From: a virus
Direction: 5' to 3' (one strand)
Length of the DNA stretch: 37,788 bases
Virus record (IMG/VR): IMGVR_UViG_3300007510_000027
Span: 1 to 37,788 of that record
Every line of letters begins with the position of its first letter. Position 1 is the first letter of the stretch. The notes below the pieces were generated by a model that saw nothing but the letters and a program-made list of their open reading frames with translations, ran no database searches and was not told the DNA's origin. A program made the position numbers and the translations under genes. Positions 1 through 37,788 of the stretch are shown piece after piece.

Positions 1-36
1 CCTGATCCTCCACATAATTTCGATTAGTCTGCCGTG

Positions 37-45
37 TGATATAAT
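37..45 (+). promoter_or_regulatory. Extended -10 promoter for terS, probably leaderless
   Basis: The sequence TGATATAAT (TG at 37-38, TATAAT at 40-45) is a perfect extended -10 element. The terS ATG follows after exactly 6 nt, so transcription would start at or within a base or two of the start codon. No SD lies between. An in-frame TGA at 37-39 rules out an upstream start. No -35 box is recognisable. The same 11-mer TGTGATATAAT with the same 6-nt spacing precedes the leftward gene that starts at 32444. Confidence 0.6.
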
Positions 46-51
46 GGCCCT

Positions 52-588
52 ATGGGGAACCCAGGTACTTACGGTCGCAAGATAGGCCCAGACGCAAGAT
101 TAACTCCTCGACAGGCGGCGTTTATTGACGCGTATATGGTTGAGCCCAACCTCAATAAGGCCGCCCTGGTTGCCGGGTTTAGTCCAACGTACGCGCGTTG
201 CTGTACTACAACACTACTCAAGGCCCCTCATATCAAGGCAGAGATTGACCGCCGTCGTGCTGCGCTCCGAAAGAAATCAGACATAACAGCTGGACGGGTC
301 ATAAAAGAGATTGCCAGGGTGGCGTTCTCGGAGGCGAAAGCGGGTAACTGGGTCGCTAAACCGTCCCCTGATGATACGGTTGCTCAGGGAGAGGTCACGA
401 TAAAAACAGTGGACAAACTGAGGGCACTGGACATGCTTTGTAAGCATTTGGGATTATACGAGGAAACAAAGGACGAGTCAGCAAAGCAGGCACTCCGGGA
501 ATTAATGGAAAAACTTGAACAGAGAGCGGGGGCGATAGATGTCACGCCAACCTACACCAAAAATGTACCCCTTCCGTCAGGAGATTAA
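52..588 (+). CDS. terS: Terminase small subunit (TerS)
   Basis: 178 residues. The small terminase recognises the phage packaging site and loads DNA onto the large subunit. The N-terminal part carries the Terminase_2-type signature: LTPRQAAFIDAYM at about residues 17-29, then a helix-turn-helix with N-x-x-x-A-A-x-x-A-G-F-S (35-45), followed by a basic helix. The C-terminal half is helical and acidic/basic mixed, suited to oligomerisation. The gene directly precedes the large subunit, as usual. The start is almost forced: a TGA lies five codons upstream and ATG 52 is the first start codon after it, without an SD. Family assignment is from motif reading. Confidence 0.85.
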   Translation: MGNPGTYGRKIGPDARLTPRQAAFIDAYMVEPNLNKAALVAGFSPTYARCCTTTLLKAPHIKAEIDRRRAALRKKSDITAGRVIKEIARVAFSEAKAGNWVAKPSPDDTVAQGEVTIKTVDKLRALDMLCKHLGLYEETKDESAKQALRELMEKLEQRAGAIDVTPTYTKNVPLPSGD

Positions 589-718
589 AGGTTACGCCCA
601 GGCTAGAAACGGGTTAACGCCGCCTGAGGTCAAAGAAAAGATGCCCGATCCCGGCTATGATTTCCGTGATATGTTTCCCGATAGAAAACGGACAAAGAGA
701 GGCAAGTCATCCGGTTAA
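539..718 (+). CDS. Small 59-residue ORF between terS and terL, possibly the N-terminus of TerL by -1 frameshift
   Basis: ATG at 539 lies inside terS in another frame, and the ORF runs to TAA at 716-718. The product is basic, proline-containing and ends in a Lys/Arg/Ser-rich tail (RTKRGKSSG). It holds the phrase GLTPPEVKEKMPDPGYDF in the middle. A G-rich stretch (GCGGGGGCG) just upstream could serve as a weak SD. Its end overlaps the first codons of the open terL frame (open from 685), which lies at -1. It is therefore either a separate small gene or the true beginning of TerL joined by a -1 shift in 685-718. No classic slippery heptamer is present there; A_AAG at 694-697 is the best partial candidate. 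Function unknown. Confidence 0.5.
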   Translation: MSRQPTPKMYPFRQEIKGYAQARNGLTPPEVKEKMPDPGYDFRDMFPDRKRTKRGKSSG

Positions 719-2466
719 TAAATACTCTCCCGTATATTGAGCATTTAGATTTATGGGACAAGGCAACGGGCCAGTATATTAAGTTTACTCTCTGGCCCCA
801 TCAGGTTGAATTTGTTAACCTTCTCCATTCCGTCCTAAAAATTGCGACTTGTAAAAAAAGACAGGTAGGATTATCGCAGCTCTCCGGGGGGGATTCATTG
901 CTTCAATGTCTTTTTAAACCCAACTTCACAGTTCTGGTTCTCTCCGTTACGGGCGACGATGCACGCGTCTTTCTTGGAAGGATACGGGAAATGTTGGACC
1001 GTATACCGTCAACAAAGGAATTGAATGAGTGGACGGCTAGGGGAGATACTATACCGGAGGAATTACTCACCCTTGCGGTGATGAAAGAGCAAAACCCAAT
1101 TATCAAGGGGAAAGTGGGGGGCGATGAGCTCAAGTTTCTTTCTGGCTCAACGATCACCTCATTATCAGCAGACAAGGGGAGAGGACGAACAGCTGATAGA
1201 GTGATCATAGATGAGGCAGCGTTTATCTCACTGTCAAAGTCGAGGGTGTCACTTGTTAAAGTTCTTCGGTCTGCTGGCCCTGCACTTGAGCGTGCGGGCG
1301 GGCAGCTGATACTTATCTCCACCGCCAACGGAATGGGCCTCTTTTATACGATTTTCCTTAACGCGATAAAGAAACGAACTTCATACGTGGCTTTCTTTTT
1401 TAGCTGTTGGGATGACCCGACATTTACTGAGGAGGCCAGGGCTCAAAAGATCATTGATGATGGCGAAGACTCTGTAAACCAGGAATTCCCACGGACATGG
1501 CGGGAAGCTTTTTTGAGTTCGGGATCTCCACGGTTTAATGTGAAGCTTATCAAAGACTACTACGAGCCGCTTGCGGAGCAGCATCATCCGATAGCACGGG
1601 GCAACATCGTCAATGATAACGGTTTTCGTCAGGTTGTTGAGCTGAATGATAATGGCTTTATTAACTTTTATCAACGCCGTGATCCACGAGCTCACTACAT
1701 GATCGTTTGTGATATTGCAGAGGGGATTAACAGGGGCGGTCCTGGAGAAGGTAAGTCAGGGGACTATACCCACGGGAAGGTTTATAGCCTGGCAACGATG
1801 GAGCAGGTGGCTACGTTTCACGGGCACCTTGAGCCCGGAGAGTTTGGCCAATACGTGGCAAGGATGGGGCGGCATTGGAATAATGCAATTATTGTTATCG
1901 AGCATAATAATCATGGGGGTGGTGTGTTGATCGAATTGCGCCGGCATGAGCGGTATCCGGATGCGTTGCTCCATTGCTCACGGATAAAACACAGGGAGCA
2001 CGATCAAGATAAGGGGTTGCACCCTGAAATCAAATGGGGCTGGGAAACAAACCTGGCAACAAAGCCGGTGATTATCGATAACTTGGCGTTGATGATTCAG
2101 CGTAAGCAAGTGCCGTGGTTCCCGCCGGAAGACTTGCCAGAGTTGTATGCCTACATTCGGGGTGATCGTGGAGCGACTAATGCCGAGGAAGGGGAACACG
2201 ATGATCGCGTGATGTCAAATTCTATAGGGCATTATATATTTCCCCAGTATCAGAAACCGCCAATGGCAGAGTGGCAGTTCTGTGCGAATTGTTCAAGCTT
2301 TGATGAGCAACGAGAATCGGAGGGTCGATGTAAGCGCAGCGGCCGGTGGTGCCAACATTCCGATGTTTGCAGGCTATGGAGAGACGCGGGGCCTTATCAG
2401 CATAAGATGGCAAAAAAGATTGGCAGTGAGCAGCGTAGGCGACTAGCTGAGGCTGGATACCGATAA
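709..2466 (+). CDS. terL: Terminase large subunit (TerL), packaging ATPase and nuclease, start codon non-canonical
   Basis: About 585 residues if counted from 709. The protein powers DNA translocation and cuts concatemers. The N-terminus has the adenine-binding WPHQ segment, then a terminase Walker A variant KKRQVGLS (residues 49-56), Walker B RVIIDEA (164-170) and the coupling motif LILISTANG. The nuclease domain shows D335 in MIVCDIAEG, then VIEHNNHGG, and D498-D499 in HDDRVMS. A Cys-rich tail starts at C525 (CANC). No ATG/GTG/TTG exists in this frame between the stop at 682 and TTG 898, and starting at 898 would delete Walker A. An AGAGAGG SD at 696-702 is followed 6 nt later by ATC 709, taken here as the start. 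A -1 shift from the 539 ORF or a one-base error are the alternatives. Confidence 0.85.
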   Translation: MRLINTLPYIEHLDLWDKATGQYIKFTLWPHQVEFVNLLHSVLKIATCKKRQVGLSQLSGGDSLLQCLFKPNFTVLVLSVTGDDARVFLGRIREMLDRIPSTKELNEWTARGDTIPEELLTLAVMKEQNPIIKGKVGGDELKFLSGSTITSLSADKGRGRTADRVIIDEAAFISLSKSRVSLVKVLRSAGPALERAGGQLILISTANGMGLFYTIFLNAIKKRTSYVAFFFSCWDDPTFTEEARAQKIIDDGEDSVNQEFPRTWREAFLSSGSPRFNVKLIKDYYEPLAEQHHPIARGNIVNDNGFRQVVELNDNGFINFYQRRDPRAHYMIVCDIAEGINRGGPGEGKSGDYTHGKVYSLATMEQVATFHGHLEPGEFGQYVARMGRHWNNAIIVIEHNNHGGGVLIELRRHERYPDALLHCSRIKHREHDQDKGLHPEIKWGWETNLATKPVIIDNLALMIQRKQVPWFPPEDLPELYAYIRGDRGATNAEEGEHDDRVMSNSIGHYIFPQYQKPPMAEWQFCANCSSFDEQRESEGRCKRSGRWCQHSDVCRLWRDAGPYQHKMAKKIGSEQRRRLAEAGYR

Positions 2467-2467
2467 C

Positions 2468-2496
2468 TTGACTTTCTTTTTTTCTCGATTTATTAT
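2468..2496 (+). promoter_or_regulatory. Sigma70-like promoter directly in front of the GroES-like gene
   Basis: TTGACT (2468-2473), a 17-nt spacer, TATTAT (2491-2496), then 6 nt to the ATG at 2503. This is close to consensus in both boxes and in spacing. The region between -10 and ATG (TTAACC) has no SD, so the transcript would be leaderless or nearly so. It sits in the only intergenic gap between terL and the chaperonin genes, which could therefore be expressed separately from packaging. Confidence 0.6.
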
Positions 2497-2502
2497 TTAA
2501 CC

Positions 2503-2805
2503 ATGATCGAAAAATGGACGGACACCTTCTTTAGGACTGCAACGTTAACTAACGGACATATCTTGGTAGAACGAAAAGAGCTACATGCAGACACCGCGCT
2601 TGAGTATGAGGCTGACGGTTTTTACTACCTGATTATTGGGAAGATAATTAACACGGCCGCTGATGTTGGTGATCTTTTTAGTAAAGGGAAGTTTGTTGTT
2701 TTCACCAATTCTAACGCCTTTGATGTTCCAGACACTAAATTCAGCCTTGTTTCCACGGAAGACATCATCATGGTGGGCGATCAACCGGAAGGACTTGATG
2801 CGTGA
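2503..2805 (+). CDS. GroES-like co-chaperonin (divergent)
   Basis: 100 residues, the usual GroES length. GroES caps the GroEL chamber. Order of elements as in GroES: first strand ILVERKE (20-26; E. coli VIVKRKE), a variable stretch where the mobile loop should be (27-40), YLIIGKII (42-49), KGKFVVFTN (61-69; GroES GDIVIFND) and FSLVSTEDIIMV (80-91; GroES VLIMSESDILAIV). The loop lacks the usual Gly-Gly plus hydrophobic triplet, so contact with GroEL may be altered. groEL lies 355 nt downstream in the same cluster, which strongly supports the call. The gene has its own promoter with no SD. The next gene starts at GTGA overlapping its stop. The call rests on motif and context and has not been searched. 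Confidence 0.65.
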   Translation: MIEKWTDTFFRTATLTNGHILVERKELHADTALEYEADGFYYLIIGKIINTAADVGDLFSKGKFVVFTNSNAFDVPDTKFSLVSTEDIIMVGDQPEGLDA

Positions 2806-3164
2806 GCAGTCTAACAAAGACATGGATTTTAAACGCTCTCTTTATCTATCTGGTCCCTGTGCTGCTAACGATATTCACTCAAAATGAGTTCTTTATCTTC
2901 CCTTATGTCGCAAGCTATACCGTTATTGAGATACTTTGGGAGCGGAGAAACGCAGAAATTTCGCGGACAAGACTCTTTTTCGTCTACTGGATCACTCTTG
3001 CTTACAACTTTCTGTTGTTATTTTCCTGTTCCTGGCTTGTTGTCACTCTGTTTAGGATGGAATTTAGCCACTGGATTACGCACCCCTTGATTTTGGCGTT
3101 CCTGTTTTTTATGTCAAAAATCGAGGTGGCAATTGATAATAGAATTTACAGGGTATCCCAATGA
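2802..3164 (+). CDS. Small multi-spanning membrane protein between GroES-like and GroEL
   Basis: 120 residues. Three to four hydrophobic segments are visible: about residues 8-26, 30-45, 56-83 and 93-105. Short charged stretches (WERRNAEISRTR) fall between them. The GTG start overlaps the TGA of the GroES-like gene (GTGA), and its own TGA overlaps the groEL ATG (ATGA), so translation of all three should be coupled. I recognise no family. Being locked between two chaperonin genes suggests a linked role, such as bringing the complex to the membrane or a membrane substrate, but this is inference only. Confidence 0.75.
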   Translation: MSSLTKTWILNALFIYLVPVLLTIFTQNEFFIFPYVASYTVIEILWERRNAEISRTRLFFVYWITLAYNFLLLFSCSWLVVTLFRMEFSHWITHPLILAFLFFMSKIEVAIDNRIYRVSQ

Positions 3165-4837
3165 TTATTAATCGATTAAACTCAGGGGTCTGTGCGGAGA
3201 AAAACATACTCTCTGCCTGTGCGAAGATAGCCAAGGCCGTAGGTTCAACACACGGACCAGGTGGGCGTCCGGTCATAATTGATACGCCTACTACTTATCC
3301 TCAGGCAACTAAGGATGGGGTGTCCGTGGCCCGTAATCTTTATTATTTGGAGGATACATGGGAGCGAATTGCGGGGCAGATGTTAATCAATGCCGCCAAC
3401 AAGCAACTGGCTGATACCGGAGATGGTACTACCGCAGTTCTTGTCCTTGCGAACGAACTTATCCAGCGCGGACGGAAGGCGATCAACCGGGGTGTGAACC
3501 CTATCCAACTGAAGGAAGGGCTAGACGTAGCGTGCCGTGAAATTACCGAGGAGCTCCGATTATTGAGTCGGGAGCTAAACAGCCCCTCAATGGTTCTTAA
3601 TGTTGCAACCATTGCCTCGAATAGCGATAAGGAAATCGGCGGGCTCATTGCCGACGCGATTACAAGGGTTGGTGAAAACGGGATCGTGGATCATGTATTA
3701 TCGCAAGACCGGCACCATAGTGTTGATTTTACTACGGGTTATGAATGGCCGAAGGGGCCGCAGTCGCACCTCTTTTTCAATATCCCCGGACGCATGGAGG
3801 CTGTCTTTGATGAGCCACAGATTTTGGTCACTGATTTGCCGATGACGCGGATTTCAGAGCTAGAACCGTTGGTTAAAAGGATCAAAGAAGACTCGGAAAA
3901 GAGAGAGACTTTCCGTCCGCTGGTAATCATTGGTGAGGCTGATCCGCACGGAGAAGTGTTGCCTATACTTGCTCATAACGCAGCGTCCGGACGGGTACAC
4001 TCAATGATTGTCCCGATGGACGGGCGGGATGACGAGAAGGATTATCATTTACAGGATATTGCAGCCCTTACAGGGGCGACGTTTATCACCCGGCACAAGG
4101 CGATGCGGTTGCAAGATACCAGGGTTTGGGATTTAGGTACATGCGAACGAATAAAATCAACGCCACGGTCAACTTCAATTATTTTCAATCAACTAACGGA
4201 GGATCAGCGTACCCGGAAAGATGCTCTGGCAAAAGAGCTTCATGATATTGTTGGCGAAGACAAAGAAACGGCGTCTGTTGCTATTCTTGTTGAATACGCG
4301 AAGAAACGATTAGCGCGTGTCACCGGTGGCGTTGCCCGGATTAGAGTAGGCGGGAAAACAGAGTCCGAGCAGGCGGAGATTGCTGCACGTGTAGATGACG
4401 CGATAAGGGCGACACGTTCAGCCCAAGAGGAGGGTGTTGTCCCCGGTGGTGGCATGGCGTACATACTGGCAAAGAACGAGTTGCATATGGAAAACACGCT
4501 TGACCTGCTAGGTGCTAGTAAGAGCATGAAAATTGGATACGAACTTCTTGTCCAGTCGCTTGATGTGCTGTTTGATAATATCCTGAAAAATGCGGGGATT
4601 AATCCGCGCACAGCAAAATGGGGCGTATACACAAACGCGGGTTCGTATCCTGGTTATGATGCATACAGGAAAGAGACGGTGGGGGATATGTTCGACGTCG
4701 GCATTATCGACCCGACAAAGGTCGTGCGTTCAGCCCTTGAAAACGCGGTCAGTGTTGCCGGGTTGCTTATGCTTTCCGGCACGATGATCAGTACAGAAAA
4801 ATCGGAGGCGGCACAATTACAGGAACTAAAGTCTTAA
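3161..4837 (+). CDS. groEL: Phage-encoded GroEL-type chaperonin
   Basis: 558 residues, close to the 548 of E. coli GroEL. It is an ATP-driven folding chamber and probably handles phage structural proteins. Group I signatures stand in order: T30-H-G-P-G-G-R36 (normally TLGPKGR), KDGVSVAR (51-58, with catalytic D52), GDGTTAVLV (87-95, nucleotide Asp), an apical segment with LQDIAALTGATFIT, RVTGGVARIRVGGKTESE, DDAIRATRSAQEEGVVPGGG and GIIDPTKVVRSALENAVSVAG. ATPase residues look intact. The C-terminus ends in ELKS without the Gly-Gly-Met tail. In the apical domain the GroEL phrase APGFGDRRK becomes VPMDGRDDEKD. It starts inside the preceding stop (ATGA). Confidence 0.97.
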   Translation: MIINRLNSGVCAEKNILSACAKIAKAVGSTHGPGGRPVIIDTPTTYPQATKDGVSVARNLYYLEDTWERIAGQMLINAANKQLADTGDGTTAVLVLANELIQRGRKAINRGVNPIQLKEGLDVACREITEELRLLSRELNSPSMVLNVATIASNSDKEIGGLIADAITRVGENGIVDHVLSQDRHHSVDFTTGYEWPKGPQSHLFFNIPGRMEAVFDEPQILVTDLPMTRISELEPLVKRIKEDSEKRETFRPLVIIGEADPHGEVLPILAHNAASGRVHSMIVPMDGRDDEKDYHLQDIAALTGATFITRHKAMRLQDTRVWDLGTCERIKSTPRSTSIIFNQLTEDQRTRKDALAKELHDIVGEDKETASVAILVEYAKKRLARVTGGVARIRVGGKTESEQAEIAARVDDAIRATRSAQEEGVVPGGGMAYILAKNELHMENTLDLLGASKSMKIGYELLVQSLDVLFDNILKNAGINPRTAKWGVYTNAGSYPGYDAYRKETVGDMFDVGIIDPTKVVRSALENAVSVAGLLMLSGTMISTEKSEAAQLQELKS

Positions 4838-4989
4838 CCCTAGACGACCTCAAATCTTACAATCTACGGTATCCAATCCGCGGTGTTGATACCGTTATTC
4901 AGAAGCGGCAGAACGTCCATATTATCCAAATGCAATTGCGATTTAAGGATATGGGGCCGGTTTTTGTTGAGCAATTCTCACTAACATAG
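4816..4989 (+). CDS. Small ORF after groEL without a canonical start codon
   Basis: The 161-nt space between groEL and the next gene is filled by a frame that ends in TAG at 4987-4989 and ends 8 nt before the next ATG. In this frame there is no ATG/GTG/TTG near its beginning. A perfect GGAGG (4804-4808) stands 7 nt before ATT 4816, which would give 57 residues (TGTKVLTLDDLKSYNLRYP near the start, ending FVEQFSLT). The frame is -1 relative to groEL and stays open back into it, so a rare GroEL-tail extension by -1 shift is another reading. The composition looks protein-like. Function unknown. Confidence 0.45.
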   Translation: MTGTKVLTLDDLKSYNLRYPIRGVDTVIQKRQNVHIIQMQLRFKDMGPVFVEQFSLT

Positions 4990-4997
4990 GAGTTATT

Positions 4998-5279
4998 ATG
5001 TCAGAGTTAACAAAGAAGTTTCGGCTAGGTGCGATCAGCGGCGCGGAGTTTACTAGCGACTATAACGGGCAAACATCCAAACAATATAGCTTTCAGAAGT
5101 CGTTTAAAAAGAAAGATTCTGAGACGTGGGAAAATACTCAATATTTTTATGATTCGGAGTTGCCGAAGCTCCATGCGTTGATTGGAAGCATCATAGACAG
5201 GGGCGTCGTGGTATCTGATCCGAAACCAAAAGCACCGGAGGCACCACCGCCAGTATACGACGAAGCAGCCGGGTTTTAG
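4998..5279 (+). CDS. Small conserved-type phage protein (FRLGxIxG...W pattern)
   Basis: 93 residues with SD TAGGAG 7 nt before ATG. The N-terminal two thirds follow a pattern I recognise from small phage and mobile-element proteins: FRLGAISGAEF, a short turn, an aromatic strand, SFKKKDSETWENTQYF, then DSELPKLHALIGSII. Many such proteins read K-F-x-x-G-x-I-x-A-T-[VI]-W with Y-x-D-x-x-G-x-W and D-L-P-K-L. They are suspected of a small ssDNA-binding (PC4-like) fold, which is inference. The tail is proline-rich (APEAPPPVYDEAAGF). It probably belongs to the preceding transcript. Confidence 0.8.
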   Translation: MSELTKKFRLGAISGAEFTSDYNGQTSKQYSFQKSFKKKDSETWENTQYFYDSELPKLHALIGSIIDRGVVVSDPKPKAPEAPPPVYDEAAGF

Positions 5280-5346
5280 GGACATGATTATGGTTGAAGC
5301 AACTAAGCGTTAAAAAATATCGAATTTTAAAAGACAAAGGCAATTG

Positions 5347-5477
5347 ATGTTAAAAAAAACTGGTTTAGCGATATCCTATTCCTTGCTATCGTTAATCTGT
5401 TTTTTTATGGGAGTGGCTACATATCGGGAGTTGTTTGGGGGATAGCGCAGAACGTTGCGCAGTATTTCAAACTATAG
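5347..5477 (+). CDS. Tiny membrane protein read through an A8 slippery run (-1 frameshift or miscalled homopolymer)
   Basis: ATG 5347 has an SD (AAAGG, 6 nt spacing). The 0-frame gives only 32 residues (stop at 5443-5445). After ATG TTA come AAA AAA within a run of eight A (5352-5359), forming the A_AAA_AAA slippery heptamer. Slipping -1 yields MLKKNWFSDILFLAIVNLFF followed by a glycine/tryptophan-rich second half, 43 residues in all, ending at TAG 5475-5477. The -1 product is the better membrane protein (long hydrophobic stretch about 8-33 and an amphipathic end) and leaves a shorter gap to the next gene. A ninth A would put it in frame directly, so a homopolymer error is possible. Confidence 0.5.
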
Positions 5478-5510
5478 CATGTTGGCCGGGTTGATGGAGG
5501 TAATTTAATC

Positions 5511-5642
5511 ATGGATAGGCGACTGCTTGAATTGCGCCAGGCCGAACTAAGGGGCCGCGCTGTTGTTTTGTGGGTACTGCTTGGATTTTTTTTGTTTTAC
5601 GCCGGCGTGATTGGTATAGTTAAGATGTTGGAGAATTTTTAG
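5511..5642 (+). CDS. Small single-span membrane protein
   Basis: 43 residues (too short for usual ORF cut-offs). It has SD GGAGGTAA in front of ATG 5511. A charged helix with alternating Arg/Glu (RRLLELRQAELRGR, 3-16) is followed by one hydrophobic segment (about 17-37: VVLWVLLGFFLFYAGVIGIV), then a short Lys/Glu end. The stop TAG overlaps the GTG of the next gene (TAGTG), supporting real translation. Function unknown; the small-membrane-protein run here could be lysis- or superinfection-related, but nothing proves it. Confidence 0.65.
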   Translation: MDRRLLELRQAELRGRAVVLWVLLGFFLFYAGVIGIVKMLENF

Positions 5643-5809
5643 TGAGTACAAACACACACGGACAAAGGATTATTGCGGCGGAAACATTAGTGGATATTGC
5701 TATTCGGCGCGGGATTACTTACGGGACCGTTGCCATGACAGTGAAGATGCAAGACGGTAAAATGGTGCATAATGAGTTGGAGACTAAAGAGATAAACAAA
5801 CCGAACTAA
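5642..5809 (+). CDS. Hypothetical 55-residue protein
   Basis: GTG 5642 overlaps the previous stop. The product begins MSTNTHGQRIIAAETLVDIA, continues with an Arg-containing RRGITYGTVAM segment and ends charged (ETKEINKPN). The middle reads like a short helix-turn-helix-sized unit, but it is too short to assign. It is the last gene before the terminator at 5840-5878, so it closes the terminase/chaperonin transcript. Confidence 0.55.
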   Translation: MSTNTHGQRIIAAETLVDIAIRRGITYGTVAMTVKMQDGKMVHNELETKEINKPN

Positions 5810-5839
5810 ACAGCGTTGACTATAGCGGAAGCATAGAGG

Positions 5840-5878
5840 CGAGGAAGTAACCTTTAAGGGTTTCCCTCGTCTTTTTTA
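5840..5878 (+). terminator. Rho-independent terminator after the terminase/chaperonin block
   Basis: Arms CGAGG (5840-5844) and CCTCG (5865-5869) pair outside an inner GTAACC/GGGTT-type stem with a TTTAA loop, followed at once by TCTTTTTT. It separates the first block from the portal gene. Confidence 0.8.
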
Positions 5879-5895
5879 TTTAAAGGGGGTGCGTT

Positions 5896-8250
5896 ATGGA
5901 CGAAAACAAAATCCAGGAGATTCAGGAATACGATAGTGACAAGATAGAAAAGTATGTTCATGACACGGCCTATAAAACGCAGGACATGGCAGCCGAAGAA
6001 ACGTTTGAGTATGGAACTGTCAAGGTCACTGAGGATTACGCAAAACAAGCAGTGCTTGCTGTCCAAACAAGGATAGAGGGCACCGCGCCATATACCAAAG
6101 AGCGCGAGGAACGGATAAAGAAGAACTATGAACTCTATGATGGTACAGCGCCAATCAAAGATGCTGAACATCAAGTATTTATCAAGGAAACGTATAACGC
6201 TGTTGAGGACTGGAAAGATGACCTTTACGAGATATTTTCACGGGTTACAGATGCAATAGAGCTGGAAGAAAATAAGAGTGTTTTAGAGCGGTTTCTTCCT
6301 GTTAAATTAGAGAGCGACGAGGGGGAAAACGATAAGCCGGAGGCTATGAAAAAGTCTATTATTAAGCAGATGGCAAAAACAGCAAAAGATAAATTCACAC
6401 AGGCATTCAACCGCGCCAAGGGTGACCGCGAAAAGGAAGTGTTGCGGAAGGCCATGGAAATGTTGGACCAATACAAGGACGAGAATGTTTATTATTTCCA
6501 AAATATGGACATCGTTAAGCAGGTCATTATTGACGGGTTTGATAAAGCTCAATACAAGTCAAAAGTTGAGGAGATTAACAAGCATGGGCTGATGACAGGT
6601 CTGTTCCTGGTAAAGAAAACCTTCGAGCCAAAATCCACAAAAGAGCTAAAATTATTCAAAGAAGACAACAGTGTTAAGAGTGGGCAGTACCTCTCTTTCG
6701 GGAAATTCAAAAAGTCTGTCAAAAAAGAGAGCATATTCAATTTCTATCCGGTCAACCCTGAGAAGGTTATTTTTAGAAAAGAAGGGCTGGAACACTGGAT
6801 TATTGAGAAGGTTGATACCCAGTTCTGGGAATTGTTAAATGCGACAATTGGCGCGGACGGAAAGTCAAAAGAAAATGCGCTCTATGATTACAACGTATTG
6901 AAGGGCCTTGAAGAACAGCTCTATAAATCGGACACGGAACCCCGGAATGAAACCGATGAGGTAGATAAAGAGAATGCACGGCTATACGGAAAAGAAGATG
7001 TTGCGAAACTTGATGGTGATGTACTGGTTTACGAGGCACATAACATCCCATTCCGTTACAAGGTGGCTGACTTGATGCATAGGGAAGAGCGCGGAGAAGT
7101 GGTGGGGATGTCTCCGGACACCGAAGTGACAATGAAAAGTGTTATTGTCTGTCTTTACCTTAATGAGCAGTATGTCCCAATCCGTATTCAGCCGGAACCA
7201 TGGGAGCTCCCCTATAACTGGACGGTCTTTGCCGAGAAAAAAGACGATGCAGCAGGGATGGGTTTACCTGAAGTTCTGGAAAAGGCGCAAGACCTTATTA
7301 ATACAGACTACAACCTATTCCTGGACCTTCTTAACATGGCATTAAAAGGGATCGCTTTTGTTGACCGCGACAAGATACAGAATGAGGGCAAATTGAGCTC
7401 ACTCCGGGCTGGTGACATGATTGATATGAAAGACCTTGGCGGACGAAAGATTGAGGAGGTTATCCAGTTTTTCCGGCCGCCGCTTGAGGCTTATAACAGC
7501 ATGTCCGCTGTCATGGAATTTGCTATTAACCAGATAACGCGCACATCGAGAAAGGGTCCGTCCGGAGAAAAGATTCAGCCGAACCCATCAGCAACAGAGG
7601 CGTTTAATATCATTCAGGAAATGGAGAAGTCCGTAAACCGTGCGGGTATGCGTCAAAATAATGAGATATGGGTGCCGTTGGCCGAGGATATGTATATCTA
7701 CACCCTGCTGAACAGGGAAGAGCCGTTTCCTTTAAAGATCGCGGGGTATAAATTGGCCGACCAAGCAAAGCTTGATCCGACAGTAGGGCTATCCGGTAAT
7801 ATCGAACAGATGGAGCAATCTACCAAGTGGGTTGAGGTGTCGTCTGAAGATGTCTACGTTGACGGGTTGGCTGTCAAAATACGGGCGGTTGAAAACGCCG
7901 AGAGCCAGACACTTGAGAAGCAGCAGAATATGCAGTTTTTGACGCTGGTTAAAAACACGGGGCTGGATGTTAACCCGGAAACCGGCCAGCCGGTGGTTTA
8001 TACCGACGAAACCGGCGCGTCTGTAGTGATGGATACCTATCAGCTGGTTAACAACGTTGCTAAACATATGGGGCAGGACAACTTATGGAAAAAACATAAG
8101 CCACAGCCCATTGATCCCATGTCCGCCCTGTCGCCCGTCCAGGCTGGGGTGGGCACCCAAACCAAGCCAGCTGAGGGTGCGCCGGATGTGCCTCGATTGG
8201 ATGCGGCACCTATGGCATCCTCGCTATTGAACCAGGCAGCTCAAGTATAA
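5896..8250 (+). CDS. Portal protein
   Basis: 784 residues, in the size class of P22-like podovirus portals. The portal dodecamer forms the DNA channel at one head vertex and docks TerL and the adaptor. Recognisable portal features are the helical N-terminus with EREERIKKNYELYDG, a central mixed region (VYEAHNIPFRYKV, YLNEQYVPIRIQPEPW) and the stem-like helix LINTDYNLFLDLLNMALKG. Then come RAGDMIDMKDL, the long helix EAYNSMSAVMEFAINQITRTS and the PNPSATEAFNIIQEMEKS segment. The C-terminal about 130 residues resemble a barrel-type extension with Gln/Pro-rich tail. A strong SD (AAAGGGGGTG) precedes ATG. Assignment is from layout plus motif style. Confidence 0.85.
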   Translation: MDENKIQEIQEYDSDKIEKYVHDTAYKTQDMAAEETFEYGTVKVTEDYAKQAVLAVQTRIEGTAPYTKEREERIKKNYELYDGTAPIKDAEHQVFIKETYNAVEDWKDDLYEIFSRVTDAIELEENKSVLERFLPVKLESDEGENDKPEAMKKSIIKQMAKTAKDKFTQAFNRAKGDREKEVLRKAMEMLDQYKDENVYYFQNMDIVKQVIIDGFDKAQYKSKVEEINKHGLMTGLFLVKKTFEPKSTKELKLFKEDNSVKSGQYLSFGKFKKSVKKESIFNFYPVNPEKVIFRKEGLEHWIIEKVDTQFWELLNATIGADGKSKENALYDYNVLKGLEEQLYKSDTEPRNETDEVDKENARLYGKEDVAKLDGDVLVYEAHNIPFRYKVADLMHREERGEVVGMSPDTEVTMKSVIVCLYLNEQYVPIRIQPEPWELPYNWTVFAEKKDDAAGMGLPEVLEKAQDLINTDYNLFLDLLNMALKGIAFVDRDKIQNEGKLSSLRAGDMIDMKDLGGRKIEEVIQFFRPPLEAYNSMSAVMEFAINQITRTSRKGPSGEKIQPNPSATEAFNIIQEMEKSVNRAGMRQNNEIWVPLAEDMYIYTLLNREEPFPLKIAGYKLADQAKLDPTVGLSGNIEQMEQSTKWVEVSSEDVYVDGLAVKIRAVENAESQTLEKQQNMQFLTLVKNTGLDVNPETGQPVVYTDETGASVVMDTYQLVNNVAKHMGQDNLWKKHKPQPIDPMSALSPVQAGVGTQTKPAEGAPDVPRLDAAPMASSLLNQAAQV

Positions 8251-8253
8251 TTT

Positions 8254-8505
8254 ATGACCAATAAAATAAACACTTCATTAAAACACTTACTTAACGCTCC
8301 GACACTGGACGGATACAAGGTTATCCAACTTGATATTATCCAGGCTGAAATAACAAAACTACATAAAATAATGGAATCAAATTGTCTGAATACTAACTGG
8401 GATTTTAAAGAAAACTATGAAGCATTAAGGGTTGCTGTAAAAGCAAAGAAAATGGTCATGGATATGTATACATATCTTGAATCGGAAATGAAAGGAGTCA
8501 GATAA
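8254..8505 (+). CDS. Small helical protein between portal and scaffold
   Basis: 83 residues, starting 3 nt after the portal stop and ending directly before the scaffold ATG. It is all-helical in appearance, with regular hydrophobic spacing (VIQLDIIQAEITKLHKIM and YEALRVAVKAKKMVMDMYTY) and one cysteine. No SD is evident at ATG 8254, so it may depend on coupling to portal translation. Not recognised; position suggests a head-assembly helper. Confidence 0.75.
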   Translation: MTNKINTSLKHLLNAPTLDGYKVIQLDIIQAEITKLHKIMESNCLNTNWDFKENYEALRVAVKAKKMVMDMYTYLESEMKGVR

Positions 8506-9453
8506 ATGGATGCAGATAACGAGGGGAATCCTATTGAAAATCCGGACGATATGGCGGCGCAATACGCGGCGATGAGTAACGATGAACGCCTTGCCGCGTT
8601 GATTGCAAAAGACTCAAAAATGTCGAAGATGTCACAGGACTATGTAAGCGTTGAGCGGGAACGGAATCAGTTGGAATCGTCGATCAAGAACCTGGGGGAT
8701 TCTTTTGAAGAGTCTGGAAAGGGCAAGTTATCCGTTGAGGGTGACAAGTTGAGGCTTGAATTTAATGACTCGAAACCCGACGTGGGGCAAAAAGGGGAAT
8801 TATCTGAAGTCGATAAACTCAAGGCAGACAAGCAAGAGTTGAAGCGGCTCAAAGATGCTGATGATATTTCCGATGATCAGTATATGGACAAATTGGCGGG
8901 TATCAATGCGGAGATTATATATTTGGAACGTACCGCAAAGGCGCAGACACAACAACAGACGGCAGCTGATACCCAGGCTGATGAGGTTTATAAACGAACG
9001 TGGGCCAATAAAATAAAGGCAGAGTTTGGTGACGATGCTATTACACAAGGAAAACCATTGTTTAATGAAATGTCAAAAGTATTTGAGGAGTCCACAAAAG
9101 ACATGGACGCAGCAACAAAACAGCGTGCTAGTGAGTCTTTAAAACAAGACCCGATGCGATATCACCAGCTTGCACAGATAGCTAAACAGCGATTGGACGC
9201 AGCGGCAGGGAAGCGTCCGGACCCCGCAGATCAGTTTGGTGGGTTGTCCGGTGGGCGGCTGAGTGCTACCGATCCGAACGCGGATTTGGCTAGTGAGATC
9301 ATTACTAGCGAGGACAAAACGTTTCTTGAGGTGGGGCTAGGTAAAGGCGTAGCTAAGAGGGTGGCGGCAATTCTTGATAAAAACATTAAGCAGGGGCATA
9401 TCGCGAAAGATGATCCTTACTTGATTGGCTCACAAATCCATATGGAATCATAG
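8506..9453 (+). CDS. Scaffolding-like protein
   Basis: 315 residues, acidic and strongly helical. It opens with a DADNEGNPIENPDDMAAQYA acidic stretch, then coiled-coil heptads (about 45-65 and 105-150, rich in Lys/Glu/Gln), a Gln-rich hinge (AQTQQQTAADTQ) and a helical C-terminus ending in a Lys-bearing segment (GVAKRVAAILDKNIKQGH). Position between portal and capsid, charge and coiled coils are typical of phage scaffolds, whose C-terminal basic helix binds the capsid protein. SD AAAGGAGTCAG precedes ATG. No protease motif seen. Confidence 0.65.
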   Translation: MDADNEGNPIENPDDMAAQYAAMSNDERLAALIAKDSKMSKMSQDYVSVERERNQLESSIKNLGDSFEESGKGKLSVEGDKLRLEFNDSKPDVGQKGELSEVDKLKADKQELKRLKDADDISDDQYMDKLAGINAEIIYLERTAKAQTQQQTAADTQADEVYKRTWANKIKAEFGDDAITQGKPLFNEMSKVFEESTKDMDAATKQRASESLKQDPMRYHQLAQIAKQRLDAAAGKRPDPADQFGGLSGGRLSATDPNADLASEIITSEDKTFLEVGLGKGVAKRVAAILDKNIKQGHIAKDDPYLIGSQIHMES

Positions 9454-9456
9454 TCT

Positions 9457-9480
9457 AAACCCCACGAATTCGTGGGGTTT
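9457..9480 (+). terminator. Perfect 24-nt palindrome hairpin after the scaffold gene
   Basis: AAACCCCACGAA is followed directly by its exact reverse complement. It folds as a 10-bp stem with AATT at the tip. Downstream it has only TTTAATAAT and no T-run, so termination would be weak. It may attenuate, or protect or process the mRNA between scaffold and later head genes. Confidence 0.55.
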
Positions 9481-9502
9481 AATAATAAGGAAAGGACTCA
9501 TA

Positions 9503-10363
9503 ATGACAGAAGATACAGCATTGCTTGATGAGGCGATAAAAAACGGGCTTGCAAAACGCAATGGGCCTCGTTATTATTTTATTAGCGACGATGGTAAAGA
9601 GACTCCGCTGGGGATGTCCAAGGCCGAAGCTTGCAAATCGTTAAAAGCGTTGGTAATGGTAGGTAGCCCCGATAAAAAGGAACCTGCCAGCGAAACACCA
9701 GCCGAAGACCTCTCACCAGAGGCAGCTTCCACAGAGAAGGATACCGTCATTCCGGACCTTGTTAAATCAGTGGAAGTAGCCACCTCGAACAAGGCAGCCG
9801 ATCACGGCTATGATCCTCAACTCTATGAGCTTTTAGACGAACTTGGTGATATCAATAGTAGTGCTGTCTCCACGCTTGATATTAAGTATAAAGGTGTCAG
9901 CGTATTTAATTTCGATGACCCCGTTATAAAAAAATTACCGGTAGTTTTCTACTGGAAATTGCGTGGCAAAGACAATGCTAATATTACCGATAACGGCGAC
10001 GGCAAGATGAGGTGTAACAATTGGGCTGTGTTTATGCCAAAGGCTGGTGGTATTCATACTCGTATTTTTGAGCATTTAAAGTTTTCTCGTAACGATACAG
10101 CTAAAGGTGATTATGTTACCAACGGAGAGCTGGTTCTTTGCGTTTCAAACAAAGAAAAATACCTTAAACACCAGCAGGACAAGGCTATTAGCGGATTAGT
10201 CCAAGCAAAGAGAGATAAAGATCGCCGAGTACAGAGTGGTCGAAATATTGGTAAGCTAAATGAGGCCCAGGCAGGGGAACATCTAGGGAATATCAATCAG
10301 CGGGATAATCAGGCGATACGTGATCGTGACGCTGATTTTGCCAGGTTAAAGAGCGAACTCTGA
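9503..10363 (+). CDS. Hypothetical head-region protein
   Basis: 286 residues from ATG 9503, which follows AAGGAAAGGA. The frame is open further upstream, but that would run through the hairpin, so the SD-preceded ATG is preferred. Parts: an N-terminal small domain (NGLAKRNGPRYYFISDDGKE), a Pro/Ala/Glu-rich linker (about 60-85), a globular centre (YKGVSVFNFDDPVIKKLPVV, FYWKLRGKDN, WAVFMPKAGG) and a basic, Asp/Arg-rich helical C-terminus. No family recognised. It sits between scaffold and decoration/capsid genes and is closed by a terminator. Confidence 0.75.
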   Translation: MTEDTALLDEAIKNGLAKRNGPRYYFISDDGKETPLGMSKAEACKSLKALVMVGSPDKKEPASETPAEDLSPEAASTEKDTVIPDLVKSVEVATSNKAADHGYDPQLYELLDELGDINSSAVSTLDIKYKGVSVFNFDDPVIKKLPVVFYWKLRGKDNANITDNGDGKMRCNNWAVFMPKAGGIHTRIFEHLKFSRNDTAKGDYVTNGELVLCVSNKEKYLKHQQDKAISGLVQAKRDKDRRVQSGRNIGKLNEAQAGEHLGNINQRDNQAIRDRDADFARLKSEL

Positions 10364-10389
10364 TTTTTTAGAAAAAAAGGATATAAGCG

Positions 10390-10420
10390 AGGACGGCGCA
10401 AGCCGTCCTTTTTTATTTTA
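10390..10420 (+). terminator. Rho-independent terminator with GCAA tetraloop
   Basis: GGACGGC (10391-10397), GCAA loop, GCCGTCC (10402-10408), then a T-rich tract TTTTTTATTTT. Textbook structure. It insulates the upstream head genes from the strongly expressed capsid region. Confidence 0.9.
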
Positions 10421-10432
10421 GGAGGGATAATC

Positions 10433-10750
10433 ATGTCAGAAGATAAGAAAAAAAATAGAAGCAATGTTCCAGTTGATAATGTTCCAGTTGATAATGTTCC
10501 AGTTGATCCGGTGCTTACTGTTCCCGATGGGTTTACGGCTGACGAGGCGCAAGCGGCCCTTGTTGCAGCAGTCGAGAAAAAAGCGGCGGCTCTTGAGGCG
10601 ATGAAACCGAAGGCACCTGAGGTGCGTGAGTATTGGTCAAACCCCGAGTTAGTTACGAAGAGAGAGGCGCAGGGTTACAAGGTTGCCCTAAAAAACAACA
10701 ATCCAGTGACTGATGCCAGTGGGGCTGTGCTTATGAGAAAAACCGTGTAG
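10433..10750 (+). CDS. Hypothetical protein with N-terminal NVPVD repeats
   Basis: 105 residues with SD AGGAGGG in front of ATG. A basic start (KKKNRSN) is followed by three exact NVPVD repeats (about 11-25), a Pro/Val link, an Ala-rich helix (ADEAQAALVAAVEKKAAALEAM) and a C-terminal segment REYWSNPELVTKREAQGYKV. The last part resembles small motifs seen in phage head or decoration proteins that read E-Y-W-x-N-P. Function unknown; likely structural by position. Confidence 0.7.
   Translation: MSEDKKKNRSNVPVDNVPVDNVPVDPVLTVPDGFTADEAQAALVAAVEKKAAALEAMKPKAPEVREYWSNPELVTKREAQGYKVALKNNNPVTDASGAVLMRKTV
10463..10507 (+). repeat. Three perfect 15-bp tandem repeats
   Basis: AATGTTCCAGTTGAT occurs three times head to tail (10463-10477, 10478-10492, 10493-10507), coding NVPVD each time. 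Perfect identity suggests recent expansion, and copy number may vary. Confidence 0.9.
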
Positions 10751-10786
10751 TAGTTACAGGAGAATTAAACGAGAGGAGTTTTAACA

Positions 10787-11308
10787 ATGCCTAATACAGA
10801 CCTTAAAAAAAGTTTTGAACCGATTGACCCCGGATTGTATCGGCCCCAGGAATACTTGTGTGATGCAAGTTTTGCCGCCAAGGCAGGGGATGTTGTCTAT
10901 TTGGACAGCGCGGGGCGTGTTACCGACACCGCTTCTGGTGTTGCGTTGGGGATCCAGGTTTCTGCAATTTATAGTGTGGCAACTCTTCAGGTTGAAACAA
11001 CCGGATCGTCCACAGCGGAAGAGTCCGCGGTTCTGGTTATTTCCGATCCTAACGTTCGTTTCCGCGGGCAAATCAGCACGTTCACACAGACCGACCCCTA
11101 TACCACTCGCTCAAGTGCGGGTTGCTACGATGTCGCGGGTAGTGCGGGTGCTCAGTATGTTGACGCGGCAGCTTCGACGAATGACACAATTAAGGTTATT
11201 GAGCGTAGCCACGAATATGAGAAGGGCGGCAAGTCAGAAGTAGGTGCGTTTGCAAAGTGTGAATTCGCGTTTAACCAGCTGAAACATGCTTACGGTGTGA
11301 TCGCATAA
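10787..11308 (+). CDS. Probable capsid decoration/cement protein
   Basis: 173 residues with SD GAGGAG upstream. It looks all-beta and small-residue rich, with AKAGDVVYLDSAGRVTD and GVALGIQVSA segments typical of the barrel of phage head-decoration or head-stabilising proteins. A Ser/Thr-rich middle and a short charged C-terminus follow. It lies immediately before the major capsid gene, the usual place for decoration proteins. The assignment is by style and position. Confidence 0.55.
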   Translation: MPNTDLKKSFEPIDPGLYRPQEYLCDASFAAKAGDVVYLDSAGRVTDTASGVALGIQVSAIYSVATLQVETTGSSTAEESAVLVISDPNVRFRGQISTFTQTDPYTTRSSAGCYDVAGSAGAQYVDAAASTNDTIKVIERSHEYEKGGKSEVGAFAKCEFAFNQLKHAYGVIA

Positions 11309-11337
11309 TCAGTTAATAAAGAAGGGAGACAGAGCCA

Positions 11338-12243
11338 ATGCTACAGACTACACTATTCGACAACGTTACCGGCTTAATGTCCAAAAACATTAAGTACGCC
11401 ACTGTCCACGCTTTTACTGAATATAAAAAAGAAGTGTGGGCGTTCGCTATGAAAGAGAAGACTGATCAGAAGTATGAACAGTATATGGGATATGAAGGGT
11501 TTGGGGCAGCCCCAGGGATTGATGAAAGTGGCGATATTGTCCCCGTCGATTTCGAGGAGGGTTATAAAACAACTATCCCGCAGAAACAATGGGCGTATGA
11601 GGTCCGTGTAACCTGGCAGCAACGCCGGTTTGCTACGAAGGCCGCAAAGTTCGCGAAACAAATCGGGTTCTTCCTGGGCCGGTCTGCTAATCTTCGCTAT
11701 GAGTATACCGGGGCTGATATTCTAAATAACGGGTTTACCGATACCGCAGCCTATCGCGGTGGTGACGCGAAACCATTGTTTAGCGCGAGCCACCCATGGA
11801 AAACCGGTGGAACATATTCGAACGTATTGGCCTCCGCTGATCTTTCGAAAACGGCGCTGGTAAATGGACTAAAGACCATCCAGAACGCAAAGATGGAGCA
11901 GAGTATCCCGGCAGCCCTGAAGGTTAAGAATGTAAAGATAGGCTACGAGAATCTCTTTAAATTGCCGGAGCTGCTCAAGTCTTCGCTAGACCCCGAGAGC
12001 GGAAACAACACGTACAATGCGATCCAGGATTTCGGGATAAAGAAAGTGTTAAATCACTACGTTACCGATACTGATGCCTGGTACATAGGAACCGACCGTT
12101 CACACCTGTATATCGTGGAAGCGACTTCTCCGTTCTTAACAACTGAGTCGTACAACAACAAAGAGGTCGGTGAAAATATTTGGATGTCGTTTAACAACGG
12201 GTTTACTGTACCGCTTGGAGAGTTCGGGAACGCAGGTTCTTAA
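11338..12243 (+). CDS. Major capsid protein (Mu gpT / HK97-fold type)
   Basis: 301 residues with SD AAGGGAGA. Features match the Mu gpT-like group of HK97-fold capsids: an N-terminal helix/arm, a central QKQWAYEVRVTWQQRRF strand-helix, a long helix (AKFAKQIGFFLGRSANLRYE), the characteristic LFSASHPWK with a nearby Gly-rich turn, TALVNGLKTIQNAKMEQ, and a terminal beta region with DAWYIGTDRS. It should form the head shell, folding perhaps with help from the phage chaperonin (inference). The next gene follows after 20 nt. Confidence 0.8.
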   Translation: MLQTTLFDNVTGLMSKNIKYATVHAFTEYKKEVWAFAMKEKTDQKYEQYMGYEGFGAAPGIDESGDIVPVDFEEGYKTTIPQKQWAYEVRVTWQQRRFATKAAKFAKQIGFFLGRSANLRYEYTGADILNNGFTDTAAYRGGDAKPLFSASHPWKTGGTYSNVLASADLSKTALVNGLKTIQNAKMEQSIPAALKVKNVKIGYENLFKLPELLKSSLDPESGNNTYNAIQDFGIKKVLNHYVTDTDAWYIGTDRSHLYIVEATSPFLTTESYNNKEVGENIWMSFNNGFTVPLGEFGNAGS

Positions 12244-12263
12244 TAGGGAAAGGAGATAGTACT

Positions 12264-13262
12264 ATGAGAAAATTTTTATTGTTTCTACTAGTCGCCCTTT
12301 CTCTGGTTGGTGTTGCTTCGGCAGGACTAACCAGATACCCCGATGGTGTTTCAAGTTTCGGGATGCCAATCATAGGGAGTGGCGACCTGTTAACAACAGG
12401 GACAACGTTTTTCGTGTCCAGTTCAGACACTAAGGTTGGGTCTGATGCGAACAACGGGGAAACTCCGGACCAGCCATTTAAAACCGTCAGCGCCGCTGTC
12501 ACTATCGCCGCTGAGGGGCGAGGCGATTTAATTCTGGTGATGGCCGGGCATAAGGAGGTTGTGGCGACTTCGGACCTTGCGCTGAATACGGCAGGGATTA
12601 GAGTTGTTGGACTTGGCTTGGGTGACTATCGACCCCAAATAACCATTGGTAATTCAGGGATTGGTGCAGACATTAACGTTACAAGTGCGGATGTTTCCGT
12701 TGAAAACATAATTTTCATTGCGGGGATTGATTCATTAACCAACGCTTTTGATGTTCGCGCAGATGGTTTTACTATGGCTGGTTGTGAGTTCAGGGGAACT
12801 GCAACAAACCAGGTTGACCGCTGGATAATGGTTACTAACAACATTTCACGATTTAATTTTTCCGATAACAAAGTGCGGCAAACAACCGCAGGCGGTGCGT
12901 CGTTCCTTGAGGTTGGGATATCATACGCATGGGACACAACAGGAGGGGGAGAGCTGGAAGATCATTACATTGGGAGTAATGATATCGTTGGTGACTTCTC
13001 TATTTCAGCTATCAATAACGGTGTTACCGCTAATGATATTCTGGTTGAGTACAACACTATCGACAATCTGAATGCTTCTGATGCTTGTATTTCTGTTAAC
13101 GCGCTTACGGACGGAACGCTCAGATATAACACACTCCGGATTGCAACGGATGCAATAGGGACATGGATCACGCCTACTCCTAATGATGTTCAACTATATG
13201 AAAACTATGGTGTGAATGGGGACGCAGAGACAGGGGTACTGATAGGAACCCCCTCTCAGTAG
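12264..13262 (+). CDS. Exported right-handed beta-helix-like protein
   Basis: 332 residues. Residues 1-20 are a textbook Sec signal (basic MRK, leucine-rich core, VASA cleavage site). After it come FFVSSSDTKVGSDANNGETP and QPFKTVSAAVTIA, the opening commonly seen in parallel beta-helix (pectate-lyase-like) proteins. Repeating turns with Asn/Asp ladders follow (INVTSADVSVENIIFIAG, MAGCEFRG, FNFSDNKVRQ, VEYNTIDNL, LRYNTLRI). Such folds bind or cut polysaccharide in phage tailspikes. No catalytic set is identifiable. A signal peptide on a phage structural-region protein is odd. SD AAAGGAGA precedes ATG; a terminator follows. Confidence 0.75.
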   Translation: MRKFLLFLLVALSLVGVASAGLTRYPDGVSSFGMPIIGSGDLLTTGTTFFVSSSDTKVGSDANNGETPDQPFKTVSAAVTIAAEGRGDLILVMAGHKEVVATSDLALNTAGIRVVGLGLGDYRPQITIGNSGIGADINVTSADVSVENIIFIAGIDSLTNAFDVRADGFTMAGCEFRGTATNQVDRWIMVTNNISRFNFSDNKVRQTTAGGASFLEVGISYAWDTTGGGELEDHYIGSNDIVGDFSISAINNGVTANDILVEYNTIDNLNASDACISVNALTDGTLRYNTLRIATDAIGTWITPTPNDVQLYENYGVNGDAETGVLIGTPSQ

Positions 13263-13284
13263 TACGATTAGTTTAGTAGATATC

Positions 13285-13325
13285 AAACAGGAGTAGGGGT
13301 GTTCTCCTGCTCCTGTTTTGTTTTA
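13285..13325 (+). terminator. Strong rho-independent terminator
   Basis: AAACAGGAGTAGGGG pairs with CTCCTGCTCCTGTTT (one U-G at the tenth base, another near the top), TGTT loop, followed by TGTTTT. It ends the capsid/beta-helix transcript. Confidence 0.85.
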
Positions 13326-13335
13326 CGGAGTACAA

Positions 13336-13533
13336 ATGTCGGCAAGCAAACTTTTAGAAACTTTATCACGCGGAGTTAAAACCCGGTGCAGCATTTCCGG
13401 TCTGTATTTTTATCAGGATGAAATGGTCAGGGACCCTCAAGGACAATGGACAAACCCTAAGTTTGTTAGGTTTGACAAAGGCCGAAGTGCGTATAAGTCC
13501 GGTCCCGGCTGGGAACGTTGGGATTTAGGTTAA
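13336..13533 (+). CDS. Small conserved-type phage protein
   Basis: 65 residues from ATG 13336 with SD ACGGAG. The frame extends to TTG 13318, but that lies in the terminator. Pattern: an N-terminal helix, RCSISGLYFYQDEMVRDP, then QWTNPKFVRFDKGR and a Gly/Trp-rich end. I recall small phage proteins that read R-C-[SD]-I-x-G-x-x-x-x-x-x-x-M-V-x-D-x-x-G in tail or head-completion neighbourhoods, though without known function. It is the first gene after the terminator. Confidence 0.7.
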   Translation: MSASKLLETLSRGVKTRCSISGLYFYQDEMVRDPQGQWTNPKFVRFDKGRSAYKSGPGWERWDLG

Positions 13534-13554
13534 CTCGCTAGAAAGGAATATCAA

Positions 13555-13890
13555 ATGAAAAAGATTGCATTACTTATAGCGGGTTTATTACTCGCTACCT
13601 CTGTTTTTGCGGTATATACGGTAGAGAGAGATTATAATGGGAAAGTAACACAAAACACGGTTACTATCGGGAAGAACACAACAACCACGATTAATCTACT
13701 TACGACTCACTATAAAATGAGTGTTTACAACGATTCTTTTAGTGTTCTTTATATTGGGGGGCCAACGGTGACATCCGTTAACGGTATTCCAATTTATCCC
13801 AGCGGAAACTTTACGATTAAGGGTGACGCACTTATCCATGGATGGATGAGTAGCACCAACGACATTAAGTCATTTGAACTCTACGAATAG
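13555..13890 (+). CDS. Small exported beta protein
   Basis: 111 residues with SD GAAAGGAA. Sec signal at 1-19 (MKKIALLIAGLLLATSVFA). The mature part is Thr/Asn-rich, with strands VTIGKNTTTTINLL, SVLYIGG, YPSGNFTIKGDALIHGW. It looks like a single jelly-roll or beta-sandwich module of the kind found in phage tail accessory proteins (N-terminal IxV...G repeated, final ELYE). No family assigned. Part of the signal-peptide cluster. Confidence 0.75.
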   Translation: MKKIALLIAGLLLATSVFAVYTVERDYNGKVTQNTVTIGKNTTTTINLLTTHYKMSVYNDSFSVLYIGGPTVTSVNGIPIYPSGNFTIKGDALIHGWMSSTNDIKSFELYE

Positions 13891-13901
13891 GAGGCAGCAA
13901 T

Positions 13902-15023
13902 ATGAAAACGTTTACAGGGTTATTATTTGCGGCTCTTTTTTCGGTAGGGGCTTTTGCGCTGGAAATCAATAATCCGTCAGGTGGGGAGTCTGTCATATCT
14001 GATAAGTCCGGCAAAGGCGGGGAATACGTAAAGATCAATAGCGGAGAAGACGGTTACACGACGGGAACTATTACGGGATCTGTTGATGAAACATTTGTTA
14101 CCGACAACTTTCAAGCTGGTGCGGTTGTTCTTACCAGCACATTGGAAACGGGCGACGCGTTAACGATTGTCGAGGGTAGTGATCCCGGGTCAATTGGCGC
14201 AACCAAAGTGTCTATCTGGAAGGATAGCGCGTCTGATACTGTCTATATTAAAAACGGGAAGGCCGCTGGGGGGCAGGTTCAGCTGGCCTTAAAGAACAAT
14301 GGGGACATTGATGTGGAGGGCGCGGTATCTGCCAACTCATTCACGGGGTTGGATGATATGTCTGAACAAGCCTCAAATAACGTTACGATTACTGGTGGTA
14401 GCATCACAGGTATTGCGGGTGAATTAATCAGTATTAATGTCAAACACGAGGTTTCGTTTAATGCTCAGGTGACATTTAACCAGCGGGTCCATTTTGAAAC
14501 GGGGCTAGGATCAATAACGCTCAATGCGTTCTCTACGGTCAACGTAGCTGACAATTACGTTCCTAAGTACGATGCCGCAACGGGGCGTGTTGACTGGGAG
14601 GCGGATGGTGGTGGTGCGGGTGCGGGGAACTCCACTATTGTTACCCAGACGGTTCAGTTTCAAATCCCAGGACAATGGGCAGGCTCTGTATCCCAGAACC
14701 TTTTACGTGATTATGCATTGATGGGCTATGAATGGAACATGGGTGCTGCCCGGTTGGTCAATGTAAAGGTATGGGTAACTGATGAGGATAGTGGTGCAGT
14801 AGAGCCCGATGCGGTGTTATTGAAAAACGGAAGTCCTGCGGCCTCTGTTAATGTTTCCGGGGCGGCTAACGCCTGGGTGACGACAACGAATTTTGCGAGT
14901 GCAACAATAACTTTCGCGGATGGTGACGACCTTGAGGTAGGGTCTAATGCAGGGGGAACAAATAATGACAGCAAAAACTTGAGTATGCAGCTTACCGTGA
15001 CAATGAACGCTCACGCGCCATAA
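13902..15023 (+). CDS. Exported fibre-like protein
   Basis: 373 residues with SD GGAGGCA. Sec signal at about 1-19. The mature protein shows fibre-style sections: SVISDKSGKGGEYVKINSGE, VYIKNGKAAGGQVQLALKN, GDIDVEGAVSANSF, repeated NVTITGGSITGI-like turns, and VPKYDAATGRVDWEADGGG before a C-terminal beta domain (YEWNMGAARLVNVKVWVTDE). Phrases such as G-D-I-D-V-x-G and T-G-x-V-x-W are common in shaft and head-binding parts of tail fibres. It presumably recognises or coats a surface. No enzymatic motif seen. Confidence 0.7.
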   Translation: MKTFTGLLFAALFSVGAFALEINNPSGGESVISDKSGKGGEYVKINSGEDGYTTGTITGSVDETFVTDNFQAGAVVLTSTLETGDALTIVEGSDPGSIGATKVSIWKDSASDTVYIKNGKAAGGQVQLALKNNGDIDVEGAVSANSFTGLDDMSEQASNNVTITGGSITGIAGELISINVKHEVSFNAQVTFNQRVHFETGLGSITLNAFSTVNVADNYVPKYDAATGRVDWEADGGGAGAGNSTIVTQTVQFQIPGQWAGSVSQNLLRDYALMGYEWNMGAARLVNVKVWVTDEDSGAVEPDAVLLKNGSPAASVNVSGAANAWVTTTNFASATITFADGDDLEVGSNAGGTNNDSKNLSMQLTVTMNAHAP

Positions 15024-15034
15024 AGGGGAAAGCT

Positions 15035-15793
15035 ATGCGTAAATTATTTATAACAGCTTTCCTTTCAACAATAGCCTGTCTCTTATTGTTTGCCGCGATA
15101 ACGCCACCCAGCAGAAATGGGTTTGGTAATGACGAGAACGCACAGCTCTATATTATTGAGGGCGCAGCCTCGACGGACTTCCTTAACGATAGGGCAGATA
15201 CAGACGAGAACAGAACAATAACCGTTAAGGGGAATCCTGTATGGGTATCCGGAAGCGGCTTGTTTGGCAAAAATACCATGCATTTTGATGGGACGGGAGA
15301 CACTATTGATGTCGATGATTCATCTGATTGGGATCTTGGCAGCGGTGATTTCACGATAGATTTCTGGGCTAAATTCACGGACTTCCAGGATAACGGCGCT
15401 GTTATTGGGCAGGTTGCGTATAACAACGCCAACGACCATTCGTTTGTTGTTTATTTTGAGTCAAGTAACAAGATGTATTTAGATTTCTATGATACAGGGC
15501 CCTCCCGGATAACCGATTTCTACATGGATACGAACGGGTTAACGGATAATAAATGGACCCATGTGGCCGTCGTTAAGGATGGCGTAAACATAACTTTTTA
15601 TGCTGATGGGGTTAACACTAATACGTTCTCAACTTTCACACATACTATTAGAACGGTCGCTTTACCGTTAGCGATAGGTGGCGGGTTCGCGGCGGCCGCA
15701 TACAACGCAAGCGCGAATATAGCGGAAATGAGGCTCAGTAAAGGGGTTGTTCGTTGGCGGTCGAATTTTACACCCCCGAATCGTGGCTATTAG
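15035..15793 (+). CDS. Exported LamG/concanavalin-like lectin protein
   Basis: 252 residues. The signal is about 1-20, with a long hydrophobic core. From about residue 70 the Laminin_G_3 pattern is clear: MHFDGTGDTIDVDDSSDWDL, GDFTIDFWAKF, a middle strand with SSNKMYLDFYDTG, NKWTHVAVVKDGVNITFYAD, and a final ANIAEMRLSKGVVRW. This fold usually binds sugars, suiting a role in surface attachment. The protein ends RWRSNFTPPNRGY, a common ending for such phage proteins. SD AAAGGGGAAAG precedes ATG. Confidence 0.8.
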   Translation: MRKLFITAFLSTIACLLLFAAITPPSRNGFGNDENAQLYIIEGAASTDFLNDRADTDENRTITVKGNPVWVSGSGLFGKNTMHFDGTGDTIDVDDSSDWDLGSGDFTIDFWAKFTDFQDNGAVIGQVAYNNANDHSFVVYFESSNKMYLDFYDTGPSRITDFYMDTNGLTDNKWTHVAVVKDGVNITFYADGVNTNTFSTFTHTIRTVALPLAIGGGFAAAAYNASANIAEMRLSKGVVRWRSNFTPPNRGY

Positions 15794-15808
15794 TAAGGAG
15801 GATTAAAG

Positions 15809-16282
15809 ATGTACGCAATCAGAAAGAGCCCTATTCTTGTTATTGAGGTTGTTGGTAATGATGATATTAACAACTATCCGGAGAACATATACCGGAAGGA
15901 AGCCACCGTGCCTGGAGGTGTGTTGGATAAGCATTTAAAATGGGATAATGGGGATCCCGAAACTGGAACGTTAGTTGAAATGTCTTTATCTGAGCAGCTT
16001 GCCGTAGATGCAGGCGATTTGGATACGGCTAAGGCGACAAAAAAAACAGCAATGAAAGTAACTGGTCGGGCATGGGTCTTTGGCGACTACGCAACCGCCG
16101 AAGAGGCTATGGATGCGCAGCGGGACGCGGCACTGGAGGTCCTTCAACAAACTGAGGTTGACTCGATAGTTGCGAAGATTAACGCGGCCAGAAGCCATTA
16201 CAAAAACGATTTGGTTCCGGCGATAAATAATGCAAGTTCGATTACTCAGTTAGATGCTATTGTTTGGAATCCGCCGGCGTAA
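15809..16282 (+). CDS. Tail-fibre-associated hypothetical protein
   Basis: 157 residues with SD AAGGAGGA; no signal peptide, unlike its neighbours. The N-terminus reads VIEVVGNDDINNYPENIYR, the middle is charged (DLDTAKATKKTAMKVTGRAW), the C-terminal half is helical (EEAMDAQRDAALEVLQQ, IVAKINAARSHYKNDL) and it ends ASSITQLDAIVWNPPA. The ending is of a type I associate with small proteins encoded beside tail fibres. It may be a fibre chaperone or a short structural partner; this is inference. Confidence 0.65.
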   Translation: MYAIRKSPILVIEVVGNDDINNYPENIYRKEATVPGGVLDKHLKWDNGDPETGTLVEMSLSEQLAVDAGDLDTAKATKKTAMKVTGRAWVFGDYATAEEAMDAQRDAALEVLQQTEVDSIVAKINAARSHYKNDLVPAINNASSITQLDAIVWNPPA

Positions 16283-16292
16283 AGGGGGTGCG

Positions 16293-16499
16293 ATGTTTTT
16301 ACGTAGTAACAAATACGGGACAAAGTATAAGTGCGAAATAACAAATCAAGGGTTCTATGATTGCATGAGTGAAAGAGGCTATACCGCGGCCATCTATCAG
16401 AAGGACATAAATAGCAGTAAAGAAGGCTATACAAGGATAGGGGAATCTGTTGTTATTAAAGCCAAATGTGACTTTACCCCTGTGGGATTAAGAAAATAA
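16293..16499 (+). CDS. Hypothetical small protein
   Basis: 68 residues from ATG 16293, chosen over an in-frame ATG at 16254 because AAAGGGGGTG stands directly before it and 16254 lies inside the previous gene. Rich in Tyr/Lys/Gly with three cysteines (KCEITNQGFYDCM; AKCDF). No domain recognised and no signal peptide. Confidence 0.65.
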   Translation: MFLRSNKYGTKYKCEITNQGFYDCMSERGYTAAIYQKDINSSKEGYTRIGESVVIKAKCDFTPVGLRK

Positions 16500-16510
16500 A
16501 AGGAGAAGTT

Positions 16511-17026
16511 ATGAATCGTTTCACATTGCTAACACTAATTCTTTGTTTACTTATGTCAACAGCGTTCGGTGATTGGGGCGCGAAAGACAAGCAATATTTG
16601 AGAGATAACGGGATTGTTCAAGGGCGAGGAGAAGGCGTTGATCCCCTCACTGAAAAAGACGTCAGCAAGGCTGAGGTTGGTATCATATCCATGAGAGCAG
16701 CCGCGAAAGAAACCGAACTGACCGTTGAGCCCATGATTTTAGTCACTGCTGAATCGCTGTCTAGTATATCTGATAAAAACACCGATAAAATTACCAGGTT
16801 AACCGCCAGGATCAAGGCGTTGGAGTCCGGAAAGCCGGTTCCGAAACAATATTTTTATTCTTATGAGTTGATTAATTTACAAAACGAATGGATTAATGCC
16901 CTGGATTTCCGGGCAGGAATGAATCTCTCACTCCCCACAGACCCAAAGGTTTTTATTGGATACAAGTCAAATGCGGTTTATCCGCATAACGTTTATATTG
17001 GGGTTTCCGGTTACGGCGAATTTTAA
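16511..17026 (+). CDS. Exported protein with SLH-like segment
   Basis: 171 residues with SD AAAGGAGAAG. Sec signal at 1-20 (core LLTLILCLLMSTAFG). Directly after cleavage, residues 22-65 resemble one S-layer-homology repeat: W, then YLRDNGIVQGRGEGVDPLT and a K-A-E-VGIISMRAA helix (SLH consensus: A-x-x-x-L-x-x-x-G-I-[IV]-x-G-x-x-x-G-x-F-x-P-x-x-x-[IL]-T-R-A-E). A short coiled coil (about 90-115) and a beta C-terminus follow. SLH units hold proteins at bacterial cell-wall polymers. One copy only, so treat as suggestive. Confidence 0.7.
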   Translation: MNRFTLLTLILCLLMSTAFGDWGAKDKQYLRDNGIVQGRGEGVDPLTEKDVSKAEVGIISMRAAAKETELTVEPMILVTAESLSSISDKNTDKITRLTARIKALESGKPVPKQYFYSYELINLQNEWINALDFRAGMNLSLPTDPKVFIGYKSNAVYPHNVYIGVSGYGEF

Positions 17027-17041
17027 TTAAGGGGAGACACT

Positions 17042-17815
17042 ATGATAAATAAGTTTTTAATATTCCTGGTTATTATACTTTTGTCTCTTCCTGCTATGGC
17101 GGCGGATTACCCCTCACTTTCACATTCGTTTGTGGCGCGGCAGCTTATTAGAGCGTCGCAGATTATGCAGAACTATAACGATCTAAGAAATGGGATGATC
17201 GACGGTACAAAAAAAATAAATGTAGCTGAGCTATGGACCAACGGAACGCTGATGGTAGACAACTCTCAGCGGGTTACGGCGAACAAGCTTGTTGTCGATA
17301 CCTTTGTCATGGATGGTGCGGATTTTTACTCTACAAGTAAAAATAGTACCGTTAGCGCAAATATAGGAAACTTCTTTAATGTGACAGTCAACAACCTGGT
17401 TTATGTTTCTGGCAATCTTGGCGTTGGTACAGCTAACCCCACTCAATTACTTCACGTAGTAGGCGATAATGTTAGTAATTATATAAAAATAGAAACTGAG
17501 AGCACTACGCATGATGCGGCATTTTGGTCAGTAGGACCATCTGGTAGTGTTTATACGGGAATACAGCCTAATGTTGGCGCAGATAATCGTGATTGGGTTT
17601 TATACAATACCGCTGTACATATTGTTGTTCAGCCCGATGGAGACGTTGGGTTAGGTATGTTAATCCCATCAAGGGATTTACATGTTAATTACACAATGAG
17701 GCTTGAGCCTAGTTCCGTGACACCATCGACCCCGGCGGCTGGTGATTTTTTCTATAACGGGAACCACAATCAGGCTGTTATTTATGATGGTACAAACTGG
17801 CAGAGCTTATATTAA
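17042..17815 (+). CDS. Exported tail-fibre-like protein with GxGTxxPxxxLHV repeats
   Basis: 257 residues with SD AAGGGGAG. Sec signal about 1-20 (core FLIFLVIILLSLPAMA). After an N-terminal helix, the middle shows fibre shaft elements and two copies of the GVGTANPTQLLHV / GLGMLIPSRDLHV motif (about 128-141 and 202-216). That motif is typical of fibre proteins that carry an S74 intramolecular chaperone. No S74 domain follows here; the end is GDFFYNGNHNQAVIYDGTNW, a small terminal domain often seen in fibres. Last of the signal-peptide genes. Confidence 0.7.
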   Translation: MINKFLIFLVIILLSLPAMAADYPSLSHSFVARQLIRASQIMQNYNDLRNGMIDGTKKINVAELWTNGTLMVDNSQRVTANKLVVDTFVMDGADFYSTSKNSTVSANIGNFFNVTVNNLVYVSGNLGVGTANPTQLLHVVGDNVSNYIKIETESTTHDAAFWSVGPSGSVYTGIQPNVGADNRDWVLYNTAVHIVVQPDGDVGLGMLIPSRDLHVNYTMRLEPSSVTPSTPAAGDFFYNGNHNQAVIYDGTNWQSLY

Positions 17816-17824
17816 GGGGATATT

Positions 17825-18703
17825 ATGAGCCTTGTATATCGCAATGTATACTCATTAATGAATGATATTTGTAGGTCACAGGAAACCCAGGATATCGATC
17901 GCAAAACACGGGCCTGCTCAGAGGGTTACAAGCAGCTGATTGAGCGGATGGTCTATATGACCAAGCCACCGAAGGAAATGCGCACGGAAAGCAACCTGTC
18001 CAACAGTGCTGATGTAAATACCGTGGCACTTCCCACTGATTACATTCGTTATCAATCAATCTGGTTTCTGGTAAATAGTAACTACGAAAAGTTTACTGAT
18101 GATGAAATAGTGTCATTACAGGAACTTATGGAGTACGCAAACACAAATCACTATGATACATCAAATACAGGAACTCCGCGCATGGTGGCTGTTGATGGCG
18201 ATCAACTTGTATTCGATAAACATTTTGCTTCCGCGGGAACAACCAACGTCAAATTGTCCTATTATCAATACCCCACTGAGATTACGGCTTATGACCAATT
18301 GAGCATATCATTTACAGCAACTGCATTTTCGGATGGGGAAACAATTACCGGTGGCACATCAGGCGCGACGGCTACTGTAGTTACATCAACAACGTCACTG
18401 GTTGATGTTGAATCGACTAGCCTTAACGGCTCATTTCAGGCACTTGAGAAAGTGACCGGCGGCACATCAGGAGTTGAGGCTATTGTAACAAGGATTCCGC
18501 CACCGTATACCGAAAAGGTTCAAGTGTTAGAGCTTGGTGAAAAATATAAACTTGCTATCGCCACGGCAGGGGCAATGATGTATCTCTATATGACCGGCTC
18601 CGTTGAGGCAAGTGAGAAAGATAATACCCTGGATAATCTTATCAAGCAGTTGGCGGCGACCAATGAGCAGGGAAATAGAGTATTAAGGCCGAATGTACGA
18701 TGA
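17825..18703 (+). CDS. Head-tail adaptor (P22 gp4-like) with inserted beta region
   Basis: 292 residues with SD GGGGAT. The helical N-terminus (VYSLMNDICRSQETQDIDRK, a helix with YKQLIERMVYM), the segment VALPTDYIRYQSIWFLV and a helical C-terminus (KYKLAIATAGAMMYLYMTGS, then LIKQLAATNEQGNRVLRPNVR) fit phage adaptor proteins that sit under the portal. In between, residues about 160-225 form a Thr/Ser/Gly-rich insert with two copies of a TGGTSG motif. The stop overlaps the next ATG (ATGA). Confidence 0.65.
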   Translation: MSLVYRNVYSLMNDICRSQETQDIDRKTRACSEGYKQLIERMVYMTKPPKEMRTESNLSNSADVNTVALPTDYIRYQSIWFLVNSNYEKFTDDEIVSLQELMEYANTNHYDTSNTGTPRMVAVDGDQLVFDKHFASAGTTNVKLSYYQYPTEITAYDQLSISFTATAFSDGETITGGTSGATATVVTSTTSLVDVESTSLNGSFQALEKVTGGTSGVEAIVTRIPPPYTEKVQVLELGEKYKLAIATAGAMMYLYMTGSVEASEKDNTLDNLIKQLAATNEQGNRVLRPNVR

Positions 18704-20502
18704 GCTTAATAGCAAAACAAAGCAAGCGAAACACTTTCTTAGTGACACAGGCGGCAAAGGAGAGCCTGGGGACACCGCTCCGTTCGTTCCTGGGATGCAA
18801 TAACTCTGCCAATAAGATTAATCAACCCTACGGTCAACTCGTCAAAAACAAAAACATGGAGTACCTCTATTCCGGAAATACTGTTTACCTAAAGACAAAG
18901 AGGGGCAGTACATTAACTCTGGACATTACTAATAGAGCCTATGGCGCGTCTCTGTTTACCTATAATCGGGCTAACGAGTTTTTGGTCTGGGTTGATGGCA
19001 CTGACCTGCAAACAGTAGAAACCGACGGAACGAATAAAGTTACAGTTACATCCACATTAACGAATAACACTCAAGCATATTTTGTTTCCTACGGCCAGGA
19101 CACTAACGCCGCATTGTTTGGGGTCAACGGCACTGTTAATGGCGGGTCAAATACAGGGATATTTAAACTCACGTACGACGGCGCGACATTTACGAAAGCA
19201 AATGTTGCCAACACCCCGCAATCTGATCACATAGCGTTTAGCACTATGGGTGGGCGACTGCTAACGGTTTACGGTCACACGATATATTGGAGCAAGCGGC
19301 AGACGGGTACGGGCGTTTTAAACCTTGAGGATTTTGACTGGACCGGATCAGCGTTTGACCAGTCAAATATTGTTTCTCCGGACGCAGGAACAGGGTTTAA
19401 GTTTATCCTGGATTTCGGAATTGACGGTATTTACTTTTTTAAGGATACCGGGATTTGGGCGTTACCGAATATCGATGAGCCGGAGGCCAGGTGGCGGTTT
19501 CCGCAGTGCAAGGCGGACATAGGGACCATCAGCCCGAAGACAGTCAAGCGGGTTAACTATGGCGGCCAGGTTGGCGTGATCTACCTAGGCACGGACAAGA
19601 CGCTTCGTTTTTTTGCGCCATCAATTCAGTACAACGCCGGGGCGATCCCCTCAATCGTTGATTCAAGCAGCAGTGTCATATCAGACACATTCCAGACGTT
19701 GCTTGATTCTATCCCGGCGTCCCTACTTGATCAGTGTAGCGCGTCGTATTTTGACCGGAAATATACGTTGAACTATCCGGAAGATGTGTCAAATACCCAG
19801 ATCAACAAAACGATTATTGTGGATACCGAGAAGTTACTACCGGCGGAGGGTGGGAAGATTCCTCAGCCATTTTGGTTTGAATCTGAAAATATGGACTATA
19901 CCGATATGGTAATCAAGGAGTCTGATCACACTATCCACGGGTTCAATATTAATGGCTATATTTCAGAGCTCTTTGTTTCCGATACTTTCTATGAAGAAAT
20001 GCCGACTCGTATTGTTCCGGATCAGGCATATACTATGGTTGATTCAGGAGGTGCCGAGGTTGATGACATCAATGACGCGGCGAATATCCGGACAGCTATC
20101 GAGTATTCGGCATATACCGCATGGTACGATTTCTCTCAGGCGATTTCCGGTGGTCGTGAACTTGAGCTCATTCGCGGATACATAAATTGGGAACCAACAA
20201 ACAGTATTACTATGTCCGTGAACGCGACGATCCGCGGCGGGACCATGCCCGATTATGACGCGGGGTTAACCAATTCGATCACACACATTGATACATCCAG
20301 CGCAGTTTTCGACGTTAGTCTGTTTGACGCTTCCTATTTTTATAATACTGACCAGAGCATTTCCCAGAATATACGGGTGGCTAATCGTGGTCACTATTTC
20401 AATTTCGGGTTCTACAACAATGCTGTTGACGAACCCGCGTCAGTTTACGGGATAGACCCGATATTCCGGGTACATAGAGACGATCCAGTAGGATACCGAT
20501 AA
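18700..20502 (+). CDS. Tail hub/nozzle protein (P22 gp10-like)
   Basis: 600 residues, translationally coupled to the adaptor by ATGA. All-beta with propeller-like blades: AYFVSYGQDTNAALFGV, GRLLTVYGHTIYWSKRQTG, DFGIDGIYFFKDTGIWALP and VGVIYLGTDKTLRFFAPS, followed by a C-terminal section with ELELIRGYINWEP and a DPIFRVHRDDPVGYR end. Size, coupling to the adaptor and the blade pattern with YFFKDTGIW match short-tail hub or DNA-stabilisation proteins. This is one of the best arguments for podovirus morphology. Confidence 0.65.
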   Translation: MSLIAKQSKRNTFLVTQAAKESLGTPLRSFLGCNNSANKINQPYGQLVKNKNMEYLYSGNTVYLKTKRGSTLTLDITNRAYGASLFTYNRANEFLVWVDGTDLQTVETDGTNKVTVTSTLTNNTQAYFVSYGQDTNAALFGVNGTVNGGSNTGIFKLTYDGATFTKANVANTPQSDHIAFSTMGGRLLTVYGHTIYWSKRQTGTGVLNLEDFDWTGSAFDQSNIVSPDAGTGFKFILDFGIDGIYFFKDTGIWALPNIDEPEARWRFPQCKADIGTISPKTVKRVNYGGQVGVIYLGTDKTLRFFAPSIQYNAGAIPSIVDSSSSVISDTFQTLLDSIPASLLDQCSASYFDRKYTLNYPEDVSNTQINKTIIVDTEKLLPAEGGKIPQPFWFESENMDYTDMVIKESDHTIHGFNINGYISELFVSDTFYEEMPTRIVPDQAYTMVDSGGAEVDDINDAANIRTAIEYSAYTAWYDFSQAISGGRELELIRGYINWEPTNSITMSVNATIRGGTMPDYDAGLTNSITHIDTSSAVFDVSLFDASYFYNTDQSISQNIRVANRGHYFNFGFYNNAVDEPASVYGIDPIFRVHRDDPVGYR

Positions 20503-20513
20503 AAGGAGTAATC

Positions 20514-21803
20514 ATGCCATTAACACCGCCAGAGGAAACCAAGTCAATCGGGTTGCAGCCGTTAGAACCAGAAGGACAGAAGAAAGCACCCCCCGGAACA
20601 ATGCAGGCGGCAAGTCAGCAACCAGCGATTACCACCGCGGACGTTATTGGGGAAATCCAAAAGACGACACCACAACAAACAGGGGTTGGCACTCCTGGCT
20701 TTCAGCAGTTTGTACAGCCATATGAAAAGTATATCGGCGATCTTTGGGGCGGGTTTCAAAGTAAAATGCAGAGCCAGTTAACTGATGCGGCCGACGAATT
20801 GAGCCGGACGCTATACGGTCAGAATATCGCGCCAGGGGCAGGGCTGGGTACTGAGCAAATCAGCCGGTTCATGGAAGAACAAACCGCACAACTTGCGCCA
20901 TACGCCCAGGAGCTAACCGGACAGACAGGGTTGCAGGCGATAGGCGACTATATGCAACAGCTACAAGCGGCTGGTATGACCGGGCTGGGTACGCCGACAT
21001 TTGAAGCGGAGCAGTTTGATTATGCGAAAGCTCAGAACGTTTACGACAGGGTTATTAGTGGTGAACTCCCACAGACCGCGTTATCACCAGAGATAATGGA
21101 AACACTGGGGATCGCCGATGACTACGAAGGCCCTAGTGGTGGGTTGACTATTGTTCCTGCAAAGGTCCAGGAGCGCATTACTTACGCAGAAAATCTTGGA
21201 GGCAGGTATGACCAGTCTACAAACGGTTATTTTATTACAGACAGCGCGGGAGTTGAGCATAGGGTAACGCGGTCACAACTGGCAAAGATCGACGAAGCAG
21301 GGGGGCATGACGCATGGGTTAAAGCTGGCAAGCAAAACCCGCAGCTAGTACAGGATTTCCATAACCAGAATGCCATTTATGCCGCGAATAACGGGGTGAG
21401 GTATGAAGAGGGCGAGGGAATGGTGGGTAGCTTCTATGCTACAGATAGTGATGGCGTTGAACATGCTGTAACACACGCTGAAGTAGGACAGATCACCGAG
21501 GCAGGCGGTTATGACGCTTGGGTTCAGGCAATGGGCCCGATGACCGCGGCAAACGAAACAACCTTTGCGAGCATAGAAAGCGATGGGCTTGCTAATCGTA
21601 CAGACATCTTGAATATCCTCTATGATCCGACAAACGACACACCCGACAAACGGAAGTCTGCTGTCAAGAAATTGCTGATGGACAATGCTCATAAGGTCGC
21701 GCTAGAGCAGAAGGGCGGGCGAAGGGAAAAAACTCACAAAGCACTATTGGCAAACATTGCCGCTTACTTAAACGCAATGACCTTTGAAGGGGGGAACCTC
21801 TAA
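20514..21803 (+). CDS. Internal virion/ejection-type protein with duplicated module
   Basis: 429 residues with SD AAAGGAG. Pro/Gln-rich start, then helices with FQSKMQSQLTDAADELSRTL and QELTGQTGLQAIGDYMQQL. A repeated unit of about 52-55 residues follows: 222-272 and 287-340 share DS-x-GVEH-x-VT and EAGG[HY]DAWV. The C-terminus is helical and Lys-rich. It is followed by another helical protein and the giant protein, a set I read as ejection proteins stored in the head. No family known to me for the repeat. Confidence 0.6.
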   Translation: MPLTPPEETKSIGLQPLEPEGQKKAPPGTMQAASQQPAITTADVIGEIQKTTPQQTGVGTPGFQQFVQPYEKYIGDLWGGFQSKMQSQLTDAADELSRTLYGQNIAPGAGLGTEQISRFMEEQTAQLAPYAQELTGQTGLQAIGDYMQQLQAAGMTGLGTPTFEAEQFDYAKAQNVYDRVISGELPQTALSPEIMETLGIADDYEGPSGGLTIVPAKVQERITYAENLGGRYDQSTNGYFITDSAGVEHRVTRSQLAKIDEAGGHDAWVKAGKQNPQLVQDFHNQNAIYAANNGVRYEEGEGMVGSFYATDSDGVEHAVTHAEVGQITEAGGYDAWVQAMGPMTAANETTFASIESDGLANRTDILNILYDPTNDTPDKRKSAVKKLLMDNAHKVALEQKGGRREKTHKALLANIAAYLNAMTFEGGNL

Positions 21804-22963
21804 TGCCCTACAATCCCGGATTCCGTGCGCCACAATTCAGGGTTCCACAGAGACAGGCCCCCGCTGGTTTCCAAGGACTCCGTTCTATTCAGGAGCGGGT
21901 AGGTGTAGAGGACGAAGAGGAAAAGGCAGCCACGGTTAACCCGCTCAACATGGCAGCAGACGCGATAGGCCGATTCCTTGCAGCCGGTGGACCTTCAAAC
22001 CCTTTGGCATACGTTGCGGCCGCATCGGCACTTGCAGACCCTATCAAAGGCGAAGAGTTTCAGCCGTTAGATGTTGCGGGTAGAGTTGCCACTACAGCAG
22101 CAGCTTCGAGTTTGTTTCCTACCCAAACAGTTGGACCGGGAACTGGAATTGAAGGACCACTTCAAAACACGGGATTTTTAGAAACGGCAGGACGACAGAT
22201 AGGGCAGATGGCAGACCCGAAAAACCTTGTTAAAACACGGGCGTTTTTGCAGACGCTCAAGGCGTCCGAATCTGAGGATATGCTGGGTGACCTGGCTAAA
22301 GTGTTTGAACACGAAGAACAGAAGGCATATCAGACACAGCAGCGCGGGCGTGCTGATATCCAATACGAGCAACAGCAAGAGGATCGCCGGATTACAAAGC
22401 TCAAAGAGGAGGCGACAAAAACACAGAAAGATAAACATGGTTTCTATAACATGAAGATAAATAGGTTCAAGCAAAAAGAAGACCTTGAGGGATTGGAACG
22501 GATAAGTGAAACCATTCGCAAGGATCGTGGGCTTACAATGAAAACGCGGGGTGAAGTGGAAAATATCAGGGATAAGGCGATAACCAAAATTAAAGCGGCT
22601 AAAGCAAAGGTGACCAAGGAAAAAGAACAGGCGCTCAAGGCAGGGAAGAAAGAGGCGGAGAGGGCGGAAGAGAAACGGATCAAGGCCGAGCTCAAAGCAA
22701 AGGCAAGCGAGGCTGAAACAATGATCCAGAAGATTCAGACGGACATTCTGAGGATCGGTACTATCGCCACAGATAAAGACTTGATGGACGCTAAACAGGC
22801 TATCGCCGGAGTTAAGCGGAGACAGGCGAAGGTTACAGTAGCAGCTACAGGGTTTGACTCGAAGCACGTTGCTGAGATCAAGAAAGAGTATCAGAAAGCG
22901 ATTGTGAAACTACAAAAGGCGATTGCCATATATGAGGGCAGCAAATCAGAATATAACAAATAG
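21803..22963 (+). CDS. Coiled-coil internal virion-type protein
   Basis: 386 residues, starting in the previous stop (TAATG). Pro/Gln-rich first 40 residues, a hydrophobic Ala/Gly section (about 48-100: NMAADAIGRFLAAGG, YVAAASALADP), then an almost continuous Lys/Glu coiled coil from about 150 to the end (AKVTKEKEQALKAGKKEAER; MIQKIQTDILRIG). Similar to phage ejection proteins that line up along the channel. Function inferred from neighbours. Confidence 0.65.
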   Translation: MPYNPGFRAPQFRVPQRQAPAGFQGLRSIQERVGVEDEEEKAATVNPLNMAADAIGRFLAAGGPSNPLAYVAAASALADPIKGEEFQPLDVAGRVATTAAASSLFPTQTVGPGTGIEGPLQNTGFLETAGRQIGQMADPKNLVKTRAFLQTLKASESEDMLGDLAKVFEHEEQKAYQTQQRGRADIQYEQQQEDRRITKLKEEATKTQKDKHGFYNMKINRFKQKEDLEGLERISETIRKDRGLTMKTRGEVENIRDKAITKIKAAKAKVTKEKEQALKAGKKEAERAEEKRIKAELKAKASEAETMIQKIQTDILRIGTIATDKDLMDAKQAIAGVKRRQAKVTVAATGFDSKHVAEIKKEYQKAIVKLQKAIAIYEGSKSEYNK

Positions 22964-22971
22964 GAACGCTC

Positions 22972-25900
22972 ATGGCTTGGCAATACGGACTTTTCCAGGA
23001 CGATAAAGAAGAGCTTGCGCCGGGGATTTACGCGCCGGAGCCACCTGATCCCGCTGAGGGCTGGACACCAGGATTATTCCAGGATGTTGTTCCCTTCCGA
23101 CCACACCCCGTAACCGCGGGATTTCATGGAGTACAACCCGAAGAGGACAGATTTAAGCCACAGGAAGCCGTGCAGTCGCTTGAGGCAGATATTGCAGATT
23201 TCCAGGTTCCACGTGGAATGGAAAAAGGGCAGGTTCCCGAACTAATCACACAGCCACAGGCGTTTGCTCAACGGCAAGCCGACATTGCGGCGCAGGCACC
23301 CGCATACCCCTCGTTTATGCCTACGACCACAGCACCTAAATTTGATGTGCCGTATTTCGGTAACGCGAAACGGCAGGCAGCCGCGGCACTTAAACTTGAT
23401 CCTGCTACCTACATTGAGAATGCGGACGAAATGAATAAGCTTTTTATGAAGCAGGAGAAAGAGTTCAAGGAAAAAGTAAAGAAAACAATCAGGGAAAACA
23501 TCAATCGTGTAGCTGTTATTGCCGAAAAAGCAGAAACCACAGATGATCGTGGGTTGATAAGGTCTATATTTGATTCTGCACAACGTGGAAACACTAGTTT
23601 TATTTTAGAATTATTAAGTAGTAAAGCCGCGGAAAAAGAACTGCCAGAGGGTCCGGTTTTTAATCTGATAAATACTTATGACCAAATAATAACAGAGGAC
23701 CCCATTGAGGGTAAAAACTTTTTTGATAGCGCGATAATCGACGCCGCAGCGTCCAGCCCGGGAATGGCCCATGGTATCAAAGAGCGGGTAAAAGCCTATG
23801 CGGGTGTTGCTGGCACGACTGGCGTTGCCGGGTTTCTGGTTGGTGGCCCCGGTGGCGCGCTAACCGCCATGAAGGGTGCACACCCGTTGTCCAAGGCAGC
23901 CAGTGTTGTTGCGTCACAACGGATATGGGCAAAGCAGGGTAAAGGGCAGATATACAAAGACCTCAGAGATAATGGGATAGACCCGGACCTTGCCAGGATG
24001 GTGTCAACTGTTGGCGGACACATTTATGCCGGCATTGAAAACGCGCAATTAGAGATATGGGGCAAGGCGGCCACAGGTAAATTCGGGTTGAAAGGTATAG
24101 GTTCCGGTAAGTTCGGTAAACTATTTTCACAAGGTGCTATTGCCTGGCTTGCGAACAGGGGGATTACTACAGCAGCGGAAATACATGAGGAGGGGTTACA
24201 GCAACTTACTCAGGATTTGGCACTAAACACGGCACTTGCTCTTGATCCCGGTGCTGACAAAGAAAAAATGAGGGGGGTAAAAACTCTTTCAGACAGATAT
24301 TTTCAGGCAATGAAAGACTCAGCCGGTGCGGTTGGTGTTATAACATTCCTAACGGGCGTACCCGCGGATATTCAGCGCAAGGTCACAGGCGGGAAGCTCC
24401 TGGATGTCGCGCCGGAGGTTAAGAAGACACTTCCAAAAGATTCCTTCGTTGTGGATAACAATGTGTATAAGTCTGAGACGGGACCGTTTGGAGAAGTTGC
24501 GCCACAGCAAATTGGAACGATAGACCAGTTTGATATCACAGGAGAGGAAAGAGGTGTTGAGCGTGATAAAGAAGGTGAACGGGTTCGAGGTGAGGAGCCA
24601 CCGGCCAGGGAAGAACCTGGGCGGCCCGTACAAGAAGAAAGAAGAGGCGAAGCGGAGATTACGCCAGCTCCGAAAGCAGAGCCCGCGGTAGCCGAACCGT
24701 CCGCCGAATTACCGTTTGACGGTAAGGCAGCGGGGGCAACCGAGCGCGCGATTGATTACGGTGCAAAGATGGATGAAGCCGAATACGCCAGGATCAAAGC
24801 TGAACGCGAAAAGGTGCTAAAAGAAACCGGAGCGATTGAAGAAAAAGCCATGGCCGGTGATAAAACACTATTCCAGGCAATGGGTGATAGCGCGACGAAA
24901 GGGCAGCTATTACGTGAAGCAGCGGAAGCATACGAGGCGAAAGGCGAAAAACCTGTAGGAAAAAAAACAGAAGCCATAGGCTACGTGGACGAGCAGGTTC
25001 AGCAGGGAACCATAAGCGAAGGCTCCGGGAATCTCCTCAAATACCTTGTATCAACAGATGACGAGTTTGATAAAAACACAACAGTACAAATAAGTGATAC
25101 TGTTAAAGAGATTACGGACGATATGTTTCGGGCCGAAGGTATTGATCCCGTAACGCTATCTCTGGAGGAAAGGAAACTCTACAGTGTTAAAGGTAGAACA
25201 GTATCATATCATCAGGAGGGAGAAGGGGTTTACCAAACCGCTATCGAACTCTATAAGGGTCACGACGCAGACACTATTGTCGAAGAATGGTATCACAGAG
25301 GTTACAACCGGCTCACAGAAGACGATAAAAAAGTTTATCAGGAGTACCATAAAAAAACCGGAGATAAACGAATCGTAGAAGAACACTTCGCCCAAGAAGG
25401 CCGTGACCTCTTCTTTTCGGATAAGGCGCATGAGCAGGCGGGGACAATCCGTAAGATATTCGATAACGCAAGGGATACCCTCAAAAAACTGATCGCCAGG
25501 ATAAGAGATTTACGAAAAGCAAAAGTACCAAAGAAAATTCAAGGACTATATAGAAAAGCCGCTGGTATTGAGCCACAGAAAGTGCTTGCAGAAAAAGTAG
25601 AAAAGCCACAAAAAGTGCCTGCAAAAAAAGTAGCACCAAAACCGAAACCCACCAAAAAGTTTTTGGAACTAAAGAAGCGGCTGGAAAAGCCGACGCTAAC
25701 TAAACCTGTTAAAAAAGGACTTAAAGCAAAGTTGGCAGCGGAGGAAACATTGATGGGGCTGTCAACTTATAAGCGGTCCCTGGTTGAGTCCGAAGTAAAG
25801 CGGCTCAAGGCGCAGCATCGCGCAGAAACTACGGGTTATAAACCCAGCAAATACATTCCGATGATTGACCCGGATACCGGTGATGTTGTTGGAAAAATCT

Positions 25901-28900
25901 CTCAGCCGTCAATCACCCCACTTAAGGAATACGGGATAAAGCCAGGCGCGCCGCTTTTCGCGTTTGTTGATGGCGTTATCCGGGTTATGTCAGAGGGTTC
26001 TCAGACCATGCCACCGGATGTCCGGTGGTTCAAGGATGAAGTTGTAGACAAACAGAAAGCGGCTACGGACCCGTTGCTCAAAAAAGCATACGGACTACAA
26101 GTAGAGGCGATAGATAACTACGACTATGAGGGCTATCAATTAGTGAAAGGAAAAATCGATGAGTACCAAAAACTATCCGAGGCCGATAAGCGAGAAGCGT
26201 TCCAGATCACTACAGAGGGAGATCAACCAACTCTTTTTACCACTCCAACGACTAAAGCAGAAGCAGACAAAGAAGAAAAAAGACTAGCCGACAAAAAGAA
26301 AGCAGAGGCAAAAGCAAAAAAAGAGACTGAGAAAAAACCACCTGAGCAGAAACCAATGGATCAGCTGTCATTTATTGATATGAGGGATGTTACAGAGGGG
26401 CAAGTATCTTTGTTTGAGAACTTCCAAATACAAAAAGAAGGCGAGCTTATAACATCGGAAAGGTTTGATGGTGATGACCTTTATTCAATGCTTGGAACAA
26501 TGTACGGGAATGAGCTCCGGCTTGCCGTGCTTGAGAGAAGCCCAGACAAATTTAAAAAATCAGTAGAAGCAAGGTTGAACAGGCTTGAAGGAGACCTTTC
26601 AAACCTTGCCGATAAAATAATAGAAGAAATAGAGCCAAGGATAAAAGGCTGGTTAGATGAGCATGGTGCATACACACCAGAAACATGGGTGGATTGGATT
26701 CTTGACGAAGAGGGAATGGTTGGCGAACCAATGTTGAGGCCAGATGGAACGGCTAAGTTAGCGGCTGTTGGCGGTAGTCAAACCATTGATATTGGGGATG
26801 CGTTTATTGACAGATACAATAAAGAGCTTGCGACCGAGCCACCAAGCGTAGAAGAGGCAAGGGACGAACTTATCGGGCGCGGTGTTGATGAAGAGGAACT
26901 TTCAGAGATGGAAGACTATGAGGTTATTGAAACATGGGAAGAGTATGAAAGAAATGAAAACCCAGACTACCGATATTTTGCAGATTCGTTTGTTTACTTT
27001 GTGGAATTATACGGCGGAGAAATTGAAGCACTTAAAAACGATTCAGAAGTATGGGAGTTGTTGAGAGATGTTTTAGCAACCGACGGATATAAACAGTGGT
27101 ACAGTGGCGGCGGAATATCTGCTGACACAATCCAAGGCATTAAAGATGTTCATGAAGAAATGGTTGACGCTAAAACGGCCAGGGAAAAAATCACGGCCAT
27201 AGATAAGGCAATAAACATTCAGCACCATACCGGAAATCTTGCGGACTTTTTGGATATATCACAAGATCAGCTTGATGAGCTGGCGGAAATTGGAGAAGTA
27301 GCAACATCAAAAGGCGAAAAAATAAAGTCTATGGACTTTGACGTAGAAGAATTTCATTACCAACTACGCTACGAGGGCCCTTTTGTCCGTCCGGATTTTG
27401 AAAAACAAAAACTGATCGAGGCTGAGGTCCGCAAGCTCAGGGCGAAACGAGCGAGGCTATTCCGTAAGCCACAGGTCACAAAGGGACAGGAAATCACCGT
27501 TGATGTGGCTGAGACACAATTACCAGAGGAGCTGCTTTACGAACGCGCTCAAATCACCGTAGAGATCAATGCCCTTACCGACGAAGTGTCAGACAAGGTT
27601 AAGCGTTTACTCATCCAGTACGCGCAACGGGTGGGCTTACGCGGGGAACCGTTCAACCGTGTGGATACCAAAGTCAAAAATGTCAGAACAACCAAGCAGC
27701 TAACCAGGGCCATCGCGGAGATCGATGAGCTTGTTCAGAAGCGTATGCAAAGAAACCTTGTCGCCAAGGTTATAAGGACTGTCCGGAAGGAACGCAAGCG
27801 ACTCAGGGAAATCAAGAAGGGAAAGAAAAAACAGAGCAAACTGTCTTTGTGGTCAAACAACAGACTAGAGGAATACCTGGATATTCTTGAAATAGATATC
27901 AAAGAGCGAAATATTGAGAAGTTAAGAAAGAGCCAGGCGTTTTTTGAGGAAAACCCGGACGCGCCCATCCCTCAAGAGTTAATGAATGATATCATCGCAC
28001 TTAATCGGGATAACGTCAGGTTGATGTCTGCCAATCAGTTACAAGGAATTTTGTCCGACATTGAGAGCATAAAAAAACAGGGGTACACATCTTTCAAGTT
28101 AAAGGAAGCGCAGCGGAAACGCGCCTTGGACGCGGCCGTTAAAAAGACGGTTCCGCATATTAAGCCGCCGTCTGATAAATCTCCGTTTGAGATAGCCGCG
28201 AAGGGCAAAGGGAAGAAATCAATATATAAAACACTTCAGAAGGCGTGGTGGAACGCCCGCCGTGCTGAACGGATATTGAATTGGTTGGTTGGATACAAGG
28301 ACACGCCAATGAAAAAAATGGTGATGGATAAAATTCTTAAAGCGGAAGCAGCAGAACTCGTTGAAATGGACGCGCGGACACAGGAGTTCAAGGAGAGATA
28401 CAGCGGCCTAGATATCCTCAGCGCCAAGTTGGATGCAAAAACATATTCGGTCCCCGTTGAGATCAGCCGTCCGGGTGAGGCTCCGGTCATTGAGAAACGA
28501 GACGTTGAATTGTCCCTGAACAATCTGATGTTCTTTTACGCGCATAGTAGAAACCAAAAGGGTAGAAATCACCTGATGGGTTGGGGTATTAGCGAGGAAA
28601 CAATTGATTATCTCGCTGATCAACTTCCGGAAAAACACAGGGCGGCGATTGATGATCAGCAGAGATACTACGATCGGGTTCAATGGGGGCGCGTGAATGA
28701 ACCCTTCGAACAAGAGCATGGTATTTCCATGCCCAGAGAATCGTATTATATGCCCATGCCAAACGTGAAAAGCGATAACGCTATAAACGAAATCGTTTCC
28801 GACTTGGTAAAAATGATGTCGTCGCGGCCGTCAGCAGTAGCTAAAGGGATGACGATTAGTCGCACAGATTCCGGCACCCCGTTTGCCGATATGGATTATT

Positions 28901-30513
28901 TTGGAACCGTTTTAAGGAATATGAGAATGGTTGAGCACTACATAGCGTTTAACCAGGTACTAAGAGAGGTTAACCAGTTTTTAAACAGCAAGGAAATGTC
29001 AGCAGCGATTGAGGCAAAGAGTCCACTGGCCAAAGAGAAAATATCACGCTGGCTTGGAACGGTCGCCGCGGGAAGATTGGAAGCGGCCGCTGATGAAATT
29101 GACGAGGCGTCCGATGTCGTTCGGCTCAATGCCGTCTACTCTGTACTGACCTACAATATTGTAACGATGATGACGCAGATACCCTCATATATACAGGGGT
29201 CAGCGCATGTTAAGGCGGGGCACATGGCGCGATCACTTATCGCGTATATGGGGCACGCGAAGGAAATCAACGCGTTTGTTAACGAGAACTCAACAATGAT
29301 GAAATATCGGGGAGAATCGTTTTTGAGGGAACAGGTAGAGTTTATGGCGAAAGACCGAACCTTTGACCTGGTAAAAACGGAGTTGGAACACGACTCGAAA
29401 AAACGTGGTGGGCGTGGTTGGGAAAGAACAGTACGCCTATTTGATCAATGCCGTAATTTCGGGATGGCTGGAATCCGTATCACAGATAAGACAGTTACAA
29501 ACATCCTTTGGGCCGGGAAGTATTTTGAAGTTATGGATAATATCGGAGATACATACAATGAATCATCCGCGAAATACCAGGAACGGCATAAACAAGCAAA
29601 ATATGAGGCAGACGAACTCATCAGGACAACCCAGCCGATGGGCGGCTTGGTACACCTCCCCGAGTCGTTCAGGGTTAAAGGGATAAAAAAACTATTCGCC
29701 ACGTTTAAAAACCAGCCCAACCAAAACATCAATGGGATTGCTGACTTTTTGGGCGCATGGAAAGAAGGAGAGGTCAAAACCGACGATCTTTTATATAAGC
29801 TTTTCATGTATGCAATACTGAGCCCGATGGCTTTCTACCTGGTTAAGCATGGATTGTCACCCAAGAGACTCAAGGACGATCCCGAAGGCTTGGCAATGGC
29901 ATTTCTTCAGGGGACGGCTGGAGGGATACCGTTTTGGGGTGAAATAATAAACGGGTTTGGGTATGCGCTTGCAAACGTTTCACGTGAAAAACGCGGTGCA
30001 AAGGCCCAGTGGATTCCGGGTGGAGTTGGTGAGTTGCCGTTTTGGGGTGGTGTTGGTGATCTTATACGCGCGATTCAGGGGTCAGGAAGGTTATCACGGC
30101 TATCAGCTATAGGAGCCCGACTTGGCGGGGTGCCTGCCCCAAGGTTCGCCCGTGTGGGGCTTAGGACAGGACTTGAAAGGATAGGACTGGAAAAAGAAGA
30201 TTGGACAGCGAAGGCGGAAAAGAAACGCCTTGAAGAGGGAGACATCAGGCCGTTGTTCTGGTCCGAAGGCGCAATGAAAGACGTGTCCGTCACAGCGGGG
30301 ATGGCGCAGCGGTTCGTTTCGTCGTCATCAGTCCGTGACAAAAAGAAGTTCCTCGATTGGTACTACAAAAAGCTCAACAAGGACCAACAAAAGAAAGCCA
30401 GGGCATACATCCAGAAGAATCGCACAATCGGGGGAAGGCCAATTACGAATGACCGTTGGGATAGGCGGTTGGCATCTATGATAAAATCAGTAAAAAAGGC
30501 GAAAAAGAAATGA
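22972..30513 (+). CDS. Giant 2513-residue internal virion/polyvalent-type protein
   Basis: Probably stored in the capsid and injected with the DNA. Regions: a Pro-rich start with two [YG]-G-L-F-Q-D phrases; Gly/Ala-rich hydrophobic stretches at about 276-301 and 447-465; a zincin-like segment whose HExxH is changed to E771-E-W-Y-H775, with EEHFAQEGRDLFF about 30 residues on; a Lys/Pro linker (about 865-910); an acidic part (about 1140-1460); very basic helices (about 1570-1680); then a long conserved-looking C-terminal body. The last body includes YAHSRNQKGRNHLMGWGISE, VYSVLTYNIVTMMTQIPSY and a hydrophobic helix at about 2272-2292 (FMYAILSPMAFYLV). The layout is like large polyvalent proteins of phages. 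No intact catalytic motif is certain. Confidence 0.75.
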   Translation: MAWQYGLFQDDKEELAPGIYAPEPPDPAEGWTPGLFQDVVPFRPHPVTAGFHGVQPEEDRFKPQEAVQSLEADIADFQVPRGMEKGQVPELITQPQAFAQRQADIAAQAPAYPSFMPTTTAPKFDVPYFGNAKRQAAAALKLDPATYIENADEMNKLFMKQEKEFKEKVKKTIRENINRVAVIAEKAETTDDRGLIRSIFDSAQRGNTSFILELLSSKAAEKELPEGPVFNLINTYDQIITEDPIEGKNFFDSAIIDAAASSPGMAHGIKERVKAYAGVAGTTGVAGFLVGGPGGALTAMKGAHPLSKAASVVASQRIWAKQGKGQIYKDLRDNGIDPDLARMVSTVGGHIYAGIENAQLEIWGKAATGKFGLKGIGSGKFGKLFSQGAIAWLANRGITTAAEIHEEGLQQLTQDLALNTALALDPGADKEKMRGVKTLSDRYFQAMKDSAGAVGVITFLTGVPADIQRKVTGGKLLDVAPEVKKTLPKDSFVVDNNVYKSETGPFGEVAPQQIGTIDQFDITGEERGVERDKEGERVRGEEPPAREEPGRPVQEERRGEAEITPAPKAEPAVAEPSAELPFDGKAAGATERAIDYGAKMDEAEYARIKAEREKVLKETGAIEEKAMAGDKTLFQAMGDSATKGQLLREAAEAYEAKGEKPVGKKTEAIGYVDEQVQQGTISEGSGNLLKYLVSTDDEFDKNTTVQISDTVKEITDDMFRAEGIDPVTLSLEERKLYSVKGRTVSYHQEGEGVYQTAIELYKGHDADTIVEEWYHRGYNRLTEDDKKVYQEYHKKTGDKRIVEEHFAQEGRDLFFSDKAHEQAGTIRKIFDNARDTLKKLIARIRDLRKAKVPKKIQGLYRKAAGIEPQKVLAEKVEKPQKVPAKKVAPKPKPTKKFLELKKRLEKPTLTKPVKKGLKAKLAAEETLMGLSTYKRSLVESEVKRLKAQHRAETTGYKPSKYIPMIDPDTGDVVGKISQPSITPLKEYGIKPGAPLFAFVDGVIRVMSEGSQTMPPDVRWFKDEVVDKQKAATDPLLKKAYGLQVEAIDNYDYEGYQLVKGKIDEYQKLSEADKREAFQITTEGDQPTLFTTPTTKAEADKEEKRLADKKKAEAKAKKETEKKPPEQKPMDQLSFIDMRDVTEGQVSLFENFQIQKEGELITSERFDGDDLYSMLGTMYGNELRLAVLERSPDKFKKSVEARLNRLEGDLSNLADKIIEEIEPRIKGWLDEHGAYTPETWVDWILDEEGMVGEPMLRPDGTAKLAAVGGSQTIDIGDAFIDRYNKELATEPPSVEEARDELIGRGVDEEELSEMEDYEVIETWEEYERNENPDYRYFADSFVYFVELYGGEIEALKNDSEVWELLRDVLATDGYKQWYSGGGISADTIQGIKDVHEEMVDAKTAREKITAIDKAINIQHHTGNLADFLDISQDQLDELAEIGEVATSKGEKIKSMDFDVEEFHYQLRYEGPFVRPDFEKQKLIEAEVRKLRAKRARLFRKPQVTKGQEITVDVAETQLPEELLYERAQITVEINALTDEVSDKVKRLLIQYAQRVGLRGEPFNRVDTKVKNVRTTKQLTRAIAEIDELVQKRMQRNLVAKVIRTVRKERKRLREIKKGKKKQSKLSLWSNNRLEEYLDILEIDIKERNIEKLRKSQAFFEENPDAPIPQELMNDIIALNRDNVRLMSANQLQGILSDIESIKKQGYTSFKLKEAQRKRALDAAVKKTVPHIKPPSDKSPFEIAAKGKGKKSIYKTLQKAWWNARRAERILNWLVGYKDTPMKKMVMDKILKAEAAELVEMDARTQEFKERYSGLDILSAKLDAKTYSVPVEISRPGEAPVIEKRDVELSLNNLMFFYAHSRNQKGRNHLMGWGISEETIDYLADQLPEKHRAAIDDQQRYYDRVQWGRVNEPFEQEHGISMPRESYYMPMPNVKSDNAINEIVSDLVKMMSSRPSAVAKGMTISRTDSGTPFADMDYFGTVLRNMRMVEHYIAFNQVLREVNQFLNSKEMSAAIEAKSPLAKEKISRWLGTVAAGRLEAAADEIDEASDVVRLNAVYSVLTYNIVTMMTQIPSYIQGSAHVKAGHMARSLIAYMGHAKEINAFVNENSTMMKYRGESFLREQVEFMAKDRTFDLVKTELEHDSKKRGGRGWERTVRLFDQCRNFGMAGIRITDKTVTNILWAGKYFEVMDNIGDTYNESSAKYQERHKQAKYEADELIRTTQPMGGLVHLPESFRVKGIKKLFATFKNQPNQNINGIADFLGAWKEGEVKTDDLLYKLFMYAILSPMAFYLVKHGLSPKRLKDDPEGLAMAFLQGTAGGIPFWGEIINGFGYALANVSREKRGAKAQWIPGGVGELPFWGGVGDLIRAIQGSGRLSRLSAIGARLGGVPAPRFARVGLRTGLERIGLEKEDWTAKAEKKRLEEGDIRPLFWSEGAMKDVSVTAGMAQRFVSSSSVRDKKKFLDWYYKKLNKDQQKKARAYIQKNRTIGGRPITNDRWDRRLASMIKSVKKAKKK

Positions 30514-30863
30514 CCGATGAACTCATAGATAAAAAGATAGATACACTGTTTGGGGAGATTACCAATCTTCGACTAGAGTTTATTAACCTGGCTAACAAGT
30601 TTGAAACATTCTTCAAATACGAGATGGTTAACATGGTTAAGAAGCATTGCGATGATCACCAGTCTAAATGTCCAGGGGCAAAAGGATCGGGGAATGAACG
30701 AGTTGGTATCAGGGAAATGTGGGTGCGGTCAACATTGGGAGAAAAGATTTTCTATTCGGTTATATTACTTCTTATTTTGTCGTTCTTCTGGGGCGGATCA
30801 GCCGGAGTCCTGGCGATCCTTGACCGGCTCCAGGGGATACAGACAAGCCTCAGGGTAGGGTAA
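30510..30863 (+). CDS. Small membrane protein with coiled coil, lysis region
   Basis: 117 residues; ATGA overlap with the giant gene. N-terminal helix with heptads (IDTLFGEITNLRLEFINLAN), a Cys/His cluster (KKHCDDHQSKC), then one or two membrane segments (about 83-103: FYSVILLLILSFFWGGSAGV). Located directly before an M15 peptidase and a holin-like gene, so a holin or lysis accessory is possible. Coupling to the giant gene also allows a virion role. Confidence 0.65.
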   Translation: MTDELIDKKIDTLFGEITNLRLEFINLANKFETFFKYEMVNMVKKHCDDHQSKCPGAKGSGNERVGIREMWVRSTLGEKIFYSVILLLILSFFWGGSAGVLAILDRLQGIQTSLRVG

Positions 30864-30873
30864 TTGTTGGATA

Positions 30874-30882
30874 TGGTACAAT
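30874..30882 (+). promoter_or_regulatory. Possible extended -10 promoter before the lysis peptidase
   Basis: TGGTACAAT fits an extended -10 (TG, one base, TACAAT). No -35 is seen. Transcription would begin about 30889-30892, just at the SD/GTG of the peptidase gene. Weak evidence. Confidence 0.4.
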
Positions 30883-30891
30883 AAATAAAAG

Positions 30892-31344
30892 GTGGTGATT
30901 AACATAGGTAATATTTCAAAGAATTTTAGTTTTAGTGAGTTCGGTAAACTGGATAACGAGCTTGAAAGGCTGGCTGTTCGGTATATGGTTGAGGAGATTT
31001 TGCAGCCGGTCCGTGATAAGTTCGGTGTAATCAGAATTACATCCGGTAAACGCACTGAAGCAGAAAATAAGCGGGTTGGTGGTGTCCCCAGAAGTCTCCA
31101 TTTAGTGGCTCATGCGTGCGACTTCATCCCGTTATACGCAAATATTGATGATGTGTTTCGTTTTATTCTCAATCAAAACCTTCCCTACCGCAAGTTAATA
31201 CTGGAAACAAAACTGAGTGATCGTGGATTAACCCGCTGGTTACACATTTCAATTCAGCACCCCGAAGCGACACAGGTGCATGAATCATACCTGGCACAGA
31301 TAGAAAACGGGGAAACGGTATACTGTCCGGCATTAATAGTATAA
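30892..31344 (+). CDS. Endolysin: zinc M15 peptidase
   Basis: 150 residues from GTG 30892. M15 enzymes cut D-Ala bonds in peptidoglycan and serve as phage endolysins. Seen: FSFSEF near the start, RITSGKRTEAENKRVGG (49-64), the zinc motif SLHLVAHACD with H70 and D77, and the third ligand H118 in RWLHIS, with E105 as possible catalytic residue. The usual G in H-x-x-G-x-A-x-D is replaced by A. The start is uncertain: AAGGTGGTGATT (30889-30900) is almost the full complement of the 16S tail, and ATA 30904 stands 8 nt after its GG core. An ATA start (giving GNISKNF) would fit the SD better than the GTGs inside it. Confidence 0.85.
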   Translation: MVINIGNISKNFSFSEFGKLDNELERLAVRYMVEEILQPVRDKFGVIRITSGKRTEAENKRVGGVPRSLHLVAHACDFIPLYANIDDVFRFILNQNLPYRKLILETKLSDRGLTRWLHISIQHPEATQVHESYLAQIENGETVYCPALIV

Positions 31345-31357
31345 GGGAGGTGTAATT

Positions 31358-31615
31358 GTGGATTTTATCACATCGAATATTGGCGCGTTAATTGGAATCG
31401 TGGGCGGACTAGGTCTAGGCTGGATAGTTGTAAAATGGGCGATCAGCTCCTTGGTTACGGTGCAATCAGCAGACCTTTTGGGAGACCAGGTTAAAAAGTA
31501 TGTTCAGAAACTCAAAAAAGCTGATCCGGCTACAGGTATCCTTGTTCGGGACAAGCTGATTTTGGTTTTCGAGGAGATAATTAAGGATCTTCAAGAGATA
31601 AAAAAAAATCAATAA
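31358..31615 (+). CDS. Holin-like small membrane protein
   Basis: 85 residues, GTG start with SD GGGAGGTG. One strong membrane segment at about 8-33 (IGALIGIVGGLGLGWIVVKW) and a charged helical rest (VRDKLILVFEEIIKDLQEI). It follows the endolysin at 13 nt, so a holin or anti-holin is the natural guess. It ends at TAA after a run of nine A (31600-31608) that forms A_AAA_AAA in frame; a -1 slip would extend it to 31800. Confidence 0.7.
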   Translation: MDFITSNIGALIGIVGGLGLGWIVVKWAISSLVTVQSADLLGDQVKKYVQKLKKADPATGILVRDKLILVFEEIIKDLQEIKKNQ

Positions 31616-31800
31616 TCAAACTTCCGGAGGTCTTTGTTAATAAGCTAAACAAGGAAATTCTTGCAAAGAAAGAAGTTAAATCTTTGCGGGAATATGCGAT
31701 TACGGCGGGGCCGTACGCCAATCTCTTATCCCTTCAAAACCGCCGGCGGAAAAAGATTGATGAAAAGGGTTTCTCCTTTTCGTTTTTATTTTGGTTTTAG
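31606..31800 (+). CDS. -1 frame extension of the holin-like gene, or separate ORF lacking a canonical start
   Basis: After the A9 run the -1 frame stays open for 64 codons to TAG 31798-31800. The first part is protein-like (IIKLPEVFVNKLNKEILAKK, SLREYAITAGPYANLLS, basic NRRRKK); the last ten residues come from the terminator hairpin and T-run. No ATG/GTG and only one late TTG (31684) is available, so it would need frameshifting from 31358, an unusual start, or a missing A in the assembly. The fused product would be about 147 residues with a long cytoplasmic basic tail. Fills the otherwise empty gap before the convergent gene. Confidence 0.4.
   Translation, partial: KSIIKLPEVFVNKLNKEILAKKEVKSLREYAITAGPYANLLSLQNRRRKKIDEKGFSFSFLFWF
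31762..31797 (+). terminator. Terminator between convergent genes, possibly bidirectional
   Basis: GAAAAGG (31762-31768) pairs with CCTTTTC (31775-31781) around GTTTCT, followed by GTTTTTATTTT. On the other strand the same hairpin is followed by a short T5 tract, so it may stop both the lysis transcript and the leftward gene. Confidence 0.75.
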
Positions 31801-32444
31801 TTAATCGCCAAGATATCAGCAGGTTTCACTGCGTAGTAAACGGTGTCTTTGATCGTCATTTCACTCCAATGGTTTCGGAAATACACAGTGCGCCCGTCTT
31901 GATCTTCTCCGAAATTCGGCACCGGTTTTTCCTGTAGCAACCCCTCCGTGATCTGCTTTAAGAAAACAAATTCCGGCCCTGCTCTATGTGTCTTATCAAT
32001 TATCATTAAGACGCTTTCGGGCTCTATAAAATAGTTCAGCTTCCCATCCCTGGTAAAGCGTGTGGATGTCTGAGGTAATGTGATCAAAACAGAATCGTTG
32101 GGTATGTCAAACGTGGTTGAGTCAATCACCTTAAAATATTCCAGCTGTCTGATCAATAATCCGCCGGCGGTTTTCTCAAAAGTTTTCTTCTCCGCAATAA
32201 TTCCAGGCTTAACGAGGAACCCGTTGAACATGAAAATATTGTCTTGTGGTAAAAGAACGGTTTTACCGTGTTTAACCATGCCCAGGATGGAGAAGTAGGC
32301 AGGTTTGCCGTTTACATAACCGAAATTAGGGACAACTTGACGATCCGATTCAGTGTAACCCCTGACGTAGGGCGTTTCAAAAACAGTATCGGACTTGGTA
32401 TTGTCCTCGAGCTCAACTTTAATGTAGTCATTTATCGCGTCCAC
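31797..32444 (-). CDS. Triple GroES-like domain protein
   Basis: 215 residues, GTG start. I read three tandem GroES-type barrels. The clearest, 75-150, has IIAEKKTFEKTAGGLLI (82-98). This parallels the GroES first strand plus mobile loop (VIVKRKEVETKSAGGIVL) and keeps Gly-Gly and the hydrophobic triplet that docks on GroEL. It closes with FIEPESVLMII (139-149). Units one and three end with LLPQDNIFMF (64-73) and YAVKPADILAI (204-214; GroES LIMSESDILAI) and share VPNFG (38-42, 175-179), but seem to lack the loop. It is the only leftward gene and lies 27 kb from groEL. Its promoter (TGTGATATAAT, 6 nt to GTG, no SD) matches that of terS. A cap or regulator for the phage GroEL is the likely role (inference). 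Confidence 0.65.
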   Translation of the reverse strand: MDAINDYIKVELEDNTKSDTVFETPYVRGYTESDRQVVPNFGYVNGKPAYFSILGMVKHGKTVLLPQDNIFMFNGFLVKPGIIAEKKTFEKTAGGLLIRQLEYFKVIDSTTFDIPNDSVLITLPQTSTRFTRDGKLNYFIEPESVLMIIDKTHRAGPEFVFLKQITEGLLQEKPVPNFGEDQDGRTVYFRNHWSEMTIKDTVYYAVKPADILAIN

Positions 32445-32450
32445 ATTGAT

Positions 32451-32459
32451 ATTATATCA
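32451..32459 (-). promoter_or_regulatory. Extended -10 promoter of the leftward GroES-like gene
   Basis: On the minus strand TGATATAAT, preceded by GTG, stands exactly 6 nt before the GTG start at 32444. No SD and no clear -35; an A/T-rich tract (T8) lies just upstream. Same element and spacing as before terS. Confidence 0.6.
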
Positions 32460-32522
32460 CACAAAAAAAATGTATAAAAAACATTAAAAGCGGGAATAGG
32501 GTATTATAAATAAAAACAGTGC

Positions 32523-32550
32523 TTGACAAATTAAAAGGGGGTGATATAAT
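32523..32550 (+). promoter_or_regulatory. Strong rightward sigma70 promoter for the early-type operon
   Basis: TTGACA (32523-32528), 16-nt spacer, TATAAT (32545-32550) with TG at 32542-32543 making it also an extended -10. This is the best promoter in the window. It lies back to back with the leftward promoter at 32451-32459, so the region 32445-32590 is a divergent control region. It drives the HTH and recombination genes. Confidence 0.85.
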
Positions 32551-32588
32551 TGAGGTTAATCATTAGTAATTCAAAGGAGAACGGCACC

Positions 32589-32624
32589 GTGATGAACGAT
32601 ATTCAAGTAGAGGGGGTGAAATAA
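32589..32624 (+). CDS. Possible leader peptide before the HTH gene
   Basis: GTG-ATG start after SD AAGGAG (32574-32579), then NDIQVEGVK and TAA, 11 residues in all. Its end contains the SD of the next gene (AGGGGGTG) and its stop overlaps the next ATG (TAATG). It may tie translation of the regulator to passage of ribosomes through the leader. Confidence 0.4.
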   Translation: MMNDIQVEGVK

Positions 32625-32800
32625 TGGTTGAAGAACAGTGGTTGACGACCAGTGAAGTGTTGGAGCGGTTGAAAATTTCCAGGACACTGCTGAGACAGCT
32701 TATGGAAAATGGGTCTCTGCCCTATAAAAATATTGGGCAAGGAGTTCCTTTGTACAGATTCAGTGCTCAGGAAGTTGATATTTTCATGAAACAAAGTTGA
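32624..32800 (+). CDS. Excisionase/MerR-type helix-turn-helix DNA-binding protein
   Basis: 58 residues, below common ORF cut-offs. Pattern of the HTH_17 family: WLTTSEVLERLKISRTLLRQ (6-25), LMENGSLPYKNIGQGVPLYR with a basic/aromatic wing, then FSAQEVDIFMKQ. These proteins bind DNA as excisionases or small regulators. First real gene of the rightward operon, hence probably a control protein acting on the divergent promoters (inference). SD AGGGGGTG, ATG overlapping the leader stop. Confidence 0.85.
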   Translation: MVEEQWLTTSEVLERLKISRTLLRQLMENGSLPYKNIGQGVPLYRFSAQEVDIFMKQS

Positions 32801-32814
32801 AGGGGGGGCTATCG

Positions 32815-33042
32815 ATGGTTAAGGTAGAACGACCGCCGCATCATCAGGAGTTTTTCAGAGGGACAAAGCTTCCGGGCTGTGTTCGCAATGAGAAGTTAAT
32901 CGAGTCCGTTCGACTGGTCAAGTTGGCCGGACAAAGCGATGACTTCATGGATGGACTCATTTCTGAGGTTGATCAGGCAATCAGAACGGATACATTTAGC
33001 TTTGATATGTACAAAAAGTATCAAAACATAAAGGAGAAATAA
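32815..33042 (+). CDS. Hypothetical protein
   Basis: 75 residues from ATG 32815, which follows AAGGGGGGG; an in-frame TTG at 32797 lies in the HTH gene and is not preferred. Basic/Pro start (VKVERPPHHQEFFRG), then helices (NEKLIESVRLVKLAGQ, DDFMDGLISEVDQAI) and a Tyr/Lys end. No family recognised. Operon position suggests an early function. Confidence 0.7.
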   Translation: MVKVERPPHHQEFFRGTKLPGCVRNEKLIESVRLVKLAGQSDDFMDGLISEVDQAIRTDTFSFDMYKKYQNIKEK

Positions 33043-33044
33043 TT

Positions 33045-33662
33045 ATGGACGAAAAAGAGTTGACAGCATCAATAGCACTAGTAGAAAGAGACATCCAGGA
33101 GATCACCACGGAAGCTGAGGCGGACGCAATGGGCGCATACCTCAAGGAGGTTAAAGCAAAAGCTAAAGCACTCACAGCCAAACGAATGGAAATGACGCGT
33201 CCGCTTGATGACTCAAAGAAAAAGATAATGGCGATGTTCAAGCCGGTACTTGATCGATTGGGTGACCTGGAAAGTCTTGCAAAAAAAACAATCGTTGCCT
33301 ATCAATCAAAGATTGAGCGGCTACGGATTGAGGAACAGGCAAAGCGTGAAGCCGAAGAACGCCGGTTAAGAGAGGAGCAGGAAGCCAAGGCACAGGCGTT
33401 AGTTGACGCAGGGTTTACCGATGTGGCCGAAGCTGTTCAAGCGGAGGAAGTAGAACAACCTGAACCAGTTGAACTACCAAGAGCCAAGCCAGCGGGTTTA
33501 ACGGAGCGGACCTACTGGAGATTCAGAATCACTGATGAAAACATGATCCCCAGAGAGTTTTTAATGGTAGATAACGTTAAAATAAAAAAAGTGGTAAATG
33601 AGCTGAAAGAGGCCACCGCTATTCCGGGGATAGAAGTCTATTCCGAGAAAGCCATATACTAA
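33045..33662 (+). CDS. Coiled-coil protein of the type accompanying phage recombination genes
   Basis: 205 residues with SD AAGGAGAA. N-terminal helical pair (EADAMGAYLKEVKAKAKAL, MTRPLDDSKKKIMAMFKP), then a charged coiled coil (IERLRIEEQAKREAEERRLR), an Ala/Glu linker, and a small C-terminal domain with RTYWRFRITDENMIPREFLM, KVVNELKEA and IPGIEVYSE. I recognise this layout from proteins encoded next to phage annealases and exonucleases: early K/P motif, coiled coil, then W-x-[FA]-x-[IV]-x-D-x-x-x-[VI]-P-R-E-[FY]-[LM]. The biochemical role is unclear. The next gene begins in its stop region (TAATG). Confidence 0.75.
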   Translation: MDEKELTASIALVERDIQEITTEAEADAMGAYLKEVKAKAKALTAKRMEMTRPLDDSKKKIMAMFKPVLDRLGDLESLAKKTIVAYQSKIERLRIEEQAKREAEERRLREEQEAKAQALVDAGFTDVAEAVQAEEVEQPEPVELPRAKPAGLTERTYWRFRITDENMIPREFLMVDNVKIKKVVNELKEATAIPGIEVYSEKAIY

Positions 33663-34507
33663 TGAGCGAAAAAAAACATTTATCAGCCAGCCAGATAAAC
33701 ATGTATCTCATGTGCGGGTATGCCTGGTATCGTCGATATGTCTGTAAGGATTACAGACCGGCAACGCCGTCACTGATCAAGGGGATCACGGGACACAGAA
33801 TGTGTGAAATCAATAATCGATGGAAACTCAATCACGGGGTTGAATACGGGGAGCAGGAACTTAAAAAGGTTATCGTCAACGATTTGGACAAGGCGTTTCA
33901 GGGAGAGGTAACTCTAAACCAGCCTCAAAAGGTGCGGGGTAAACTCGCCATAAAGCAGGATATCAGGGACGAACTCTTTGCCTGTGTCCCGCTCTATCTT
34001 GAGTCCTCAAAATCAGTACACCCTGTATCTGTTGAGTATGCTCAGGTGCTCACACATCCTGATTGGATTTATGACATCAAGTACGTCATGGACATGGAAA
34101 CAAAAGAGGGGCAAATTGTTGATTACAAGTTTCCGGGGAAAGCAAAGAATCAGGGAGACGCCGATACGGATAATGGACTCACACTCTACTGCCTGGCATA
34201 TTTTGCCAAGCATGGGGAGTTGCCGAAGTCTGTAGCGATGGATACCTTTGTTTCCTATCACACCCCGAAAAAGAGGGAGTTGAAAGCGTCTCATGCAATT
34301 ATCCTTACGGACCGAACGATGACTGATTTCCAGATTATGATGGACAAAATATCAGCAATAACACGGGGTATTGCCGCGGAGATACATCTTCCAGCCGCGC
34401 CGGGATCGTGGAAGTGTTCAGAGAAGTATTGCGAATATTGGACGGATTGCAAGTATGTTAACCAGGAGCGGATTGCTGCTGCTGAACAAAATAAGGAGGG
34501 GAAATAG
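33662..34507 (+). CDS. Cas4/RecB-like PD-(D/E)XK exonuclease with Fe-S cluster
   Basis: 281 residues. Acts on DNA ends, probably making 3' tails for the annealing protein. Seen: ASQINMYLMCGYAWYRRY (9-26, with C18), GITGH (41-45, His motif), DIKYVMD (138-144), QIVDYK (151-156, the D-x-K core), then LTLYCLAYFA (Q/Y motif helix). C-terminal C252, C257 and C263 with C18 form the one-plus-three cysteine pattern of Cas4/AddB Fe-S nucleases. It is not near cas1/cas2 or any CRISPR array, so a recombination rather than adaptation role is likely. Confidence 0.85.
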   Translation: MSEKKHLSASQINMYLMCGYAWYRRYVCKDYRPATPSLIKGITGHRMCEINNRWKLNHGVEYGEQELKKVIVNDLDKAFQGEVTLNQPQKVRGKLAIKQDIRDELFACVPLYLESSKSVHPVSVEYAQVLTHPDWIYDIKYVMDMETKEGQIVDYKFPGKAKNQGDADTDNGLTLYCLAYFAKHGELPKSVAMDTFVSYHTPKKRELKASHAIILTDRTMTDFQIMMDKISAITRGIAAEIHLPAAPGSWKCSEKYCEYWTDCKYVNQERIAAAEQNKEGK

Positions 34508-34807
34508 TTGGATACTAATATTGAAAGCTTATCTAATGAGGTTGGAGGAATCCCCGAGGACTTGATACATGATTCGGTAAAACCTCTTGTTTTGGGGTTA
34601 ATCAAAGATGCTTATCAGCGTGGAGTAAGCTACACAAACCAAAAACATAAGACAGCCATATTTGAGTACGCAGGGCGGACTTGTGGCGATTGTGGTTCTA
34701 GTGAATTTAAGGATTATAACGGAAAAAACCTTGATAGCTGTGTTTTTTGTGGACAATTCAAAGAGAAAAAGAAAGACCCGTGGACGGGTGAGCCGGTCAG
34801 CAGCTAA
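34508..34807 (+). CDS. Small zinc-ribbon protein
   Basis: 99 residues. TTG start 34508 right after AAGGAGGGGAAATAG. Helical N-terminal half (PEDLIHDSVKPLVLGLIKDA) and a zinc ribbon with CGDCG (about 60-64) and CVFCG (about 77-81). Such small ribbons appear among phage recombination genes. Binding partner unknown. Confidence 0.75.
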   Translation: MDTNIESLSNEVGGIPEDLIHDSVKPLVLGLIKDAYQRGVSYTNQKHKTAIFEYAGRTCGDCGSSEFKDYNGKNLDSCVFCGQFKEKKKDPWTGEPVSS

Positions 34808-34837
34808 TAGGTACCAATAATTAAAAGGAGTTTTTTC

Positions 34838-36403
34838 ATGAACGATTTAGCGTTACAAAGAAACGGTGATAAAAAACAGGGGCGGGATATTGCCGCACCG
34901 GCGGAACAGGCGAAGGCGTTTGCCGAAATGCAGGCTAAAATCCTATTGGCAAAACAGTTTCCACGCCAGGAAGAACGGGCCATGAGCGTTATCCTGGGGT
35001 CAGTAGAACGGAAGGCGTTCGCGGAATGCGCATATTATTCATTTCCACGCGGATATAAAAAAGAAGGTAATAACTGGGTTAAAAATATGGTTGAAGGGCC
35101 AAGCGTCTATCTTGCCCGTGAAATGGCCCGCGTATGGGGGAATATCTGGCATAGCGTAGTTATTGTCCATGTGGACAACGATTACACCACAGTAGAGGGG
35201 CGTGCCTGGGACTTGGAGACCAATACACAGGCAGACGCACAGGCAACATTCAAAAACCTTGTTCAGCGGAAAGTAAAAGACCCGCTAACCGGCAAAAACG
35301 TCTACGAAGTCGTAAATGGTGAGAACAAGGCAAAAACTGAGTGGGTTAGACCGGACGAACGAGAAATGAGGGAGCTGGTTAACAAGCATGGTGCTATCTG
35401 TGTGCGTAATGCGTTGCTTAATCTTTTTCCGAAGGATATGATCGACGCGTTTCAGGAAAAGGCAAAGCAAACGGTTGTCGCTAACACAACTAAAGAAGAC
35501 CCCGTAGCAATGCGTGTGCGTATCCTCAAAGAATTTGAATCCTTTGGTATCCAGCAGGGCGACCTCGAAGGATTTTTGGGGCTTCCAATCAAGAACTGGG
35601 ACGGCGAAACCACGGCCACGTTACGTGGTGTGTTTACCTCGTTAAAAGCAGGGCAGATGTCTAAATCGGAAATTATTGGGACTGAACCCATGAGCAAACC
35701 CCCAGAGAAAAAAGACATAGCGGATGTAGTTGCTGGAATTGAAAACAAAAAAGATGATGCACCAACACGGCCACAACCGACAAAAAAGGCCGAACCGCAA
35801 CCAGCCGAAGTTACGGGGGTGGATAACCGGGCTGATCTTTCGAAAGTTATGCCACCACCACCAACGGAACCGGACCCGCCTGCTCCTCCATCGAAAAAAG
35901 CGGCTGAAAAAAAAGCGGCTATGGCTCCACCTGATCCACCGCCACCGCCTGCACGCAAACAAAAGGGATCAGAAAAGTATCCTGAAATGGTCAGCCAAAA
36001 ACAAATGAAACAGATTTTTGCACAGGCGAAAGACCTCAAAATGTCCGATCCGGATCGTAAGGCTCTATTAAAGAGGCTCTATGGCGTGGACTCGTTGACC
36101 ATGATGACGCATGTTAACGCGGACTTATTTATTGGCCACCTGAAGGGGTTACTGGACGAAAAGAACGCGCCACCGGAGCCAGAGGCACCACCATCAGCGA
36201 ATGCAAATAAGTCTGTTGTTGACCAAATTGTTGACTTAAAAGCATCGATGCCAGGGTTATCTGATCAGTTATTTCATCAGCTAATCAGACAGTTCTCGAA
36301 TAACACGAAGGAAAGCCTGGACCAACTGGACCCAATGGAGCGAATGGCCTTCCTTGAGAAGCTAACGGCACTCAGCAAAACTGATGTATTTAAAGCGGGA
36401 TGA
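34838..36403 (+). CDS. Probable single-strand DNA annealing recombinase
   Basis: 521 residues with SD AAGGAG. N-terminal core: AKILLAKQFPRQEERAMSVI, FAECAYYSFPRG, VEGPSVYLAREMARVWGNI, DYTTVEGRAWDLETNTQAD, a Lys-rich strand, and HGAICVRNALLNLFPKDMI. I recognise this order from phage proteins in annealase positions. Then FLGLPIKNWDGETTATLRGV (a helical wing), a long Pro/Ala/Lys linker (about 310-385) and a C-terminal helical domain (VSQKQMKQIFAQAKDL, LYGVDSLTMMTHVN). The nuclease and coiled-coil neighbours support a recombination role. The exact family (Erf, RecT or other) is uncertain. Confidence 0.6.
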   Translation: MNDLALQRNGDKKQGRDIAAPAEQAKAFAEMQAKILLAKQFPRQEERAMSVILGSVERKAFAECAYYSFPRGYKKEGNNWVKNMVEGPSVYLAREMARVWGNIWHSVVIVHVDNDYTTVEGRAWDLETNTQADAQATFKNLVQRKVKDPLTGKNVYEVVNGENKAKTEWVRPDEREMRELVNKHGAICVRNALLNLFPKDMIDAFQEKAKQTVVANTTKEDPVAMRVRILKEFESFGIQQGDLEGFLGLPIKNWDGETTATLRGVFTSLKAGQMSKSEIIGTEPMSKPPEKKDIADVVAGIENKKDDAPTRPQPTKKAEPQPAEVTGVDNRADLSKVMPPPPTEPDPPAPPSKKAAEKKAAMAPPDPPPPPARKQKGSEKYPEMVSQKQMKQIFAQAKDLKMSDPDRKALLKRLYGVDSLTMMTHVNADLFIGHLKGLLDEKNAPPEPEAPPSANANKSVVDQIVDLKASMPGLSDQLFHQLIRQFSNNTKESLDQLDPMERMAFLEKLTALSKTDVFKAG

Positions 36404-37179
36404 TAAAGGAGCATGACCTCTTTGGGGTGGAAACCGACAAGATACAAATCGCTATTGAGCGGTTAAAAACATTTGAGCCGCCGGAGGGCTACTACCTGGC
36501 CTTCTCCGGCGGCAAGGATAGCGTGGTTATTAAGGCATTGGCTGATATTGCGGGTGTAAAATATGACGCGCATTACAACATGACCACCATAGACCCGCCG
36601 GAGCTGGTTCAGTTTATAAAAAGTGAACATCCGGACGTTGAGCTTGTTCTGCCAGAAGAACCGTTTTTGAGACAATTGGAAACAAGAGGGTTTCCTCTCC
36701 GGCATCGCCGATGGTGTTGTGAGGAATACAAGGAGCGTGGAGGGTTGGGGCGTATCGTTGTTACCGGGATACGGTGGGCGGAATCGACTAACCGGGCATC
36801 CCGGAAAATGGTTGAATCCTGCTACAAGGACACAACCAAAAGGTATATAAACCCGGTTATTGATTGGTCTGATGGAGAGGTCTGGGAATTTATTAAATCC
36901 TACAATATTCCGTATTGTGAGCTTTACGACCAGGGATTTAAACGGATCGGGTGTTTATTCTGCCCGTTTGCGTCAACGAAGCAACGGAAATATGAGGTTT
37001 TCCGATATCCCAAAATTGCATCCGCATTCATTCGTGCATTTCGGCAGCTGTATAAAAACAGGAGGAAGGTGAATAATCCCAGCGTTGACCGGTGGAAGGA
37101 CGGTGACGCGATGTTTACCTGGTGGCTAGGTGCCGGGAAAAGCAAGCAACATCCAGATCAGTTGGCTTTGTTTGAATAA
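36400..37179 (+). CDS. PAPS-reductase-family PP-loop protein
   Basis: 259 residues, ATGA overlap with the previous gene. PP-loop SGGKDS (36-41) binds ATP. TTIDPPELVQFI and INPVIDWSDGEVWEFI (150-165) are family hallmarks. Cysteines C106-C107 (RWCCEEYK) and C185/C188 (GCLFCPF) likely bind zinc or an Fe-S cluster. The C-terminal catalytic Cys of true CysH (E-C-G-I-H) is absent. A role in nucleic-acid modification or another adenylation reaction is as likely as sulfate reduction. Confidence 0.8.
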   Translation: MIKEHDLFGVETDKIQIAIERLKTFEPPEGYYLAFSGGKDSVVIKALADIAGVKYDAHYNMTTIDPPELVQFIKSEHPDVELVLPEEPFLRQLETRGFPLRHRRWCCEEYKERGGLGRIVVTGIRWAESTNRASRKMVESCYKDTTKRYINPVIDWSDGEVWEFIKSYNIPYCELYDQGFKRIGCLFCPFASTKQRKYEVFRYPKIASAFIRAFRQLYKNRRKVNNPSVDRWKDGDAMFTWWLGAGKSKQHPDQLALFE

Positions 37180-37195
37180 ATAAAAGGGGTATAGA

Positions 37196-37519
37196 ATGAG
37201 TGGAATAGCACAGATCAAAGTTAAAATGGTTATTACACAGGGATCAGAGGCCCCCGGCCTCAAACAAAAGAGTCGGGTCATAGAAATGCTGTTTAAGCTG
37301 GGGATAACTAACGTGAAGTGCTCTGTTGGGGCTGAGGATAGCGCGGTGATTGAGTTCGAAACAAACGCAACAAACCCGCTTGTCGCGCCTCAATCAACTA
37401 TGCTTACAAGGCTACTGCAATGTTATGACTTAAACACGATACTACAGCTATCAGATCGTTTTTTTAACTTTGTTGACGAACAACTAACATTACTCGATAT
37501 AGAGAGAAAAGAGGGGTAA
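37196..37519 (+). CDS. Hypothetical protein
   Basis: 107 residues with SD AAAAGGGG. A beta/alpha look: IAQIKVKMVITQG, KQKSRVIEMLFKLGITNVKC, AVIEFETNA, then a helical end (MLTRLLQCYDLNTILQL). The first 55 residues resemble a small two-layer fold. No family recognised. Likely an early-region accessory gene. Confidence 0.7.
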   Translation: MSGIAQIKVKMVITQGSEAPGLKQKSRVIEMLFKLGITNVKCSVGAEDSAVIEFETNATNPLVAPQSTMLTRLLQCYDLNTILQLSDRFFNFVDEQLTLLDIERKEG

Positions 37520-37521
37520 TT

Positions 37522-37785
37522 GTGTCAAAGAATAACGCGTGTTGCGGAAATTGCCGGTTCGGGATGGAAATTTACAGAGAGAATATAGTGCGCTGCAGGA
37601 TAGTACCGCCAACGGTTATATACTCTTCGGTTCGCAATGAAACTGCAACTATGTTTCCCGAACTAAATAAGGATTCGTGGTGTGGGAAATACGTACCGAA
37701 CGACGAGGAAATGGACCGTCAGGTTGAGCAGGCAAAGAAGGCACTCAGGCCCAAAATCAGACAGTTCGCTCTTCGGGTAACATAA
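37522..37785 (+). CDS. Small cysteine-rich zinc-finger-like protein
   Basis: 87 residues, GTG start with SD GAGGGG; ends 3 nt before the window end. CCGNCRF at 7-13, RCRI at about 24-27 and WCGKY at about 53-57 form a Cys pattern suited to one zinc site, followed by a charged helix (EEMDRQVEQAKKAL). I have seen this C-x2-C-x-[FY]...C-R...W-C-G pattern in small phage proteins. The Cys-rich tail of TerL in this window uses a very similar spacing. Confidence 0.75.
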   Translation: MSKNNACCGNCRFGMEIYRENIVRCRIVPPTVIYSSVRNETATMFPELNKDSWCGKYVPNDEEMDRQVEQAKKALRPKIRQFALRVT

Positions 37786-37788
37786 AGG

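Follow-up and report, generated by a model that had tools for sequence, protein, structure and literature searches.

Gene layout of the locus

The window, i.e., the whole stretch of DNA analysed here (IMGVR_UViG_3300007510_000027, positions 1 to 37,788), is by gene content a short-tailed phage with nearly all genes on the plus strand. The genes run in the order terminase, GroEL, portal, scaffold, cement-like protein, capsid, a cluster rich in signal peptides (SPs; 12264-17815) and adaptor, followed by a stabilisation-like protein, large proteins and then endolysin and holin, several of these names being assigned by position alone. Capsid homology (tblastn 1e-17) and collinear structural genes place the window among the Pam1/HTVC023P-type podoviruses, which share a related capsid and a similar order of terminase, portal, scaffold, capsid and adaptor but have no SP cluster between capsid and adaptor. 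The cluster and its two landmarks are:

11338-12243, plus strand: major capsid protein without SP, landmark (tblastn to annotated capsids, best 1e-17; Pfam Phage_capsid_4 8.9e-5, which is under the curated cut-off)
12264-13262, plus strand: SP protein 1, right-handed beta-helix spike family (SP 12264-12323; mature part predicted from G21, 12324)
13336-13533, plus strand: small protein without SP (ORF with a purine-rich stretch upstream; no family match in Pfam or PHROGs)
13555-13890, plus strand: SP protein 2, 111 aa (SP 13555-13611)
13902-15023, plus strand: SP protein 3, 373 aa (SP 13902-13958; no domain match)
15035-15793, plus strand: SP protein 4, LamG domain (SP 15035-15094; Pfam and PHROGs matches)
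15809-16282, plus strand: protein without SP, 157 aa (ORF)
16293-16499, plus strand: small protein without SP, 68 aa (ORF)
16511-17026, plus strand: SP protein 5, 171 aa (SP 16511-16570)
17042-17815, plus strand: SP protein 6, 257 aa, fibre-like (SP 17042-17101; weak PHROGs tail-fibre matches)
17825-18703, plus strand: adaptor-position gene without SP, landmark (position; phrog_2941 virion structural protein 3.6e-4; phrog_358 1.8e-5)

Elsewhere in the window, a full-length GroEL gene lies between terminase and portal (3161-4837; PHROGs 1.2e-97), whereas several related phages of the Pam1/HTVC023P type have a GroES gene near the portal in its place. About one-fifth of the window is taken up by a 2513-aa ORF (22972-30513, no Pfam match), perhaps an internal or ejected virion protein. 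A 215-aa ORF (31797-32444, no Pfam match) is on the minus strand of this otherwise plus-strand genome, and a gene with a PAPS reductase domain is found at 36400-37179 (Pfam 9.7e-24).

Six of nine consecutive genes encode predicted Sec signal peptides

The sequence-only reading of this DNA had assigned Sec signal peptides to six of the nine consecutive genes between capsid and adaptor, and our analysis agreed in every start, frame and coordinate. All six proteins display the sequence hallmarks of Sec substrates cut by signal peptidase I: a positive n-region, a core of mean Kyte-Doolittle hydropathy 2.5-4.0 and a small-x-small site after residue 19-20. Moreover, a purine-rich Shine-Dalgarno-like stretch precedes every one of the six genes, and no transmembrane stretch follows the SP in any of the proteins (highest 19-residue mean 1.35). 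The predicted cuts (slash) are MRKFLLFLLVALSLVGVASA/GLTR for 12264, MKKIALLIAGLLLATSVFA/VYTV for 13555, MKTFTGLLFAALFSVGAFA/LEIN for 13902, MRKLFITAFLSTIACLLLFA/AITP for 15035 (the weakest site among the six), MNRFTLLTLILCLLMSTAFG/DWGA for 16511 and MINKFLIFLVIILLSLPAMA/ADYP for 17042. Judged by these sequence features, export of the cluster proteins via Sec and their cleavage by signal peptidase I are very probable.

SPs were called by a home-made rule which, on controls, picked up seven of ten established SPs of E. coli and did not flag any of six membrane anchors. In the window, 6 of 43 ORFs were positive, every one inside 12264-17815, while in related phage loci the rule called 17 of 1398 genes (1.2%), several of them short or membrane-like. 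Given this background rate, the probability of at least six positives among nine genes is ~3e-10; composition-preserving shuffles of the first 35 residues satisfied the rule in 0.9-10% of cases. Of the 130 loci in which a capsid was detected and downstream genes could be scored, 122 lacked any such SP gene among the next ten genes; one or two were present in seven loci, and six in the window. (A further contig, G001, was left out of this count because its capsid gene was missed by the gene caller.) Single queries of viral contigs with the capsid, portal and GroEL returned no close relatives of the window, and in phage records with capsid homology the SP cluster was not found and SP genes were almost nil. 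One apparent capsid SP (L160, 5112-6206, minus strand) was rejected: it is a ~60-residue N-terminal extension with a hydrophobic stretch and probably reflects a wrong start.

Protein 1 belongs to a capsid-adjacent beta-helix family

The assignment of a beta-helix to the product of 12264 was upheld by family profiles and by AlphaFold2, whose model is a right-handed beta-helix (mean pLDDT 83.9) preceded by an N-terminal arm of low confidence. By fold it is nearest to viral beta-helix proteins, to enzymes active on polysaccharides and to tailspikes, and some relatives of protein 1 have Pfam and PHROGs beta-helix and tail-fibre matches; none of its residues was recognised as catalytic. IMG/VR searches yielded a family of 118 genes in all, some of them duplicates; in loci whose capsid gene could be placed, the family member is usually the first to fourth gene after it. 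Profile, position and the arm motif LTx[FY]P[NDH]G all place protein 1 in this family. In genome contigs only two family homologues were found, both SP-less (an Anaerolineae MAG and a Parvibaculum MAG).

The closest podovirus genes (the 'lacto-N-biosidase' of MW202647.1 and those of L092, L093, L101 and L104) are homologous to protein 1 over most of its length and share its capsid-near position, conserved arm and fold family, but have no SP and begin with the arm. The MW202647.1 gene (31% identity, 5e-22), also directly behind a capsid gene, begins MSLLQSPDG, and this start aligns with that of the mature part of protein 1. By the home-made rule, only four of the 118 family genes carry an SP (those of the window, G001, L153 and L196), with a further one borderline (L238); the remaining members start directly with the arm or an arm variant, e.g., M-GLTNFPNGLSSFGVPVL. 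Protein 1 is therefore a variant with respect to the direct arm start of nearly all family members.

The signal peptide of protein 1 replaces the start methionine

In the window, protein 1 begins MRKFLLFLLVALSLVGVASA/GLTRYPDGVSSFGMPIIG. Here and in G001 the start Met is exactly replaced by the SP, giving A/GLTRYPDGVSSFG where unexported homologues have M-GLTNFPNGLSSFG; protein 1 thus shows, at the level of predicted sequence features, an exact SP graft. Since the SP stands in place of the Met, cleavage would give back the N-terminus of the unexported homologues. The first Leu of the arm motif is residue 3-5 in 17 of the 19 motif-bearing members; the two exceptions, the window and G001, have it at residue 22. 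No ATG, GTG or TTG codon is present at the mature N-terminus of protein 1, and when the whole collection was scanned for a non-Met residue before the arm, the genes found besides that of G001 were all SP-less, with just one or two residues added.

Within the protein, conservation is highest in the arm: the arms of the two SP carriers are 61% and 83% identical to those of other members, versus 25% for the body. An arm that is so conserved, yet would become exposed only once the SP is cut off, speaks for a protein that would still dock on the particle.

Proteins 2-6 are candidate virion proteins

For protein 4, the proposed LamG domain was confirmed (Pfam Laminin_G_3, 1.7e-17), and PHROGs matches include phrog_3545 (3.8e-28) and baseplate and virion families. 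The fibre-like character of protein 6 gained weak backing, its PHROGs tail-fibre matches being at 0.0014-0.005, while the SLH-like character of 16511 gained none, Pfam giving no match even with E values up to 1 allowed. Proteins 2 and 3 (13555 and 13902) have no convincing Pfam or PHROGs family, although protein 2 is weakly similar to small SP-less proteins between the capsid and adaptor genes of relatives. Proteins 2-6 may also be virion proteins; as 2, 3, 5 and 6 have no convincing homologues in the fetched loci, position (and, for 6, the weak fibre matches) is what would point to a virion nature for these four.

A matching cluster in a distant phage

When related contigs were searched for the same cluster, as the sequence-only reading had proposed, a matching arrangement was found in G001 (IMGVR_UViG_3300015370_000037, 29.9 kb), a phage distant from the window: BLAST links the two through the portal (26%, 1e-31), the cement-like protein (35%), protein 1 (39%) and little else. 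From capsid to adaptor, G001 encodes an SP beta-helix protein, two SP-less proteins, SP proteins of 113 and 252 aa, an SP LamG protein (Pfam 1.7e-8) and SP proteins of 101 and 95 aa, i.e., six SP genes with a LamG protein among them. The corresponding order in the window is SP beta-helix, small SP-less, SP 111 aa, SP 373 aa, SP LamG, two SP-less, SP 171 aa and SP 257 aa. For the gene of G001 at 16654, which starts with TTG, an apparent SP was considered doubtful and left out of the count. Further along, G001 encodes an SP protein that has a Phage_depo_C domain (1.3e-7) and whose C-terminal part is like the 252-aa protein. In the protein-1 tree the window and G001 were not grouped, yet a single clade for the two was not rejected (p-AU 0.52); therefore either one or two SP gains are possible for this pair.

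Beyond this pair, the L196 member reads MKFLSKTIGIILIGVFLFTGLSYA/GVNLRYSPLEW where SP-less homologues begin M-GQNLRYSPLEW. Its coat is P22-type (7e-48), different from that of the window, and its exact graft, as predicted, is an independent one. L153 holds one more SP-bearing member. An SP is also found on a LamG-type protein of L198 (6541-7401; GTG start with a strong Shine-Dalgarno), and the SP-less homologues of this protein (4e-28) include genes directly behind an HTVC-type capsid gene, e.g., in L057. L097, whose spike gene itself is SP-less, has an adjacent pair of SP genes (13368-16028; 479 and 405 aa) downstream of its capsid gene. A single sample, IMG 3300015370, is the source of three spike family contigs (L180, L095 and L196), two of them with SPs, a hint that these phages may have an environment or host group in common.

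A candidate route from Sec export to the virion

For protein 1, the proposal that virion-type proteins of this phage carry export signals is well supported, because its family is capsid-adjacent and tailspike-like and its homologues are SP-less; the LamG and fibre-like genes are in keeping with this. The further suggestion of a structure built on exported fibres found no specific support. Our preferred reading, to which we give slightly less than an even chance, is that the cluster is an outer-surface module of a short-tailed phage (spikes, fibres and decoration) turned into Sec substrates, whose products are exported, trimmed and docked on virions after lysis. It would proceed in four steps: i) SPs were joined to virion-type outer proteins, as seen in protein 1 and as is likely for 4 and 6; ii) the host Sec system very probably exports the six proteins and signal peptidase I cuts them, which for protein 1 would leave the N-terminus that unexported homologues have after Met; iii) the freed arm may then bind its old partner, most likely the DNA-filled capsid; iv) holin and endolysin would open the cell, the periplasmic and cytoplasmic pools would mix, and the proteins would meet the capsids. 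Docking of cluster proteins to virions after lysis, as in the last two steps, has an analogy in decoration proteins, which attach late: Dec is able to bind even finished capsids (PMC7602432), and the decoration protein of Pam1, whose capsid is related to that of the window, touches the capsid protein by an N-terminal loop (PMC9698820). These decoration proteins differ in fold from the six cluster proteins.

Export might serve to avoid premature binding inside the cell, to separate sticky lectins or spikes from the assembly process or from polysaccharide precursors in the cytoplasm, to allow folding or modification in the periplasm, or to provide a temporary surface role. Disulfide formation is an unlikely reason, because mature proteins 2-6 (five of the six) have no Cys; of the two Cys in protein 1, one (C174) is common to SP-less homologues. 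Counting against post-lysis assembly, nearly all phages of the family do without SPs.

Alternative explanations

The presence of SPs, the absence of membrane anchors and the lectin-like LamG domain would also suit former spikes or fibres that have become non-virion proteins of the periplasm or cell surface, e.g., blocking superinfection or binding released virions. Tailed phages do export some non-virion proteins through Sec, such as the T4 antiholin RI with its cleavable signal peptide (PMC8385771) and the SP-endolysin (PMC8951688), but both of these are lysis proteins acting in the periplasm, not spikes or fibres. We regard such a non-virion role as unlikely, though worth taking seriously: the arm of protein 1 has been kept at family level after SP gain, which would be needless off the particle, and in both the window and G001 the genes remain between capsid and adaptor. 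Less probable again is that the proteins are secreted free, like free depolymerases, to attach to or cleave the surface polysaccharide surrounding the host and open the way for progeny. The likeness of the beta-helix to polysaccharide-active enzymes and tailspikes, the LamG domain and the Phage_depo_C domain of the G001 SP protein all speak for it; however, protein 1 yielded no recognised catalytic residues, none of the other cluster proteins has an enzyme domain in Pfam or PHROGs, and it is not obvious what the conserved arm would do in an enzyme that acts on its own.

Could the N-termini instead be uncleaved anchors, holding the proteins at the inner membrane where particles are finished? 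The cores are long and hydrophobic and the cleavage site of 15035 is weak, but all six have the small-x-small site at residue 19-20, and the cut predicted for protein 1 of the window, of G001 and of L196 coincides exactly with the N-terminus of the homologues. Ordinary uncleaved anchors, the outcome that the sequence-only reading had named as fatal to its claim, are therefore disfavoured, and we hold this alternative to be quite improbable. That the SPs come from hydrophobic N-termini arising by chance, misassigned starts or faulty assembly deserves very little credence: the rule behind the calls is home-made, but the purine-rich stretches upstream, the lack of a usable start at the mature N-terminus, the ~3e-10 against the background rate and the matching cluster in a second contig, itself close to a refutation, all stand against it.

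Relation to known systems and significance

Tailed phages are taken to assemble entirely in the cytoplasm, and decoration proteins of the Dec/Pam1 kind are made there without SPs. The filamentous phage coat proteins pIII and pVIII are virion proteins with cleavable signal peptides that stay membrane-anchored up to extrusion; by contrast, none of the six cluster proteins has an anchor in its mature part, as an exported coat protein of the inovirus type would, and the window is a tailed dsDNA phage. We found no precedent in open-licence PMC papers for SPs on virion proteins of tailed phages. That a tailed dsDNA phage finishes its virion outside the cytoplasm, with Sec-exported and trimmed spikes or fibres added in or beyond the periplasm, is a tentative proposal that we place somewhat below even; split assembly of this kind is not known in tailed phages.

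For annotation, the cluster is a warning that SP-bearing phage genes should not be dismissed as non-structural. Spike-type proteins bear SP grafts of this precision both in a podovirus lineage and in a phage with a P22-type coat, a recurrence that suggests selection, either for a second compartment of assembly or for spikes acting at the surface.
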